From an uncultured Polaribacter sp. (GTDB lineage Bacteria; Bacteroidota; Bacteroidia; Flavobacteriales; Flavobacteriaceae): a DNA stretch of 64,000 nt. Under the pieces are notes generated by a model, which was given only the letters and a program-made list of their open reading frames with translations, did not search any database and was not told where the DNA came from. The first letter of the stretch is position 1; every line of letters starts with the position of its first letter. Location of the stretch: positions 80,690-144,689 of the forward strand of contig NZ_CANMUE010000008.1 of NCBI RefSeq assembly GCF_947500975.1, written 5' to 3'. Shown here piece after piece: positions 1-64,000 of this stretch. The position numbers were made by a program, and so were the translations under genes.

Positions 1-453
1 GCAATTGTTCCAATTAAAAAAGATGATTATTATGTAGCTTCTGGTTACAAAATGAGAATGCATCCTATTTTAAAAATTAATAAATTTCATAAAGGAATGG
101 ACTTTACTGCCGCAACAGGAACTCCAATTTATGCTTCTGGAAATGGAAAAGTAGATAGAGCAGAAAGAAGTACTACTTTTGGTAAAGTGGTTTATATAGA
201 ACATGGTTATGGCTATAAAACTATTTATGCTCATATGAGTAAAATAAAAGTACAAAAAGGAGATGTTGTAAAAAGAGGAGATTTAATTGGTTTTGTTGGT
301 AATACAGGTTTATCTGTTTCACCACATTTACATTATGAAGTTCATAAAAATGGTGTAGCATTAAATCCTCTTAATTTTTATTATGGTAACTTATCTTTAG
401 AAGAATTTGCGGCCTTACAAAAAGCATCAGAAGAGAGTCAATCTTTTGATTAA
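1..453 (+). CDS. M23 family metallopeptidase, C-terminal part (5' end outside window)
   Basis: Zinc endopeptidase of the LytM/M23 type, which cuts peptidoglycan cross-links in the periplasm. The track begins at an internal ATG (52), but the frame is open to base 1 and reads IVPIKKDDYYVASGYKMRMHP, the usual lead-in to the domain, so the gene starts upstream of the window. Visible metal-site motifs are HKGMDF (H-x3-D form of the first motif) and HLHYE (HxH). The ...GTPIYASGNGKV... stretch is the classic M23 beta core. It ends 12 bp before the MerR gene on the same strand, so the two may be cotranscribed. Family assignment is sure; the physiological substrate is not visible. Confidence 0.93.
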   Translation, partial: AIVPIKKDDYYVASGYKMRMHPILKINKFHKGMDFTAATGTPIYASGNGKVDRAERSTTFGKVVYIEHGYGYKTIYAHMSKIKVQKGDVVKRGDLIGFVGNTGLSVSPHLHYEVHKNGVALNPLNFYYGNLSLEEFAALQKASEESQSFD

Positions 454-465
454 TTTATACTATTT

Positions 466-795
466 ATGTACATAGACTTACCCAAAAAAAGATATTATAA
501 AATAGGAGAAGTTGCAAAAGCATTCTCTGTAAATACTTCTTTAATTCGTTTTTGGGAAAAAGAGTTTGATATTATCAAACCAAAAAAAAATGCCAAAGGA
601 AATCGTCTTTTTACGCAAGAAGATATTTCTAACTTTAAGCTCATTTTTAATTTAGTAAAAGAAAGAGGTTTTACATTAGATGGCGCAAAACAAAAATTGA
701 AAAAAAATCCTGAAGGAATTTTTAATAATCACGAAATTATTACCAGATTAGAAACTGTAAAAGCTGAGCTTCAAAAAATAAAAAATCAGCTTTAA
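466..795 (+). CDS. MerR family transcriptional regulator
   Basis: Small (109 aa) DNA-binding protein. Residues about 8-75 form a MerR winged helix-turn-helix: YYKIGEVAKAF, then VNTSLIRFWEKEF and the wing NRLFTQEDI. The C-terminus carries only a short helical dimerisation segment and no recognisable effector domain or cysteine metal site. MerR proteins of this short form sit beside M23 peptidase genes in other flavobacteria (from memory). Target genes are unknown. It follows the M23 gene by 12 bp. Confidence 0.9.
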   Translation: MYIDLPKKRYYKIGEVAKAFSVNTSLIRFWEKEFDIIKPKKNAKGNRLFTQEDISNFKLIFNLVKERGFTLDGAKQKLKKNPEGIFNNHEIITRLETVKAELQKIKNQL

Positions 796-990
796 ACGTT
801 AATTTCCTTTTTTATAAAAATCATAAAACGCTAGCCTTATAATTGAGAATCAGTCAATTTTATAGTGTTAAATATATCTGATTTTATTAAATTACTATGC
901 ATGCATAATATTTTTCATTATATTTGAAAACATTAAAGATGTTTATTTTTAATAATTCACATCAAATATCAATTATAAAACTTCAATATT

Positions 991-2805
991 ATGTCAAAAA
1001 AATATGTAGATATAGAAACACTTAAATATATACTTTATGATGTTCATAAATTAGAAGATTTATTATCAAGAGAAAGATTTCAGGAACATGATTTGGAGTC
1101 GTTAGACATGTTTATAGACTCTGTAAAAGAATTTTCTGATAGAGAATTGCATCCTTATTTTAAAGAAATGGATGAAACTCCAGCTTACCATAAAGACGGA
1201 ACTGTTATTGTTCATGAGCAAGTGCACAAAGTAATGCTGCAATCTGGAGAAATGGGTATTATTTCAGCATGTTTTGATTATGATGATGGAGGTTTACAAA
1301 TTCCAATATCTGCTTTTCAGGCAGCATTATATATTATGGATGCAGCCAACAATCATTTACCTGGTTATCCAAGTTTAACACTTGGTGCTGCAGAATTAAT
1401 TGTTGAATTTGGTAAACAAGAATTAAAAGATATTTATGTTCCAAAAATGCTTTCTGGCGTTTGGGGAGGCACCATGTGTTTAACAGAACCACAAGCAGGT
1501 AGTTCTTTATCTGATATTGTTACAAAAGCAACTCTAACAAATGATGGTTTTTATAAAATTACTGGACAAAAAATATTTATATCCGGAGGTGATAATCAGT
1601 TTTCAGAAAACATAATTCATTTAGTTTTAGCAAGAATTGAAGGTGCTCCAAAAGGCACAAAAGGAATTTCTCTTTTTGTAGTTCCTAAAAACAGATTAAA
1701 AGAAGATGGATCTTTAGAGTATAATGATGTAATGACAGTTGCCGATTTTCAAAAAATGGGTCAAAAAGGATATTGTACAACACATTTAGGTTTTGGAGAT
1801 AATGACGATTGTAGAGGTTGGCTTATAGGTGAAGAACATAAAGGTTTAGCACAAATGTTTTTAATGATGAATGGTGCAAGAATAGCTGTTGGTAGAGGTG
1901 CTGCTGCCATTGCAATGGCAGCTTATAGAACCTCATTACAATATGCAAATGAAAGACCTCAAGGACGAAAACTATCTGCAAACGGAAAGAAAAACCCTAC
2001 TGAAAAACAGAGTTTAATTATAGAACATCCAGATGTTAGAAGAATGTTACTATTACAAAAATCAATAGTAGAAGGTTCTTTAAGTTTGGTAATGTTAGCA
2101 TCAAAATATCATGATATTCTTACTACCGCAACTTCTAAAGAAGAAAAAGAAAAATATCATTTATTATTAGAAATGATTATTCCTATCGTAAAAACTTATC
2201 CTTCAGAAGCAGGTGCAGAATCTGTTGATAATGGGTTACAAATTTTAGGTGGCTATGGGTTTTGTACCGATTTTTCTTTACAGCAATATTATAGAGATAT
2301 CAGAATTTCTGCTTTATACGAAGGTACAACAGGAATTCAATCACAAGATTTATTAGGTAGAAAAGTACCAATGCAAAATGGTAAAGCACTAAAATTATTA
2401 GCTGCAGAAATTATGCAAACAATAATAATTGCTTCTAAAGATGATGAATTAAAAGACTATGCTACTATTTTGGGTGATAAATTAAAAAACTCTCAAAAAG
2501 TATTAGAGCATTTAATGCCTTTTGCTATGAAAGGAAATTATGAACGCTATTTAGCAGATGCTAATTTATTTATGGAATATATGAGTATTGTTGTTTTAGG
2601 ATGGTTATGGTTAGAAATGGCTGTAGATTCTAAAAATCAATTAAACAATGCTGATAAAAAATATTCAAAAACCTTTTATGAAAGTAAAATTCATACCATG
2701 AAATTCTACTTTAAATATGAAGTTCCAAAAACAAATTCATTAGCCGAATCTTTAATGAGTGATGAGGTTTTAACGATCAAAAAAGACAAAGAATATATTA
2801 TATAA
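991..2805 (+). CDS. Acyl-CoA dehydrogenase, long form (DmdC/FadE-like)
   Basis: FAD-dependent acyl-CoA dehydrogenase (604 aa) that introduces an alpha-beta double bond in an acyl-CoA. The long length and C-terminal extension after the usual three domains match the group containing DmdC and related enzymes. The middle domain has MCLTEPQAGSSLSD and GQKIFISGGD; the catalytic glutamate is probably E444 in YEGTTGIQ. The C-terminal ~130 residues form the extra helical domain. Its stop shares a base with the next ATG (taATG), implying translational coupling to the SDR. Substrate chain type cannot be read from the sequence; DMSP-derived substrates are possible but unproven. Confidence 0.9.
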   Translation: MSKKYVDIETLKYILYDVHKLEDLLSRERFQEHDLESLDMFIDSVKEFSDRELHPYFKEMDETPAYHKDGTVIVHEQVHKVMLQSGEMGIISACFDYDDGGLQIPISAFQAALYIMDAANNHLPGYPSLTLGAAELIVEFGKQELKDIYVPKMLSGVWGGTMCLTEPQAGSSLSDIVTKATLTNDGFYKITGQKIFISGGDNQFSENIIHLVLARIEGAPKGTKGISLFVVPKNRLKEDGSLEYNDVMTVADFQKMGQKGYCTTHLGFGDNDDCRGWLIGEEHKGLAQMFLMMNGARIAVGRGAAAIAMAAYRTSLQYANERPQGRKLSANGKKNPTEKQSLIIEHPDVRRMLLLQKSIVEGSLSLVMLASKYHDILTTATSKEEKEKYHLLLEMIIPIVKTYPSEAGAESVDNGLQILGGYGFCTDFSLQQYYRDIRISALYEGTTGIQSQDLLGRKVPMQNGKALKLLAAEIMQTIIIASKDDELKDYATILGDKLKNSQKVLEHLMPFAMKGNYERYLADANLFMEYMSIVVLGWLWLEMAVDSKNQLNNADKKYSKTFYESKIHTMKFYFKYEVPKTNSLAESLMSDEVLTIKKDKEYII

Positions 2806-3578
2806 TGAATATAAAACAACAATTTAATTTAGAAGGTAAAGTTGCTATTATTACAGGTTCAAGTAAAGGAATTGGAAAAGCAATTGCAAAAGGTTTAGCC
2901 CAAAATGGTGCACAAGTTATTATCTCTAGTAGAAGTCAAGAAGCCTGTGATGAAGTTGTAAAAGAGTTTATAGCTGAAGGATTAAAAGCTACAGGAATTG
3001 CTTGCCATATAGGAAAAGAAGATCAACGAAAAAACTTAGTTTCTAAAGCATTAGAAGCTTTTGGCAGAATTGATATTCTAGTAAATAATGCAGCTATAAA
3101 TCCAGTTTTTGGACCCATTGAAGATGTAGATCCAGCAATTTTTGATAAAATTATGGATGTGAATGTAAAAGCTCCTTGGAGTTTATCAAACTTAGTATTA
3201 CCACATTTTAAAGCAAATAAAAACGGAAGTATTATTAATATTGCCTCAGTAGAATCTTTAACGCCAGGTTTTGGGTTAGGTATTTACAGCACAAGTAAAG
3301 CTGCAATTTTAATGCTTACAAAAAATCAAGCAAAAGAATGGGGTCAACATGGTGTTAAAGCAAATGCAATTTGTCCTGGCTTAATAAAAACAAAATTCAG
3401 TGCTGCACTTTGGCAAAATGAAAAAATACTCGGCAAAATTAAAAAAACATTACCAAGCCAAAGAATGGGAATGCCAGAAGAAATGGTAGGTTTAGCTTGT
3501 TTATTAGCTTCTGATGCGGGTAATTATATGACAGGTGGTGTTTATACTGCTGATGGAGGTTATATGATTGCTGGATAA
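2805..3578 (+). CDS. SDR family NAD(P)-dependent oxidoreductase
   Basis: Classical short-chain dehydrogenase/reductase, 257 aa. The nucleotide-binding motif is TGSSKGIG near the N-terminus, with the structural NNAA motif (NNAAINP). The catalytic Ser148, Tyr161 and Lys165 are all present (YSTSK). PG-motif (CPGLIKT) and C-terminal DGGY are also typical. Lying inside an acyl-CoA dehydrogenase operon it most likely oxidises a hydroxyacyl-CoA or hydroxy acid intermediate, which is inference from context. Overlaps the upstream stop by one base; 89 bp separate it from the next gene. Confidence 0.92.
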   Translation: MNIKQQFNLEGKVAIITGSSKGIGKAIAKGLAQNGAQVIISSRSQEACDEVVKEFIAEGLKATGIACHIGKEDQRKNLVSKALEAFGRIDILVNNAAINPVFGPIEDVDPAIFDKIMDVNVKAPWSLSNLVLPHFKANKNGSIINIASVESLTPGFGLGIYSTSKAAILMLTKNQAKEWGQHGVKANAICPGLIKTKFSAALWQNEKILGKIKKTLPSQRMGMPEEMVGLACLLASDAGNYMTGGVYTADGGYMIAG

Positions 3579-3667
3579 TTTTTTAAACACTAGATAGAAA
3601 AATAGTTTCACGATTTTATGTACTCTAAGCTTCTATATGGTGATAATAGTGCAAATAAAATTAAACT

Positions 3668-4882
3668 ATGAACTTCGAACACACAAGTAAATCACTAGAA
3701 ATACAACAAAAACTAACCGCTTTTATCCAAGAACACATTGTTCCTGTAGAAGAAGAGTATATAGCTTTTCAAGCAGATAAAAATAATATGTGGAAGCGTT
3801 TTCCAAAGATAGAAACGCTAAAACAAAAAGCAAAAGATGCTGGCTTATGGAATCTTTTTTTACCAAAAGATTATGGAGATTTAAGTCCAGGTTTAACCAA
3901 TTTAGAATACGCTCCTTTAGCTGAAATAATGGGGCGAAAAATATGGATTTCAGAAATTTTTAATTGTTCTGCACCAGATACAGGAAACATGGAAGTATTA
4001 GCAAAATATGGAAATGAAGCACAAAAAAAACAATGGTTAGCTCCTTTAATGAATGGAGAAATTCGTTCAGCATTTTTAATGACAGAACCACAAGTAGCTT
4101 CTTCAGATGCTACTAATATAGAAACTTCAATTGTTTTAGATGGTAATGAATATTTAATTAATGGAAGAAAATGGTGGTCTTCTGGTGCAATGGATCCACA
4201 TTGTAAAATAGCTATTATTATGGGTAAAACTGACCCAAATGCACATAGACATCAACAACAAAGTATGGTTTTGGTTCCTATGGATACTCCTGGATTAAAA
4301 ATTATAAGACCACTTTCTATTTTAGGTTTTTATGATTCTCCTGAAGGACACGCAGAAATTGAATTAAACAATGTTAGAGTTCCGAAAGAAAACTTAATTT
4401 TAGGAGAAGGACGAGGTTTTGAAATAGCACAAGGGCGTTTAGGACCTGGTAGAATTCATCACTGCATGCGTTTAGTAGGAATTGCACAATATGCATTAGA
4501 AACAATGTCCAAGAGAACTTTAGAAAGGGAAACTTTTGGAAAAAAATTTTATGAATATAGTAGCATCAGACACGATATAGCAAAATCCGCTTGCGAAATT
4601 GAACAAGCACGTTTACTAACTCTTTCTGCTGCTGCAAAAATGGATAACAAAGGGAATAAAGAAGCAAAAGATATTATTGCAATGATAAAAATTGTAGCTC
4701 CAAATATGGCTTTAAAAGTAATTGATAGAGCTATGCAAATTTTAGGCGGAAAAGGTGTTGGTCCAGATACTTATTTACCACATTATTTTGCCATTGCAAG
4801 GATGTTGCGTTTGGCAGATGGTCCAGATGAAGTACACATGTATCAACTAGGAAAAAGTTGTATTAAAAAATATGGAAGTTAG
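3668..4882 (+). CDS. Acyl-CoA dehydrogenase, ACAD10/11-like
   Basis: Second acyl-CoA dehydrogenase family flavoprotein of the operon (404 aa, single complete ACAD fold). Motifs: [15 protein letters not shown] (FAD/substrate loop), [18 protein letters not shown] and, near residue 384, LADGPDEVH, a form typical of the ACAD10/11 subgroup rather than short-chain fatty acyl-CoA dehydrogenases. Only two bases separate it from the APH-like kinase gene, a pairing that recalls the ACAD-kinase fusions of animal ACAD10/ACAD11 and the separate LvaA/LvaC proteins of Pseudomonas levulinate catabolism. The ACAD family is certain, the subgroup probable. Confidence 0.9.
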
Positions 4883-4884
4883 AA

Positions 4885-5943
4885 ATGAGCAATCAAAAAG
4901 TAAGAAAAGGTGAGGAATTACCTGATATTCCTTTAAAAAAATATTTAAAAGAAATCAATTTAATTAATTCAGTTGAAAGTGAGTTGTTTGTACAACAATT
5001 TACAAACGGGTATTCTAACTTAACTTATTTACTACAAATAGAAAATAAAGAATATGTTTTAAGAAAACCACCAAAAGGCGCTATCAAAAGAGGTCATGAC
5101 ATGAGTCGTGAATTCAAAGTACAAAATAGTGTTCATAAAGTGTTTTCCAAAGCTCCAAAAATGTATGCTTTTTGTAATGATGAAACTATTTTAGGAAGTG
5201 ATTTTTACATCATGAAAAAAAAGGAAGGTGTTATTTTAAACTTTAAAGAAGCAAAACAAAGAAACATTAAACCATCATCATATAAAACAATTGCAAACTC
5301 ATGGTTAGACACTTTAGTCGAATTACATAAAGTAGATTATAATGCCGTTGGTTTGGGTAATTTAGGTAAACCTGAAGGCTATGTAGAAAGGCAGGTTTCT
5401 AACTGGGGAAAACAATATTTAAAAGCCAAAACTGATGAATATCATGAAGCAGAAATGGTGATAAATTGGATGAAAGAACATCAACCAAAAAAATACGATC
5501 ATTGTTTAATTCACAATGATTTTAAATATGACAATGTTGTTTTTAAAGATGATTCTTGGCAAGAAGTTTCAGCCGTTTTAGATTGGGAAATGGCAACTTT
5601 AGGAGATCCTCTAATGGATTTAGGAACTGCTTTGGGTTATTGGACAGTTGCCTCAGATCATGATTTTGTAAAGCAAGGAATCCCTTCACCAACTGTTTTT
5701 GAAGGCAATCCTATTAGAAGTAAAATTGCTCAAATGTATGCAGAAAAATCAGGCAGAAATTTAGATAATTTAGTTTTCTATTATGTGTTTGGATTATTCA
5801 AAATTGCAGTAATAGCACAACAAATTTATTATAGATATGATAAAGGATGGACAACAGATTCTCGTTTTGCTAACCTAAATAAAGCCGCAGAATTGTGTTG
5901 TAAATTGGCATTAAAAGCTATTAAAACTAATAAAATAGATTAA
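4885..5943 (+). CDS. APH-fold phosphotransferase (ACAD10/11 kinase-domain-like)
   Basis: Aminoglycoside-phosphotransferase-like kinase, 352 aa. The nucleotide/lysine region YVLRKPPKG is followed by the catalytic loop HNDFKYDN (H210, catalytic D212, N217) and the metal-binding LDWEMATLGDP (D233). This form, with RKPP and LDWEMATLGDPL, is the acyl-CoA-dehydrogenase-associated branch, not antibiotic-resistance enzymes. Known members phosphorylate the hydroxyl of 4-hydroxyacyl-CoA so that a partner dehydrogenase-like enzyme can eliminate phosphate. Starts 2 bp after the ACAD gene; its last bases overlap the convergent HIT gene by 4 bp. Confidence 0.88.
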   Translation: MSNQKVRKGEELPDIPLKKYLKEINLINSVESELFVQQFTNGYSNLTYLLQIENKEYVLRKPPKGAIKRGHDMSREFKVQNSVHKVFSKAPKMYAFCNDETILGSDFYIMKKKEGVILNFKEAKQRNIKPSSYKTIANSWLDTLVELHKVDYNAVGLGNLGKPEGYVERQVSNWGKQYLKAKTDEYHEAEMVINWMKEHQPKKYDHCLIHNDFKYDNVVFKDDSWQEVSAVLDWEMATLGDPLMDLGTALGYWTVASDHDFVKQGIPSPTVFEGNPIRSKIAQMYAEKSGRNLDNLVFYYVFGLFKIAVIAQQIYYRYDKGWTTDSRFANLNKAAELCCKLALKAIKTNKID

Positions 5944-6329
5944 ATAAAATTATTAGAAATACTCTTTGCTAAACTAACAAATTCATCATTTGTTAATTTT
6001 ACTTTTTTAGTAAACTGAATATCCGCCATTTCATTTAAAGGAATTAAATGAACATGTACATGAGGCACTTCTAAACCAATAACACTCATCCCTACTCTTT
6101 TACAAGGCACAGTTTTTTCAATTGCTTTTGCAATTCTGAAAGAAAAATCCATTAAATTTTTATACTCCTCTTTTGATAAATCAAAAATCTTATCCTCTTC
6201 TTTTTTAGGAACCACTAAAGTATGCCCCTTTGCATTTGGATTAATGTCTAAAAAAGCAATAAAATTATCATCTTCGGCAACTTTATAACTTGGTATTTCT
6301 CCTGTAATTATTTTGGTAAATATGCTCAT
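5940..6329 (-). CDS. HIT family hydrolase
   Basis: Histidine-triad nucleotide-binding protein of 129 aa, HINT/FHIT type. The signature HVHVHLIP supplies the His triad with the catalytic middle histidine; the N-terminal FTKIITGEIPSYKVAEDD and DINPNAKGHTLVVPK are family hallmarks. Usual chemistry is hydrolysis of nucleoside phosphoramidates or dinucleoside polyphosphates. It lies downstream of greA on the same strand with a 78-bp gap and overlaps the 3' end of the convergent kinase gene by 4 bp. Confidence 0.95.
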   Translation of the reverse strand: MSIFTKIITGEIPSYKVAEDDNFIAFLDINPNAKGHTLVVPKKEEDKIFDLSKEEYKNLMDFSFRIAKAIEKTVPCKRVGMSVIGLEVPHVHVHLIPLNEMADIQFTKKVKLTNDEFVSLAKSISNNFI

Positions 6330-6407
6330 TTTTCAGTTTTAACTATCATTTTGGTGTAAAAAAGACACTATTTTTTCACACTTTATGGTAATAATTTTTC
6401 TATTCTT

Positions 6408-6881
6408 TTACCTAGAAATTTCAACGATTTCAAATTTCATAATCCCACTAGGAACTTGAATTTCTGCGATTTCTCCAACTTTTTTACCTAATAAACCTTT
6501 ACCAATTGGTGAGTTTACAGACAATTTTCCATTTCTAACATCAGTTTCAGAATCTGCAACCAACCTATAAGAGAATTCCATGCCATTAACTGTATTCTTA
6601 ATTTTTACATTAGAATGAATTAATACTTTAGAAGTATCTAATTGACTTTCATCTAAAATACGAGCATTAGCAACTACGTTTTTTAATTTTGCAATTTTAA
6701 ACTCTAAATGAGATTGCTCTTCTTTTGCTGCATGATATTCAGCATTCTCACTCAAATCACCTTTATCTCTTGCATCAGCAATTTCTTGTGTTACCCTTGG
6801 ACGCTCAACTTGCTCTAATTGATGCAATTCATCCTTCAACTTTTTTAATCCTTCTGCAGAATAATAAGAAATTTCACTCAT
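6408..6881 (-). CDS. greA: Transcription elongation factor GreA
   Basis: Rescues backtracked RNA polymerase by stimulating cleavage of the nascent RNA 3' end. The 157-aa length fits. The N-terminal coiled coil contains the acidic tip sequence ARDKGDLSENAEYHAAKEEQ, where the D and E of the loop coordinate the catalytic Mg2+. The C-terminal domain ends in SPIGKGLLGKKVGEIAEIQVP, which is diagnostic. It is followed by the HIT gene, a pairing common in flavobacteria. A 193-bp gap upstream separates it from the divergent Rieske-like lipoprotein. Confidence 0.97.
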   Translation of the reverse strand: MSEISYYSAEGLKKLKDELHQLEQVERPRVTQEIADARDKGDLSENAEYHAAKEEQSHLEFKIAKLKNVVANARILDESQLDTSKVLIHSNVKIKNTVNGMEFSYRLVADSETDVRNGKLSVNSPIGKGLLGKKVGEIAEIQVPSGIMKFEIVEISR

Positions 6882-7021
6882 TTTTATTTTATTTTATTTA
6901 TTACTTTCTTTAACAAACATTTCAATTTATTATTTAAAGAAAAATATCTAGTATTTTAAAAAACGTAACGATGGTTTTAAATCAAAAATCCCATTACCTT
7001 AATAGGAATGAGATTGTTATA

Positions 7022-7029
7022 CAAATGTA
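7022..7029 (-). promoter_or_regulatory. Candidate -7 element for greA
   Basis: On the minus strand the bases read TACATTTG, a perfect match to the Bacteroidetes -7 consensus TAnnTTTG. It lies about 140 bp before the greA start, so the leader would be long, and I see no good TTTG at the -33 spacing. Weak support. Confidence 0.35.
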
Positions 7030-7074
7030 CAAAATAATTGTAACTTGTCATCGTTTTAAAAAAAACTGTTTTAT

Positions 7075-7494
7075 ATGATATTTAAGAAAATAACCTTTTT
7101 TTTTATGTTAATTTCTCTTTTGAGCTGCTCAGATAATAGCGCACTACAAAATTGTATTCAAACTTTACCAATAAATATTGCTACAGATTTAAACAATCCT
7201 GAATTGATAAACGCACAAACCCCTGGAGGTTCTGCTAACATTTCTGGTGGTAATAAAGGTATTTTATTATTTAATAAAAACGGAACTGATTTTGTAGCCT
7301 TTGATAAACTTTGCCCTAATGATGCTTGTACTACTCCAATGACCTTTGAAAACAGATTATTAAAATGTTCTTGTGATCAAAGCACCTATAGTGTAGATTT
7401 TGGGGGAGCCCCTCAAACCGATGGTTTTATATGCCCGGCAATTGAGTATAGAGTTACAAAAACTGGAACTACAATTCGAATCAGCAATTTTTAA
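7075..7494 (+). CDS. Rieske-like lipoprotein lacking the histidine ligands
   Basis: A 139-aa probable lipoprotein: signal peptide plus lipobox LLSCS (Cys17). The rest has the layout of a Rieske domain: a first loop KLCPNDAC and a second loop LKCSCDQSTYSV, where true Rieske proteins have CTHxGC and CPCHGSxF. Cysteines are kept but both cluster histidines are replaced (Asn and Asp), so a normal [2Fe-2S] Rieske cluster is unlikely. Upstream of purK on the same strand with its own gap. Probably a conserved flavobacterial surface or periplasmic protein of unknown role. Confidence 0.7.
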   Translation: MIFKKITFFFMLISLLSCSDNSALQNCIQTLPINIATDLNNPELINAQTPGGSANISGGNKGILLFNKNGTDFVAFDKLCPNDACTTPMTFENRLLKCSCDQSTYSVDFGGAPQTDGFICPAIEYRVTKTGTTIRISNF

Positions 7495-7517
7495 TAGTTT
7501 CTTAAGCTAGAGTTGAT

Positions 7518-7525
7518 TATTTTTG
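7518..7525 (+). promoter_or_regulatory. Candidate -7 element for purK
   Basis: TATTTTTG matches TAnnTTTG exactly and would place transcription start near 7532, about 16 nt before the GTG start of purK. No clear TTTG was seen at the -33 position. Confidence 0.5.
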
Positions 7526-7547
7526 TCGAAACACAACAATATTAAAC

Positions 7548-8705
7548 GTGAAAAATTATTTCTCTTCTGATTTTAAATTAGGTATTTTAGGTGGTGGTCA
7601 ACTAGGTAGAATGCTTCTAACAGAAACTCAAAAATTTGATATCCATACATCTATTTTAGATTCCAATAAAAATGCACCATGTGCAGAAATTTGCAACCAT
7701 TTTGAAATTGGAGATTTACTAGATTTTGATGCAGTTTATAACTTTGGTAAAACTGTAGATGTATTAACTATTGAAATAGAAAATGTAAATATTGATGCTT
7801 TAGATAAACTAGAATCTGAAGGATTAACAATCTATCCAAAACCAAAGAATTTAAGAGTAATACAAAGTAAAGCAAGTCAAAAAAACTTTTATTTTGATCA
7901 TAAAATACCAACTGCTCCTTTTTCTCATTTTGCCTATTTAGAAGAGTTAGTTCTTTGTTTAGAAAGTGAAATTATTAATTTTCCATTTGTTTGGAAAGCT
8001 GCACGTTTTGGGTATGACGGTAATGGAGTTAAAATTGTTAGAAATTTTTCTGATTTAGACACACTACCAAATGTTGAATGTATTACGGAACAATTAATTC
8101 CTTTTAAAAATGAATTAGCCGTAATTGTTGCCAGAAATACTGATGGAGAAACAAAAACATATCCTGTTGTTGAAATGGAGTTTCATCCAGAAGCCAACCA
8201 AGTAGAATATGTAATTTGCCCCGCAAGAATTGGTGAAAGTGTTGCCAAAAAAGCCCAAAAAGTTGCTTTAAAAGTAGTTGAAAAACTAGATTTTGTTGGT
8301 TTATTAGCGGTTGAAATGTTTCAAACAGAAACCAATGAAATTTTGGTAAATGAAGTTGCTCCAAGACCGCATAATTCTGGTCATTACTCTATTGAAGCAA
8401 GTTATATCAACCAGTTTGAACAACATTTACGATCTATTTTAAACCTTCCTTTAGGAAATACGGAAAGTAAAGTTGCCGGAATTATGGTAAACTTAGTAGG
8501 TGAAGAAGGTTTTTCTGGCGATGTAGTTTATCAAAATATAAATAATATTTTAAAAATTGATGGAGTAACACCTCATATTTATGGTAAAAAAGAAACACGT
8601 CCGTTTAGAAAAATGGGGCATGTAACCATTGTAAATAAAGATATTGACACTGCAAGAAAGATTGCACAAAAAGTAAAAGAAACAATTAGAGTAATTAGTA
8701 AGTAA
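7548..8705 (+). CDS. purK: N5-carboxyaminoimidazole ribonucleotide synthase PurK
   Basis: ATP-grasp enzyme of de novo purine synthesis making N5-CAIR from AIR, bicarbonate and ATP. N-terminal KLGILGGGQLGRMLL is the PurK signature; the ATP-grasp core has FPFVWKAARFGYDGNGV and the metal-binding NEVAPRPHNSGHYSIEA. The start codon is GTG at 7548 (KNYFSSDFKLGI follows); no earlier in-frame start looks better. PurE begins two bases after the stop, so the two consecutive pathway steps form an operon. Confidence 0.97.
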   Translation: MKNYFSSDFKLGILGGGQLGRMLLTETQKFDIHTSILDSNKNAPCAEICNHFEIGDLLDFDAVYNFGKTVDVLTIEIENVNIDALDKLESEGLTIYPKPKNLRVIQSKASQKNFYFDHKIPTAPFSHFAYLEELVLCLESEIINFPFVWKAARFGYDGNGVKIVRNFSDLDTLPNVECITEQLIPFKNELAVIVARNTDGETKTYPVVEMEFHPEANQVEYVICPARIGESVAKKAQKVALKVVEKLDFVGLLAVEMFQTETNEILVNEVAPRPHNSGHYSIEASYINQFEQHLRSILNLPLGNTESKVAGIMVNLVGEEGFSGDVVYQNINNILKIDGVTPHIYGKKETRPFRKMGHVTIVNKDIDTARKIAQKVKETIRVISK

Positions 8706-8707
8706 TT

Positions 8708-9187
8708 ATGGTAGGAATAATAATGGGAAGTGATTCTGATCTTCCAATAATGCAAGAAGCAATAGATATTTTAGAAAGTTTTGATATTCAAATTGAAGTA
8801 GATATTGTGTCTGCTCATAGAACTCCAGAAAAATTAGTAAACTATTCTAAAAATGCACATCTAAGAGGAATAAAAGTAATAATTGCAGGCGCTGGAGGTG
8901 CAGCTCATTTACCAGGAATGGTAGCAAGTATGAGTCCTTTACCAATAATTGGTGTACCTGTAAAAAGTAGAAATTCTATTGATGGTTGGGATTCTGTATT
9001 GTCTATTTTACAAATGCCTGGTGGTGTTCCTGTTGCAACTGTAGCTTTAGATGGTGCAAAAAACGCAGGTATTTTAGCTGCCCAAATTATTGGCGCTTCT
9101 GATAAATGCGTTTTAGACAAAATTATTGCTTACAAAGAAGGATTGAAATTAAAGGTTGAAAAAGCTTCTGAACGTGTAAGAAAATAA
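8708..9187 (+). CDS. purE: N5-carboxyaminoimidazole ribonucleotide mutase PurE
   Basis: Class I PurE converts N5-CAIR to CAIR, the step after PurK. Motifs include GIIMGSDSDLPIM, the SAHRTPE segment with the catalytic histidine, and AGAGGAAHLPGMVAS. Length 159 aa is standard for the class I enzyme. Cytosolic, expected to be an octamer by family. It sits 2 bp downstream of purK and is probably translated with it. Confidence 0.98.
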   Translation: MVGIIMGSDSDLPIMQEAIDILESFDIQIEVDIVSAHRTPEKLVNYSKNAHLRGIKVIIAGAGGAAHLPGMVASMSPLPIIGVPVKSRNSIDGWDSVLSILQMPGGVPVATVALDGAKNAGILAAQIIGASDKCVLDKIIAYKEGLKLKVEKASERVRK

Positions 9188-9235
9188 CATTTTTTACAAT
9201 TACACTTTTCAACAATTAAACAAATATACATTTTG

Positions 9236-11251
9236 ATGAATCCACTTTTACAAGATTTTAATACAGCTCCTTTTTCTAAAATTTCTAATGAGAATTACAA
9301 ACCTGCTATCAAAAAAGGTATTGAAATTGCCAAAGCAGAAATTGATGAAATCACAAATAATTCTGAATCTCCAACTTTTAAAAACACAACGGTTGCTTTA
9401 GATTTTACCGGAGAAAAACTAAATAGAATCACCAGTATTTTCTTCAATTTAAACTCAGCAGAAACTAATGATGAGATTCAAAAAATAGCGCAAGAAGTTT
9501 CTCCTTTGTTAAGTGAGTTTTCAAATGATATTAGGTTAAATAAGGCTTTATTTAAAAGAGTAAAATCGGTTTTTGATGATAAAGAAAATCTAGATTTAAC
9601 TAAAGAGCAAAACATGTTGTTAGAAAAACAATATAAAGGTTTTGCTAGAAATGGCGCTAATTTAAATGAAGATGATAAATTAAAACTTAGAGAAATTGAC
9701 GCTCAACTTTCTAAACTTTCATTAAAATTTGGAGAAAATGTTTTAGCTGAAACCAATGCTTTTGAAATGCATTTAACGAATGAAGAAGATCTTTCTGGAT
9801 TACCAGAAAGTGTAAAAGAAGCGGCAAAAGAAGTTGCAAAATCAAAAGAAAAAGATGGTTATATTTTTACTTTAGATTACCCAAGCTACATTCCGTTTTT
9901 AACGTATGCAGATAATAGAGAATTAAGAAAAAAAATGGCAATTGCTGCTGGTAAAAAAGCATTTCAAAATAATGAATTTAATAATGAGAAAATTGTTTTA
10001 GAGATTGTAAACTTACGTCAACAAAGAGCAAATTTATTAGGTTATAAAACACATGCTCATTTTGTTTTGGAAGAAAGAATGGCAGAAACGCCAGAAAATG
10101 TAATTGAGTTTTCTAATAATTTATTACAAAAAGCAAAACCAGCTGCAAAAAAAGAATTTGAAAATTTAGAAAATTACGCTAAAAAATTAGACAATATAGA
10201 TCAACTTCAAAAATGGGATGGCTCTTATTATTCTGAGAAACTAAAGAAAGAATTATTCGATTTAGATCAAGAAATTTTAAAACCATATTTTAAATTAGAA
10301 AATGTTATTGATGGTGTTTTCGAAATTGCAAATCGTTTGTTCGATTTAAATTTTGAAGAAGTTTCTAATATAGAAAAATACCATGAAGATGTAAAAACAT
10401 ACAATGTTACTGATAATCAAGGCAACTTTATTTCTGTTTTTTATGCAGATTTTCATCCTAGAAAAGGAAAACGCAATGGTGCTTGGATGACTAGCTACAA
10501 ATCACAACAAATTAAAAACGGAATTAACGAAAGACCACACGTTTCTATCGTTTGTAATTTTACAAAACCAACCGAAACAAAACCTTCGTTATTAACTTTT
10601 AATGAAGTTACAACGTTGTTTCATGAGTTTGGACATGCGTTACACGGTATGTTAGCAAACACCACTTATAATAGTTTATCAGGCACTTCTGTTTCTTGGG
10701 ATTTTGTGGAGTTACCAAGTCAGGTTTTTGAAAACTGGTGTTATGAAAAAGAAGCTTTAGAGTTGTTTGCAAAGCATTATGAAACTGGTGAAATTATTCC
10801 AATGAAATATATTGAAAAGATAAAAGAATCTGCTAGTTTTCATGAAGGTATGCAAACTTTACGTCAACTAAGTTTTGGTTTATTAGACATGAGTTGGCAT
10901 TCGCAAGACTCATCAAAAATAAAATCTGTAAAAGAATTTGAAAATGTTGCTTTTTCCGATACAAAATTATATCCTGATGTTGCAGAAAATTGTATGAGTA
11001 CTGCTTTTTCTCATATTTTTCAAGGAGGATATTCTGCTGGATATTATTCATATAAATGGGCAGAAGTTTTAGATGCAGATGCTTTTGAATATTTCTTAGA
11101 AAAAGGAATTTTTAATAAAGAAGTAGCTACTAAATTTAAAGAAAATGTATTGTCTAAAGGCGGAACAGAAAAACCTATGGAATTATACAAACGTTTTAGA
11201 GGGCAAGAACCAAAACCTGATGCTTTATTAAAAAGAGCAGGATTATTATAG
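9236..11251 (+). CDS. M3 family metallopeptidase (Dcp/oligopeptidase A type)
   Basis: Thimet-like zinc peptidase of about 671 aa that degrades short peptides in the cytosol or periplasm. The zinc motif HEFGH lies at residues 463-467 followed by ALHGM; the downstream ligand helix and the C-terminal SHIFQGGYSAGYYSYKWAEV segment are diagnostic of the Dcp/PrlC group. The track starts at TTG 9233; I prefer the adjacent ATG at 9236 because the family begins NPLL. No signal peptide, so probably cytosolic. It converges on a glycosyltransferase gene with a strong hairpin between them. Confidence 0.95.
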   Translation: MNPLLQDFNTAPFSKISNENYKPAIKKGIEIAKAEIDEITNNSESPTFKNTTVALDFTGEKLNRITSIFFNLNSAETNDEIQKIAQEVSPLLSEFSNDIRLNKALFKRVKSVFDDKENLDLTKEQNMLLEKQYKGFARNGANLNEDDKLKLREIDAQLSKLSLKFGENVLAETNAFEMHLTNEEDLSGLPESVKEAAKEVAKSKEKDGYIFTLDYPSYIPFLTYADNRELRKKMAIAAGKKAFQNNEFNNEKIVLEIVNLRQQRANLLGYKTHAHFVLEERMAETPENVIEFSNNLLQKAKPAAKKEFENLENYAKKLDNIDQLQKWDGSYYSEKLKKELFDLDQEILKPYFKLENVIDGVFEIANRLFDLNFEEVSNIEKYHEDVKTYNVTDNQGNFISVFYADFHPRKGKRNGAWMTSYKSQQIKNGINERPHVSIVCNFTKPTETKPSLLTFNEVTTLFHEFGHALHGMLANTTYNSLSGTSVSWDFVELPSQVFENWCYEKEALELFAKHYETGEIIPMKYIEKIKESASFHEGMQTLRQLSFGLLDMSWHSQDSSKIKSVKEFENVAFSDTKLYPDVAENCMSTAFSHIFQGGYSAGYYSYKWAEVLDADAFEYFLEKGIFNKEVATKFKENVLSKGGTEKPMELYKRFRGQEPKPDALLKRAGLL

Positions 11252-11259
11252 TAAACAAC

Positions 11260-11294
11260 AGCAGTTTTCAGTAAATACTTTACTGAAAACTGCT
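11260..11294. terminator. Bidirectional terminator between the M3 peptidase and the glycosyltransferase
   Basis: A perfect 16-bp stem (AGCAGTTTTCAGTAAA and its complement) with a 3-nt loop lies between two convergent genes. It is symmetric and A/T-tailed only within the stem, so it could stop transcription from both sides. Confidence 0.75.
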
Positions 11295-11306
11295 ATTGCA
11301 AACTGT

Positions 11307-12545
11307 TTATTTATTTTTCTCTTCAATCCATTTGCTCATATATTTTGTAGCTTGTAATGTTTGATGTTGTAATAAATTACCTAAAAAATTTTGAGTCCTA
11401 TGTTCCTCTAAATTTAGTTGAAGTTCTTTAATTCCATTTATAAAAACCGGACTTAAATTCTCTTTATCATAAATTTGGTTGATAATTTCAATTCCTTTTT
11501 TTTGAGATGATTCCCATAATTTTTCATCAGAATATAATTGAACTGCTTTTTTAGAAAATTCATTAAAATCATTTTCTACAAAACCATTCCAAAGTAAATT
11601 ATGGTGCATCCCTTCTGCTCCAATTTCGGTAGTTACACTTGGTGTTCCGCAAGTCATAGCTTCAGTCAATTTACCTTTTATTCCTGCACCAAATCGTAAA
11701 GGCGCTAAAACTACTCTAGCGTTTTTAACAACTTCTTCCGCATTTCCTGCAAAACCTTTTATAATAAAACCATCTTTTTTATTATGTAGTTCTTTAATTT
11801 GTTGTGTTACATAGGCTCCATAAACATGAAGTTCTGAATTAGGAATTAATTTTCTGATATTACTCCAAATTTCTTTTTTTAGAGTGATAACAGCATCAAC
11901 ATTTGGTTTATGAAAAAAATTACCAATAAACACGAAGTGGTTTCTTTCAGAAAAAGGTTTCCAATTTTTAGTTTGATTTTTATCAATTTTATATAATAAA
12001 AAAGGCAAATAATACAAGATTTTTCCATCAATCTTAAAAACAGATTTTAGCAAATTCATTTCAAAAGTAGAAATAATCAAACTCAAATCACATCTTAAAA
12101 TAGATGCTATTTCACGTTTTGTTTCATCAGATTTTAATAAAGCATTGTTTGTAAACTCTTCTCCTTTTTTTAATTGTTGATATCTTACTTTTCGTAAAAA
12201 ATGTAAATCTTCAGTATCTAAAATTCGTAAAGCTTTAGGGCAATTTTCTGCAACTCTCCAACCAAATTGCTCTTCAATCATAAAACGATCAAAAACAACA
12301 ATTTTTGGGTTTAATTTTTTTACAAAATCATCAAAAGAAATATTATTTAATTCAATAAAAACTTCATGAACACCTATTGTTGATAAATCAAGTGCCTTTT
12401 GATTTTTTGTTGCAGAAGATGCAAAAGTAACTTTCCAATTTTGTTTTAAATAAAGCTCAATTAACTGCAACATTCTAGAGCCTGCAGCAGATGAATTTGG
12501 CTCAACCCAAACAGTACCAATAATTAAAACAGTATTTTCTACCAA
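11307..12545 (-). CDS. Glycosyltransferase (GT4-like, GT-B fold)
   Basis: Probable sugar transferase of 412 aa. The C-terminal half has FVFIGNFFHKPNVDAV and the nucleotide-sugar motif GAGIKGKLTEAMTCGTPSVTTEIGAEGM, typical of GT-B family 4 enzymes; the N-terminal half begins with a Rossmann strand (VLIIGTVWVEP) and an SAAGSRM loop. The donor and acceptor are not deducible. The start is TTG at 12545, directly after the TAG stop of the upstream haem-binding gene and in the same reading frame, so expression must use re-initiation at TTG or rare readthrough. Confidence 0.8.
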   Translation of the reverse strand: MVENTVLIIGTVWVEPNSSAAGSRMLQLIELYLKQNWKVTFASSATKNQKALDLSTIGVHEVFIELNNISFDDFVKKLNPKIVVFDRFMIEEQFGWRVAENCPKALRILDTEDLHFLRKVRYQQLKKGEEFTNNALLKSDETKREIASILRCDLSLIISTFEMNLLKSVFKIDGKILYYLPFLLYKIDKNQTKNWKPFSERNHFVFIGNFFHKPNVDAVITLKKEIWSNIRKLIPNSELHVYGAYVTQQIKELHNKKDGFIIKGFAGNAEEVVKNARVVLAPLRFGAGIKGKLTEAMTCGTPSVTTEIGAEGMHHNLLWNGFVENDFNEFSKKAVQLYSDEKLWESSQKKGIEIINQIYDKENLSPVFINGIKELQLNLEEHRTQNFLGNLLQHQTLQATKYMSKWIEEKNK

Positions 12546-13019
12546 CTATTTAGCATTCATTTGTTGCTTATAATCTGCTTGCACTTTTTTTCCCCAAGTA
12601 ACAATAGCATCAATTTGTTCTTGCGTTAAATTAGCTTCACTATGAGTCCAAGTATAAGAGTTTAAAGGCATTTCTCCTTTTTCTACTTCCTCATACAATT
12701 CATCCATTTTATGTTCTTTTCTTTTTAATGAATACTCATTCCATTTAGAAAAGTTTAAGTGTTTTTTTCCGTCTTTTACATGACTGTCTAACCAATAATT
12801 TATAGGTGTAATATTATTATACCAAGGATATTTGGTAACATTACTATGACAATCGAAACAACTTTCTGTTAAAATTTTACGGACTTCTGTTGGCGGATTT
12901 GTTTCAGCAATAAAAGCATCTATAGAAGTTATACTTCCTTCATTCTTATCTGGTCCAAAAAATTGCGAAATCAGTAATAAAATAAGTATAAAAAGTAATG
13001 TTTTTTTAAGAATCTTCAT
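12546..13019 (-). CDS. Haem-binding domain protein, exported c-type cytochrome-like
   Basis: 157 aa with an N-terminal membrane segment or signal (KKTLLFILILLLISQFF) and one CxxCH haem site (SCFDCHSN) in a Haem_bd-type domain. The YPWYNNITPINYWLDSHVKDGK and FSKW motifs are characteristic of this Bacteroidetes family, in which the protein is located in the periplasm or anchored to the inner membrane. Electron partner unknown. The glycosyltransferase ORF follows in the same frame after one stop codon. Divergent from lpdA with a 95-bp gap. Confidence 0.87.
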   Translation of the reverse strand: MKILKKTLLFILILLLISQFFGPDKNEGSITSIDAFIAETNPPTEVRKILTESCFDCHSNVTKYPWYNNITPINYWLDSHVKDGKKHLNFSKWNEYSLKRKEHKMDELYEEVEKGEMPLNSYTWTHSEANLTQEQIDAIVTWGKKVQADYKQQMNAK

Positions 13020-13087
13020 GATATAAATTTTAGATTTTAAATATAGTAAAATTAACCAATTCTCTTACTCTTATCTAAAAATATATG

Positions 13088-13095
13088 TACTTTTG
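13088..13095 (+). promoter_or_regulatory. Candidate -7 element for lpdA
   Basis: TACTTTTG matches TAnnTTTG exactly, giving a predicted start near 13102 and a 13-nt leader before the lpdA ATG. The -33 element is not clear. Confidence 0.55.
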
Positions 13096-13114
13096 TATCT
13101 AAAATTACAAAGTA

Positions 13115-14515
13115 ATGACATACGATATTATTGTTATTGGTTCTGGACCTGGAGGATATATAGCTGCAGTTAGAGCCTCTCAATTAGGAAAAAAAGTAGC
13201 AATTATTGAAAAATATTCTACTTTAGGTGGTACTTGTTTAAATGTGGGATGTATTCCGTCTAAGGCATTATTAGACTCTTCTCATCATTATTATGATGCT
13301 GTACATCATTTTGAAGAGCATGGAATTTCAGTTGAAAAACCTACTTTCGATTTTGGTAAAATGGTTGATAGAAAAGCCAAAGTTGTAGAAACTACCACTG
13401 GTGGAATTAAGTATTTAATGGACAAAAACAAAATTGATGTTTTTGAAGGATTAGGTTCTTTTGTTGATGCAACTCATATAAATATTGCAAAAAATGATGG
13501 TACTTCTGAAGTAATTGAAGGAACAAACATAATTATTGCAACTGGCTCAAAACCATCTACATTACCTTTTATCACTCTTGATAAAGAACGTGTAATTACT
13601 TCTACTGAAGCTTTAAAATTAAAAGAAGTACCAAAACATTTATTAGTAATTGGTGGTGGTGTTATTGGTTTAGAATTAGGTTCTGTATATAAACGTTTAG
13701 GTGCAAATGTTACTGTTATTGAATATGCAGCAAAAATTACACCAACTATGGATGCCGATGTTTCTAAAGAACTACAAAAAGTTTTAAAGAAACAAGGGAT
13801 TAAATTTGCTGTTAGTCATGGAGTTACTTCTGTAGAAAGAAATGGTGATGAAATAATTGTAAAAGCAAACAATAAAAAAGGAGAAGAAGTTACTTTTACT
13901 GGTGATTATTGTTTAGTTGCAGTTGGTCGTCATGCATACACAGCCGGATTAGGTTTAGAAAATGCAGGTGTAAAAGTTACAGAAAGAGGACAAATTGATG
14001 TTAATGATCATTTACAAACTAATATTTCTAATATCTACGCAATTGGTGATGTTGTTAAAGGAGCAATGTTAGCACACAAAGCTGAAGAAGAAGGTGTTGT
14101 TGTTGCAGAATATTTAGCTGGCGAAAAACCACATATAGATTATAATTTAATTCCTGGTATTATTTATACTTGGCCTGAAGTTGCCGCAGTTGGTAAAACT
14201 GAGCAAGAATTAAAAGATGCAAATGTAGATTATAAGGCTGGTAAGTTTTCTATGCGTGCTTTAGGAAGATCTAGAGCAAGTGGAGATATTGACGGATTTG
14301 TAAAAGTATTAGCAGATAAAAATACAGATGAAATTTTAGGAGTTCATATGGTTGGTGCGCGTGTAGCAGATTTAATCATGGAAGCTGCTGTTGCTATGGA
14401 ATATAGAGCTTCTGCAGAAGATTTAGCCAGAATTTGCCATGGTCATCCAACATACTCTGAGGCCGTTAAAGAAGCTGCAAAAGCTGCTTGGGACGGAAAA
14501 CCTTTAAATGCATAA
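13115..14515 (+). CDS. lpdA: Dihydrolipoyl dehydrogenase (E3)
   Basis: FAD enzyme that reoxidises lipoamide in pyruvate/2-oxoglutarate dehydrogenase and glycine cleavage complexes. FAD site GSGPGGYIAA, redox disulfide GGTCLNVGCIPSK (C41 and C46), NAD site VIGGGVIGLELGS, second FAD motif IYAIGDVV and the C-terminal HGHPTYSE active-site His-Glu pair are all present. 466 aa is standard. It is monocistronic: own promoter-like element upstream and a strong terminator 17 bp downstream. No E1/E2 genes are adjacent. Confidence 0.98.
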   Translation: MTYDIIVIGSGPGGYIAAVRASQLGKKVAIIEKYSTLGGTCLNVGCIPSKALLDSSHHYYDAVHHFEEHGISVEKPTFDFGKMVDRKAKVVETTTGGIKYLMDKNKIDVFEGLGSFVDATHINIAKNDGTSEVIEGTNIIIATGSKPSTLPFITLDKERVITSTEALKLKEVPKHLLVIGGGVIGLELGSVYKRLGANVTVIEYAAKITPTMDADVSKELQKVLKKQGIKFAVSHGVTSVERNGDEIIVKANNKKGEEVTFTGDYCLVAVGRHAYTAGLGLENAGVKVTERGQIDVNDHLQTNISNIYAIGDVVKGAMLAHKAEEEGVVVAEYLAGEKPHIDYNLIPGIIYTWPEVAAVGKTEQELKDANVDYKAGKFSMRALGRSRASGDIDGFVKVLADKNTDEILGVHMVGARVADLIMEAAVAMEYRASAEDLARICHGHPTYSEAVKEAAKAAWDGKPLNA

Positions 14516-14531
14516 AATTTATACATAATAT

Positions 14532-14562
14532 AAAAAAACCTCACTATTTGTGAGGTTTTTTT
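14532..14562 (+). terminator. Rho-independent terminator of lpdA
   Basis: A-tract, stem CCTCAC/GTGAGG with loop TATTT, then a seven-T tract. It lies inside the 5' extension that the ORF track gives to the next gene, which argues against that extension. Confidence 0.9.
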
Positions 14563-14594
14563 GTTCTCAAAACTTTCGAGTATTTTTACACCAT

Positions 14595-15896
14595 ATGCAA
14601 AGAACAAATCGTACTTTTTCTGTTGATGATATTCAAGAATTTAAAACACAGCTTTTGTCTTGGTCTCAACAATTTGATACTGCTCTTTGGCTAGATTCTA
14701 ATAACTATAAACAAAAATATTCTAGTTTTAATTGTGCTTTAGCTATTGAAGAATTTACATCAATTAAAACTGATTATTATAATGCTTTTGACAAGTTAAA
14801 AGAATATCAAACCATAACTAAAGACTATATTTTTGGGTATATTTCTTACGATGTTAAAAATAATGTAGAACAACTTTCTTCTAACAATTATGATAATTTA
14901 GACTTTGCTGATTTATATTTTTTTCAACCACAAAAATTGATCTTTATCAATGGTAATGAAATTGAATTTTGTTATTTAAAAATGGTAGATGATGAAATAG
15001 AAAATGACTTCGAAGAAATTTCTAAAAACAAAAATCTAAAAACGCAAAAATCTAATTCTGATATCAAAATAAAACTCAGAATTCATAAAGATGAATACCA
15101 CTATAAAGTAAACAAAGTTTTAGATCATATTAAAAGAGGTGACATTTACGAAGCCAATTTTTGCCAAGAATTTTATGCAGAAAATGCTACTATAAATCCT
15201 TTAGAAGTTTACAATCACTTAAATGAAATTTCTGAGCCTCCATTTGCAGTTTTTTTTAAAATGGAACATCAATATGTATTATCTGCTTCACCAGAAAGAT
15301 ATATTAAAAAAGAAGGCGCAAAAATAGTTTCTCAACCTATAAAAGGTACCGCAAAACGTTTACGAAGTAAAATTGACGATGATAAAATTGCATCAGATTT
15401 AATGAGAGATGAAAAAGAGCGTTCAGAAAATGTTATGATTGTTGATTTAGTTAGAAATGATTTATCAAAAACTGCTAAAATAGGAACTGTAAAAGTAGAA
15501 GAATTGTGCAAAGTATATTCATTTAAACAAGTGCATCAACTAATATCTACAGTTGTATCTGAAGTTGAAGAATATACACATCCAATAGATATTTTACAAA
15601 GTACTTTTCCAATGGGAAGTATGACAGGAGCTCCAAAAGTTTCTGCAATGAAAATTATAGAAAACTTAGAAGAAACCAAACGTGGCTTGTATTCTGGCAC
15701 TGTTGGTTATATTACACCAGAAGGTAATTTCGACTTTAATGTTGTTATCAGAAGTATTTTATATAATGAAGAAAAAAAATACATTTCTTATTCTGTTGGT
15801 GGTGCAATTACAGCAAAATCAATTCCTGAAAAAGAATATGAAGAATGCTTATTAAAAGCAAAAGCCATGAAATATGTATTGCTAAACTCGAAATAG
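14595..15896 (+). CDS. pabB: Aminodeoxychorismate synthase component I (PabB-like)
   Basis: Chorismate-using enzyme of folate (p-aminobenzoate) synthesis. The C-terminal chorismate-binding domain shows RGDIYEANFCQEF, PIKGTAKR, VDLVRNDLSK and MGSMTGAPKVSAM. Lys250 in PIKGT is the residue that distinguishes aminodeoxychorismate synthase from anthranilate synthase, which has Ala there. The N-terminal domain is short. The track start at 14550 falls in the lpdA terminator, so I use ATG 14595 (433 aa). No glutaminase subunit or lyase gene is adjacent in the window. Confidence 0.88.
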   Translation: MQRTNRTFSVDDIQEFKTQLLSWSQQFDTALWLDSNNYKQKYSSFNCALAIEEFTSIKTDYYNAFDKLKEYQTITKDYIFGYISYDVKNNVEQLSSNNYDNLDFADLYFFQPQKLIFINGNEIEFCYLKMVDDEIENDFEEISKNKNLKTQKSNSDIKIKLRIHKDEYHYKVNKVLDHIKRGDIYEANFCQEFYAENATINPLEVYNHLNEISEPPFAVFFKMEHQYVLSASPERYIKKEGAKIVSQPIKGTAKRLRSKIDDDKIASDLMRDEKERSENVMIVDLVRNDLSKTAKIGTVKVEELCKVYSFKQVHQLISTVVSEVEEYTHPIDILQSTFPMGSMTGAPKVSAMKIIENLEETKRGLYSGTVGYITPEGNFDFNVVIRSILYNEEKKYISYSVGGAITAKSIPEKEYEECLLKAKAMKYVLLNSK

Positions 15897-15915
15897 ATTT
15901 TTTTATATTTACAAT

Positions 15916-16155
15916 ATGATAATTGATCAAGAAGAAAAGTTTAAGTTAGTATTTGAAAATTTAAAAGAAAGGCCAAATGAAATAAATATGTTTGCTAAGT
16001 TTTTAGATATGTTTCCTTCTGAATGGAAACAACTAAAAATAAATTTCTCTAAATTTAATAGAAGTAAACAATTTGGCAGAACAATACCATTACCAAAACC
16101 AGAACAATCTTTAAAAAAAGAGATTAGAATTTGGCTAAAAAAACAACAATTATGA
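15916..16155 (+). CDS. Small conserved-looking protein, unknown function
   Basis: 79 aa, lysine-rich, no signal peptide or membrane segment; it contains FAKFLDMFPSEWKQLKINFSKFNR and a basic C-terminus (KKEIRIWLKKQQL). I do not recognise the family. It looks real because it has its own ATG 19 bp after pabB, and its stop overlaps the next start in an ATGA arrangement, typical of translational coupling to the alpha/beta hydrolase gene. Confidence 0.6.
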   Translation: MIIDQEEKFKLVFENLKERPNEINMFAKFLDMFPSEWKQLKINFSKFNRSKQFGRTIPLPKPEQSLKKEIRIWLKKQQL

Positions 16156-16973
16156 CACATGATGAGTTTAATTTCAACATTTACAAAACCAAATTTTTTG
16201 GTCAATTTTGGAAAGCAAAAGAAACAAAAGCCGTTGTTGTATTAGTTCACGGAATGGGAGAACATTCCACCCGATATGTTCATGTTGCACAAAAATTAAC
16301 AAAAAACAATTTTTCTGTTGTTGCTTTTGATCATTTTGGACATGGCAAAACCTTAGGTAAACGTGGTCATAATCCAAATTTTGGAGCAGTTTTAGAAAGC
16401 GTATCAAAAACTATTGAAAAAGCAAAAGAATTATTTCCAAACAAACCTGTTTTTCTTTATGGGCACTCAATGGGTGGTAACACAGTTATTAATTATAGTA
16501 TTAGAAAAAAACATAATTTAAAAGGTATAATTGCAACAAGTCCGTTTTTAAAATTAGCATTTGAACCACCAAAAATTAAGTTAGCTGTTGGCAAATTGCT
16601 ACAAAAAATAGCACCTTCAATAACAATCGGAAATGGATTAAATGCCAATGACATTTCTAGAGATAAAATAGAAATTGACAAATATATTGATGACCCTTTA
16701 ATACATAATAAAATTAGCCCTAATTTTTCTTTAACTTTTATTGACACTGGTAAATGGGCAATTAGAAACGCTAATAAATTACAAACAAACATGTATTTAT
16801 TACATGGTACGGATGATAAAATTACTGATTATAAAGGAACACAAGAATTTACAAATAATTCAGAAAAAGCAACTTTAAAATTATTTAATGGCGGCTACCA
16901 TGAATTGCATAATGATTTATGTAAAGAAGAAATGCTACAAGATATTATAAACTGGTTAAATTCTCAGTTATAA
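16152..16973 (+). CDS. Alpha/beta hydrolase, monoacylglycerol lipase-like (S33 hydrolase 4 domain)
   Basis: Serine hydrolase of 273 aa, likely a lysophospholipase or monoacylglycerol lipase. Nucleophile elbow GHSMGG with Ser106, acid in HGTDDKITD and catalytic His in GGYHELHND. The oxyanion region is LVHGMGEHSTRY, typical of this group. The track start (TTG 16131) overlaps the preceding ORF by 25 bp; ATG 16152 gives the usual N-terminus and a 4-bp ATGA overlap with it. No signal peptide, so intracellular or peripheral. Confidence 0.9.
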   Translation: MTHDEFNFNIYKTKFFGQFWKAKETKAVVVLVHGMGEHSTRYVHVAQKLTKNNFSVVAFDHFGHGKTLGKRGHNPNFGAVLESVSKTIEKAKELFPNKPVFLYGHSMGGNTVINYSIRKKHNLKGIIATSPFLKLAFEPPKIKLAVGKLLQKIAPSITIGNGLNANDISRDKIEIDKYIDDPLIHNKISPNFSLTFIDTGKWAIRNANKLQTNMYLLHGTDDKITDYKGTQEFTNNSEKATLKLFNGGYHELHNDLCKEEMLQDIINWLNSQL

Positions 16974-16979
16974 ATTACT

Positions 16980-16987
16980 TACTTTTG
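16980..16987 (+). promoter_or_regulatory. Candidate -7 element for tilS
   Basis: TACTTTTG matches TAnnTTTG exactly. If the last G is at -7, transcription would start near 16994, only about two bases before the ATG at 16996, so the mRNA would be almost leaderless. Confidence 0.45.
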
Positions 16988-16995
16988 AGGCAGAA

Positions 16996-18297
16996 ATGCT
17001 GCAAAAATTTAAAAAACATATCAATAATAATTTCTCTTATTTAAGAGATAAAAAGCTATTAATTGCTATTTCTGGAGGTTTAGATTCGGTTGTTTTACAA
17101 CATCTTCTTTCCCAATTAAATTTCGATATTTCTTTAGCACATTGTAACTTTAAATTAAGAGGAAAAGAAAGTGATTTAGATGAAGAATTCATTAAAAAAA
17201 TATCTAAAAAATATTCTAATCAAATTTTTACAATAAATTTTGATACAAATAAATTTTCCCAAAAAAACAAACTATCAACACAAATTGCTGCACGACAATT
17301 AAGATATAATTGGTTTCAAGAACTTATAGAAAAACACAATTTTAATTATGTTTTAACCGCACATCATGCAGATGATAATTTAGAAACCTTTCTTATCAAT
17401 TTAACAAGAGGAACTGGTTTAGACGGATTTACTGGAATTCCTGAAAAAAATGGAAATATTATTCGTCCGCTTTTACCTTTTTCTAGGGAAGAAATTTTTG
17501 AATATGCTAACGAGCATAAAATTGAATGGCGAGAAGATGCAAGTAACGCATCTACAAAATATATCAGAAATAAAATTAGACATCAGATTGTACCTATTTT
17601 AAAAGAAATTAACCCCACTTTATTAAACACCTTTTCTAATACTATTGATAATTTGCAAGAGAGTAAACAAATTATTGAAGATAAAATTGAAGATGTAAAA
17701 TCTAAAACTATCACTTCAGAAAACAGTATTATAAAAATAGATATTGATAAAATCAATCAATTATCAAAACCAAAAGCATATTTATTTCAGCTCTTAAAAG
17801 TATACAATTTTACTGAGTGGAATGATGTTTATAATTTACTTTCTGCTCAATCTGGCAAACAAGTTTTTTCAGAAAATTACAGGTTATTAAAAGACAGAGG
17901 TTTTTTATTATTGTCTAAAAAAAAACCGACTTCTTCTAAAGAATTATCGTTTCAAATTGATAAAAATCAAACTCAAATCTCAAATCCAATTTCTTTGGTT
18001 TTTGAAGAAGTTCAGCAAAAATCATCAGAAAACAAACAAACTATTTACGTTGATAAAGATTTGTTAAAGTATCCTTTAAAGATAAGGAAATGGCAAAATG
18101 GTGACTATCTTTATCCCCAAGGAATGCAAGGAAAAAAAAAATTAAGTAAATATTTTAAAGATGAAAAATTTTCACTTTTAGAAAAAGAAAATACTTGGCT
18201 ACTTTGCAATACTGATAATGAAATTATTTGGGTGATAAATCATAGACAAGACAACCGTTTTATCAAAAAAAACAATTTAAAAATAACCACAACGTAA
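16996..18297 (+). CDS. tilS: tRNA(Ile)-lysidine synthetase
   Basis: Essential N-type ATP pyrophosphatase that converts C34 of the CAU-anticodon tRNA-Ile to lysidine. PP-loop SGGLDSVVLQH near residue 27, then LAHCNFKLRG, AARQLRYNWF and the HHADDNLETFLINLTRGTGLDG segment are diagnostic. The C-terminal TilS domain (KIRKWQNGDYLYP, GKKKLSKYFKDEK) is complete, so the protein is full length at 433 aa. Its stop shares one base with the dsbD start (taATG). Confidence 0.97.
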   Translation: MLQKFKKHINNNFSYLRDKKLLIAISGGLDSVVLQHLLSQLNFDISLAHCNFKLRGKESDLDEEFIKKISKKYSNQIFTINFDTNKFSQKNKLSTQIAARQLRYNWFQELIEKHNFNYVLTAHHADDNLETFLINLTRGTGLDGFTGIPEKNGNIIRPLLPFSREEIFEYANEHKIEWREDASNASTKYIRNKIRHQIVPILKEINPTLLNTFSNTIDNLQESKQIIEDKIEDVKSKTITSENSIIKIDIDKINQLSKPKAYLFQLLKVYNFTEWNDVYNLLSAQSGKQVFSENYRLLKDRGFLLLSKKKPTSSKELSFQIDKNQTQISNPISLVFEEVQQKSSENKQTIYVDKDLLKYPLKIRKWQNGDYLYPQGMQGKKKLSKYFKDEKFSLLEKENTWLLCNTDNEIIWVINHRQDNRFIKKNNLKITTT

Positions 18298-20267
18298 TGA
18301 ATAAATTTATCTTTTTAATAGCTTTTATACTCTGTTCATTTTTTAGTTTTTCGCAAACTGAAAATGATCCAATAAAAATAACAACTTCTGTTAAAAAAAT
18401 ATCTGATACTGAGTTTGATATTGCTTTTCATGCAAAACTTTACAAAGGTTGGTATTTATACTCACAATACAACCCTGAAGATGCTTCTTTACCACTAGAA
18501 ATTTCATTACAAAAAGATGAAATTGGTTATAAATTAATGGGTAAAGCCACTGAAAAAGAAACTTTTAAAAAATATTCTGAAATTTGGAGAAAAGAAGAAA
18601 TTGTTTTTAAAGATAAAGCAGTAATTACACAAAGAATACAATTAACAAATAAAGATCTCTCTCAAATAAAACTTAATTTCTTTGGACAAGTTTGTGAAAC
18701 TGCTTGTATAAATATTGATGAAGATTTTACAATTTCATTAGTTGGTAAAACAATTGAAGAAGTTATATCTATTGATGAAAAAAGCAAAAACCTAACTAAT
18801 AAATTAAAATTAGATTTAAAAAATACATCTCTTTTAAATAATACCTCAGATTCAAACTCTGAAAAATCAAATGGATTATTTAGTATATTTTTATTAGGTT
18901 TTGTAGGTGGTTTGTTAGCCTTGTTAACTCCTTGTGTTTTTCCTATGATTCCTTTAACAGTTTCGTTTTTCACAAAACAATCTCAAAATAAAAACAAAGG
19001 TATTTTTAATGCCGTTTTGTATGGAATTTTTATCGTATTTATATATATTTTATTAAGTCTTCCTTTTCATTTTTTAGATAATTTAGATCCAGAAATTTTA
19101 AATACAATCTCTACCAATATCTATTTAAATATTTTCTTTTTTGTGGTTTTGGTCTTTTTTGCGTTTTCATTCTTTGGCTTTTACGAAATAACTTTACCAA
19201 GTTCTTGGGGAAACAAAATGGATTCCGCTTCTTCAGTTGGCGGAATTATTGGAATTTTCTTTATGGCTTTAACCTTAGCAATTGTTTCATTTTCTTGTAC
19301 TGGTCCTATTTTAGGATCATTATTGGCAGGTTCATTAACTTCTGATGGTGGAGCAACACAATTAACAGCAGGAATGACTGGTTTTGGTTTAGCACTAGCA
19401 TTACCTTTTGCTTTATTCGCGTTATTTCCTAGTTGGTTAAATTCGTTACCAAAATCTGGTGGCTGGTTAAACACAACCAAAGTTGTTTTAGGGTTTTTAG
19501 AATTAGCTTTGGCTTTTAAATTTTTATCAAATGCAGATTTAGTTGCGCATTGGGGTATATTAAAACGTGAAGTTTTTATAGGAATTTGGATTGTAATTTT
19601 TATAGGATTAGCATTATATCTATTTGCTAAAATTAAGTTTCCACACGATTCTCCTATCAAAAAACTATCGTTTTCTAGAATTTCATTTGGGGTTTTAATT
19701 ATTGCTTTTATCATTTATATTGCTCCTGGAGTTTTAAAAACACCAACATGGAATTTAAGTTTACTAAGTGGTTTTCCACCTCCCCAATTTTATAGTGTTT
19801 ATGAAACCGAAAACAATTGTCCTTTAGGGTTAGATTGTTATAAAGATTTTGATGAAGGTTTAGCAGCAGCCAAAAAAACCAACAAACCCATTTTATTAGA
19901 TTTTACAGGCTGGGCATGTGTAAATTGCAGAAAAATGGAAGAAAATGTTTGGAGTGAACAAGACATTTATCAAACGTTAAAAGAGGACTATATTTTAATT
20001 TCTTTATATGTGGATGATAATGAAAAGAAGTTGCCAAAAGAACTACAATTCGATTTTTTAAAGCCAAATGGAAAAGTGAAAAAAATTGAAACTTATGGAG
20101 ATAAATGGGCTACATTTCAGGTGATAAATTTTAAAAACGCATCACAACCCTATTATGTTTTATTAAGTCCTGAGTTAGAAATTTTAAACAATACTCAACA
20201 ATATACAGATAGAGACACCTATTATAGTTGGTTAAAAGAAGGTTTATTAAAATTTAAAGAAAACTAA
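18297..20267 (+). CDS. dsbD: Thiol:disulfide interchange protein DsbD
   Basis: Inner-membrane protein that carries electrons from cytosolic thioredoxin to periplasmic disulfides. Order: signal peptide (to about 20), N-terminal beta domain with GQVCETACI, central multi-helix DsbD domain with cysteine motifs LLTPCVFPMIPL and SCTGPILG, and a C-terminal thioredoxin domain with WACVNC (C541/C544). 656 aa is normal for Bacteroidetes DsbD. It is translationally coupled to tilS by a one-base overlap. Confidence 0.95.
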   Translation: MNKFIFLIAFILCSFFSFSQTENDPIKITTSVKKISDTEFDIAFHAKLYKGWYLYSQYNPEDASLPLEISLQKDEIGYKLMGKATEKETFKKYSEIWRKEEIVFKDKAVITQRIQLTNKDLSQIKLNFFGQVCETACINIDEDFTISLVGKTIEEVISIDEKSKNLTNKLKLDLKNTSLLNNTSDSNSEKSNGLFSIFLLGFVGGLLALLTPCVFPMIPLTVSFFTKQSQNKNKGIFNAVLYGIFIVFIYILLSLPFHFLDNLDPEILNTISTNIYLNIFFFVVLVFFAFSFFGFYEITLPSSWGNKMDSASSVGGIIGIFFMALTLAIVSFSCTGPILGSLLAGSLTSDGGATQLTAGMTGFGLALALPFALFALFPSWLNSLPKSGGWLNTTKVVLGFLELALAFKFLSNADLVAHWGILKREVFIGIWIVIFIGLALYLFAKIKFPHDSPIKKLSFSRISFGVLIIAFIIYIAPGVLKTPTWNLSLLSGFPPPQFYSVYETENNCPLGLDCYKDFDEGLAAAKKTNKPILLDFTGWACVNCRKMEENVWSEQDIYQTLKEDYILISLYVDDNEKKLPKELQFDFLKPNGKVKKIETYGDKWATFQVINFKNASQPYYVLLSPELEILNNTQQYTDRDTYYSWLKEGLLKFKEN

Positions 20268-20316
20268 TTTGGTATAAATCTTGATGCTTATTCTAAGAAC
20301 CAAAACTTACAAAATT

Positions 20317-20688
20317 ATGAAAACTAAATACCTTTTTCTTTTTACTGTTTTTATTTTTAGTATTTCTTTAAACGCACAAAAACAAGATAAAAAAGAAACA
20401 ACAAAACCAACAAGTATTTATACTTTTTCTAAATTATCGGTTGATAAAAATGGTTTTTCAGCACTTAATAAAAGGTTAAATTTAAGTAACTATACTTTTG
20501 TTTTTTCAGATCCATTTAATCAAAGTTTAAATCAATTTTCTGAAGATTTTCAATACTTTGGAAAACACCCTTTGGCTTTCAATTACGATTATAAAAGATC
20601 TTTGGATAGAAATTTATCAAAAATTTTAGTGCTACAAAACGATCCAACACATTGGAATATACATTGTCAAAATCCTAATTTAAACTAA
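20317..20688 (+). CDS. Putative secreted protein, unknown function
   Basis: 123 aa with a clear signal peptide (KTKYLFLFTVFIFSISLNAQ) followed by a Lys/Thr-rich linker and a region with aromatic residues (YFGKHPLAFNYDYKRSLDRN). I do not recognise the family. The track start is TTG 20281; ATG 20317 is better because it begins directly with the signal peptide. It lies 49 bp after dsbD on the same strand. The function is unknown. Confidence 0.6.
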   Translation: MKTKYLFLFTVFIFSISLNAQKQDKKETTKPTSIYTFSKLSVDKNGFSALNKRLNLSNYTFVFSDPFNQSLNQFSEDFQYFGKHPLAFNYDYKRSLDRNLSKILVLQNDPTHWNIHCQNPNLN

Positions 20689-20839
20689 AAAAAACGTTTA
20701 ATATTCAGTAAAAATAATTCTGTTCGATAGAAATTAAACATTTATAAAAAAAATATCAAAATTTATATCGTTTTCGCAATTTTTTAATTGATTATTCGTA
20801 ATTCTCTAGGTATTTTACTTTTAGTTTTTTGTAATTTCA

Positions 20840-20855
20840 CGAATTATAAAATTCG
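20840..20855. repeat. Perfect inverted repeat in front of ppc
   Basis: CGAATT-ATAA-AATTCG, six-base arms and a 4-nt spacer, ends seven bases before the chosen ppc ATG. It could be an operator or a small hairpin over the start region, but short A/T palindromes also arise by chance here. Confidence 0.35.
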
Positions 20856-20862
20856 TAGAGTT

Positions 20863-23442
20863 ATGTCTGGATTACCCAAATTAGCAAGATTTAATAATAA
20901 TGTGCTTTCTAAATATCAAATTTACAATAGCATATTTATGACACTTCCTTTTGACACCATCAATAATACTGGTGTTATGTTACCTTTATTTCATAAAATA
21001 TGTGAAAATGGGTTTAAAGAAGGAAAAAATCCAACAGAAATTGTTGAAACTTTTTTCAAAAAATATCATGAAAACCCTACAGAAAAAGAAAAAACAGATT
21101 TACTTTTCCTATTTATACAATATATAGAACGCCAAGTAGTTTTATTTGATGCTGTAGAAGATGCTGCTTTTTCTAGCGTAAATAATATGGATGGAATTGG
21201 TACGCTTAGAAATTCTAAAGAAGCTGCCATTATTGGAAATAAAAAAGAAGAACTTAAAGCTTATTTAGAAGAATTTAAAGTAAGAATAGTGTTAACAGCT
21301 CATCCTACTCAATTTTACCCAGGTTCAGTTTTAGGAATTATTACTGATTTAGACAAGGCGATACAAAATGATGACTTATTATTAATAAAAAAATTATTAG
21401 CACAACTAGGAAAAACGCCTTTTTATAACAAGAAAAAGCCAACACCTTTTGATGAAGCTGTAAGTTTAGTTTGGTATTTAGAAAATGTTTTTTATCATTC
21501 TATACCAAAAATTTACAATTACATTCAACATAATGTTTATGATGGAAAACCTATAGATAATGAGATTATTGATCTTGGTTTTTGGCCTGGAGGAGATAGA
21601 GATGGAAACCCTTTTGTAACTACAGAAATTACTTTAAATGTAGCTGAAAGATTGCGTCAATCAATCCTTAGAAATTATTACAGAGATGTAAGAAGATTAA
21701 AAAGACGTTTTACTTTTGATGGTGTTCAAGAAATTTTAGGAAATCTAGAAAAAAGACTTTATAAACACGTTATTAGAAGTTATGCTAAAGTTAATTTTTC
21801 GCAAAAACTTTTATTACAAGAATTATATGCTGCTAGAGAAATAATTGAAACAAAACATCAATCTTTATTTATTGAGGAATTAAATGACTTTATTAATAAA
21901 GTAAGAATTTTTGGTTTCCATTTTGCAACATTAGATATTAGACAAGACAGTAGAGTTCATCATAATGCATTTACACAAATTGTAAATGATTTAATAGCAA
22001 TTGGTGACACTACTTTTCCTAAAAATTATCAACATTTATCTGAAAAAGAGCAAATAGATATACTTTCTGTAACCAAAGGTAGTATTGACCCAAGTATTTT
22101 ATCAGATGAAATGTCTGTTAAAACTATTGAGTCTATTTATGCACTAAAAACCATACAACAGAGAAATGGAGAAAGAGGTGCAAATCGTTATATAATTAGC
22201 AACAATCAAACGGCATTAAATGTAATGCAAACTTTTGCAATGTTAAATTTATGTGGTTTTGAAAACGAATTACCAGTAGATGTAATTCCTCTTTTTGAAA
22301 CAGTAGAAGATTTAATAAACGCAGAAGATGTAATGCGTACTTTATACACCAATAAGACTTACCGTTACCACTTAACTAAAAGAAAAAACAAGCAAACAAT
22401 TATGTTAGGTTTTTCTGATGGAACAAAAGACGGTGGGTATTTAATGGCAAATTGGGGAATTTTTAAAGCTAAAGAAGCATTAACAAAAGTTTCTAGAGAA
22501 TTTGATATTGAAGTAATTTTCTTTGACGGACGTGGTGGACCACCTGCAAGAGGAGGTGGAAAAACACATCAATTTTATGCTTCATTAGGGCCAACTATTG
22601 AAGATAAAGAAATACAGTTAACAATACAGGGTCAAACAATTAGTTCTAATTTTGGAACTTTAGACTCTTCACAATACAATTTAGAACAATTAATAAGCTC
22701 TGGTATTAAAAACGAAATGTTTACCAAAGATCAATTAAATGATGAGCATAGAAAACTTATAGATGACTTAGCTACAACTAGTTATAAAACTTATGTAGAT
22801 TTTAAAAATCATCCACAATTTTTACCGTATTTAGAAAAAATGAGTACGTTAAAATACTATGCAAAAACCAATATTGGAAGTAGACCAAGTAAACGATCTA
22901 ATTCTGATACTTTAGATTTTTCACAATTAAGAGCAATCCCTTTTGTAGGAAGTTGGAGTCAGTTAAAACAAAATGTTCCAGGATTTTTTGGAGTAGGAAC
23001 TGCACTTAAAAAATATGAAGACGCTGGTAAATTTGATCAAATTGTTGAGTTTTATAACGCATCAGATTTCTTTAAAACATTACTAGAAAACAGTATGATG
23101 AGTTTAACAAAATCTTTCTTTGGCTTAACAGCTTATATGGCTGATGATCCTGTTTATGGAGAATTTTGGAAAATTATTTTTGAAGAATACAAAACAACAA
23201 AAAGATTATTACTTAAACTAGCAGGACATACTGAACTAATGGAAAATTATCCTGAAGGAAAAGCTTCTATTGAAATTAGAGAAAGTATTGTTTTACCGTT
23301 ATTAACTATTCAACAATTTGCCTTAAAACAAATTCAAGAATTACAAAAAAATAATGGAAGTACTGCAGAGATTGAAACTTATGAAAATATGGTAATGCGT
23401 TCTTTATTTGGAAATATTAATGCGAGTAGAAACTCAGCTTAA
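20863..23442 (+). CDS. ppc: Phosphoenolpyruvate carboxylase
   Basis: Anaplerotic enzyme forming oxaloacetate from PEP and bicarbonate. The catalytic His147 lies in LTAHPTQ; further motifs are GFWPGGDRDGNPFVT, the FFDGRGGPPARGGGKTH loop and FVGSWSQLKQNVPGFFGVGTAL. About 859 aa from ATG 20863; the track extension to TTG 20788 adds 25 residues with no homology look (hydrophobic LLLVFCNF) and runs through promoter-like DNA, so I reject it. The C-terminus reads SRNSA rather than the RNTG usual in proteobacteria and plants. Followed by a strong terminator. Confidence 0.95.
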   Translation: MSGLPKLARFNNNVLSKYQIYNSIFMTLPFDTINNTGVMLPLFHKICENGFKEGKNPTEIVETFFKKYHENPTEKEKTDLLFLFIQYIERQVVLFDAVEDAAFSSVNNMDGIGTLRNSKEAAIIGNKKEELKAYLEEFKVRIVLTAHPTQFYPGSVLGIITDLDKAIQNDDLLLIKKLLAQLGKTPFYNKKKPTPFDEAVSLVWYLENVFYHSIPKIYNYIQHNVYDGKPIDNEIIDLGFWPGGDRDGNPFVTTEITLNVAERLRQSILRNYYRDVRRLKRRFTFDGVQEILGNLEKRLYKHVIRSYAKVNFSQKLLLQELYAAREIIETKHQSLFIEELNDFINKVRIFGFHFATLDIRQDSRVHHNAFTQIVNDLIAIGDTTFPKNYQHLSEKEQIDILSVTKGSIDPSILSDEMSVKTIESIYALKTIQQRNGERGANRYIISNNQTALNVMQTFAMLNLCGFENELPVDVIPLFETVEDLINAEDVMRTLYTNKTYRYHLTKRKNKQTIMLGFSDGTKDGGYLMANWGIFKAKEALTKVSREFDIEVIFFDGRGGPPARGGGKTHQFYASLGPTIEDKEIQLTIQGQTISSNFGTLDSSQYNLEQLISSGIKNEMFTKDQLNDEHRKLIDDLATTSYKTYVDFKNHPQFLPYLEKMSTLKYYAKTNIGSRPSKRSNSDTLDFSQLRAIPFVGSWSQLKQNVPGFFGVGTALKKYEDAGKFDQIVEFYNASDFFKTLLENSMMSLTKSFFGLTAYMADDPVYGEFWKIIFEEYKTTKRLLLKLAGHTELMENYPEGKASIEIRESIVLPLLTIQQFALKQIQELQKNNGSTAEIETYENMVMRSLFGNINASRNSA

Positions 23443-23492
23443 ATAATGTTTCTTAAAAAATAGAAATAACATCTATTTATTAAAATTTTAAT

Positions 23493-23528
23493 AAAAAATG
23501 CGAGCTAAATATTTTGCTCGCATTTTTT
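23493..23528 (+). terminator. Terminator of ppc
   Basis: 13-bp perfect stem AAAAAATGCGAGC/GCTCGCATTTTTT with a 10-nt loop, ending in a T-run, 50 bp after the ppc stop. Confidence 0.9.
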
Positions 23529-23562
23529 TATTGATTAAGATTCTTTATCTTTAAAGAAAAAA

Positions 23563-25098
23563 ATGCTAGTAAAAGTCTACGGCTCAGCCGTTTTTGGTAT
23601 TGAAGCTACCACAATTACTGTAGAAGTAAATATAGATAAAGGAATCGGGTATCATTTAGTTGGTTTACCAGATAACGCTGTTAGAGAGAGTTCCTATAGA
23701 ATTTCTGCAGCGCTAAACAATAACTCTTTCAAACTTCCTGGAAAGAAAATCATCATTAATATGGCACCTGCAGATATTAGAAAAGAAGGTGCTGCTTATG
23801 ATTTAACTTTAGCTATAGGAATATTAGCAGCATCTAATCAAATAAAATCTGAACATATTAATAAATATTTAATTATGGGTGAGCTTTCTTTAGACGGAAG
23901 TTTGCAACCTATAAGAGGCGCATTGCCAATTGCAATAAAAGCAAGAGAAGAAGGTTTTAAATATTTAATTTTACCTAAAGGAAACGCTAAAGAAGCTGCA
24001 ATTGTAGATAATCTTGAAATTCTTGGAGTAGAAAATATATTAGAAGTTATTAATCATTTTAATGGTGATAAAATAATTGAACCTACAGTTGTAGATACAA
24101 GGGCAGAATTTTATAAAAACATCGATTTTCCTGAATTTGATTTTTCTGATGTAAAAGGACAAGAATCTATAAAACGTTGTATGGAAATTGCTGCTGCTGG
24201 TGGGCATAATATTATTTTAATTGGTCCTCCAGGATCAGGAAAAACAATGTTGGCAAAAAGATTACCTTCTATTTTACCTCCAATGACTTTACACGAAGCA
24301 TTAGAAACTACAAAAATTCATTCTGTAGTTGGTAAAACTAAAAACGAAGGGTTGCTATATCAACGTCCTTTTAGAAGCCCACATCATACAATATCTAATG
24401 TTGCACTTGTAGGTGGAGGTCAATATCCAAGACCAGGAGAAATTTCTTTATCACATAATGGCGTTTTATTTTTAGACGAATTACCCGAGTTTAAACGTGA
24501 TGTTTTAGAAGTAATGCGTCAACCTTTAGAAGACAGAGAAGTTACTATTTCTAGAGCAAAATTTACAGTTACGTATCCAAGTAGTTTTATGTTGGTAGCA
24601 AGTATGAATCCAAGTCCAAGTGGTTTTTTTAATGATCCAAATAGTCCAATGACCTCTTCTCCGCAAGAAATGCAACGCTATTTAAGTAAGATTTCGGGTC
24701 CTTTGTTAGACAGAATCGATATTCATATTGAGGTTACACCTGTTCCTTTTGAAAAATTATCCGAAGAAAGAAAAGGAGAATCTTCTGTAGAAATTAGAAA
24801 ACGGGTAACTGCTGCTAGAGAAATTCAATCAGAGCGTTTTAAAGAGTTTGAAAACGTGCATTATAATGCTCAAATGAATGTAAAGCAGATTCGAGAATTC
24901 TGTAAATTATCCAAAGAAAGTTTAACATTATTAAAAACTGCTATGGAAAAATTAAACCTTTCAGCTAGAGCCTATGACCGGATTTTGAAAGTATCTAGAA
25001 CCATTGCCGATTTAGCAAATTCTACTAACATTTCTCCAGATCATATTGCAGAAGCTATTCAATATAGAAGCTTAGATAGAGATGGTTGGTTGGGTTAA
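23563..25098 (+). CDS. YifB/ComM family Mg chelatase-like AAA+ ATPase
   Basis: 511-aa protein of the ComM family, a hexameric helicase that helps branch migration during natural transformation in some bacteria. N-terminal Lon-like (ChlI) domain GIEATTITVEVNI...GLPDNAVRES; Walker A GPPGSGKTMLAKR, Walker B GVLFLDELPEF and sensor ASMNPSP; C-terminal Mg_chelatase_C helices (LNLSARAYDRILKVSRTIADL). Full length. Convergent with and overlapping the SLC13 gene by 4 bp. Whether the host is naturally competent is not visible here. Confidence 0.94.
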   Translation: MLVKVYGSAVFGIEATTITVEVNIDKGIGYHLVGLPDNAVRESSYRISAALNNNSFKLPGKKIIINMAPADIRKEGAAYDLTLAIGILAASNQIKSEHINKYLIMGELSLDGSLQPIRGALPIAIKAREEGFKYLILPKGNAKEAAIVDNLEILGVENILEVINHFNGDKIIEPTVVDTRAEFYKNIDFPEFDFSDVKGQESIKRCMEIAAAGGHNIILIGPPGSGKTMLAKRLPSILPPMTLHEALETTKIHSVVGKTKNEGLLYQRPFRSPHHTISNVALVGGGQYPRPGEISLSHNGVLFLDELPEFKRDVLEVMRQPLEDREVTISRAKFTVTYPSSFMLVASMNPSPSGFFNDPNSPMTSSPQEMQRYLSKISGPLLDRIDIHIEVTPVPFEKLSEERKGESSVEIRKRVTAAREIQSERFKEFENVHYNAQMNVKQIREFCKLSKESLTLLKTAMEKLNLSARAYDRILKVSRTIADLANSTNISPDHIAEAIQYRSLDRDGWLG

Positions 25099-26525
25099 AA
25101 AAACAACGGAATTACAAACTGATAATACAAAATTAACAAACCAACTGCAATTAGATTCAATACAATTCCTGCTCTTACCATTTGATTCACTTTCACATAA
25201 CCACTAGCAAAGACAATTGCATTGGGTGGAGTTGCCATTGGCAACATAAATGCACAACTAGATGCCATTGTAACAGGAATTAATAAATTTAAAATAGGAA
25301 TATCTAAACCGATAGCTATACCCGCAACAACAGGTGCTAAAACAGCAACTAAAGCAACATTACTCATCAATTCTGTCATAAATAACATTAGGACAATTAA
25401 TAAAGAAACTGTAAATAATATATTGAAGTTTCCTGCCGAAATTATATCTGTTATCAAAGAAACCAATCCACTTGAAGCCATTCCTTTTGCCAATGCTAAA
25501 CCTCCTCCAAAAAGGATTAAAATTCCCCAAGCTAATTTTTCTGTGTCTTTCCATTGAAGGATAAAACTGTCTTTTTTGAAATTCATAGGAATTGCAAATA
25601 AAGAAACAGCTCCAATTAAACTAATAACAGTATCAGTTAATTTTAAACCTGGAAATAGTTTGTTAATTATGGTTCTTGTAATCCAAAGAGAAACGGTGAT
25701 TGCAAAAATAGTTAACACTCTTTTTTCTTCTCTTGAAATTTTACCAAGTTTTTGTAATTCTTCATTAATAATATTTGTTGAAGATGTAAACAAAATATCT
25801 TTACAAGGAAAAAACCATTTTACCAATACAAAATAAACTGCTAATAACATTATGATTGAAAAAGGCAAGCCAAAACTCATCCAAGTTAAAAATGATATTT
25901 GAATATTATATTGATTTTCTAACAACCCAATTAAAACTGAGTTTGGTGGTGTTCCAATAACAGTTGCAATTCCTCCGGCATTTGCAGAAAACGCAATTCC
26001 TAACATAATTGCCAATGCAAAGTTTTTATCTGCTTTTGTAAAACCATCTTCGTCTTTTATTAGCAACCTAATTACAGATATTGCAATTGGTAACATAACA
26101 ACTGTAGATGCTGTATTGCTAATCCACATACTCATAAAAGCAGTAGCTATCATAAAACCTAAAATAACTTTATTGGGTGTTGTACCTGTAAGTTTTACAA
26201 TGGTTAATGCTATTCTTTTATGAAGATTTACTTTCTCTAAAGCCAAAGCCAACACAAAACCTCCAAAGAATAAAAAGATAATTGGACTTCCATAATTAGC
26301 ACCAACATCTGCAATTGGCATCACTTTTAAAAGTGGAAATAATATTAATGGCAACAAAGCTGTAACCGAAATATTTACAGTTTCTGTAATCCACCAAATT
26401 ACCATCCAAATAGCAACTGCAATAACTGAATCTGCTTTTTCTGAAACTAATATGATTGGCAAAAATTGAATCAAGAAAAATAAAATTGGCCCTAGTAGTA
26501 ATCCTATTTTTTTGGTTGATTGCAT
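25095..26525 (-). CDS. SLC13/DASS family anion:sodium symporter
   Basis: 476-aa inner-membrane protein with about eleven hydrophobic segments. It carries the two SNT-type motifs of dicarboxylate/sulfate symporters (WISNTASTVVMLPIAISV and a second around ELMSNVALVAVLAPV) and the conserved FLFFGGFVLALALEK and MATPPNAIVFASG. Substrates in the family are C4-dicarboxylates, citrate or sulfate; which one applies is unclear. The thioredoxin-like gene lies 14 bp upstream on the same strand, probably cotranscribed. Confidence 0.93.
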   Translation of the reverse strand: MQSTKKIGLLLGPILFFLIQFLPIILVSEKADSVIAVAIWMVIWWITETVNISVTALLPLILFPLLKVMPIADVGANYGSPIIFLFFGGFVLALALEKVNLHKRIALTIVKLTGTTPNKVILGFMIATAFMSMWISNTASTVVMLPIAISVIRLLIKDEDGFTKADKNFALAIMLGIAFSANAGGIATVIGTPPNSVLIGLLENQYNIQISFLTWMSFGLPFSIIMLLAVYFVLVKWFFPCKDILFTSSTNIINEELQKLGKISREEKRVLTIFAITVSLWITRTIINKLFPGLKLTDTVISLIGAVSLFAIPMNFKKDSFILQWKDTEKLAWGILILFGGGLALAKGMASSGLVSLITDIISAGNFNILFTVSLLIVLMLFMTELMSNVALVAVLAPVVAGIAIGLDIPILNLLIPVTMASSCAFMLPMATPPNAIVFASGYVKVNQMVRAGIVLNLIAVGLLILYYQFVIPLFF

Positions 26526-26539
26526 TTTTAATTTTTATC

Positions 26540-27004
26540 CTATTTTTTTACAGGCGCCCATTTTGTAAAAAACTCCATCACTTTTTCGGTACTGTGTCCT
26601 TTTCCTTCTTCAAGTTTACCACTATCTTGAGTATGCACTACTTTACCTTCTTCGTCTAAAATTACAAATACTGGGAATCCATATTTATCTGGACTTCCTA
26701 ATTCTTTAAAAATATCTTTATTTTCTCGAGAATAATTTAAGTGAACAGAAACATAATTTTCATCCAAAGCTTTCTTTAATATTGGAGTTGCTTTCACTTT
26801 ATCATCAAATAAAATACACCAACCACACCAATTTCCACCTGCTTGAATCATTACATACTTTCCTTCTGATTTAGCTTTCTTTACAGCATTTGCAATATCT
26901 GCCTTAGCATCTGCTTCTGAATTGTAGGGTTTTACTTTTTCCTCTTGAGCATTCATTTTAGCTATTGAAAAGCATATGATGAATACTAAAATTATTTTCT
27001 TCAT
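26540..27004 (-). CDS. Exported thioredoxin-fold protein
   Basis: About 154 aa. The signal peptide KKIILVFIICFSIAKMNAQ is followed by a thioredoxin fold with active site NWCGWC (CGWC), the cis-proline segment YGFPVFVILDEEGKVV and a C-terminal helix. Related to thioredoxin_7/DUF255-like periplasmic proteins. The track adds 11 residues upstream; ATG at 27004 begins the signal peptide and is preferred. Likely a periplasmic thiol oxidoreductase. It precedes the SLC13 gene in one unit. Confidence 0.9.
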   Translation of the reverse strand: MKKIILVFIICFSIAKMNAQEEKVKPYNSEADAKADIANAVKKAKSEGKYVMIQAGGNWCGWCILFDDKVKATPILKKALDENYVSVHLNYSRENKDIFKELGSPDKYGFPVFVILDEEGKVVHTQDSGKLEEGKGHSTEKVMEFFTKWAPVKK

Positions 27005-27050
27005 AATTTCTGTAATTTTTAAGCTAAAATACTTCAATTAACTGTTACAA

Positions 27051-27121
27051 AAAAACTCGCAACTTTAGATAAACTTTTTACACTTAATTTATATAAGTGT
27101 GTTCATTAGTTGCGAGTTTTT
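27051..27121. terminator. Nested hairpin downstream of ahcY
   Basis: Outer perfect 14-bp arms AAAAACTCGCAACT and AGTTGCGAGTTTTT enclose 43 nt, which contains a second perfect hairpin ACACTTA/TAAGTGT. It sits between ahcY and the thioredoxin gene, both on the minus strand, and on that strand the outer right arm ends in a T-run, so it should act as a terminator. The large nested loop is unusual. Confidence 0.75.
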
Positions 27122-27173
27122 ACAATTAAATATTATAATTGATGAAATGTTAAAACTAATTCAACATAACTTT

Positions 27174-28487
27174 TTAATATCTATAATGCTCAGGTTTATA
27201 AGGGCCATCTACAGTTACACCAATATAAGATGCTTGATCTTCACGTAATTCTGTAAGCTCCACTCCTATTTTTGCTAAGTGTAATTTTGCTACTTTTTCA
27301 TCTAAATGTTTTGGTAACATATACACTTCATTTTTATAAGCATCGGCATTTGTCCAAAGTTCGATTTGAGCCAAAGTTTGGTTTGTAAATGAGTTAGACA
27401 TTACAAAACTTGGATGACCTGTTGCACAACCTAAGTTTACCAAACGACCTTCTGCAAGAATAATAATATCTTTTCCGTTGATGTTGTATTTATCAACCTG
27501 TGGCTTGATGGTATCTTTTGTATTACCATGGTTTTTATTTAACCAAGCCATATCAATTTCGTTATCAAAATGTCCAATATTACAAACAATTACCTTGTCT
27601 TTCATTGCCTCAAAATGACGACCTTGAATAATATCTTTGTTTCCTGTTGTAGTGATAATAATATCAGAATTACCAACAACAGTTTCTAATTTTTTAACTT
27701 CAAAACCGTCCATTGCCGCTTGTAAAGCACAAATTGGATCTATTTCTGTAACAGTAACAATAGAACCTGCTCCTTTAAAAGAAGCCGCTGTTCCTTTACC
27801 AACATCTCCATAACCACAAACCGTTACACGTTTACCAGCCAACATAATATCTGTTGCTCTACGAATTGCATCTACTGCAGATTCTTTACAACCATACTTA
27901 TTATCAAACTTAGATTTTGTAACAGAATCGTTTACGTTAATTGCTGGCATTGGTAAAGTTCCGTTTTTAACACGCTCGTATAATCTATGAACACCAGTTG
28001 TTGTTTCTTCAGATAAACCATTAATTCCTGCAGCTAGTTCTGGATATTTATCCAAAACCATATTTGTTAAATCTCCACCATCATCTAAAATCATATTTAA
28101 TGGTTGCTTGTCTTCACCAAAAAATAAGGTTTGTTCTATACACCAGTCAAACTCTTCCTCTGTCATATCTTTCCAAGCATACACAGCAGTTCCAGCAGCA
28201 GCAATTGCAGCAGCAGCCTGATCTTGTGTAGAAAAAATATTACAAGAACTCCAAGTAACTTCAGCTCCTAAAGCTTGTAAAGTTTCAATTAAAACAGCTG
28301 TTTGGATCGTCATGTGTAAACAACCTGCAATTCTTGCACCTTTTAATGGCTGAGAATCACCATATTCTTCTCTCAAAGACATTAAGCCTGGCATTTCTGC
28401 TTCTGCTAAATTAATTTCTTTTCTACCCCAAGCGGCCAAAGAAATATCTTTAACTTTGTTTGGTACGTAAGCTGTTTTTGTGCTCAT
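27174..28487 (-). CDS. ahcY: Adenosylhomocysteinase
   Basis: NAD-dependent hydrolase that splits S-adenosylhomocysteine to adenosine and homocysteine, removing the inhibitory product of methyltransferases. Motifs: [16 protein letters not shown], the [16 protein letters not shown] segment, NAD loop CGYGDVGKG, and the C-terminal [12 protein letters not shown]. 437 aa from the ATG at 28487 ([13 protein letters not shown]); the track extension of seven residues lies in the leader. A perfect -7 element lies upstream, and the gene is divergent from a phosphopantetheinyl transferase. No SAH riboswitch seen. Confidence 0.97.
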
Positions 28488-28521
28488 ATTATGTATATTT
28501 ATATTCAATATTTTAGAAGTG

Positions 28522-28529
28522 CAAATTTA
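28522..28529 (-). promoter_or_regulatory. Candidate -7 element for ahcY
   Basis: Minus-strand TAAATTTG matches TAnnTTTG and would start transcription near 28515, a 28-nt leader. The -33 match is poor. Confidence 0.5.
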
Positions 28530-28549
28530 CGACATAGAAATTAAATAGT

Positions 28550-29176
28550 ATGCCTCTTTACAAAAGTTTAACGGTTCATAAAAACACCAAGGTTTTAATT
28601 TGGAAAATTGAACAACCTTTGGCTGTTTTATTAGAAGGAATTGAATTAACAGAAACCAGCAGAATACGTTTAAACAACATGAAATCTGAACTACATAAAA
28701 AGGGTTTTTTAAGCATTAGACATTTATTAAAAATAGCAAATTATACGGATGCTGATATTATTTATGATGAGTTTGGAAAACCACATTTAAAGGATGGTAA
28801 ATTTATATCTATTACTCATTCTTTTAATTTTACAGGTATTATTATTTCTGATGAATTTTCTGTTGGAATCGACATTGAAAAACAACGTGAAAAGATTTTA
28901 AAAATCGCACCTAAGTTTACACAAATTGAAGAATACAAAACAATAGCAAATGTAGATGCTTTAATTAGTAAACTTACAATTGTTTGGGGGGCAAAAGAGA
29001 GTTTATATAAAATTTATGGGAAGAAAAAATTGCTTTTTTTACATCATATATATGTAGATGATTTTAAATTTGATGATAAAAAAACTACTGGTGAAATCCG
29101 TTTTAATGGTAAAGAAACTACTTATAATATCGAATTTTTAGAATTTGAAGGTTTTACTTGTGTGTATGCTTATTAA
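28550..29176 (+). CDS. 4'-phosphopantetheinyl transferase superfamily protein
   Basis: 208 aa. Transfers the phosphopantetheine arm of CoA to carrier proteins. Family residues are present: SITHS, the Mg-binding GIDIE and the WGAKESLYK motif. It has the two-half pseudo-dimer length of the Sfp group, although the N-terminal half is divergent. The carrier-protein partner is not in the window; it could be the housekeeping enzyme for acyl carrier protein if AcpS is absent elsewhere. Divergent from ahcY with 62 bp between. Confidence 0.9.
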   Translation: MPLYKSLTVHKNTKVLIWKIEQPLAVLLEGIELTETSRIRLNNMKSELHKKGFLSIRHLLKIANYTDADIIYDEFGKPHLKDGKFISITHSFNFTGIIISDEFSVGIDIEKQREKILKIAPKFTQIEEYKTIANVDALISKLTIVWGAKESLYKIYGKKKLLFLHHIYVDDFKFDDKKTTGEIRFNGKETTYNIEFLEFEGFTCVYAY

Positions 29177-29215
29177 ATAAATTACTGAATTCTGTTCTAG
29201 AATTATATATTCCTA

Positions 29216-29247
29216 TTGTGATAGAAAAACAAAACGCCTTACTTTTG
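29216..29247 (+). promoter_or_regulatory. Bacteroidetes-type promoter of pnuC
   Basis: TTG at 29216-29218, 21-nt spacer, then TACTTTTG (perfect TAnnTTTG) at 29240-29247. Predicted start near 29254, about 21 nt before the pnuC ATG. Confidence 0.65.
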
Positions 29248-29274
29248 ACTTTTAAAAAACCAAACTAAAACAAC

Positions 29275-29907
29275 ATGACAGAAATTTTAGATTTTCTTTT
29301 TGGTCAATACTCACAATCATCTACTATAGATATTACACTTGAAATTATTGCTATAATTTTTGGTTTTTTATCAGTTTGGTTTTCGAAACAAAATAAAATT
29401 TGGGTATTTCCAACAGGGATGATTAGTACATCAATCTTTGTGTATTTGTTATTAAAATGGGAATTGTTAGGTGATATGATGATTAACATTTATTACTTTA
29501 TCATGAGTGTTTATGGTTGGTATATTTGGACTCGTAAAGTAGATAACGATTTGGTTACACCTATCTCTGTAACAACAAAAAAAGAGAAAAAAACAGCTGT
29601 TTTTATTTTTATAGCAACTTTAGTTTTTGTTTTTATCATCTATAAAATTTTTAACAAATGGACATCTTGGGTTGCATATGCAGATACCATAACAACCGCC
29701 ATTTTCTTTGTTGGAATGTGGTTAATGGCAAGACGTAAAATTGAAAATTGGTTGTTTTGGATTGTAGGAAACATCATTTCTGTACCTTTATATTTTTACA
29801 AAGGATTTACATTCACTAGTTTTCAATACTTAGGATTTACATTTATAGCAATATTTGGTTATTTAGCATGGAAAAAAAGCTTAGACAAAAAGACATCAAC
29901 ATTGTAA
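29275..29907 (+). CDS. pnuC: PnuC-family vitamin transporter (nicotinamide riboside or thiamine)
   Basis: 210-aa inner-membrane protein with seven or so helices. YYFIMSVYGWYIWTR and NWLFWIVGNIISVPLYFYKG are PnuC signatures. PnuC moves nicotinamide riboside by facilitated diffusion with trapping by a kinase; homologues (PnuT) move thiamine. The next gene, a NadR-type kinase whose ATG overlaps by 40 bp, favours nicotinamide riboside. A TPP-controlled TonB receptor lies 1.8 kb downstream, so a thiamine role cannot be excluded. Confidence 0.88.
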   Translation: MTEILDFLFGQYSQSSTIDITLEIIAIIFGFLSVWFSKQNKIWVFPTGMISTSIFVYLLLKWELLGDMMINIYYFIMSVYGWYIWTRKVDNDLVTPISVTTKKEKKTAVFIFIATLVFVFIIYKIFNKWTSWVAYADTITTAIFFVGMWLMARRKIENWLFWIVGNIISVPLYFYKGFTFTSFQYLGFTFIAIFGYLAWKKSLDKKTSTL

Positions 29908-30527
29908 AAGTGGTTTTGTTTGGTCCAGAATCTACTGGAAAAACAACACTTTCTCGTCATTTAGCAAGACATTACAATACTGTTTGGGCTCCAGAATTTG
30001 CAAGAGAATACTTACAAAACAAATGGAACAATGAGCGTAAAACTTGTGAAGCAGATGATTTAATACCAATTGCAATTGGGCAAATGAAATTGGAAAATAC
30101 ATTGGCAAAAAAAGCTGATAAAATATTAATTTGCGATACAGATTTATTAGAAACCAAAGTATATTCTGAAGAATTTTATGGTGGTTTTGTTGATGAAAAA
30201 CTAGACAAAGCAGCTAATGAAAACACCTATGATTTATACTTACTCACTTATATTGATACTCCTTTTGAAGAAGACGATTTAAGAGACAGACCAGAACTAC
30301 GGTTAGAAATGTTTAATGCTTTTGAAAACGCTTTAAAAAAACATAACAGACCCTATATTTTACTAAAAGGAGATAAAGAAACTCGTTTAAAAAATGCTAC
30401 CGCAGCAATTGATAAAATTATTGCAGATAAAGAAAATTTACATTCTTTTTCTGACTCTTTACAAGATATAGATATGCATTTTTTACATCATAGCTCAGAT
30501 GATTTTGGAAATTCTTATGATTTTTAA
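29868..30527 (+). CDS. NadR-like P-loop kinase (ribosylnicotinamide kinase type)
   Basis: 219-aa ATPase/kinase. P-loop FGPESTGKTTLSRHLARHY matches the nicotinamide riboside kinase domain of NadR, followed by WAPEFAREYL and CDTDLLETKVYSEEFYG. The NMN adenylyltransferase and DNA-binding domains of enterobacterial NadR are absent. It probably phosphorylates the substrate brought in by PnuC, trapping it in the cell. The start overlaps pnuC by 40 bp in another frame, so expression is coupled. Confidence 0.85.
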   Translation: MEKKLRQKDINIVKVVLFGPESTGKTTLSRHLARHYNTVWAPEFAREYLQNKWNNERKTCEADDLIPIAIGQMKLENTLAKKADKILICDTDLLETKVYSEEFYGGFVDEKLDKAANENTYDLYLLTYIDTPFEEDDLRDRPELRLEMFNAFENALKKHNRPYILLKGDKETRLKNATAAIDKIIADKENLHSFSDSLQDIDMHFLHHSSDDFGNSYDF

Positions 30528-30593
30528 ATAAATAAGAGAAAAAAGAAGCTTATCAATTTTCTTTTATCTCTTTTCTAACTCTTTTTAGAAAAA

Positions 30594-30998
30594 ATGAACA
30601 AAGAAAATATCATCAAAGAACTTAATTTTAAGGCCATCAGAAGTTCTGGTGCTGGAGGTCAGCATGTAAATAAAACATCTTCAAAAATTGAGCTAACTTT
30701 TGATGTAGAAAACTCAAATTCCTTGTCTAATAATGAAAAAGATATTTTAAAAGTAAAACTCGCATCAAAATTAACCAATGAAAATGTGTTACTTATCTTC
30801 TGTGAAGAAACACGCTCTCAACATAGAAATAAAGATTTAGTTATTAAACGTTTTTTAAATTTGTTGACAACAAGTTTAATTCGCCCTAAAATAAGACGTA
30901 AAACAAAACCAAGTAAAGCTTCTATCAGAAGAAAAACTGAAAGCAAAAAAAGAACTTCCGTAAAAAAAGCATTAAGAAAAAAACCAGATATAAATTAA
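30594..30998 (+). CDS. arfB: Alternative ribosome-rescue factor ArfB (GGQ peptidyl-tRNA hydrolase)
   Basis: Frees ribosomes stalled on mRNA lacking a stop codon by hydrolysing peptidyl-tRNA. The 134-aa protein has RSSGAGGQHVNKTSSKIEL (GGQ motif) near residue 20 and the basic, lysine/arginine-rich C-terminal tail (RRKTKPSKASIRRKTESKK) that enters the empty mRNA channel. Both identify ArfB/YaeJ rather than RF1/RF2. Only 67 bp after the NadR-like kinase. Confidence 0.95.
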   Translation: MNKENIIKELNFKAIRSSGAGGQHVNKTSSKIELTFDVENSNSLSNNEKDILKVKLASKLTNENVLLIFCEETRSQHRNKDLVIKRFLNLLTTSLIRPKIRRKTKPSKASIRRKTESKKRTSVKKALRKKPDIN

Positions 30999-31005
30999 AG
31001 TAAAA

Positions 31006-31404
31006 TTAGCTATTTTTCATTTTCTCTAAATACTCACCCATTTTTTGATGCACAATATTTATAGCTTTTAAAGGCCTAATCATTACTTTTATTTCTTTTA
31101 ATTGCCCTTCTTCATTAAACTTAATCATATCAATTCCGTTAACTGAAACATCGCTAATTTCAGTTTCAAATTCTAACAAAGCATTTTCTTCGTCGCAAAC
31201 TTCTCTTATATATTTAAAATAACCGTTTGCTATAATTTTAGCTGCAGCTGTTAAATACATACTTACCATAAATTTACCTTTAATGGGTGTAAATACAACC
31301 GGAGAGTATAAAACAGCCTCATCTGCAATTAAATTTTTTAATCCATCAATATTTCTTGTTTCTAAAAATTGATGCCAGGTTTCTAATCCTTTTAATTTAT
31401 CCAT
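31006..31404 (-). CDS. NTF2-like (SnoaL-type) protein
   Basis: 132 aa with a single cone-shaped alpha+beta NTF2-like fold by pattern: WHQFLETRNIDGLKNLIADEAVLYSPV near the start, then alternating strands ending IKVMIRPLKAINIV. Such proteins can be isomerases, hydrolases or binding proteins; nothing here fixes a function. Convergent with arfB, 7 bp apart; divergent from the riboswitch-controlled receptor. A -7 element 18 bp before the start suggests its own promoter. Confidence 0.8.
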   Translation of the reverse strand: MDKLKGLETWHQFLETRNIDGLKNLIADEAVLYSPVVFTPIKGKFMVSMYLTAAAKIIANGYFKYIREVCDEENALLEFETEISDVSVNGIDMIKFNEEGQLKEIKVMIRPLKAINIVHQKMGEYLEKMKNS

Positions 31405-31421
31405 CTTAAAAATGCTTTTCT

Positions 31422-31429
31422 CAAAGCTA
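31422..31429 (-). promoter_or_regulatory. Candidate -7 element for the NTF2-like gene
   Basis: Minus-strand TAGCTTTG matches TAnnTTTG; predicted start near 31415, an 11-nt leader. Confidence 0.5.
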
Positions 31430-31448
31430 CAAAAAAAACCATTTATAA

Positions 31449-31479
31449 TTTGTTATTTAAAATTTACGTCTTAGTTTTG
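31449..31479 (+). promoter_or_regulatory. Consensus Bacteroidetes promoter of the TPP-regulated transcript
   Basis: TTTG at 31449-31452, a 19-nt spacer, then TAGTTTTG at 31472-31479, both perfect and at the canonical distance. Predicted start near 31486, just before the riboswitch. Confidence 0.8.
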
Positions 31480-31492
31480 CGCCGTTCTCATA

Positions 31493-31592
31493 AAGGGGTG
31501 CTAAAACTGGATATTATTTCTTAGGAAACAAGTTCAGCAAAAGCTGAGATCATACCCAATGAACCTAGAACAGGTAATGCTGTTTAGGGAAA
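31493..31592 (+). ncRNA. TPP (THI-box) riboswitch
   Basis: Conserved blocks occur in order: GGGGTGCT (31495), CTGAGATCATACCC (31544), GAACCT (31561), AGGTAATGCTGTTTAGGGAA (31572). These are the THI-box consensus; the variable P3 arm lies between the first two. Binding of thiamine pyrophosphate should reduce expression of the downstream TonB-dependent receptor. A 75-bp palindromic repeat lies between the aptamer and the gene, so the usual expression platform is not evident. Confidence 0.95.
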
Positions 31593-31601
31593 TATCGTTA
31601 A

Positions 31602-31676
31602 GTCATTGCGAAGAATTTATTCTGAAGCAATCTTTATTCTGAAGAGATTACCAAGTCGTAACCTCCTCGTAATGAC
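31602..31676. repeat. Dispersed palindromic repeat, copy A
   Basis: Outer arms GTCATTGCGAAG and CTCCTCGTAATGAC, inner arms GAAGCAATCT and AGATTACC. Copies B (58025) and C (59246) share the same arms. It lies in the leader between the TPP aptamer and the receptor gene. Resembles the short palindromic repeats spread through flavobacterial genomes (from memory). Confidence 0.75.
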
Positions 31677-31747
31677 TAAAAATTTTAATTATTCAATATT
31701 AATCACAAGAATAATTACCTCTTTTTATTCGTTTTAAATTTTTTAAA

Positions 31748-34126
31748 ATGAAAAAAAATATCTTTTTTTTATTCTTGTTTACAAGTATACTTGTAAACGC
31801 CCAAACATTTACACTAAAAGGAAAAGTAGTAAATGAAAACAACGAACCTTTACCAGGAGCAACTATTTTGGTAAAAGAAAGTAAAAAAGGAACTTCAACC
31901 GATTTTGATGGTCAGTTCTCAGTAAATCTTCCAAAAGGAAAGTACACAATTCAAGTTTCTTTTATTGGCTACAAGTCAGTTTCTAAGGAAGTTTCTTTGA
32001 CTAAAAATGATGAAATTGAGTTTTCATTATTGCCAGATTCTACAGTTTTAGAAGAGGTTTTGGTTTCTGCAGTTCGTGTAAAAGCGAATTCGCCAGTAAC
32101 ACATTCTAACTTATCAAAAAAGGAAATTGCAAAACGTAATTTAGGACAAGACATTCCTATTTTGCTTAACTATTTACCTTCTGTAACTACATCTTCTGAT
32201 GCTGGAGCAGGTATTGGTTACACGTATATTCGTGTTCGTGGTTCTGATGGAAGTCGTGTAAACGTTACAGTAAACGGAATTCCGTACAACGATGCAGAAA
32301 GTCAAGGAACTTTTTGGGTAAATATGGGTGATTTTGCTTCTTCTACAGAAAGCTTACAATTACAACGTGGTGTTGGTACATCTACCAACGGTTCTGGTGC
32401 TTTTGGTGCGAGTTTAAACATTTTAACGGATGCTATTTCTGAAGAAGCTAGTGGAGAAATTTCAAACTCTTTTGGTTCTTATGGAACAAGAAAACATACA
32501 GTAAAATTTACAACAGGAAAAATAAATGACAATTTTGAGTTTGCTGGTCGTTTGTCTAATGTGTATTCTGATGGTTACATAGACAGAGCTTTTACAGATT
32601 TAAAATCGTATTTCTTACAAGCTTCTTATGTAGATGAAAACACCTTAGTAAAAGCATTGGCTTTTGGAGGTAAAGAATATACTTATCAAGCTTGGTATGG
32701 CTTAACTGCAGAGGAATTAGCAGAGGATAGAAAACAGAATCCTTATACCTATGATAATGAAACTGACAACTACCAACAAGATCATTATCAGTTGCATTGG
32801 AATGAGAAATTAAACAAAAATTGGTCTACAAACTTAGGTTTAAATTACACAAGAGGTAAAGGATATTTTGAGCAATTTAAAGAAGAAGAATCTGCTGAAG
32901 ATTTTAATAACTTAATTACAGAAGATAGTGATGTTGTTGTTAGACGTTGGTTAGACAACCATTTTTATGTAGCCAATTTTAACGCTACATACAAAAACAA
33001 TAATATAGAAGTTATTGGAGGAATGTCTTACAGCAACTATACTAATGATCATTTTGGAGAAATAATTTGGGGAAGTGATTTATCTGAGGGAACTAGTATT
33101 AGAGATCAATATTATTTTAGTGATGCTAAAAAAACAGATTATAGTTCATTTATAAAAACTACTTATAAAATATCAAATCAATTAACTGCTTTTGTTGATT
33201 TACAAGGAAGGTTTGTAACTTATAAAACAAAAGGATTGACATCTGATAGAGATGAAATAGATGTAAATACTAATTTCAATTTCTTTAATCCTAAATTAGG
33301 ATTAACATACACACTTAACAACTCAAATAGTTTTTATGCATCTTATGCAAAAGCAAACAGAGAACCTAATAGAAATGATTTTGAAGTAGGAACTACACAA
33401 CACGAAAGTTTAGATGATTATGAGTTAGGTTGGCGTTTAAAAAACGAAAACATTAAATTAAGTACCAATGTTTACTATATGGATTATAGAAATCAGTTAG
33501 TATTAACTGGTGCTTTAAATGATGTTGGTTCTCCTATTAGAGCTACAAGCGGAAAAAGTTACCGTTTAGGTTTAGAAGTTGATGCAGATATTCGTGTAAA
33601 TGATCAATTTTCTATTAGACCAAATGTAGCCATAAGTTCTAATAAGAACGTAGATTTTAACGCGACCATAAATGGTGATTTAGTTAATTTAGGAAATACG
33701 CCTATTTCTAATTCTCCTGATGTAATTGCAGGTAATGCTTTTGTTTTTCAGCCTTTAAAAAACTTACAATTTTCTCTTTTATCTAAATATGTTGGCGAAC
33801 AATATATGGGTAATTTAGGTGGTGCAGTTGTGAATGAACCATCAATTCTTTATAAAGAAATATCTACAGATAACGAAAAACTAAAAAGTTATTTTACAAG
33901 TGATTTTAATGCAGTTTATGAAATAGAAACAAATAAAATATTTAAATCGGTTGTATTTACTGCTTTAATAAATAACATCTTTAACAAAAAATATGTAGAC
34001 AGGGGTTATTATTACACCTATGATGACACTTGGACAACTGCTGGTGTTACAACAACTGTTGATGGAGCTGGTTATTATCCGCAAGCAACAAGAAACTTCT
34101 TATTAGGAGTTACATTAAAATTTTAA
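31748..34126 (+). CDS. TonB-dependent receptor, probable thiamine transporter
   Basis: Outer-membrane active transporter of 792 aa. Signal peptide (to NAQ, about 19), carboxypeptidase-regulatory-like domain (GKVVNENNEPLPGATILVKE), plug domain (YIRVRGSDGSRVNVTVNGIPYN), then a 22-strand barrel ending with aromatic-terminated NFLLGVTLKF. The substrate is inferred from the TPP riboswitch directly upstream: Bacteroidetes use such receptors for thiamine. No cytoplasmic-membrane partner follows; the nearest candidate is the PnuC-family gene 1.8 kb upstream. Ends at a clear terminator. Confidence 0.93.
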   Translation: MKKNIFFLFLFTSILVNAQTFTLKGKVVNENNEPLPGATILVKESKKGTSTDFDGQFSVNLPKGKYTIQVSFIGYKSVSKEVSLTKNDEIEFSLLPDSTVLEEVLVSAVRVKANSPVTHSNLSKKEIAKRNLGQDIPILLNYLPSVTTSSDAGAGIGYTYIRVRGSDGSRVNVTVNGIPYNDAESQGTFWVNMGDFASSTESLQLQRGVGTSTNGSGAFGASLNILTDAISEEASGEISNSFGSYGTRKHTVKFTTGKINDNFEFAGRLSNVYSDGYIDRAFTDLKSYFLQASYVDENTLVKALAFGGKEYTYQAWYGLTAEELAEDRKQNPYTYDNETDNYQQDHYQLHWNEKLNKNWSTNLGLNYTRGKGYFEQFKEEESAEDFNNLITEDSDVVVRRWLDNHFYVANFNATYKNNNIEVIGGMSYSNYTNDHFGEIIWGSDLSEGTSIRDQYYFSDAKKTDYSSFIKTTYKISNQLTAFVDLQGRFVTYKTKGLTSDRDEIDVNTNFNFFNPKLGLTYTLNNSNSFYASYAKANREPNRNDFEVGTTQHESLDDYELGWRLKNENIKLSTNVYYMDYRNQLVLTGALNDVGSPIRATSGKSYRLGLEVDADIRVNDQFSIRPNVAISSNKNVDFNATINGDLVNLGNTPISNSPDVIAGNAFVFQPLKNLQFSLLSKYVGEQYMGNLGGAVVNEPSILYKEISTDNEKLKSYFTSDFNAVYEIETNKIFKSVVFTALINNIFNKKYVDRGYYYTYDDTWTTAGVTTTVDGAGYYPQATRNFLLGVTLKF

Positions 34127-34137
34127 TTACACTTTTT

Positions 34138-34171
34138 AAAAACCTCTTATTATTAAAAATAAGAGGTTTTT
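34138..34171 (+). terminator. Terminator of the TPP-regulated receptor
   Basis: 13-bp perfect stem AAAAACCTCTTAT/ATAAGAGGTTTTT with an 8-nt loop and a T-run, 11 bp after the stop. Confidence 0.9.
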
Positions 34172-34237
34172 TCTTACTTGACTTTCTGTTTTAAAAAAGA
34201 TAACTTAGCTAACTTCTGATATATGTCATTAAAAAAG

Positions 34238-34258
34238 ACGTTATATCACTAATAACGT
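34238..34258. repeat. Inverted repeat in front of the unknown three-gene cluster
   Basis: ACGTTAT/ATAACGT with a 7-nt loop, 20 bp before the first ATG. It could be an operator, or a relic of the island junction motifs seen further downstream (a loosely similar CTAAC...ATATATGT string lies at 34209). Confidence 0.4.
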
Positions 34259-34278
34259 GGCAGTAATTAAAAAACAGA

Positions 34279-35046
34279 ATGTTAAAAGTAAACTACAACA
34301 ACAAAGAATATAAGTTTCCGCAAATGAATCCTATGCAATGGAATTCTTATGTATATGGAACTATTAATTTAGATAATAATTGGCGTGAATTAGATTATAA
34401 AAACGGTGGACATACCTTAAACATAGGTGCTATTTCTTATTTTGAAGTTCCTAAACAGTTATTTAATGAATTGTATAAAAGTGAGTTCTTTTTTTCAGAA
34501 CAAATAATCAATGAAATTGAAGATGGAGAATCTTTTGAAAAACTTCCAATAATATATTTTAATTTAGATATAAATTTTACCAAAATATTTGATTTTAACA
34601 CTTATGAAAGTGTTTTGATTGGAAATATAAAAAGTAAGTTTCCTACTTTTAAAGAACTTGAAAATTTAGTTTTAGATAAAGAAATTATTGAAGATTCTTT
34701 ATTACGTTTAAGTGATTCTTTTAATTACGAACCTACACTTACGGCAATACGTTTTGGAAAAATAAAAAACAATAGTATAAACTTAATCTGTATTGCTGAA
34801 TTTGAAACTCGCAATAAAACCAAAGGAGTTATTGAAATTAATGTTTGGTTACCTATTAACTTCTATTTTGAAGCAGGTGTTTACTCAAACAGTTTTCCTA
34901 ACTTATCAATAAAAGAAAGATTAATAGAAGTTAGAGATTGCTTTGCTACAGTATATAACATATCTGAATATGATTTAACCGAAAAAATAGTTGATCAAAA
35001 AAATAAACGAGTAAAAATTCAATTTCAAAATAAAAAATGGAATTAG
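34279..35046 (+). CDS. Unknown protein, first of a three-gene accessory operon
   Basis: 255 aa, no signal peptide or membrane segment, acidic to neutral, rich in aromatic residues. It opens with a beta-rich stretch (WNSYVYGTINLDNNWRELDYKNGG) and later has ICIAEFETRNKTKGVIEINVWLPINFYFEAG. I do not recognise a domain. The second gene starts 10 bp before its stop, so they are cotranslated. Cytoplasmic proteins of this kind often act as immunity or accessory proteins in polymorphic toxin loci, but no toxin is present, so this is only a suggestion. Confidence 0.7.
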   Translation: MLKVNYNNKEYKFPQMNPMQWNSYVYGTINLDNNWRELDYKNGGHTLNIGAISYFEVPKQLFNELYKSEFFFSEQIINEIEDGESFEKLPIIYFNLDINFTKIFDFNTYESVLIGNIKSKFPTFKELENLVLDKEIIEDSLLRLSDSFNYEPTLTAIRFGKIKNNSINLICIAEFETRNKTKGVIEINVWLPINFYFEAGVYSNSFPNLSIKERLIEVRDCFATVYNISEYDLTEKIVDQKNKRVKIQFQNKKWN

Positions 35047-35660
35047 TACTTGCAATAGAACAACTTTATCAAACATTTTCTAAATTAACAAAACCAACTA
35101 AAATTGTAAATTATGGATGTGTTAGTTGCATTTCTAAGGATGATGAAAAATACTTTTTACAAACACCACTTAAAAAATTGAATGATCACATTTTTGGCGG
35201 CATTATGGAGTCTGGCAATGTTATAGAAATGGGTAACGAATGTTACAAATACTTTATTCCAAGAATTTTAGAATTGATAACAATAGAAAACTATGATTTT
35301 AGTTTTTCATTTGTGGAATACATTTACCGTGATTTTGCAAAATTCGACTATAAAAACACCTTTAATGAAAAAGAAAGAAGAGCTGTTGATAATTTTTTTT
35401 ATTCATATTTAGAACAAGAATTGGCAAAACCAAAAGTTGAAAGAGATGAATCTGAAATATTTAATATTGCCGAAACAGGGTTTAATGCAATTCCTCTTTT
35501 AGAAAAAATTCAACAAAGAAAAGACTGGGGAGAAATAAAAAAAGAACTCAATTATCATCTTTATTTACAAGAAAATAAATGGGTGAAATCTAAAGCAGAA
35601 TTTAAAATTTGGAGCAAAAAAGGCACAAGAAAAAGTATAATTAATTATCTTTCAAATTAA
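35037..35660 (+). CDS. Unknown protein, second of the three-gene accessory operon
   Basis: 207 aa, helical, cytoplasmic. It contains a CxxC pair (YGCVSCISKDDE) followed by KYFIPRILELI and a C-terminal EIKKELNYHLYLQENKWV region. The pattern C-x2-C then 'fixed-length acidic linker, YFxPRILEL' resembles uncharacterised immunity-like proteins found next to SMI1/KNR4 genes, but I cannot place it in a named family. It overlaps gene one by 10 bp and ends 8 bp before gene three. Confidence 0.7.
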   Translation: MELVLAIEQLYQTFSKLTKPTKIVNYGCVSCISKDDEKYFLQTPLKKLNDHIFGGIMESGNVIEMGNECYKYFIPRILELITIENYDFSFSFVEYIYRDFAKFDYKNTFNEKERRAVDNFFYSYLEQELAKPKVERDESEIFNIAETGFNAIPLLEKIQQRKDWGEIKKELNYHLYLQENKWVKSKAEFKIWSKKGTRKSIINYLSN

Positions 35661-35668
35661 AAATTGAA

Positions 35669-36802
35669 ATGAAAAAACCGATCTCACTTTATGCTCCGGA
35701 ATATTATAACGAAAAAATTATAACTAAAAATCGCCTAATACTAAAAAAAACAAAAGCATTACTTGCTGAAGACAATAACAAGTCATTATTTATTGCAAGT
35801 GTTGAAAACACTAAAGAATACAAATGTAATATCCCAGAAATTACTGAAGAATATAGAAATATTGCCACTAGATCATTCCATAAAGACCGAGAAAAAAACT
35901 GGGAATTACAAACTAAAATTAATGGTTGTAAAATCTATACTAGCAATTGGAATGATAAAGATTATCATTTTAGAATTTATTGGATTGTTATTTCTGAAGA
36001 CCATTTAATACAACTTTTCGGGCTATTTGAACCAAAATTTTCAGGGTTTTATAAACAACATTTTATGTTGAAAGGGCTAGATACAGAAATAGATACAAGT
36101 TTTGATTTTACATCTGAAACAAATCCAAATAATTTATTTGATTGCTTTCTTGTAGAAGTAGATATTAACGAGTTGCAAGAACGAATAGATGAGGCAAAAC
36201 AAAAAGAAATTAAAGCCCAGTTTTTAAAAGAAAATTTAAAACTGTCTAACAAAAACTTTTACACCATTTTAGCTACAGAACTTAAAGAAAAAGAAGAAGC
36301 GATTATAGATAGTTTTATGTGTAAAGATTGGAATATGTATTACGACTTACACAATCCAGAGAACTTTTCTAATCCAGACAGTACGATAGAATGGGAAGAC
36401 AATTCAGATGTTTTTGAATACTACAAAAAACCACATACTGATAACTCAAAAGTAACTATTGTGTGTAACGAAACAATTTGTGATTTACATGCATTGAAAA
36501 AACTTATTGATAATATAGAAATCGCAGAACAAAAAATACTTTCTTTTTTTGAGCATTATACTTTTGGAAATGGGGGAGCTTACGCGGATGCAATTCATTA
36601 TAAATACGCTAAAATAGAAATTGAACGATTACATAATACTACTTATACCAATAATGAATTTTTAAAACGAAATTTATGCTTAAGTGATATTATATTAACT
36701 GAAAACTCTAATGAATTAAAACTATATTTTGAGTGCAGTTGGGATACTGAACATGGAATTGACATTATCTTAAATGATAAATTTGAATGCAAGACGGAAT
36801 AA
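35669..36802 (+). CDS. Unknown protein, third of the accessory operon (possible DUF6985-like C-terminus)
   Basis: 377 aa, cytoplasmic. The N-terminal half has mixed strands; the middle has a helical coiled segment (ELQERIDEAKQKEIKAQFLKENL); the C-terminus (LYFECSWDTEHGIDIILNDKFE) looks like the domain, named DUF6985 if my memory is right, in which a W-D-x-E-H-G motif recurs. Function unknown. It ends the three-gene tandem; 147 bp of gene-free DNA follow before the convergent LRR gene. Confidence 0.7.
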   Translation: MKKPISLYAPEYYNEKIITKNRLILKKTKALLAEDNNKSLFIASVENTKEYKCNIPEITEEYRNIATRSFHKDREKNWELQTKINGCKIYTSNWNDKDYHFRIYWIVISEDHLIQLFGLFEPKFSGFYKQHFMLKGLDTEIDTSFDFTSETNPNNLFDCFLVEVDINELQERIDEAKQKEIKAQFLKENLKLSNKNFYTILATELKEKEEAIIDSFMCKDWNMYYDLHNPENFSNPDSTIEWEDNSDVFEYYKKPHTDNSKVTIVCNETICDLHALKKLIDNIEIAEQKILSFFEHYTFGNGGAYADAIHYKYAKIEIERLHNTTYTNNEFLKRNLCLSDIILTENSNELKLYFECSWDTEHGIDIILNDKFECKTE

Positions 36803-36926
36803 TAACTAGTGTAATGGACTAGTATAAGAAGAATAACGGATTTTTTGTACTAATTTTTGGATAAAGAGAGACCTACTTAATATTTACTTAGTTTGGTTTT
36901 AGCTATTGAACCTCTATTATTATTTT

Positions 36927-36941
36927 TATACATTGTTAGGC
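36927..36941 (+). repeat. Island junction motif (TATACATTGTTAGGC)
   Basis: Lies 8 bp beyond the LRR gene stop. It contains GTTAGGC, which fits the attC core GTTRRRY, and parallels the motif TATACACGGTGTTGTAGG at 38122 that follows the next gene of the island. Confidence 0.45.
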
Positions 36942-36949
36942 ATTATTTT

Positions 36950-37999
36950 TTAATCTACTAATATTTTAGTTTCAGATAATTCCTCAACTAGTTTTTCTTT
37001 GGTCTTCTGCTTTAAATTATTGGTTGTCAACCTCAATTTTTTCAACCATTTCATCTTGTAAATTGAATCAGGTAAATCTTGTAATAAATTATTATCTAAG
37101 TCTATTTCTTTTAAATTATTACAGTTAAAAATCAGTTCAGGTATGTGCCTAACACTCTGACAAGACCACAGATGTAATACTTGCAAACTCTCAAGCAAAT
37201 GTAATTCGTCCATCAAGTTTGTTGGGTCAAATTTATTTGTCCAATTTGAGTTGATTTTTAATACTTTTAATTTTTTTAATTTCCCGATTCCTTTTGGTAT
37301 CTCTTTAAGGTTATTAATTCCTAAATTTAGTTCTGTAAGTTTTAATAATTCAAAAAGTTCTTTTGGAATTTTTATCAACCCATTACCTTCTAAATTTAAC
37401 TTTTTTAGGCTAGTAAGTTTTGCAATAGAATTGGATATTTTTGCTTTTGAAGCACTTAGTTTAAGGTCTGTCAGCTTTTTGTTTTCTTTTAATATATTGA
37501 CCATTTGTTCAAAATCAAATTTAGTAGCACCAACCAATATTTCTAATTTTGACAATTCAGTCAGTTGACTTAGTGACTTAGGAAGTTTTGTAAGAGGAAC
37601 TGCAAACAAACTTAGTGATTTTAAGTTTTTCATTTTTCCTATAGTTTCAGGAATTGTATTAAAGCTTCCAGTTATTGTCAGTTTTTCTATGTTTTCCAAT
37701 GAGAAAATTATTTCTAGCTCTTTTTCGTTTTTACAAAAAACTCCTAGTTCTTTTAGGCTAGGGTAAGAACTTAAGTTGTTTGGAAAACTCACCCTTTCAC
37801 ACCCATAAAAATTAAGTATTTTCAGTTTGGGTAACTGTGAAACAAATTCAGGTATAATCTCGATATCTGTATACCCAATATCTAATTTTTCTAAATTCTT
37901 ACATTTTTCTATTTCTGATGGAATTTCTTCCCAACCTACTAAGTCAATGCGTTTAACTGAAAGTGGGGCTTTGTTAATCTTTTTTAAGAGTTTTTCCAT
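36950..37999 (-). CDS. Leucine-rich-repeat protein
   Basis: 349 aa built almost wholly of about 14 LRR units of the form LxxLxLxxNxLxxIP (for example LTELNLGINNLKEIPKGIGKLKKLKVLKI), similar to the plant-type or Shoc2-like repeats common in Bacteroidetes. No signal peptide, so it stays in the cytoplasm and probably mediates protein binding. There is no catalytic domain. Flanked by inverted GTTAG/CTAAC-containing motifs (36935 and 38018), like the neighbouring secreted gene, which suggests acquisition as a unit. Confidence 0.88.
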   Translation of the reverse strand: MEKLLKKINKAPLSVKRIDLVGWEEIPSEIEKCKNLEKLDIGYTDIEIIPEFVSQLPKLKILNFYGCERVSFPNNLSSYPSLKELGVFCKNEKELEIIFSLENIEKLTITGSFNTIPETIGKMKNLKSLSLFAVPLTKLPKSLSQLTELSKLEILVGATKFDFEQMVNILKENKKLTDLKLSASKAKISNSIAKLTSLKKLNLEGNGLIKIPKELFELLKLTELNLGINNLKEIPKGIGKLKKLKVLKINSNWTNKFDPTNLMDELHLLESLQVLHLWSCQSVRHIPELIFNCNNLKEIDLDNNLLQDLPDSIYKMKWLKKLRLTTNNLKQKTKEKLVEELSETKILVD

Positions 38000-38017
38000 T
38001 TCGTTTTTAAAATAATA

Positions 38018-38143
38018 ACTAACGTTTTATGTGTATGATTTGTTGCGTTGGTTTAGCAAATAAATACTTAATTGAAAATCCGCGAGGATTTTCGTAAGTT
38101 GGCTAAAAGAAAGCAATAAAATATACACGGTGTTGTAGGTAGT
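38018..38143. repeat. 126-bp imperfect palindrome between two island genes (attC-like)
   Basis: Outer arm ACTAACGTTTTATGTGTATG pairs loosely with ATACACGGTGTTGTAGGTAGT; GTGTATGATTTGTTGC aligns at 13 of 16 positions with the complement of 38113-38128; TTTAGC/GCTAAA pair next; the centre is a perfect hairpin GAAAATCC-GCGA-GGATTTTC. It fills the gap between two minus-strand genes. Size and multi-stem structure recall integron attC sites, but canonical GTTRRRY/RYYYAAC boxes are only approximate. Confidence 0.6.
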
Positions 38144-38145
38144 TT

Positions 38146-38685
38146 TTATTCAATAATCTTTGTTTTTTCCTTTTTCAAATCAGATGTGAATTTAAATTCA
38201 AAATTTTGCTCTTTTTCTATGTTTTTCAGATCAAAGCTAAAAACGGTAAATTCATATTTTGAATTATTTTCTTTTTTTAATTCCGTGTAATCTTGCAATT
38301 TCCTTTTTCTCAAGTTGGCATATAATTCAGACACTTTTTTATTTGATTGTGAAATTTCTACTGCTTTTTTTATTCGGATAATTTCAGCGAGTAAATCTGA
38401 TTCAAACTTTTTCTTTGAATTTGAATATCCATTCGAATCTAAATAATTCCAAATTTTATTATTGTGAATTTCAACACTATCGATTAAACTTTCAATGAAT
38501 GAATCTCCTGCAATTCCTTTTATTTTAAATGGCCAATCTTTTTCAATTATTTTTTCCGCATTTTGATTTACAAAGTTTCCAATACTGAAAAGAGTCCAAA
38601 TTTCGAGCGTGTCATTTTTTTTCTCAATTTGTGCTAAAGTCAAACTAGAAATCAGTAAAATTAATATGTTCGTTAGTATTTTCAT
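38146..38685 (-). CDS. Putative secreted protein, unknown function
   Basis: 179 aa with a signal peptide (KILTNILILLISSLTLAQ) and a highly charged, helical mature part (Lys/Glu-rich, SKKKFESDLLAEIIRIKKAVE). No recognised domain. The perfect 11-bp motif TGTTGTAGGTA occurs inverted on both sides, about four and five bases from the stop and the start; a second, 17-bp motif (15/17 identical) flanks these at 38018 and 38799. The gene therefore looks like a compact cassette. No obvious ribosome-binding site. Confidence 0.65.
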   Translation of the reverse strand: MKILTNILILLISSLTLAQIEKKNDTLEIWTLFSIGNFVNQNAEKIIEKDWPFKIKGIAGDSFIESLIDSVEIHNNKIWNYLDSNGYSNSKKKFESDLLAEIIRIKKAVEISQSNKKVSELYANLRKRKLQDYTELKKENNSKYEFTVFSFDLKNIEKEQNFEFKFTSDLKKEKTKIIE

Positions 38686-38690
38686 TTAAT

Positions 38691-38701
38691 TACCTACAAC
38701 A
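38691..38701 (-). repeat. Inner inverted motif TGTTGTAGGTA (right copy)
   Basis: Perfect 11-base inverted partner of 38131-38141, five bases upstream of the 38146-38685 start codon. Confidence 0.6.
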
Positions 38702-38798
38702 ATATATTAAAACAATAAAGTTAAGTTACAACCTAAAATTAGTTCATATTATAAAGTCTACCAAACTTGAAAGCAAGTATATTCTAAAATCTTACTAA

Positions 38799-38815
38799 AC
38801 ACATCAACCGTTAGT
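38799..38815 (-). repeat. Outer inverted motif ACTAACGGTTGATGTGT (right copy)
   Basis: Matches ACTAACGTTTTATGTGT at 38018-38034 at 15 of 17 bases, in inverted orientation, and lies 15 bp from the truB stop. Marks the probable right edge of the accessory island. Confidence 0.55.
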
Positions 38816-38830
38816 GTTTTTCAAAGTTTA

Positions 38831-39520
38831 TTATTCAACCAAGTTTTCAATAAAACTTTCAATAGAGCTTGCATTATCAACAGAAAAATCACCAATTTTA
38901 GTTCTTCTTAAAGCTGATAAATGAGCTCCAGAGTTTAATGCTTTTCCATAATCGAATGCTATTGAGCGAATATAAGTTCCTTTACTACAAACTACTCTAA
39001 AATCAACTTGAGGTAGATTAATATTTGTAATTTCAAATTCTGAAATGGTTACTTGTCTTGAAGCAATTTCTGTTGTTTCACCTTTTCTAGCTAACTCATA
39101 CAAGCGTTTTCCATCTTTTTTAATAGCTGAAAAAATGGGTGGTTTTTGCTGAATATCACCTAAAAACTGTTTTGTAGTTTCTTTTAAAAGTGATTCTGTA
39201 ATATGTTCAGTAGAAAATGATTGATCAATCTCTGTTTCTAAATCATAACTAGGCGTGGTTGAACCGACGGTAAAAGTACCCGTATATTCTTTTATCTGAC
39301 CTTGATAAGTATGAATATTTTTAGTTTCCTTACCTGTACAAATAATTAATAAACCTGTTGCTAAAGGATCTAAAGTACCAGCATGACCAACTTTAATTTT
39401 CTTAATTTTAAAACGCTGTTTAATATGCCAACGTAATTTATTTACAACTTGAAAAGAGGTCCATGTAAGTGGTTTATCAATTAATAAAACCTTACCGTTC
39501 TTAAAATTTTCTTCAGTCAT
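38831..39520 (-). CDS. truB: tRNA pseudouridine(55) synthase
   Basis: Makes the universal pseudouridine 55 of the tRNA T-loop. Catalytic motif VGHAGTLDPLATGLLI with the nucleophilic Asp; also KPLTWTSFQVV, QKPPIFSAIKKDG(K)RLYELAR and the SKGTYIRSIAFD motif. 229 aa, slightly shorter than the proteobacterial enzyme because the C-terminal PUA-like part is absent, as is usual in Bacteroidetes. Last gene of the minus-strand run ftsX-DUF3098-uppP-truB (10 bp after uppP). Confidence 0.97.
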   Translation of the reverse strand: MTEENFKNGKVLLIDKPLTWTSFQVVNKLRWHIKQRFKIKKIKVGHAGTLDPLATGLLIICTGKETKNIHTYQGQIKEYTGTFTVGSTTPSYDLETEIDQSFSTEHITESLLKETTKQFLGDIQQKPPIFSAIKKDGKRLYELARKGETTEIASRQVTISEFEITNINLPQVDFRVVCSKGTYIRSIAFDYGKALNSGAHLSALRRTKIGDFSVDNASSIESFIENLVE

Positions 39521-39530
39521 TTTTATCGAC

Positions 39531-40325
39531 TTATTTTAAAAACGAATATGCTACTGCAATAGCACCAACTATGGCACAGTAAATTGAAAAATAATATAAT
39601 TTGCTTTTCTTAACTAAAGCAATCATCCATTTACAAGCTAATAAACCAGCTAAAAATGCGGCTATAAAACCAGCGGAAACAGATATCATTTCTGATGATT
39701 GAAAATTTAAATCTCCACTTAAAACATCTTTTCCAATTTTTCCAAAAATTAAAGGAACAACCATTAAAAAAGAAAAACGCGCAGCTTTTACCCTATCTAC
39801 ACCTAATAAAACGGAAGTAGAAATTGTTGCTCCAGATCTAGAAATACCTGGTAACATTGCTACTGCTTGAGAAACACCAATTATTAAAGCATCCCAAAAA
39901 GTTACTTTTTTTTCTGTGCTTTTTGCTTTATCTGCAAATAATAATAAGATTGCTGTTAAAAATAGCATCATACCAACTATAAAAATCTCTCCACTAAAAA
40001 AGGATTCTAATTGTTCTTCAAAAAGAAGTCCAATTACTACAGCAGGAATCATTGAAATAATAATTTTTAATGAGAATTTTAATTCATCATTCCATTTAAA
40101 TTGAAATAATCCTTTAAATATTTCCAATACTTCTTTTCTAAAAATTACTAAAGTACTTAACGCGGTTGCAAAGTGTAAAACTACTGTAAATGTTAGGCTC
40201 TCCTCAGGCACAGATGTATCACCTAAAACAACTTTTGCTAATTCTAAATGCCCGCTTGAAGAAACAGGTAAAAACTCAGTTAATCCCTGAATAAGACCTA
40301 ACACGATTGCTTCTAAAATATCCAT
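39531..40325 (-). CDS. uppP: Undecaprenyl-diphosphatase UppP (BacA)
   Basis: Inner-membrane phosphatase that recycles undecaprenyl diphosphate to the monophosphate for peptidoglycan and O-antigen synthesis. Active-site motifs GLTEFLPVSSSGHL and PGISRSGATIS are intact; eight hydrophobic segments and 264 aa length fit the family. Two bases before it lies the DUF3098 gene, and truB follows 10 bp after. This order is conserved in Bacteroidetes. Confidence 0.97.
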   Translation of the reverse strand: MDILEAIVLGLIQGLTEFLPVSSSGHLELAKVVLGDTSVPEESLTFTVVLHFATALSTLVIFRKEVLEIFKGLFQFKWNDELKFSLKIIISMIPAVVIGLLFEEQLESFFSGEIFIVGMMLFLTAILLLFADKAKSTEKKVTFWDALIIGVSQAVAMLPGISRSGATISTSVLLGVDRVKAARFSFLMVVPLIFGKIGKDVLSGDLNFQSSEMISVSAGFIAAFLAGLLACKWMIALVKKSKLYYFSIYCAIVGAIAVAYSFLK

Positions 40326-40326
40326 A

Positions 40327-40569
40327 TTATTTTTTAGGATTTACCAAAATAGCATAAATTTCTATTGCTAAACCAATAATTACTAATGTTGGTGCTAATC
40401 TAATACGTTGCCAATTATAAATTTCTTCATTAAAAACTTCAGGATTATCACTACCTCCACCAGACATAAAAATAAAGCCCAAAGTAATAAAAACAATACC
40501 AATTGCCATGAACATGTAATTTCTTTTTCCGAATAAAAATTCAGAATTTTCTATGTTTTTATCTTTCAT
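40327..40569 (-). CDS. DUF3098 small membrane protein
   Basis: 80 aa with two transmembrane segments (YMFMAIGIVFITLGFIFMSGGG and LAPTLVIIGLAIEIYAILV). The FMSGGGSDNPEVFNEEIY loop is the hallmark of DUF3098, found almost only in Bacteroidetes between ftsX and uppP. Its role is unknown; position suggests cell-envelope or division function. It starts 3 bp after ftsX. Confidence 0.92.
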   Translation of the reverse strand: MKDKNIENSEFLFGKRNYMFMAIGIVFITLGFIFMSGGGSDNPEVFNEEIYNWQRIRLAPTLVIIGLAIEIYAILVNPKK

Positions 40570-40572
40570 ATT

Positions 40573-41451
40573 CTAATAATAAAGTTCTTCTGTTTGTAAA
40601 TTTAAAAAACGTTGAGTAGCAAAAAAAGTACTTAACATAGTTATTATAAATGCTGCTAAAACAACACCTAAAGCTAAATAAATTAAAGATATATAGTCTT
40701 TTAAAATATTTAAACTTGGCACATATTTATCAATATAAAAAATTACAACTGCCAAGCCAATTAATGCTAAAAATGCACCGAGCATTCCTAGTTTTATACT
40801 TCTAAAAATAAAAGGTTTTCTAATAAAACCTTTAGTAGCACCAACCATTTGCATTGTTTTAATGTTAAACCTTTTACTATAAATTGATAACCTTATTGAA
40901 CTATTAATTAAAATAATAGCTATTAAACTAAAGAACCCACTTAAAACTAAAAGCCAAAAACTAATTCTTTTAATATTTTTTGTTAATAATGCTATCAAAG
41001 GTTTATCATAAGAAACATCTACTATAAATGCATTTTTTAAAAATCTAGTTTCCAATTCTTGCATTTTATCTAAAGTAACATAATCCGCTTTTAGGTAAAT
41101 ATCAATTCCATTTTTTAAAGGATTTTCTCCTAAAAAATTTAAAAAATCTTCACCAATTTCTTTACTATATTTTTTTGCGGCTTGTGTTTTACTAATATAA
41201 ATTGCCTTTTTGGTAAAATCTTCTGTTAAAAGAGATTCTCTAAAAGTTTTAATTTGTTTTTGAGTTACCTCATCTTTAATAAATAAAGAAATGGCAACTT
41301 TTTCTTTAACATGATTGGCAACTTTTGTAGATTTTAACAAAACCAACCCCAAAACACCAACCATAAAAAGCACTAATGCAATACTTATTACTACTGAAAA
41401 GTAAGAAGATTGTAGGCGTCTTTTTTGATAAGAATCAAATTTTGATGACAT
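40573..41451 (-). CDS. ftsX: Cell division protein FtsX
   Basis: Permease-like half of the FtsEX complex, which activates peptidoglycan hydrolases at the septum. 292 aa: cytoplasmic N-terminus, one helix (VISIALVLFMVGVLGLVLL), an extracytoplasmic domain with the conserved KEKVAISLFIKDEVTQ start, and three C-terminal helices with TMQMVGATKGFIRKPF before the last pair. FtsE is not beside it. First gene of the conserved run to truB. Confidence 0.94.
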   Translation of the reverse strand: MSSKFDSYQKRRLQSSYFSVVISIALVLFMVGVLGLVLLKSTKVANHVKEKVAISLFIKDEVTQKQIKTFRESLLTEDFTKKAIYISKTQAAKKYSKEIGEDFLNFLGENPLKNGIDIYLKADYVTLDKMQELETRFLKNAFIVDVSYDKPLIALLTKNIKRISFWLLVLSGFFSLIAIILINSSIRLSIYSKRFNIKTMQMVGATKGFIRKPFIFRSIKLGMLGAFLALIGLAVVIFYIDKYVPSLNILKDYISLIYLALGVVLAAFIITMLSTFFATQRFLNLQTEELYY

Positions 41452-41528
41452 ATTTAGTTTTGATTTTTAAAACAGCTGCAAGATAATAATTAGTACTCAT
41501 TTAACAGTAAGTGTTAGCAGTATTTTAA

Positions 41529-41930
41529 CTATTCTATTTCTTGGCACAACTCAATTAAAACTCCATTTGTAGCTTTTGGATGTAAAAAGGCAACCAACTT
41601 ATTGTCTGCTCCTTTTTTTGGGGTTTCATTTAAGACAATAAAACCTTCTTTTTTTAATCTTGTAATTTCTGATTGAATATCAGTTACAGCAAATGCTATA
41701 TGATGAATTCCTTCTCCTTTTTTATCTATAAATTTTGCAATAGGGCTATTAGAATCTGTTGCCTGTAGCAATTCTATTTTATTAGGACCACTTTTAAAAA
41801 ATGAAGTTGTTACACCTTCTGAAGCAACCTCTTCTGTTTTATAAGGTAGTTTACCAAAAAGTGAAGTAAATAGTTTGTTAGAATCCTCGAGGTTTTTAAC
41901 AGCAATTCCTATATGTTCTATTTTATTCAT
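41529..41930 (-). CDS. mce: Methylmalonyl-CoA epimerase
   Basis: Interconverts (R)- and (S)-methylmalonyl-CoA in propionate/succinyl-CoA metabolism. VOC fold of 133 aa with metal ligands in IEHIGIAV (His), KIELLQ (Glu region), GIHHIAFAV (His) and the C-terminal IELCQ (Glu). It starts 8 bp after the DUF5689 gene on the same strand, so it is cotranscribed with a surface uptake locus, although no functional link is evident. Confidence 0.95.
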   Translation of the reverse strand: MNKIEHIGIAVKNLEDSNKLFTSLFGKLPYKTEEVASEGVTTSFFKSGPNKIELLQATDSNSPIAKFIDKKGEGIHHIAFAVTDIQSEITRLKKEGFIVLNETPKKGADNKLVAFLHPKATNGVLIELCQEIE

Positions 41931-41938
41931 TATAAAAA

Positions 41939-43360
41939 TTATCTAGCATTAATTTTAATATTATCTATTTCGTAAGTTCCATCAAAACTTACATTTCCAG
42001 AACCTGTATATTTAAAAGCGATAAAAGCCGTACCTGTATAACTTGATAAATCTATATAAGTTGAATGTACCCAGTTTTTAAAATTTTCTCCATCAGAAAC
42101 AATTTTTGCAGGTAAAACATCCCAAATCGCAGAAGTAATATTCGCATTTACACCGTCCCAGTTTGTAGAAATTAAAACTTCTAAATTACTTCCATTTGCA
42201 AAACTGTTTGATGATTCAAATGATAAAAATTCTTCTGAAGTTGTATCTAAATCTATTCCTTTTGTTATTAGCCAAGTTATTGTACTTGAATTTCCTGAAT
42301 TGCTAGAACCAACTCTGGCTGCAATACTTTGCGAGTAAGTATCAGAATATGACCTCCAAGATTGTGTACCTTCTTCTCTATAGTTACCCCAATCTTCAAT
42401 AGATATTTCGCCTGATGTTTCTTCAAAATCTTCTTCTAACAAAATTGTAGGAAAATCATTTTCTGACAATGTTGAACATCGTTCTCCAGTCATAAAAACA
42501 TCTTCTACAGAATTTAAAACTAATACTAAAAAATCGCCACCAAAATCATTTGAAACTACCGCATTAATATAACCTCCTCCGGTTGGTAATGTGTTATTAG
42601 CAAAACTTGCAAAAGAACTTGTTTCTAATAAAAGGTCTGCATATCCTAAAGTTTGACAGCTTTGTATTTTTCTATGAGTATCAAAATCTTCTGTTGGATC
42701 TACATAAGATTGTCCTTCTAAATTAGTTGGAAAAAGAACATTTTCTACTGTTATATAGGTTCCAATATCCGAAGCATTAACAGCCGCTAAAGAAACTGAT
42801 TTTGGGATAATTGTTTCGGTAGTATTAGATCGAAAAAAATGATTTTCTAATTGATTTAGAGAAACACTTTCTATTTCACTTACATCGGTAGGACTAATTT
42901 TTCCTCCTATAGCAGTAACGCCATCTCCAGAATTTGTTTCTCCAATATATAAATCTTTCAGAAGGATATAAACTTCTCTACCAAAATTATACTTGTTATA
43001 ATTGCTAGTTAAATTCAATACTACTTTAATACCGGCAGTTGGATCTTCAGGCGTATCTTGCATATAAAATTCTTTAAAAAAATTACCTTCTAAATCAGAA
43101 GAAACCACATAACCTTTAACAATAATGTTAGATGTAATTTTTAAAGGCTCGTTACCTGAAACATATAAAGATTTTAAATCATTTATAGTCTTTAACTCAA
43201 TTTGCCCGTTACTTACACTATCTAAAAGTGCATTTAATTTTGAATTTTCTTCGGTTCCTATTCCTTGAGGAACTATATAATTACCATCTTCTACACAAGA
43301 TGTAAAATAAATACTAGATACTAGAGCTAGTAATAAAATTAATAATAGATTCTTTTTCAT
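41939..43360 (-). CDS. DUF5689 surface lipoprotein with choice-of-anchor J-type C-terminus
   Basis: 473 aa. Signal peptide with lipobox YFTSC (Cys21), then a DUF5689 region with OB-fold-like features (ITSNIIVKGYVVSSDLEGNFFKEFYMQD, EVYILLKDLYIGE), and a C-terminal beta-sandwich (EDWGNYREEGTQSWRSYSDTY ... VSFDGTYEIDNIKI) typical of choice-of-anchor J modules. Probably an outer-membrane lipoprotein that works with the TonB receptor encoded 11 bp upstream. Cargo unknown; the divergent nuclease-like gene suggests nucleic acids. Confidence 0.85.
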   Translation of the reverse strand: MKKNLLLILLLALVSSIYFTSCVEDGNYIVPQGIGTEENSKLNALLDSVSNGQIELKTINDLKSLYVSGNEPLKITSNIIVKGYVVSSDLEGNFFKEFYMQDTPEDPTAGIKVVLNLTSNYNKYNFGREVYILLKDLYIGETNSGDGVTAIGGKISPTDVSEIESVSLNQLENHFFRSNTTETIIPKSVSLAAVNASDIGTYITVENVLFPTNLEGQSYVDPTEDFDTHRKIQSCQTLGYADLLLETSSFASFANNTLPTGGGYINAVVSNDFGGDFLVLVLNSVEDVFMTGERCSTLSENDFPTILLEEDFEETSGEISIEDWGNYREEGTQSWRSYSDTYSQSIAARVGSSNSGNSSTITWLITKGIDLDTTSEEFLSFESSNSFANGSNLEVLISTNWDGVNANITSAIWDVLPAKIVSDGENFKNWVHSTYIDLSSYTGTAFIAFKYTGSGNVSFDGTYEIDNIKINAR

Positions 43361-43371
43361 TTTCTTTTTTT

Positions 43372-46131
43372 TTAAAAACTTAAATTAATATTTAAAAAAT
43401 AGGTAGTTCCTCTACCATACCAATATTTATTACCAAATACTGGCTTATCTAAGGCTTTATCATCTCTTAATTGTCTATAATTAGCGTTTCTTCCTTGTTC
43501 AAATCCTCCAGATTTGTATTCCGTATTTAGTAAGTTATTTACAGTTGCAAATACACTAATAAATTTATCATTTATTTTCCAAGATTTTCCACCAACTAAA
43601 TTAACAACTTTGTAATCATCAAACTTTTCTTGTTCTAATAATTCTTCAGCTAATTCTATATCATAATCTGTAAAAACCAAACCATCATCATCTGTATAAA
43701 AATTACTAGATCTATTTAAAGGTGCAACATCTACAAAAGTATTGCTGAAAAAATTTACAGTTGCTCCTACCCACCAATAATTTGGATCTCTATACTCAAA
43801 ACCAATAGAATATGCATTTTGGGGTCCAGATGATAACTTGTAATTTTTAAGATTTGTTTGACCAAAATCTTTTGATCCGTTTACAAAACCAACAGAAACA
43901 GATTCTGAATCATCTTCTGATGTTAGATACAAATTTGGATTATTATCATAAATATATTTACCCATTGAAGCTGCTCCTTTTATCTTGATTGTTGAAGTAA
44001 CTTGGGCTTCTAAACCAAATTCTAAACCTAAATGTTTTTTATTTATACCTGTTAAAACTTCTTGAACAAATGCTGTATTATCACCTCCAATACCATCAGC
44101 AAAATAAAAAGCTATTTCTGTAGCATCTTTAATATACGTATAATAACCCGTTAATTTAGATGTAACTATTGGCCCTCGAAAAATATAACTAGCATCAGTA
44201 GAAAACGTGCTTTCGCTTTGTAAATTTAGAACTACATTATTATTTTCTCTTGAGTTCGAAAATGAATTTTTTATTGTTGGCGCATTTGTTAAAAAAGCAA
44301 CATTAGCATTTACTAAATGACGTCCATTAATTTTATAAGTTCCACCAGTTTTTACACCAAAATTTGTGAAATTTAGTTTTTTAGAATTCCCTAAAGAACT
44401 TGTTGGAAAACCTCCGTTTTGAAACAGCCCCTCTCTTTGATGCGAAGTTCTAGAGATATTTGCAGCAGCGTAAAAATCTATTTTATTATATGTAAATTGA
44501 GATTGAATAAATGCACTTAAAACATCTGAATTTAAATTATAATTGTATTTAAACTTATCTCCTTGCAAAACAACCCTATCTGGTGTCAGTAAGTTGTTTT
44601 GTTTCTCACTATCTGTTTCAGCAAAATTATCAATATCTAAATACCCTTTTCCCCCTAATAAATCTATAACTTCTGCAAAATTATTAGACCTTAAACGTTT
44701 GTATTCAACTTTAGCATTTAAAGTAATATTATTATTTATTTCTGAATTTAAAATGGAATTAAAAGTAAATTGTTTGTCGTCATTTCTATCTTCATACAAT
44801 ACATAAGCGCTATTTATATCTACATCAAAATTTGTAATATTTGCATCAAAAATTCTCTCCCAATCTAATTGTCCATTGCTTTGAAAATCTTCTAATGCTT
44901 CATAAGCACCTATTAAATCATTATTACTTTCATAAAAACTAGGTAAGTTTTGGTAATAAGTTGGACTTGGATTTGCGCCTCCATTAAAATCTAAACGACT
45001 ATTTCCTATTTTACCAAACTGATAAGAAACATTTGTTTGCAAATAATTTTTATCAGAAATTTTCCAATAATGATTTAACATTAAAATTGGTTCTTTAACT
45101 TCTTTTATTCTAGAATTGGTTTTTCTACTATTTATATAACCCCAATACTCATTATATTTTATGCCTTTTAAATCAAAAACTTCTTGTGTATTTGGTGATG
45201 ATTTACCTCTTCTATTTGGGGCAAAAATAGATGTAAAATTAATACTATGTTTTTCATCTATTTTTTTTTCTATAGATGCAAAAAAAGAATAAGCGTTGTA
45301 AATTGTAACATCATTAAAACCCTCTAAACCAGCTCTTCTACTTCCAGAAAAAGTCATTGCCCAACCATTTTCTAAAACACCAGACGAATAAGTTCCCATT
45401 ACCCTATGCTCATAACTTCTATTAGATGAAGAATACGAAACTTTTACACCTGGTTTTTGCTCTGATGCTCTAGTATTCATATTTGTAGAACCTAAAACTC
45501 CACCAAAAGTAAAGTTAGAAGGATCTAAACCATTACTTAACTCTTGATTTCTTAATACATCATTTAGCCCACCCCAATTACTCCATTGTGCCCTACCATC
45601 GTACAACTTATTCATTTCAATTCCGTTAATTAAAACCTTACCGTTACCAGAATCTAAGCCTTTAATACTAAAAAAAGAAGAACTAAATTCAAAAGCGGCT
45701 GTACGTAAATAAATATCTTTTGTTGCTTGTAACAAACCAGCAATATTGTCTGCTGTATTAGCATCATTATTTAATTCATCATCTGTAATTGTAATTAAAC
45801 TTAAATCCTGATCTTCAATAATATTTCTATATAAAAGTACAATACCTAAATCTATATTTGTATTACCAGAAAATTCTACAGGAAAATTTTGAGTCTCATA
45901 ACCCGTTAATTTTATCTCAACAATATATTTACCATTAATAATATTTATTAAGTTAAAAGCACCATTTAAACTTGTTACTTGGCTTTTTGATATATTTTTA
46001 ATACTAACCAAAACGTTTTGAAGAGGAGTTTCCGAATTACTATCCGAAACAATTCCTTTTACAGTATTTTGTGATGATAAAGTTGTTATTAAAAAAAATA
46101 GCATAAATATTGATAAAACAATTTTTCTCAT
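43372..46131 (-). CDS. TonB-dependent receptor, paired with the DUF5689 lipoprotein
   Basis: 919-aa outer-membrane transporter. Signal peptide (to LSSQ), carboxypeptidase-regulatory-like domain (GIVSDSNSETPLQNVLVSI), plug domain (FFSIKGLDSGNGKVLINGIEMN) and a long barrel ending TTYFLNINLSF. Unlike the thiamine receptor there is no riboswitch upstream; a -7 element precedes it. It is followed at 11 bp by the DUF5689 lipoprotein and diverges from an exported EEP-family protein, a grouping I read as an uptake locus for an unidentified polymer. Confidence 0.93.
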   Translation of the reverse strand: MRKIVLSIFMLFFLITTLSSQNTVKGIVSDSNSETPLQNVLVSIKNISKSQVTSLNGAFNLINIINGKYIVEIKLTGYETQNFPVEFSGNTNIDLGIVLLYRNIIEDQDLSLITITDDELNNDANTADNIAGLLQATKDIYLRTAAFEFSSSFFSIKGLDSGNGKVLINGIEMNKLYDGRAQWSNWGGLNDVLRNQELSNGLDPSNFTFGGVLGSTNMNTRASEQKPGVKVSYSSSNRSYEHRVMGTYSSGVLENGWAMTFSGSRRAGLEGFNDVTIYNAYSFFASIEKKIDEKHSINFTSIFAPNRRGKSSPNTQEVFDLKGIKYNEYWGYINSRKTNSRIKEVKEPILMLNHYWKISDKNYLQTNVSYQFGKIGNSRLDFNGGANPSPTYYQNLPSFYESNNDLIGAYEALEDFQSNGQLDWERIFDANITNFDVDINSAYVLYEDRNDDKQFTFNSILNSEINNNITLNAKVEYKRLRSNNFAEVIDLLGGKGYLDIDNFAETDSEKQNNLLTPDRVVLQGDKFKYNYNLNSDVLSAFIQSQFTYNKIDFYAAANISRTSHQREGLFQNGGFPTSSLGNSKKLNFTNFGVKTGGTYKINGRHLVNANVAFLTNAPTIKNSFSNSRENNNVVLNLQSESTFSTDASYIFRGPIVTSKLTGYYTYIKDATEIAFYFADGIGGDNTAFVQEVLTGINKKHLGLEFGLEAQVTSTIKIKGAASMGKYIYDNNPNLYLTSEDDSESVSVGFVNGSKDFGQTNLKNYKLSSGPQNAYSIGFEYRDPNYWWVGATVNFFSNTFVDVAPLNRSSNFYTDDDGLVFTDYDIELAEELLEQEKFDDYKVVNLVGGKSWKINDKFISVFATVNNLLNTEYKSGGFEQGRNANYRQLRDDKALDKPVFGNKYWYGRGTTYFLNINLSF

Positions 46132-46175
46132 AAAGTCTGCTTATATTTTTATAAATTTACTAGCAATTTAGGATA

Positions 46176-46183
46176 CAAAATTA
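46176..46183 (-). promoter_or_regulatory. Candidate -7 element for the TonB receptor/DUF5689 operon
   Basis: Minus-strand TAATTTTG matches TAnnTTTG; predicted start near 46169, 38 nt before the receptor ATG. The -33 spacing is not met. Confidence 0.45.
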
Positions 46184-46277
46184 ACCATTTTTAACAAGAT
46201 TTATCTTAAAAGAGTATTATATACCAATTTTCCTTTATTTTTACTTATAACTTAGTACGCTTTTTATCTGAAAATAA

Positions 46278-47333
46278 ATGAAAAAGTATCTCCATTTTTT
46301 AATAATTATTTCTCTTTCAACTTCGACTCTTTTTTCTCAAAAAAAAGAAAAAAAATACAACATCAGAACCATTGCTTTTTACAATTTAGAAAATTTATTT
46401 GATACTATTAATGATACTACTATTAATGATGAAGCTAGTCCAATAATGGAGTTAAAAGCAAATAGATCTAAAGTTTATTGGGATAAAATTGATAAACTAA
46501 GTAGTGTTATTTCGCAAATTGGTTTAGACAAAGCAAATACTAGTCCAGCTATTATTGGTGTTTCTGAGGTAGAAAACTTAAGTGTTTTAGATGATTTAGT
46601 AAAATCCAAACATTTGATTCAAAAAAATTACGGAATCATTCATTATGATTCTCCCGATAAAAGAGGAATTGATGTAGCTTTATTATATCAGAAAAAATAT
46701 TTTAAACCTATTCATCATGAGTCCTTTAATCCTAATATTTATAAAGAAAACTATAAAATATACACAAGAGATCAACTCTTAGTTTCTGGTTATTTAGATG
46801 ATGAATTAATTCATTTAATAGTAAATCATTGGCCTTCTAGAAGAGGTGGTGAAGCAAAAAGTAGGCCTTTACGAGAAAAAGCAGCACACCAAAACACAAA
46901 AATTATTGCTAAAATTAGAGAAAAAGACGATAATGCTAAAATTTTAATTATGGGCGATTTTAATGATGACCCAACAAATTCTAGTTTTAAAAAAGTTTTA
47001 AAAACTAAAAGTCATAAAAATAAAATTGGTAAAATGGATATTTATAATCCATATGAAGATTTGTACCGAAGAGGCTTTAATACTTTAGGTTATAAAGATA
47101 AAATTAACTTATTTGATATGATTTTAATTTCATCACCATTATTAAATAAAAGCAAAAAAGATTTTTCTACTTATAAAATGTTTAAAGCAATGATTTTTAA
47201 CAAGCGTTTTTTAACAGAAAAAAATGGTAAATACAAAGGGTATCCTTTTAGGAGTTTTTCAAATGGTGTTTATGCTGGTGGTTATTCTGATCACTATCCT
47301 GTTTACATGTATCTACTTAAAGAACAAAAATAA
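46278..47333 (+). CDS. Exported endonuclease/exonuclease/phosphatase family protein
   Basis: 351 aa with signal peptide (HFLIIISLSTSTLFSQ) and an EEP fold: IAFYNLENLFDT, IIGVSEVEN (metal Glu), NHWPSRRGG, MGDFNDDP and the terminal catalytic SDHYPVYM. This subgroup resembles secreted nucleases of Bacteroidetes. The likely job is extracellular or periplasmic cleavage of nucleic acids or phosphoesters. It is divergent from the TonB receptor with 146 bp between, and is followed by a terminator. Confidence 0.9.
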   Translation: MKKYLHFLIIISLSTSTLFSQKKEKKYNIRTIAFYNLENLFDTINDTTINDEASPIMELKANRSKVYWDKIDKLSSVISQIGLDKANTSPAIIGVSEVENLSVLDDLVKSKHLIQKNYGIIHYDSPDKRGIDVALLYQKKYFKPIHHESFNPNIYKENYKIYTRDQLLVSGYLDDELIHLIVNHWPSRRGGEAKSRPLREKAAHQNTKIIAKIREKDDNAKILIMGDFNDDPTNSSFKKVLKTKSHKNKIGKMDIYNPYEDLYRRGFNTLGYKDKINLFDMILISSPLLNKSKKDFSTYKMFKAMIFNKRFLTEKNGKYKGYPFRSFSNGVYAGGYSDHYPVYMYLLKEQK

Positions 47334-47352
47334 TTTTAAATTTATATAAAAT

Positions 47353-47387
47353 AAAAAACCCACAACTTTTAAAGTTATGGGTTTTTT
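47353..47387. terminator. Bidirectional terminator between the EEP gene and rng
   Basis: A-run, stem AAAAACCCA/TGGGTTTTT with inner AACTT/AAGTT, T-run. It lies between convergent genes. Confidence 0.85.
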
Positions 47388-47420
47388 TGATAAAAAATTA
47401 TTGCCTTTATTATCTATTTA

Positions 47421-48950
47421 TTACTTTTTAGTAACAAATCTATAATATAAGTATGTATAAGCATCTCTAGGTATAATTGTAATCCACTTTTTGTGTTTTA
47501 AATACCATTTAAAACGTATTGAGTATACTCCTTTAGTTAAATATGCAGCAATAAAAGGATGAATATGTAATTGTATCTTTTTATTGTTTTTAGAATTTGA
47601 CATCAATTTTTCTAAATCTGCTTCAATATTGTCTAATAAGACAATTGGAGCCTCAACTTGACCATTTTTATTTGGGTTTTCTTCGGTAGTTTTTATACTT
47701 AACTCAGGTCTTACCCTTTGTCTTGTAATTTGTATCAACCCAAATTTACTTGGCGGTAATATTTTGTGTTTTGTTCTATCAAAAGACATTTGTTCTTTCA
47801 AGTGCTGAAACAGTTTATTTCTGTTTTCAGTTTTATGCATATCAATAAAATCAACAACTATAATACCACCCATATCACGCAATTGTAATTGACGTGCTAC
47901 TTCTGTGGCAGCTATTAAATTTACTTCTAATGCAGTATCTTCTTGAGAACCTGCTTTATTAGAACGGTTTCCACTATTTACATCAATAACGTGTAAAGCT
48001 TCAGTATGCTCTATAACTAAATAGGCTCCTCTGCTCATGGAAACTGTTTTTCCAAACGAAGTTTTAATTTGTCTTTCAATTCCATATTTTTCAAAAATTG
48101 GAACATCAGATTTGTGAAGTTTTACAATTTTTTCCTTCTCAGGATAAATTTCTTGTAAATACTCCTTAATTTCAACATTTAAAGTTTCATCATTTGTAAC
48201 AATGTTGGTGAATGATTCATTCATAATATCTCTTAAAATTGATGAAGCTCTGTTTAATTCGCTTAAAATTTTTGTTGGTGTATTTGTATTTGCTATTCTT
48301 TTAGACATTGTTTTCCAACGTTCTAAAGAGTTTTGTAAATCTTTATCTAGCTCTGCTACTTTTTTTCCTTGCGCAACAGTTCTTAAAATAACACCAAAGC
48401 CTTTAGGCTTAATACTTTTTGCCAATCTTTTTAATCGTTCTTTTTCTTTTGGATCTTCTATTTTTTGTGATACAGAAACTCTGTTAGAAAAAGGAACTAA
48501 AACCAAAAACCTACCAGCTATAGATAATTCTGAACTTAGTCTTGGTCCTTTTGTTGAGATTGGTTCTTTTACAATTTGTACTAATAGGTTTTGCCCTGAT
48601 TTTAGTACTTTGTTAATACTACCGTCTTTGTGAATGTCTTCCTGAAATCGGAAATTTTTTAAAGTGAATTCTTTATACTTACCTGTGCCTACTTTCTTAA
48701 TGAACTCATTTAATGATTTTACCTGCGCACCTAAATCATGATAATGTAAAAACCCATCTTTTGGGTACCCTACATTTACAAAGGCTGCATTTAAACCTGT
48801 TAATACTTTTCCTATTTTGGCTAAAAATATATCGCCAACAGAAAATTTATTATCAGATGTTTCATTATTTAATTCAATAAGTTTTCCATCTCTTAATAAG
48901 GCAAAATCAATATCAGATGAATTTGAACGAATTATTAATTCTGTTTTCAT
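47421..48950 (-). CDS. rng: Ribonuclease E/G family endoribonuclease
   Basis: 509-aa single-strand RNA endonuclease of the RNase G length class (no long C-terminal scaffold). N-terminal S1 domain (VGDIFLAKIGKVLTGLNAAFVNVGYPKDGFLH), catalytic carboxylates in VIDVNSGN and VVDFIDMHK, and a basic C-terminus. It processes rRNA or decays mRNA by family. The 151-bp leader on the minus strand, between it and the 29-aa gene, holds two perfect stem-loops. Bacteroidetes order rng - small basic protein - HU is kept. Confidence 0.95.
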   Translation of the reverse strand: MKTELIIRSNSSDIDFALLRDGKLIELNNETSDNKFSVGDIFLAKIGKVLTGLNAAFVNVGYPKDGFLHYHDLGAQVKSLNEFIKKVGTGKYKEFTLKNFRFQEDIHKDGSINKVLKSGQNLLVQIVKEPISTKGPRLSSELSIAGRFLVLVPFSNRVSVSQKIEDPKEKERLKRLAKSIKPKGFGVILRTVAQGKKVAELDKDLQNSLERWKTMSKRIANTNTPTKILSELNRASSILRDIMNESFTNIVTNDETLNVEIKEYLQEIYPEKEKIVKLHKSDVPIFEKYGIERQIKTSFGKTVSMSRGAYLVIEHTEALHVIDVNSGNRSNKAGSQEDTALEVNLIAATEVARQLQLRDMGGIIVVDFIDMHKTENRNKLFQHLKEQMSFDRTKHKILPPSKFGLIQITRQRVRPELSIKTTEENPNKNGQVEAPIVLLDNIEADLEKLMSNSKNNKKIQLHIHPFIAAYLTKGVYSIRFKWYLKHKKWITIIPRDAYTYLYYRFVTKK

Positions 48951-49005
48951 ACTGAACTGGTTTTAACGCTACATAAAAAACATGCAGCATGGATTAATAT
49001 TGTCA

Positions 49006-49041
49006 GGTATTTGTAATACCATTTGAGGTTTGTGTAACCTC
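49006..49041 (-). promoter_or_regulatory. Tandem stem-loops in the rng leader
   Basis: GGTATT-TGT-AATACC (49006-49020) and GAGGTT-TGTGT-AACCTC (49025-49041), both perfect 6-bp stems 4 nt apart, about 55-90 nt upstream of the rng start. E. coli RNase E controls its own mRNA through 5' leader hairpins, so an analogous role is possible. Confidence 0.4.
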
Positions 49042-49084
49042 GATGTCAATGAACTTTTTTTTGTTTTTTACTAAACAATAAACG

Positions 49085-49110
49085 AAAAAGTAAGCGAATG
49101 CTTACTTTTT
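49085..49110 (-). terminator. Terminator-like hairpin overlapping the 29-aa gene stop
   Basis: Perfect 11-bp stem AAAAAGTAAGC/GCTTACTTTTT with a 4-nt loop. The TAA of the small gene lies within the stem. It could end the small-gene transcript or separate it from rng. Confidence 0.7.
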
Positions 49111-49191
49111 CTTGTGTCTATTTGCTCTTGCTCTTTTTTTTCTTTTGTGCGTAGAGATCTTTGCTCTCTTTCTTTTTTTACCACTTGGCAT
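49102..49191 (-). CDS. 29-residue, extremely basic protein (probable small ribosomal protein)
   Basis: Too short for the ORF track. Reads MPSGKKRKRAKISTHKRKKR then ARANRHKKK. About 60% Lys/Arg, no hydrophobic core, ATG start and TAA stop. I recall nearly the same protein in many Bacteroidetes at this place between rng and HU; its composition is that of small ribosomal proteins, and a Bacteroidetes-specific one (bL38) was reported from a Flavobacterium ribosome. Whether this is bL38 I cannot verify. High confidence that it is coding, less on function. Confidence 0.75.
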   Translation of the reverse strand: MPSGKKRKRAKISTHKRKKRARANRHKKK

Positions 49192-49246
49192 AATGTACGA
49201 TGTTTTTATAAACCTTATTATATTTTAGGTTTAGATTAATACTGTT

Positions 49247-49537
49247 TTATTTTACAGCTACTTTATTTTTTACTCCTTCTGTAAAAGTTTTGGCTGGTTT
49301 AAAAGCCGGAATATTGTGAGCTGGTATTTTGATCGTTGTATTCTTAGAAATATTTCTACCCGTTTTTTCTGCTCTTGTTTTGATAATAAAACTACCAAAG
49401 CCTCTTAAATAAACGTTATCTCCACTTTCTAATGCATCCTTTACTTCAGTCATAAATGCTTCAACTGTTGCTAAAACATCTGTTTTTTCTATACCAGATT
49501 TGTCTGAAATTTTTGATACGATATCTGCTTTCGTCAT
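49247..49537 (-). CDS. HU family DNA-binding protein
   Basis: 96 aa, nucleoid-associated DNA-bending protein. TKADIVSKISDKSGIEKTDVLATVEAF, the core GDNVYLRGFGSFIIKTRAEKTGRNISKNTTIKIPAHNIPAFKPAKTF contains the complete beta-arm, as in HU/IHF. Full length. A promoter with a perfect -7 box lies 44 nt upstream of the predicted start. It is transcribed toward the small basic gene, 55 bp away. Confidence 0.97.
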   Translation of the reverse strand: MTKADIVSKISDKSGIEKTDVLATVEAFMTEVKDALESGDNVYLRGFGSFIIKTRAEKTGRNISKNTTIKIPAHNIPAFKPAKTFTEGVKNKVAVK

Positions 49538-49587
49538 GTCTCTATTTTTACTATTTTTTTGTTAAATTTGTTTCAAAAATGCGGATG

Positions 49588-49616
49588 CAAATATATGATA
49601 ATTAATCAATTCCAAA
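49588..49616 (-). promoter_or_regulatory. Bacteroidetes-type promoter of the HU gene
   Basis: Minus strand TTTG (49613-49616), a 17-nt spacer, TATATTTG (49588-49595, perfect -7). The spacer is a little short of the usual 19-20. Predicted start near 49581, leader about 44 nt. Confidence 0.55.
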
Positions 49617-49678
49617 AACTTAAACACTTAAATTTATGTGAATTTTAAAATGTAATATTGCATTTCTATTTTTTACAC

Positions 49679-50722
49679 ATGATTTTTTCTAACACATTAA
49701 TTTACTGGTACTTAAAAAATAATAGAGAATTGCCTTGGCGCAAAACCAAAAACCCATACTTTATTTGGTTATCAGAAATTATGTTACAGCAAACAAGAGT
49801 TGCACAAGGTTTGGCATATTATCTAAAATTTACTGAAAAATTTCCAACAGTTTTTGACCTCGCAAAAGCCGATGAAAGTACCGTTTTAAAAATGTGGCAA
49901 GGTTTGGGTTATTATTCTCGCGCACGAAATTTACATTTTACGGCAAAACATATTGCAAATGAATTAAATGGCGAATTTCCATCAACATATAAAGAAATCA
50001 TAAAATTAAAAGGAATTGGAGATTATACAGCCTCAGCAATTGCTTCAATTTGTTTTAAGGAAGCCGCAGCTGTTGTAGATGGAAACGTTTACAGGGTGCT
50101 TTCTAGGTATTATGGTATTAAAACACCTATTAACTCATCTGCAGGTATTAGAGAATTTAAAGCCCTAGCGCAGACTTTAATTGACAAAACACAACCAGGG
50201 AATTACAATCAAGCACTTATGGATTTTGGTGCACTACATTGCAAACCACAAAATCCTTTATGCGAAACTTGTCCTTTTGCTGATAGTTGTGTAGCTTTAG
50301 AAAAGAGTTTAACAAAAGAATTACCTGTAAAAGAGAAGAAAATTAAAGTAAGAAATCGTTATTTTAACTTTTTAGTGATAAAAACGAACGATAATAAAAC
50401 TGTTTTATCAGAAAGAAAAGGAAAAGGAATTTGGCAAGGTTTGTATCAATTTCCATTAATTGAAAGCAATAAAATCATCAATAAAAATGAGTTGATTTCA
50501 TCTGAAGAATTCATCAATTTATTTCCTTATCAAACCACAATTTCACTTTTTAATAAAAAGGAAATTATTCATAAATTATCTCATCAACATTTATACACTC
50601 AATTTTGGATTGTAGAAACTAAAAACTTCTCTAAAACAAATATAAACTGGTCAGAAATAGAAAAATTTCCTGTTCCTGTTCTAATTGCTAATTTTTTAGA
50701 AACATTTCTAACTAAAAAGTAA
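49679..50722 (+). CDS. mutY: A/G-specific adenine glycosylase MutY
   Basis: Base-excision enzyme that removes A opposite 8-oxoguanine. Helix-hairpin-helix LKGIGDYTASAIASICF, catalytic Asp in AAVVDGNVYRVLSRYYG, [4Fe-4S] cluster HCKPQNPLCETCPFADSC (C-x6-C-x2-C-x5-C) and a C-terminal NUDIX-like domain. 347 aa from ATG 49679; the track start is TTG 49658, seven residues upstream, with no family support. First gene of the conserved mutY-ssb-gldE-gldD run. Confidence 0.97.
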   Translation: MIFSNTLIYWYLKNNRELPWRKTKNPYFIWLSEIMLQQTRVAQGLAYYLKFTEKFPTVFDLAKADESTVLKMWQGLGYYSRARNLHFTAKHIANELNGEFPSTYKEIIKLKGIGDYTASAIASICFKEAAAVVDGNVYRVLSRYYGIKTPINSSAGIREFKALAQTLIDKTQPGNYNQALMDFGALHCKPQNPLCETCPFADSCVALEKSLTKELPVKEKKIKVRNRYFNFLVIKTNDNKTVLSERKGKGIWQGLYQFPLIESNKIINKNELISSEEFINLFPYQTTISLFNKKEIIHKLSHQHLYTQFWIVETKNFSKTNINWSEIEKFPVPVLIANFLETFLTKK

Positions 50723-50735
50723 TTGAAATTTTTAG

Positions 50736-50743
50736 TACTTTTG
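50736..50743 (+). promoter_or_regulatory. Candidate -7 element for ssb
   Basis: TACTTTTG matches TAnnTTTG; predicted start near 50750, a 13-nt leader. The -33 box is not clear. Confidence 0.55.
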
Positions 50744-50762
50744 ATATACTAATAATTAAGCT

Positions 50763-51194
50763 ATGGCAGGAACAATAAACAAAGTAATTTTAATTGGTAA
50801 TTTAGGTGATGATGTAAAAATGCATTATTTTGATGATCAAAATTGTGTGGGTCGTTTTCCAATTGCTACTAGCGAAAGTTATACTAATAAACAAACCGGA
50901 GAAAAAGTAACAACAACAGATTGGCACAATTTAGTAGTTAGAAATGGACTAGCTAAAGTTTGTGAAAAGTACCTAGCTAAAGGTGATAAAATATATGTGG
51001 AAGGAAAATTAAAAAACCGCCAATGGGAGCAAGATGGAGTAAAACGTTATGCTACAGAAGTTCATGTAAATGAAATGACAATGTTATCTACCAAAAAAAA
51101 CACGGACACTTCTAATGTTCCTCCACAAAACCAACAACCTTCTGTACAACCAAAATCGGTTGCAAAAGAAGAAAATGACGACTTACCATTTTAA
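50763..51194 (+). CDS. ssb: Single-stranded DNA-binding protein
   Basis: 143 aa. N-terminal OB fold (INKVILIGNLGDDVKMHYF, TTDWHNLVV, EGKLKNRQWEQDGVKRYATEV), short Gln/Pro-rich linker (QNQQPSVQPK) and the acidic interaction tail DDLPF, the site at which partner repair and replication proteins dock. Complete. Followed 19 bp later by gldE, so transcription may continue into the gliding genes. Confidence 0.97.
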   Translation: MAGTINKVILIGNLGDDVKMHYFDDQNCVGRFPIATSESYTNKQTGEKVTTTDWHNLVVRNGLAKVCEKYLAKGDKIYVEGKLKNRQWEQDGVKRYATEVHVNEMTMLSTKKNTDTSNVPPQNQQPSVQPKSVAKEENDDLPF

Positions 51195-51213
51195 TTAATC
51201 AAAACGCGATAAT

Positions 51214-52542
51214 TTGGACCCAGATCCTGAACATTTGTTAATACATTTTTCTTCCATAGATTTACTTCATTCTTTAAACGGAATTGCACTTATTATTTTA
51301 CTAATTTGTTCTGCCTTAATTTCTGGAACAGAAGTTGCTTTTTTCTCACTTTCGCAAACAGATTTAGACGAACTTGATAAGGAAAGTAAAAGCGAAAATA
51401 TTATTGTAAAATTATTAGAAAAACCTCAAAAGTTATTGGCAACAATTTTAATTACTAATAATTTTATCAATATTTTAATTGTACTTCTTTTTGCCTCTTT
51501 AGCTGAAAGTTTATTTAATGATTTTAATTACAATTTAAATCTTCATTTTTTTACAATTCCAGTTCGTTTTTTAATAGAAATAATACTTGTTACTTTTTTA
51601 ATTCTCTTATTTGGAGAGGTTTTACCAAAAATATACGCTTCTAGAAATGCGCTTCGTTTTTCTAAAATAATGTCTAAATTTATACATGTTATCAATATAT
51701 TTTTAACACCTTTTACACTGCCATTAATTACCCTAACAAAATATATTGAAAAGAAATTAGGTAGTAAAAACAGTAATTTTTCTGTTGAAACTTTATCACA
51801 AGCTTTAGAATTAACTTCTGATGGAGCAACTACAAAAGATGAGCAAAAAATTTTAGAAGGCATCGTAAATTTTGGTAATACAGAAACGGTGCAAATTATG
51901 AAACCAAGAATAGATATTTTTGCACTTTCTGATGATGAATCTTATGAAACTGTTCTTAGCAAAATTCAAAAAAAAGGCTACTCTAGAAACCCTGTTTATA
52001 AAGAAAATATAGACACAATTATTGGTGTTTTGTATTCTAAAGACTTATTAGCACATTTAAATAAAACAAATTTTAAGTGGCAATCTTTGTTAAGAGAACC
52101 CTTTTTTGTGCCAGAAAATAAAAAATTAGATGACTTGTTAAGCGATTTTAGAGAGAAAAAAAATCACTTAGCAATTGTTGTTGACGAGTACGGAGGAACA
52201 AGTGGTTTGGTTACCTTAGAAGACGTTATTGAAGAAATTGTGGGAGATATTAATGATGAGTTTGACGATGATGATTTAGCTTACTCTAAGATTGACGAAA
52301 ACAATTATGTTTTTGAAGGCAAAACAACTATAAAAGATTTTTGCAAGGTTTTAGATGATGAAGATGAAGAAATTTTTGAACGTGAAAAAGGCGAAAGCGA
52401 AACTTTAGCTGGTTTTATTTTAGAAATTTATGGTAAATTCCCTAAAAAAGGAGATAAAATAAATTTCAAAAATTATACGTTTACTATTGAAGCGTTAGAT
52501 AAAAAACGCATAAAACAAGTTAAAGCAACTAGAAATGCGTAA
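51214..52542 (+). CDS. gldE: Gliding motility protein GldE (CorC/CNNM-like)
   Basis: 442-aa inner-membrane protein: DUF21 domain with about four helices (LNGIALIILLICSALISGTEVAFFSLS ... LLFGEVLPKIYA), two CBS domains (about 190-320; KPRIDIFALSDDE and EYGGTSGLVTLEDVIEEIVGDINDEFDDD) and a CorC_HlyC C-terminal domain. GldE supports GldD and the type IX secretion/gliding machinery in Flavobacterium. The start is TTG 51214 (DPDPEHLLIH follows), and this N-terminus looks like known GldE, so I keep it. gldD overlaps its end by 8 bp. Confidence 0.93.
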   Translation: MDPDPEHLLIHFSSIDLLHSLNGIALIILLICSALISGTEVAFFSLSQTDLDELDKESKSENIIVKLLEKPQKLLATILITNNFINILIVLLFASLAESLFNDFNYNLNLHFFTIPVRFLIEIILVTFLILLFGEVLPKIYASRNALRFSKIMSKFIHVINIFLTPFTLPLITLTKYIEKKLGSKNSNFSVETLSQALELTSDGATTKDEQKILEGIVNFGNTETVQIMKPRIDIFALSDDESYETVLSKIQKKGYSRNPVYKENIDTIIGVLYSKDLLAHLNKTNFKWQSLLREPFFVPENKKLDDLLSDFREKKNHLAIVVDEYGGTSGLVTLEDVIEEIVGDINDEFDDDDLAYSKIDENNYVFEGKTTIKDFCKVLDDEDEEIFEREKGESETLAGFILEIYGKFPKKGDKINFKNYTFTIEALDKKRIKQVKATRNA

Positions 52543-53083
52543 CCTTTTTTTTATTATAATTTCTCTTATTTTTCTTTCTTGTAATACAGATGTTTTACCA
52601 AAACCAAAAGGGTATTTAGGCTTAACATATCCGCAAAAAGAATACAAAATCCTTACTCTTAAAAGACCTTATACTTTTGATGTTTTAAAAAGAACTACTA
52701 TTATTGATGATACAAATAATTGGTTAAAAATTAAATATCCTAATTTAAAAGCTTCTTTAGATATTACTTATAGGCCCATTGAAAACAACTTAATAGAACT
52801 TTTAACTGAAGCAGAAAAATTGGTTTTTAAACATGCTGTAAAAGCAGAACAAATTACCCCAAAAGACTTTGTGAATCCTAAAAAAAGAGTCTTTGGAAGT
52901 TTGTATGAAATTACAGGAAACGCAGCCTCAAACCTACAGTTTCATGTTACAGACAGTACAAGTAATTTTATAAAAGGTTCTTTGTATTTCTACGCAAAAC
53001 CTAACTACGATTCTATTTTACCTGCAGTTGCGTATATAAGAGAAGATGTTTTAAAATTAATTGAAACTTTAGAGTGGAAGTAA
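52535..53083 (+). CDS. gldD: Gliding motility lipoprotein GldD
   Basis: 182-aa lipoprotein with signal and lipobox FLSCN (Cys16). The N-terminal PKGYLGLTYPQKEYK and C-terminal YFYAKPNYDSILPAVAYIREDVLKLIETLEWK are GldD hallmarks. Needed for gliding and chitin use in F. johnsoniae, in concert with GldE. Overlaps gldE by 8 bp and is last in the mutY-ssb-gldE-gldD run. The presence suggests the organism glides or uses type IX secretion. Confidence 0.95.
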   Translation: MRNLFFIIISLIFLSCNTDVLPKPKGYLGLTYPQKEYKILTLKRPYTFDVLKRTTIIDDTNNWLKIKYPNLKASLDITYRPIENNLIELLTEAEKLVFKHAVKAEQITPKDFVNPKKRVFGSLYEITGNAASNLQFHVTDSTSNFIKGSLYFYAKPNYDSILPAVAYIREDVLKLIETLEWK

Positions 53084-53131
53084 ATTAATTCTTTTTTTAT
53101 CTTTAGAAAAAAACTAAAAAAGTTGTTTATT

Positions 53132-55159
53132 ATGAAAATGCTATCTAAATTTTCTCTACTAATAACCTTATCCCTACTATTATTTTCTTGTGAAAATGAA
53201 GAAATAATAGATGATTATATTCAAAGAGATGCTAATGCCAGTCATTTAATAGGTACTTGGGCTATACAAACTGTTACTATTAATGGCAATACTTCAGAAG
53301 CCCCAATAAGTTTTCAAGAATGTGGTACAGACTATTTTACATATTCTGCTGATAATGTTTATCAAGAAACTGTTTTTAAAACGTCTTTATGTAATGCCGA
53401 TAAAGCCAATGCAAACTGGGCCTTAAAAGATGGCATTATTAACTTATCATCAAATACTGGTGAATCACAAACTATAGAGGTTAGAAAATTAAATGAAAAC
53501 ATTTTTATTTTTCAAGTTTATTTAGATTTAGATGTAAATAATGGCACTGAAGCCTATATTTTTACAGCTACAAGGTACACACCTCCCAAAGAAGTTGACA
53601 TTTACACAGATACATTTTATCAAAAATCAAATGATAGTCAAATAGAATTTACTTGGAATAAATACTCAGGCTATAAAACATTTCTAAAATATGAAATCTA
53701 CAGAACAGATGAAACTTGCAACTCATCATCTGTAAAATTAATAAAAACAATAACAGATGTAAATGAAAACTACTTTGTAGACTTAGAGGCTTTTTCTACT
53801 GAACATTGTTATCAACTTAAAATTTATACAGATGAAGGCCTATTAGGAGAAAGTAATTTAATAACCATTTTTACTGATAATCTTAGACCAGAACATGTAA
53901 ATTTTGTCAATGCTAATGTTAATAACGAGTCTGTAACCTTAACTTGGGAAAAATCTGAAGACCCTTATTTTTCTCATTACGAAATTAAATATTACGATAC
54001 TCTAGATTTTACGCCAAACTATAACGAACATGTTACCGTTATAGATGATGTAAATATTACCAGTTTTACAGACACAAACCCTCCTTATTTATTACAACCT
54101 GTATATGTAATTTTAGTTTATAATAAGTTTGGAAACTACAGTTATATCATAGAAAATGAAAACTCAATTTCTGTAAATTTAAACAGAATTGGTATGTTAG
54201 ATATAGAATATTTATATAAAATGGTTTACGATAGAGAATCCAAGTCTTTTATATTTTATTACAGAGAATCTACTTATGGTAATTATAAATTTGCAAAATA
54301 TAGTACTATAGATAAAAAATTTGTTGCAGAATCATACAAACAACCAACATCGTCTACAAGTACTAGTATGCAAATAATTGATTCTGAAACCGGCTATGGC
54401 AAAGAGTTTATTTACCCACAAAATGATGAATTATGGGTTTATAATGCAGATGATTTAACATACAAATACGCTTTTAATTTAAGCAATTCAAGCACAGGAA
54501 GTTTTAGTTATTTGGGAAATGATATTTGGGTTGTAACAGACAATGAGAATGTATTTACCTATTTAAGAAATAATGATGCTTTTACACTATTAGACAAAAA
54601 ACCTCATTTTACACAACATCAAGGAAGTGGTCATTATGAAATTCTAAAAATAGATACAAACACCATATTAGTAAGTCATGATAATGAAGGTAGGGCTATA
54701 CTTTATAAAATTGATGAAAATGGAATTATTGTCAATCATGGCATAAAAAATATTCCATTGCAATACAATTATAACCATAATAATGTGCAGTATAACTCCA
54801 ATTCTACATACATCGTAAACACAACTAATAATAAAATTTACAGCGCTAATGATTATTCTCTTATAAAAGAATACAACTCTCCAGCAATAACATCAAATTT
54901 AAGTAGAGATGGATCAAAAATTTATGGCACAAATAATACCAGAGAACTTACAGACGATTACAATACTGCTAAAAAAGAAGTAATAATATATGATATAGCA
55001 ACTAGAAACATAGAAACAAAAGAATCTAAAGGATATCCGTTATACATTACTGATAATGAAGATGGAAACATTATTTGTTTATCTGCAAATTTTCCTGGTG
55101 AGACATTTGATAATTTTGAAAGCAAAGTTAAAAATTTGTTTATAGAAGTAATTGAATAA
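53132..55159 (+). CDS. Large surface lipoprotein: lipocalin-like and fibronectin III-like domains
   Basis: About 675 aa. Signal peptide and lipobox LLFSC. A lipocalin-like beta domain (HLIGTWAIQTVTING, about 40-150), then two FnIII-like modules (IEFTWNKYSGYKTFLKYEIYR; VTLTWEKSEDPYFSHYEIKYY), and a C-terminal ~320-residue part with repeated beta-blade-like strands (IIDSETGYGKEFIYPQNDELWVYNA ... IYSANDYSLIKEYNS). Likely a surface protein; ligand unknown. The track start is TTG 53123; ATG 53132 is used. It ends 4 bp before a convergent gene. Confidence 0.8.
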   Translation: MKMLSKFSLLITLSLLLFSCENEEIIDDYIQRDANASHLIGTWAIQTVTINGNTSEAPISFQECGTDYFTYSADNVYQETVFKTSLCNADKANANWALKDGIINLSSNTGESQTIEVRKLNENIFIFQVYLDLDVNNGTEAYIFTATRYTPPKEVDIYTDTFYQKSNDSQIEFTWNKYSGYKTFLKYEIYRTDETCNSSSVKLIKTITDVNENYFVDLEAFSTEHCYQLKIYTDEGLLGESNLITIFTDNLRPEHVNFVNANVNNESVTLTWEKSEDPYFSHYEIKYYDTLDFTPNYNEHVTVIDDVNITSFTDTNPPYLLQPVYVILVYNKFGNYSYIIENENSISVNLNRIGMLDIEYLYKMVYDRESKSFIFYYRESTYGNYKFAKYSTIDKKFVAESYKQPTSSTSTSMQIIDSETGYGKEFIYPQNDELWVYNADDLTYKYAFNLSNSSTGSFSYLGNDIWVVTDNENVFTYLRNNDAFTLLDKKPHFTQHQGSGHYEILKIDTNTILVSHDNEGRAILYKIDENGIIVNHGIKNIPLQYNYNHNNVQYNSNSTYIVNTTNNKIYSANDYSLIKEYNSPAITSNLSRDGSKIYGTNNTRELTDDYNTAKKEVIIYDIATRNIETKESKGYPLYITDNEDGNIICLSANFPGETFDNFESKVKNLFIEVIE

Positions 55160-55163
55160 CAAA

Positions 55164-56933
55164 TTAAACAATTTCCATTTTTTGCAATAAAAAAGAGGCG
55201 TTCATATTTTTACAAACTCCGTTTTTTAAAGTATAATCAAAATGAAGTTCGTTATCAATTATCTCTGCATCAAAATAATAATTTTTAATCTCTTTAAATT
55301 CATTTTCTAACTCGCACAAACTCACATCATGCGTTGCAATAATTCCTGTGGATTTAGATTTTGTTAATTTCTCAACAAATTTTTTAGAGCCAATTGCCTT
55401 GTCTTTACTATTTGTACCCTTTAAAATTTCATCTAAAATGATAAAATAATCCTTATCATGAATTTCATCAACAATAAATTTTAAACGCTTTAATTCCGAA
55501 TAAAAATACGACTCATCTTCTGTTAAAGAATCTGTAGTTCTCATACTAGTAATCAATTTTATTGGCGTATATTCAAAACTTTTAGCACAAACAGGTAAAC
55601 CACAATTTGCCATTACAATTGATAAAGAAACTGTTCTTAAAAAGGTGCTTTTACCAGCCATATTAGCTCCAGTAACTATAAAAAACTGCTCGTTTTCAAT
55701 TGTAAAATTATTGTCAATTCTTTTATCAACTTTTAATAAAGGATGCCCTAAGTTGGTAGATTTTATAGTTTCTTTTTTTGATGTTATTGTTGGAAACACA
55801 AAATTTGGATGATTAAACTTAAAGTTAGCTAACGAGTTTTGAGCATCAAAATAAGCAACTACTTCAAACCATTTTTCTACTACATGTTTGTATTTTTTTA
55901 TCCATTTTTCAACTTTAAGCGCATTGCTTATTTCAATTAAAAAAAGCCCATTGCCCAAAACAGCAATAATAATATTGTTTCTATTATCAAAAGCATCTAA
56001 AACTTTAGAAAATTCTTTAAAAATAAGAGAAGCTTTTTTATTTTCTGATTGAATTACTTTTTGTTTTTCTGTTAAATTTCTTGAAGAAAAAACCTCATTT
56101 TCTATTTCATTTAACAATTGATGATATTGCTTAAAAGTTTCTCTAACTTTATCCGTTTCAGAATATAAATTGTTTGTATTCTTTAAAAAAGCCCCAGTTA
56201 TAAAAAGCCCCATAAAAAACCATACTAGTAAAAACGAAAAGGAAATATAACCAAAAGAAACTAGACCAATTAAAAGCACAGAAATTATTGAAAACCCTAC
56301 TTGAATTATAGATAAAAACTTTGGAAAAACAGACGCGTAATTCTGAATCCAGTTTGTAATAAAATTGGTATTACTTTTTACAGTTACCAAACTAGCCAAA
56401 GCAGAAAAATGCTGACGCCATTTTACTTTTTCGGAAAGCTCATTAATAGCATTTTGCTTCTCTAAAATAGCATCGGTTTTATTTTCTGTAAAAACTTTAG
56501 CTAAGGTAATTTTTCCGTCTTTAGTTCTTGTTCTATTCGTATATTGGAAAAAAGAACCTTTACCAAATAAATCAATATCATTGCTATAAAAATGAGAAGG
56601 ATTTATAAATTCTTTTCCAGATTCTAATAGATGAAACTCTCTATTTAGAACTTTTATTTCTGTTTTGTTGATGTTAATTTTAGCGTCAATAACATCTTTT
56701 TCTCTCTTTAATTTAAGGTACTTTAAAACTAAAAAGGAAAACAGAAAAATTCCTAAAAAAACAATGATAAAAACATCTGGATAGCTACCAAAAGTTAGGT
56801 AAATTAAAAAACAAGTAGCTAAAAAAACTGCAAATCTAAAAATACCTAAATTAATAAGTTTCCTTTTAAGAATAGAAGTTTCTTTTTCTAATTCGTTTTT
56901 TTGATTTAAATAAAAATCTAAAGGTCTTTTCAT
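55164..56933 (-). CDS. Membrane-anchored MutS-like ATPase
   Basis: 589 aa. Two pairs of transmembrane segments in the N-terminal half (FAVFLATCFLIYLTF... and VLLIGLVSFGYISFSFLLVWFFMGLF) and a C-terminal MutS-type ABC ATPase: Walker A GANMAGKST at 422, SMRTTDSLTEDESYFYSELKRL (signature region), Walker B YFIILDEILKGTNSKD and the THD switch. There is no mismatch-recognition or connector domain. So it is a MutS-related membrane protein, common but uncharacterised in Bacteroidetes, and not a mismatch-repair MutS. It is encoded downstream of moeB on the same strand (6 bp gap). Confidence 0.85.
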   Translation of the reverse strand: MKRPLDFYLNQKNELEKETSILKRKLINLGIFRFAVFLATCFLIYLTFGSYPDVFIIVFLGIFLFSFLVLKYLKLKREKDVIDAKININKTEIKVLNREFHLLESGKEFINPSHFYSNDIDLFGKGSFFQYTNRTRTKDGKITLAKVFTENKTDAILEKQNAINELSEKVKWRQHFSALASLVTVKSNTNFITNWIQNYASVFPKFLSIIQVGFSIISVLLIGLVSFGYISFSFLLVWFFMGLFITGAFLKNTNNLYSETDKVRETFKQYHQLLNEIENEVFSSRNLTEKQKVIQSENKKASLIFKEFSKVLDAFDNRNNIIIAVLGNGLFLIEISNALKVEKWIKKYKHVVEKWFEVVAYFDAQNSLANFKFNHPNFVFPTITSKKETIKSTNLGHPLLKVDKRIDNNFTIENEQFFIVTGANMAGKSTFLRTVSLSIVMANCGLPVCAKSFEYTPIKLITSMRTTDSLTEDESYFYSELKRLKFIVDEIHDKDYFIILDEILKGTNSKDKAIGSKKFVEKLTKSKSTGIIATHDVSLCELENEFKEIKNYYFDAEIIDNELHFDYTLKNGVCKNMNASFLLQKMEIV

Positions 56934-56939
56934 TTAATT

Positions 56940-58019
56940 TTATTTATAACTAGATATTCCACCAGTTAAATTCAACACTTCTAAATCTGGATATTTTGTT
57001 TTTAATCTTTCTACAGCCTTGTAACTATTAAAACCTCTTTGGCAAACCATCACATAGGTTTTACTCTTATCAATATTTATTTTATCTGCATCAAATTGAT
57101 TGATATGAATAGTTTGCTGTACATTAAAAGGCAATTTTAAATTGTTTAAAACTGCTATAATTTCAAGGTTTTTATCACCTAATTTTTCTTTTAATTTTTC
57201 TGATGATATTTGCCAATCAGGATTTTGCCCAGCACAAACAGCATCTACATAGGTTTGAACTTTAAAAATCTTAGCAATTTTATCTTTTAGAAAAATCGGT
57301 TTTAACTTCATTTTTAATTGAGTGTTTTGCAACGAGTTGTAAATTAACAATTCATTTACTAATGGCTTTCCAATTTCTGTAATTAATTTTAAAACCTCGT
57401 TTACTTGTTGTGTTGCAATCATTCCAACAATAGAATTTAAGGTTCCTGCTGCTTCACAATTAGGAATGTCTGTTGCCATTTTTGGAAACGCATCTCTTAA
57501 ATTTGAAGAATAAGTTCCGTCTTTTTGCAACACATTAAAAGTAGCTACATAACCATCAAACTTATATAAAGAACCATACACCAATGGCTTATTTTTAATA
57601 ACACAAGCATCATTAATTAAGTATTTTGCGTGTAAAGAATCTGTTCCATCAACAACAACATCAACATTTTCTATCAACTCAAAAACATTTTCTTTTGTAA
57701 TAGGCTTGTTAGTAAAATTTACTTCGGTAAACGGTGCTCTATTTTTTATAAATGATGATAAAGCTTCTGCTTTCGATTTGCCAACATCGTCTAAACTATA
57801 AAAAACTTGCCTGTGTAAATTGGTAATATCTACAGTATCAAAATCTACCAAATGGATTTTCCCAATTCCGCTTGAGGCTAAATACACCGCAATTGGACTT
57901 CCTAATCCGCCACAACCTACCACCAAAACAGATGCGTTTTGTAATTTTTGTTGCCCAACTTCACCAATTTCTGATAAAGTAATTTGACGTTTAAAAAGTT
58001 GGTTTATTCTTGGTTTCAT
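56940..58019 (-). CDS. moeB: MoeB/ThiF-family adenylyltransferase with rhodanese domain
   Basis: 359 aa. ThiF/E1 domain (VLVVGCGGLGSPIAVYLASSGIGKIHLVDFDTVD, ITNLHRQVFYSLDDVGKSKAEA, the VVDGTDS loop) followed by a C-terminal rhodanese domain with active Cys in MVCQRGFNSYKAVERL. Such proteins activate the C-terminal glycine of MoaD for sulfur transfer in molybdopterin synthesis (MoeBR type). Gene order with moaA, moaC, moeA and mobA supports the molybdenum cofactor role. MoaD and MoaE genes are not visible in the window. Confidence 0.9.
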   Translation of the reverse strand: MKPRINQLFKRQITLSEIGEVGQQKLQNASVLVVGCGGLGSPIAVYLASSGIGKIHLVDFDTVDITNLHRQVFYSLDDVGKSKAEALSSFIKNRAPFTEVNFTNKPITKENVFELIENVDVVVDGTDSLHAKYLINDACVIKNKPLVYGSLYKFDGYVATFNVLQKDGTYSSNLRDAFPKMATDIPNCEAAGTLNSIVGMIATQQVNEVLKLITEIGKPLVNELLIYNSLQNTQLKMKLKPIFLKDKIAKIFKVQTYVDAVCAGQNPDWQISSEKLKEKLGDKNLEIIAVLNNLKLPFNVQQTIHINQFDADKINIDKSKTYVMVCQRGFNSYKAVERLKTKYPDLEVLNLTGGISSYK

Positions 58020-58024
58020 TTTTT

Positions 58025-58110
58025 GTCATTGTGAGGAACGGAGCAATCTCCTCATTAAAATTAGATAATTAAATAAACAGATTACTTCGTTATTCTTGCT
58101 TGTAACGATA
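58025..58110. repeat. Dispersed palindromic repeat, copy B
   Basis: Left arm GTCATTGTGAGGAACGGAGCAATCT, spacer, right arm AGATTACTTCGTTATTCTTG then TTGTAACGATA. The right arm extends into the mobA reading frame and supplies its last codons and stop. Confidence 0.65.
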
Positions 58111-59215
58111 AGTAAGAAATTTCTTTTTTAGCCAAATCAAACTCTTCAGGCGTATTCACATTTCTAATAAAACTATCATCTACTTCTACTATTTCAACAT
58201 CAGAATTGATTAACATTTTACGAGGACAAGAATACCCTTGCGCTAAATATTGCAATAAAATAGCATATGCTTTTGGCTCATAAATAGTTATTAAAGGCTC
58301 TACAAACTCTTTCCCTTTTCCTTTAATTGCAGTTGCTACTTTACTTGGATTTCTATGTTTTAAAACCAATTTTATAATCTCTTCATCTACAAAAGGAATA
58401 TCTGTGGCCAACACAAACCAAGCGGCATTTGGGTCTTTCTGAAAAGCAGAACAAATTCCGCCAAATGGACCTAAATTTAAAAACTTATCATGAATCTCAT
58501 CTTCTTTTTCTGATGCGTTTTGAACAGCATAAAAGGTTTCTAAATTATTGTTTTCTAACAATTCTTTTACCACCTCTTTTTGAGGTTTTCCAAAATAATC
58601 GAGTTCAGATTTATCTGTTCCCATTCTTGTACTTTTTCCGCCAACCAAAACCAACCCTTTTACGGGAGCAATTTTTTCTAGAATAAGATTATTAATGTGA
58701 TTCGTAATCTTATCAACCTCATCAATTGTATAACAAGAAATATTCTTTATCTGCGGATATTTATCTTCCAAAAAAGAAAAATATTTTGTCTCCTCTTTTA
58801 GTTTAATAATAAACTGAATATTATCTAACTGCTCTAATCTTTTTAAAACTGAAGCTTCTTTTGCATCATCTAAAATTAAAATTTGTTTTGCACCTTGATA
58901 ATGGTTTCCGTTGATAAAAACAAAATCATATTGTGCAAATTGCAAACGCTGTTCAAACTTATTTACGTTACCAGAAGTTGTAATTTGTAAATTTCCTTGA
59001 TGATGAAAAGTAAATTCAGACAATTTATTTTCTTCAACATCTTTTGCATGAGAGGCATCAAAATACGCTAATTTATAGTTTGATAATTTCTCAGAAACTT
59101 GATGAACCAAATCAGAAATAATACCACAATTTGTTCCTAAAATGGCAATTTCGTTTGGGGCAAAATTATCATTATTTCGTCTAATTAAATTTGTATGTTT
59201 TTTGTGCTTTTTCAT
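58082..59215 (-). CDS. mobA: Molybdenum cofactor guanylyltransferase with N-terminal MobB-like domain
   Basis: 377 aa. The C-terminal half (about 185-360) is MobA: GLVLVGGKSTRMGTDKSELDYFGKP (GTP-binding), LGPFGGICSAF and the ATDIPFVDEE motif, adding GMP to molybdopterin. The N-terminal 180 residues look like a MobB/P-loop domain (NEIAILGTNCGIISDLVHQVSEK) but the GKS/T is missing, so nucleotide binding there is doubtful. The last codons (SLQARITK) are supplied by repeat copy B. The start is ATG at 59215. Confidence 0.85.
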   Translation of the reverse strand: MKKHKKHTNLIRRNNDNFAPNEIAILGTNCGIISDLVHQVSEKLSNYKLAYFDASHAKDVEENKLSEFTFHHQGNLQITTSGNVNKFEQRLQFAQYDFVFINGNHYQGAKQILILDDAKEASVLKRLEQLDNIQFIIKLKEETKYFSFLEDKYPQIKNISCYTIDEVDKITNHINNLILEKIAPVKGLVLVGGKSTRMGTDKSELDYFGKPQKEVVKELLENNNLETFYAVQNASEKEDEIHDKFLNLGPFGGICSAFQKDPNAAWFVLATDIPFVDEEIIKLVLKHRNPSKVATAIKGKGKEFVEPLITIYEPKAYAILLQYLAQGYSCPRKMLINSDVEIVEVDDSFIRNVNTPEEFDLAKKEISYLSLQARITK

Positions 59216-59219
59216 CTTC

Positions 59220-59313
59220 TGCTGAACTTGTTTCAGTATCTTTTAATCATTGCAAATAAAGTGAAGCAATCTTTTTATCGAGAGATTACTTCGTCATACT
59301 TCCTCGTAATGAC
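59220..59313. repeat. Dispersed palindromic repeat, copy C, with adjoining 15-mer
   Basis: Core 59246-59313: TCATTGCAAATAAAG..GAAGCAATCT and AGATTACTTCGTC..CTCGTAATGAC. At 59220-59234 TGCTGAACTTGTTTC is the exact reverse complement of a 15-mer in the P3 arm of the TPP riboswitch. It ends directly at the moaC stop. Confidence 0.65.
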
Positions 59314-59314
59314 G

Positions 59315-59788
59315 CTAGTTTTTTATATCAGATTTTCCGCCTGTTTTTTCTAATAATTTTACTTCTCTAATTATCATTTTCTGACTGATACTTTTACACA
59401 TATCATAAATAGTTAAACACGTAATATTTACACCCGTTAAAGCTTCCATTTCTACACCAGTTTTACCTGTAATTGTTACTTTACAAAGTACTTCTATGTT
59501 TTCAGCATCTACAATTTCTATATCTACATCAACGCCATTAATTAATAATGGATGACACATAGGTATTAATTCTGATGTCTTTTTAACACCCTGAATTCCT
59601 GCAATAATTGCCGTTTGAAAAACAGGTCCTTTTTTGGTGATTAACTCATCATCTGTAAAATGAGAAATTACTTCTTTTCCTAAAAACATGGTTGCTTTTG
59701 CAATAGCTGTTCTTTTGGTAATTTTCTTGTCAGAAACATTTACCATTTTTGGGTTGTTCTTTTTATTTATGTGTGTAAAGTTTCCCAT
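59315..59788 (-). CDS. moaC: Cyclic pyranopterin monophosphate synthase MoaC
   Basis: Second enzyme of molybdopterin synthesis, working on the MoaA product to form cPMP. 157 aa. MVNVSDKKITKRTAIAKATMFL near the start, IPMCHPLLINGVDVDIEI (catalytic His region) and GVEMEALTGVNITCLTIYDMCKSI. Complete. Preceded by 145 bp holding only a relic ORF, then moeA on the same strand. Palindromic repeat copy C abuts its stop codon. Confidence 0.96.
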   Translation of the reverse strand: MGNFTHINKKNNPKMVNVSDKKITKRTAIAKATMFLGKEVISHFTDDELITKKGPVFQTAIIAGIQGVKKTSELIPMCHPLLINGVDVDIEIVDAENIEVLCKVTITGKTGVEMEALTGVNITCLTIYDMCKSISQKMIIREVKLLEKTGGKSDIKN

Positions 59789-59813
59789 AATTTTAGTTTT
59801 AAATTTTGAGCGA

Positions 59814-59885
59814 TTAATTTTTAGCTTCTCTTGTCTCTTTTAATGAAAATTCAAAGCTTTTCTTTTGAACAATACTTTCTTTCAT
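59814..59885 (-). pseudogene. Possible relic of a four-helix-bundle (S23-like) protein
   Basis: 23-codon ORF in the moeA-moaC gap, KESIVQKKSFEFSLKETREA preceded by M and followed by KN and a stop. The first half resembles the N-terminus of the flavobacterial four-helix-bundle proteins (MKxSIVxxKSFEFA); the second half resembles an internal KETRE segment of the same family, consistent with an internal deletion. Could also be a chance ORF. Confidence 0.4.
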
Positions 59886-59933
59886 AGCTATATTTTAAAT
59901 TTAACACTCAAAACTAAACATTTAAAATTATAA

Positions 59934-61163
59934 TTATCTATATCTTAAAATTGGAAAAACTTCTCCTTTTTTAAACTCATTTTTATCATTTGGTAATTGA
60001 ATAAAAGCATCTGTATGCACCAAACTAGCTAAATCTCCAGAACCATTTCCGATAATTGGAGTTGCGATTAAATGCCCAAATTTGTAACTTAATTTTACTT
60101 GTAAAAAGTAGTCTAAATTTGGTTTAAAAGTGACATCGGCGTTTAAAATTGCAGTTTCTTTTTCTACATCTAGTCCTACTAATTTATAATACCAAGGATA
60201 AAAATACGCCAAACAATTTACAAAAGTAGAAATTGGGTTTCCAGGAAAACCGAACACAATTGTGTTTTTTTGGTATTTATTCTCCTTGAGTTTATCAGTA
60301 TCCAAAGATGATTTATGTCCAAACCAAAATGGTTTACCTGGTCTTTGCGCTACTTTATGAAAGAGTTTTTTTACTTCTAATTCTTCAAAAACTTCTGGTA
60401 AAAAATCAAACTTTCCTTTACTAACTGCTCCGCTAAAAAGTAATACATCATATTCTTTTAAATATCTTTCAATTTTAGATTTTAAAACAATTTTATCATC
60501 AGTAATATGCGCTGTTTCAGATGGAATATTTAATTTTTCTAATAACGAAACCAATGTAAAAACATTGCTTCTTCTTATTTGATGTTCTAACGGAATTTGA
60601 TCAACAGCAACCAATTCATCGCCTGTTGATATAATAATCACTTTTGGCTGTTTTGCTACTTTTACAAATGATTTACCTACAGTAGCCAAAACCCCTATTT
60701 CTGCTGCCGATATTTTGGTGGTTTTTTTGATTAATAAATCGCCAACTTTACCATCTTTCCCTTTATTATGTATGTTTTGCCCTTCATTAATCAAATTAAT
60801 ATTGATAGTTGCTACTCCATTTTCTATCGTAAGATCTTCATAACGAATAACAGTATTTGCATTATTTGGTAAAACTGCGCCTGTCATTACTTCTATACAA
60901 TTTTCAGAATTTTGAAGTGTCATTTGCTCACTTCCTGCAGCTTGAATACCTTCTATTTTAAAGCTTTTTTGTCCGTTTTTAAATGATTCATAATCAATTG
61001 TAATTCCATCCATAGAAACTCTGTTAAAAGGCGGGAAATCTCTATCTGCAAGAATATCTTCTTTTAAAATTCTACCTACAGATTTTATAAACGAGATTTC
61101 TTCAACTCCAAAATTTTGAGTTGAATTTAAAACTGTTTCTAAGGCTTTTTCTACTGAAATCAT
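59934..61163 (-). CDS. moeA: Molybdopterin molybdotransferase MoeA
   Basis: Inserts molybdate into adenylylated molybdopterin. 409 aa. ADRDFPPFNRVSMDGITIDYE (domain I), GAVLPNNANTVIRYEDL (domain III), IISTGDELV and LFSGAVSKGKFDFLPEVF (MPT-binding region), and GFPGNPISTFVNCLAYFYPW. Full length. It lies 46 bp downstream of moaA and 145 bp before moaC. The SG.S motif is changed to SGAVSKG, close to canonical SGGVSVG. Confidence 0.96.
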   Translation of the reverse strand: MISVEKALETVLNSTQNFGVEEISFIKSVGRILKEDILADRDFPPFNRVSMDGITIDYESFKNGQKSFKIEGIQAAGSEQMTLQNSENCIEVMTGAVLPNNANTVIRYEDLTIENGVATININLINEGQNIHNKGKDGKVGDLLIKKTTKISAAEIGVLATVGKSFVKVAKQPKVIIISTGDELVAVDQIPLEHQIRRSNVFTLVSLLEKLNIPSETAHITDDKIVLKSKIERYLKEYDVLLFSGAVSKGKFDFLPEVFEELEVKKLFHKVAQRPGKPFWFGHKSSLDTDKLKENKYQKNTIVFGFPGNPISTFVNCLAYFYPWYYKLVGLDVEKETAILNADVTFKPNLDYFLQVKLSYKFGHLIATPIIGNGSGDLASLVHTDAFIQLPNDKNEFKKGEVFPILRYR

Positions 61164-61209
61164 TATTTAAAAATGTGAATCGTTTATTTGTCTAACTGTT
61201 TTGTTGAAC

Positions 61210-62202
61210 TTACCCTCCAATTGTACTCATACTTTCAGAAACATTTCCTTTTTTACGATTTGCTTCTGCTATAAATCCGTTTTCTGGTTTTTCTTTTATC
61301 AAACTTAAAAAGAGTTCTTTTAGATCTTCATTAGAAGCACCGTTTCTTATAAAATCTCTTAAATTAAAAACGCCATCATCAAACAAACAGTTTTTAAAAG
61401 TACCTGTACTTGTAATTCTAATTCGATTACAATCATTACAAATAGTTCTTGTAAAAGCAGGAATAATTCCAATAGTACCCAAGTGATTATCTATTTTATA
61501 ATTTCTTGAAGTAGATGATTTTTCGGATTGAATTTCCTCAACTATAAACTCCGTTTTTATTTCTTCTAAAATCTTTTTTAATGTCCAATTCTCTTTCATT
61601 TCTCGTTGCCCTTTTCCGTTAAAAGGCATTTCTTCAATAAAACGAACAGCAACGTTTTTATCTTTTGTTAATCTTACAAAATCTGTAATTTCATCGGTAT
61701 TAAAACCAGATTGTACAACCACATTTAATTTTAGGTCTAAACTACTTTTTTCTAATAATTCAAACGTTTTATAAACTTCAGGAAAAACATCTCTTCTTGT
61801 AATTTTTGCAAATTTGTCAGCATTTAAACTATCAATACTTAAATTTATTTTTTTTACCTTTTCAAGATTTTCAATGGTTGAAATATGTTGAGAAATTAAT
61901 GCGCCATTTGTTGTGATATTGATTTCATCTAACAAATCATTAAAAGACAACATTTCTAAAAAATCTACAAAATCTTTTCTAACAAAAGGCTCACCTCCTG
62001 TTAAACGTACTTTTTTAACACCTAGTTCTGTTAGCACACGAATTAAACGATACATTTCTTTAAAGGTCAGTAATTCTTGCCTTGGTACAATATCAATACC
62101 ATGAGCTGGCATACAATATTGGCAACGCAAATTACAACGATCTGTAACTGCTAATCGCACATATTCTATTCGCCTGCCAAAACTATCTGTTAATTTGCTC
62201 AT
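61210..62202 (-). CDS. moaA: GTP 3',8-cyclase MoaA
   Basis: Radical SAM enzyme that begins molybdopterin synthesis from GTP. N-terminal cluster CNLRCQYCMP (CxxxCxxC), LTGGEPFVRKDF (SAM), C-terminal second cluster CNDCNRIRITSTGTFKNCLF, and the C-terminal Gly-Gly required for activity (STIGG). 330 aa. Begins directly where the YeeE-type gene 62203 ends (adjacent), so the transporter and Moco genes are probably one transcript. Confidence 0.97.
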   Translation of the reverse strand: MSKLTDSFGRRIEYVRLAVTDRCNLRCQYCMPAHGIDIVPRQELLTFKEMYRLIRVLTELGVKKVRLTGGEPFVRKDFVDFLEMLSFNDLLDEINITTNGALISQHISTIENLEKVKKINLSIDSLNADKFAKITRRDVFPEVYKTFELLEKSSLDLKLNVVVQSGFNTDEITDFVRLTKDKNVAVRFIEEMPFNGKGQREMKENWTLKKILEEIKTEFIVEEIQSEKSSTSRNYKIDNHLGTIGIIPAFTRTICNDCNRIRITSTGTFKNCLFDDGVFNLRDFIRNGASNEDLKELFLSLIKEKPENGFIAEANRKKGNVSESMSTIGG

Positions 62203-62616
62203 TTAATTTGGTAATCTCTTACTTATTAATCCATAGAAAAATGCCCCTAAAAGTGCACCAAATAATAAAATTAATGCTGGTATTAATTGAAACCCAAAGA
62301 TTACAAAAATTGGAGCTGCACAAGCCCCTGAAATCCCCCAACCTAAGCCAAAAAGTGTCCCTCCAAAAACGGTACTTATAAAGCCTTTTTTCTTCGGTTT
62401 TGGTACTATTTTATTTCCGTTGATATCTTTTATTTTTCCGCTTTTAAATAACTGCATAAAAACAGCAGAAATTACAACCGCTCCGCCAATAATACCAAAC
62501 ATATGAAAAGATTGAAATTTAAACATTTCGTAAAAGCGATACCAAGAAATAGCTTGTGTTTTACTTAAAACAATTGCGAAAAAAATTCCTAATATTAAAA
62601 ATTTGATGTTTTTCAT
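62203..62616 (-). CDS. YeeE/YedE (DUF6691-type) half-transporter
   Basis: 137 aa, four hydrophobic segments; the GWGISGACAAPIFVIFGF motif is the conserved Cys-containing element of the YeeE/YedE family. In many bacteria such half-size proteins work as a pair (PmpA/PmpB-like) and carry a thiosulfate- or sulfur-containing substrate. It follows its partner (62620) by 3 bp and precedes moaA without gap. A role in sulfur supply to cofactor synthesis is inferred. Confidence 0.88.
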   Translation of the reverse strand: MKNIKFLILGIFFAIVLSKTQAISWYRFYEMFKFQSFHMFGIIGGAVVISAVFMQLFKSGKIKDINGNKIVPKPKKKGFISTVFGGTLFGLGWGISGACAAPIFVIFGFQLIPALILLFGALLGAFFYGLISKRLPN

Positions 62617-62619
62617 AAC

Positions 62620-63177
62620 TTAAAAAATTAAAGGAATTACAAACCATGTAGCAATAATGCCACCAATAAAAAAGCCAATAACAGCAAGTAAAGATGGTAA
62701 TTGCAAACTACTTAAACCTGTAATTGCATGACCAGAAGTACAACCACCGGCATAACGTGTTCCAAAACCAATTAGTAATCCTGAAATTAAAAGAATTAAA
62801 AATCCCTTTAATGAAAAGATAACATCGTTGCCAAAAATTTCATCAGGAAAATATTGATTACCAACATTTGAAAAACCTAAATTTGTAAGTTCTTGAACTG
62901 TTTTTGGGTTTAAATCTATGTTTGTATTTGGAATTAAATATGTTGCAGATATGAATCCACCAATAATTAATCCAATTACAAATAATAACGCAAAATCACG
63001 TTGTTTCCAATCTTTTTTAAAATAGTCAGAAACTTTACCAGCTCCTGCCATTGTACAAAGGGTTTCAAAATTTGTAGATGCCCCAAAATTTTGTCCAAAA
63101 TAAAAATATAAGAATAGCGAAACTGCTATTAATGGCCCACCTATAAACCAAGCCCAAGGTTGTAATATAAAATCCAT
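62620..63177 (-). CDS. YeeE/YedE family half-transporter, first subunit
   Basis: 185 aa with about five transmembrane segments and the signature TRYAGGCTSGHAITGLSSLQLPS, whose Cys is the family's substrate relay. An extra extracytoplasmic loop (NTNIDLNPKTVQELTNLG) is present. Together with the 62203 product it would make one functional unit for import of thiosulfate or a related sulfur compound. It is the first gene of the minus-strand run through moaA to the MutS-like gene. Confidence 0.88.
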   Translation of the reverse strand: MDFILQPWAWFIGGPLIAVSLFLYFYFGQNFGASTNFETLCTMAGAGKVSDYFKKDWKQRDFALLFVIGLIIGGFISATYLIPNTNIDLNPKTVQELTNLGFSNVGNQYFPDEIFGNDVIFSLKGFLILLISGLLIGFGTRYAGGCTSGHAITGLSSLQLPSLLAVIGFFIGGIIATWFVIPLIF

Positions 63178-63244
63178 AATTTATTCATTTTTTTTTTGAT
63201 ACAATTTCGCTAAAAAATCGAAATCACCCGAATTGACATTTAAT

Positions 63245-64000
63245 TTAAGTTTTATCTTTTAAATAATTCATAATTATTTTTGTTGCTCCAAGATTATCTT
63301 TAATATATCTTTTATTAATAGCTCCTGTTAATTTTCTTTCTCCTTCTTCAATTTTTAAATCAATTAAACTCTTAGTAAATTCTTCTTGATTTTGAACCGA
63401 AATACAACCACCAATCTTCACCAAATCTACTGCTTCTTTAAATTTGTCATATTTATCGCCTATAATAACAGGAATTCCAAAAGTTGCTGGTTCTAAAATA
63501 TTATGTAAGCCTGTTTTTAAACCTCCACCAACATAAGCTACATCTGCAGCAGCGTAAATTTTAGTTAAAATTCCTATGGTATCAATTATAAAAACTTGAT
63601 ATTTTGATAAATCTTTATTTATTTTTTCGGAATACAAAACTGTTTTTTTGTTGATAGATTTCTGTAAATCTAAAATTGCATCTTGCTTAATATTATGTGG
63701 CGCAATTATAAATTTCTCATTTTCTGATGCATCATTATTTATGTAATTTACCAACAATTCTTCATCTTCTTGCCATGTGCTTCCTGCAACAATTGTGTAG
63801 GTATTGTTTTTAAATTCGTTTATAAAATCTAGAGAATTATCTTGTTCTAAAATTTTAGAAACTCTATCAAAACGTGTATCACCAGAAACTGTAACATTAT
63901 TAAAATTAATACTTTCTAATAATTCTTTTGATTTTTGATTTTGCACAAAAAAGTGGTGAAAAGCTTGTAACGATTTACGCATAAATCCGCCATAAAATTT
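63245..64000 (-). CDS. waaA: 3-deoxy-D-manno-octulosonic acid transferase (KdtA/WaaA), C-terminal part
   Basis: Glycosyltransferase that adds Kdo to lipid A precursors, and so makes LPS inner core. The track gives ATG 63982, but the frame is open to the window edge (KFYGGF just upstream) and a full enzyme has about 410 aa, so roughly the N-terminal third or more is missing. Visible GT-B motifs are VSGDTRFDRV, VAGSTWQEDEELL, APHNI, AYVGGGLKTGLHNILEPATFGIPV. It is 67 bp upstream of the YeeE pair's direction. Confidence 0.93.
   Translation of the reverse strand, partial: KFYGGFMRKSLQAFHHFFVQNQKSKELLESINFNNVTVSGDTRFDRVSKILEQDNSLDFINEFKNNTYTIVAGSTWQEDEELLVNYINNDASENEKFIIAPHNIKQDAILDLQKSINKKTVLYSEKINKDLSKYQVFIIDTIGILTKIYAAADVAYVGGGLKTGLHNILEPATFGIPVIIGDKYDKFKEAVDLVKIGGCISVQNQEEFTKSLIDLKIEEGERKLTGAINKRYIKDNLGATKIIMNYLKDKT

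Follow-up and report, generated by a model that had tools for sequence, protein, structure and literature searches.

Two genes beside truB in the genome of an uncultured Polaribacter sp. lie among short inverted motifs, and the question raised by this locus is what kind of unit the motifs delimit. A first-pass annotation of the window (the whole stretch of DNA analysed, 64,000 nucleotides) had proposed a compact, gene-sized cassette of a possibly undescribed class in flavobacteria. A gene-sized cassette is what we find, of a kind that is apparently unreported and is carried by most flavobacteria, a group thought to be almost devoid of integrons. It is highly likely that the window contains two solo cassettes of an integron-like system, the first clear and the second probable, and that a tyrosine recombinase, FlInt, heads the main array of this system. 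Judging from the sequence evidence of site, hairpin, core signature, orientation, attI-like site and the adjacency and kinship of FlInt, the system is, very probably, integron-like and its integrase non-canonical.

Probable solo cassettes beside truB

All coordinates in the first-pass annotation proved correct when rechecked in the window. The 11-mer TGTTGTAGGTA is present at 38131-38141 (+) and 38691-38701 (−), the sole exact copies in the window, and the 17-mer at 38018-38034 (+) and 38799-38815 (−); the coding sequence of the secreted protein (38146-38685, −) lies 4 and 5 bases inside the flanking 11-mers, and GTTAG/CTAAC is found near 36935 and 38018. The motif counts alone are barely above chance (the mismatch-tolerant expectation per window is 1.2 for the 11-mer and 0.8 for the 17-mer), a weakness which favours ordinary, vertically inherited genes with inverted motifs that arose by chance. 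The motifs are significant because of genome-wide structure: positions 38018-38141 are one hairpin element with many copies in the genome, including one on contig C24 that is 86% identical. In keeping with two checks proposed in the first-pass annotation, members of the motif family adjoin single, unrelated genes throughout the genome, and the island is missing beside truB in all 17 same-genus genomes (downstream of truB in 0/17), most relatives keeping the truB-uppP synteny. Relatives of the secreted gene are sporadic in the Flavobacteriaceae (8/301 genomes, the window's own included). Vertical inheritance is contradicted by the genome-wide copies and by the core statistics given below, and is extremely improbable. 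A clean empty site beside truB was not found in the six relatives examined, because the genes downstream of truB differ among them.

The motifs do not bracket a new cassette type; the site of recombination is a 124-bp hairpin that separates the two genes. The pairing of motifs had been partly misread: the 17-mer at 38018 and the 11-mer at 38131 are the two ends of a single attC-like site (38018-38141, +), which extends from AAC at 38021 to GTT at 38134 plus the flanking cores and scores 119 bits with R1, a covariance model built from aligned copies of the site. The plus strand is the 'bottom' strand, the island genes being on the minus strand, and folded as single-stranded DNA it gives a z of −4.3 versus shuffles. 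The inverted 11-mers do not hold as a boundary pair but represent the core and the inverse core of a single cassette. It starts with the core TGTTGTAGGTA (38691-38701, −), then has A at position 8 after GTT, and ends with the inverse core (38131-38141, +; gene strand TACCTACAACA); the inverted match between the two is 7/7, which is the rule for verified cassettes. The gene (38146-38685, −) encodes a 179-residue protein with an apparent signal peptide and no Pfam family above cut-off. Positions 38018-38701 are clearly one solo cassette, encoding this secreted protein.

The neighbouring gene (36950-37999, −), which encodes a 349-residue leucine-rich-repeat protein (LRR families in Pfam), is the probable gene of a second cassette, with a core match of only 5/7. 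The motif reported at 36935 terminates an attC-like site behind this gene that has decayed and is weakly recognisable (36813-36937, +; 12.1 bits, E of 0.011 over the 301 bases searched with the unfiltered model). Gene and decayed site together probably represent a second solo cassette, and both cassettes are beside truB, away from the main array. A CALIN is defined by at least two attC sites with no integrase nearby; the window has one 119-bit site and one decayed 12-bit site. No recombinase-like ORF was noted among the ORFs of window positions 30000-46000, and no Rfam family matched across the window. The absence of an integrase from view, part of the original proposal, is true of the window but not of the genome, which has a recombinase gene on another contig (C11:188-1303).

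The left flank of the first cassette (38702-38815), which includes the 17-mer at 38799, has no fold and a best score of 8.9 bits. Positions 38691-38815 were considered as a second, inverted site and rejected on fold and model (unfiltered search, best 8.9 bits); the outer 17-mers (38018 and 38799) do not form a functional pair. As no site is recognisable in 38702-38815, the flank is either a secondary target of insertion or what is left of an eroded site; the first is likely, the second possible. The attG sites are known secondary insertion places of integron cassettes (Loot 2024, as cited in PMC12444791), and the solo cassettes beside truB, outside attI and array, resemble attG insertion as presented in that citation. 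They differ in that the left junction of the window cassette is no more than a candidate for a site of this type and may be an eroded attC.

Two relatives of the secreted gene in other genera are bracketed by matching cores, GTGGGTA (locus L220) and GCCAGTA (locus L225), and each adjoins an R1 match (17.9 and 48.5 bits, respectively); these cores were read by eye from the flanks, because one GTT/AAC letter is changed in each. On the opposite strand beside the cassettes there are three consecutive genes with no Pfam match above cut-off (34279-36802, +), possibly a further horizontally acquired block.

Site copies and the cassette signature

Blastn found about 27 copies of 38018-38141 in the genome that the window comes from; they lie chiefly on small contigs, with a single orientation per contig. 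The alignment of 21 copies yielded a consensus hairpin of 22 pairs, 13 of which are compensated (both sides changed, pair kept). R1 detected 42 copies in the same genome at E ≤ 1e-3, sites in 16 of 17 other same-genus genomes and up to 116 sites in one same-genus chromosome; in closed genomes they form long one-orientation arrays (e.g. G016:C1:2182305-2277839 and G013:C1:2958057-3051723). On the gene strand AAC starts 414 of 421 sites and GTT ends 414. As in integrons, the hairpin has a predicted bottom-strand preference, the bottom strand being more stable in 99% of 150 sites (−17.9 versus −14.4 kcal/mol; −8.1 for composition-shuffled sequences).

The R boxes differ from the integron consensus RYYYAAC/GTTRRRY, as GTTRRRY is present in only 6% of sites. 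Unlike those of the chromosomal integrons they are hypervariable and reach a length of ~11 bases. Position 8 is A at the cassette start (99%) and C at the corresponding end (87%), an A.C mismatch that is fixed in the folded site. The boxes are mismatched in arrays (2.9/7) and would be matched in the excised circle (6.5/7); insertion could therefore be favoured over excision.

An integron cassette moves as a circle whose site is cut at GTT, and in an integron array the two flanks of one site stem from different cassettes. Because the circle is cut at GTT, the bases that follow GTT at the start of a cassette should match, inverted, those that precede AAC at its own end. Among neighbouring pairs of sites within 900 bp, 218/224 match at six or more of 7 core bases, compared with 4.4% of random pairs and 8.6% for the two flanks of one site. 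With pairs up to 1500 bp apart the count is 292/311 (5.6% in permutations); at this distance it is 154/167 without the repetitive genome G013, 115/134 for unique pairs, 25/32 in other genera and 8/10 in the window's own genome. The match spans positions 1-7, fails at 8, returns at 9-11 and then stops. Cassettes with matched core and inverse core are a feature of integrons, and on sequence grounds the match is the signature of integron cassettes recombining through a circle.

The cassettes are mostly single genes plus the ~124-bp attC-like site, co-oriented and in tandem like those of integrons. The top strand carries the ORF in 186 of 188 core-matched cassettes with an ORF of at least 80 residues, and these ORFs cover a median of 93% of the cassette. 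Immobile hairpins between genes (terminators or REP-like elements), placed behind genes by coincidence, would also sit close behind stop codons and occur in many copies per genome. Such elements leave unpredicted the core bases that match over hundreds of bases, the one-orientation arrays that begin at a recombinase and the attI-like junction described below, and we regard them as a highly improbable explanation.

The cargo of 100 cassette proteins includes AbiH, Abi_alpha, GmrSD, reverse transcriptases, methyltransferases and hydrolases, with mostly one member per family; integron cassettes usually carry such mixed, single-member cargo. No near-identical cassettes common to different species, which would have been a sign of recent transfer, were found among 306. 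Two very dense arrays were observed in G013 (C1:2945000-3059999 and 1796000-1855999; loci L068-L073 and L078-L080), with many sites 450-600 bp apart and the same cassettes repeated within the chromosome (1137 similar pairs).

FlInt and the attI-like site

FlInt, a Bacteroidia family of tyrosine recombinases of about 370-390 residues, heads arrays and is encoded in the direction of the array in G001 (twice), G009, G013 and G016. In the window's genome the FlInt gene is at the end of contig C11, so that the array is physically unjoined to it. A scan of named genomes yielded at least 569 relatives, of which 80 were kept; they are found in Polaribacter, Muricauda, Algibacter, Winogradskyella, Mesonia, Flavobacterium, Tenacibaculum, Formosa, Spirosoma, Membranihabitans and Cyclobacteriaceae, among others. 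Like the integron integrases, FlInt is a tyrosine recombinase with catalytic residues; it matches PF00589, and the catalytic pattern is present in 71/80.

Across the 80 loci, 107 of 108 R1 matches are downstream of FlInt and co-oriented with it. Among the 40 loci whose contig runs on for 2 kb or more past FlInt, 17 have no R1 match, which the tuning of R1 to a single subtype might explain. The contig breaks off within 2 kb after FlInt in 40/80 loci and within 2 kb before it in 2/80, the pattern expected if the gene is followed by a repeat array.

The core of the first cassette, predicted from its far end, sits shortly after the FlInt stop codon, often at exactly 103 bp. The context of this junction is conserved and ends in ATATAACCAGTT or TATAAACAAGTT; in the window's genome the attI-like site reads CATATAAATAAGTT|GTGTACC. 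An attI-like motif was found in 70/83 loci versus 1.1% of control windows, a figure that is partly fitted because the motif was relaxed after the misses had been viewed; the earlier, stricter motif gave 40/83 loci versus 0.4% of controls. The first-cassette junctions were found independently of the motif. Position 8 after GTT is A in 65/65 readable sites. The position, beside the integrase gene and holding the first cassette, is that of an integron attI, and the site would presumably function as one.

In G001 two near-identical FlInt genes (C1:2233827 and 2343712; loci L074 and L076) each have their own array, and several other recombinases are encoded between them. By eye, the gene beside FlInt in the window's genome (C11:1490-2473, locus L038) looks to be of PorP/SprF type, and that in G009 and G013 is polynucleotide-phosphorylase-like; the differing neighbours indicate that the platform has changed its location in the chromosome.

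On-demand gene capture has its standard model in the integrons. By analogy with them, the bottom strand of the attC-like site would fold into a hairpin, which FlInt would bind and cut next to GTT. The cassette would leave as a circle and re-enter at attI, and occasionally a circle may enter a secondary genomic place, such as that beside truB.

The attC-like sites are present in 255/301 Flavobacteriaceae genomes (179/203 genera) and FlInt in 207/301; the odds ratio for their association over the 301 genomes is 7.1 (p 6e-9, from counts made by hand and ignoring kinship). In the class, FlInt is present in 157/296 genomes. Another enzyme, either a canonical IntI from elsewhere or the host XerC/XerD, might mobilise the cassettes with FlInt as an unrelated neighbour. 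XerC/XerD also occur in genomes without arrays, which counts against this proposal. At the cut-off used, FlInt is missing from 62 of the 255 site-bearing genomes, which the proposal would explain, and it would also accommodate the attC of Polaribacter phage P12002L, a carrier of R1-like sites, that was recombined by IntI1 in E. coli (PMC9892861); this attC may differ from the sites matched by R1. Arrays in many genera, however, have FlInt at their head together with an attI-like site that is conserved, and no Flavobacteriaceae are among the 85 genomes with a TIGR02249 match at 1e-60. We consider mobilisation by another enzyme unlikely, and FlInt the probable recombinase.

Kinship with integron integrases and known systems

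FlInt scores 191-211 bits with the integron-integrase model TIGR02249 (cut-off 265; 4/4 tested fell under it). The IntI-specific insert is absent, the median distance from KDR to HxLRH being 58 residues, compared with 100 in IntI and 60-66 in Xer. Integron surveys take the IntI-specific domain as a criterion (PMC9668308; PMC2426708), and because the IntI insert and the GTTRRRY consensus are both wanting, the system is not an integron in the strict sense.

In the phylogenetic tree FlInt clusters with IntI to the exclusion of Xer (bootstrap 100, SH-aLRT 94), with FlInt as a clade of its own (90/94) alongside IntI (100/99). The tree was built after removal of sparsely occupied columns, which included the insert, and outgroup sampling was small; in it the FlInt clade is sister to IntI. 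The AlphaFold model of FlInt (m0e2e85140cf2; mean pLDDT 83.7, pTM 0.56) consists of a recombinase core with an additional beta/alpha domain at the N terminus; among solved folds, XerA and the integron integrase 2a3v come closest. Residues 1-90 are a conserved domain (strand-strand-helix-strand-strand-helix-strand) with a WS.T...W motif, for which there was no Pfam match above noise and for which a PDB fold search yielded mainly recombinase cores. This domain possibly replaces the IntI insert.

The arrays resemble sedentary chromosomal integrons, such as those of Vibrio, in having a tyrosine recombinase in front, an attI-like point of insertion, single-gene cassettes arranged head to tail, each with its core and inverse core matched, and GTT/AAC hairpin sites with a bottom strand predicted to be more stable. 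They differ in the integrase, since FlInt is without the insert and has the extra N-terminal domain of ~90 residues, and in layout, the FlInt gene running in the direction of the array with attI behind its stop codon. The archaeal integrons (PMC9668308) likewise have attI directly downstream of the integrase gene and co-oriented cassette arrays, but their IntI retain the IntI-specific domain. The XerA-type simple tyrosine recombinases (4a8e, 5hxy; NF040815) come closest to the FlInt core in both sequence and fold and have no insert; unlike them, FlInt groups with IntI in the tree, heads cassette arrays and falls just under the NF040815 cut-off.

No description of a FlInt/attC-like system was found in the full-text literature, a search that mostly excluded subscription papers, so that an earlier description elsewhere is possible. 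IntegronFinder 2.0 (2022) listed just one complete integron from Bacteroidetes, that of Salinibacter ruber; before then, only In0 had been reported (PMC9024848). Canonical IntI above the model cut-off was present in 84/297 Bacteroidota genomes (loci L179-L208), all but one outside the window's class, and is commoner in Bacteroidota than published surveys suggest. Integron catalogues rely on tools that require the IntI-specific domain, and the surveys consulted list next to no integrons from Bacteroidetes.

A broader proposal is that the FlInt arrays are a Bacteroidia-native sister lineage of integrons, near-universal in Flavobacteriaceae and biased towards insertion, which works without the IntI insert and whose sites are recognised by the N-terminal domain, the A.C mismatch or both; we hold this to be evenly poised between right and wrong. 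If functional, the arrays would be a gene-capture system of up to >100 cassettes per genome, overlooked in a group of marine bacteria that is among the most abundant. Folded single-strand sites would then be usable without the insert held essential for IntI, and the origin of integrons would be directly testable.

Site-bearing sequences also occur in viruses. Phage P12002L (locus L161, NC_028924) matches R1 at 38036-38089, 38880-38935, 39123-39244 and 14503-14624 of its genome. Blastn of the site against phage records gave no match, which reflects sensitivity, because R1 finds the sites in P12002L. The CALIN of this phage (PMC9892861) comes from the same host family, and its sites match R1; unlike the FlInt arrays, it has no integrase. 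The P12002L sites are of short (54-56 nt) and long versions and lie around methyltransferase genes. Two IMG/VR viral contigs (loci L217 and L218) also bear attC-like sites; in addition to capsid- and terminase-like genes, L218 carries a short tyrosine recombinase of its own and four R1 matches, all on the same strand.
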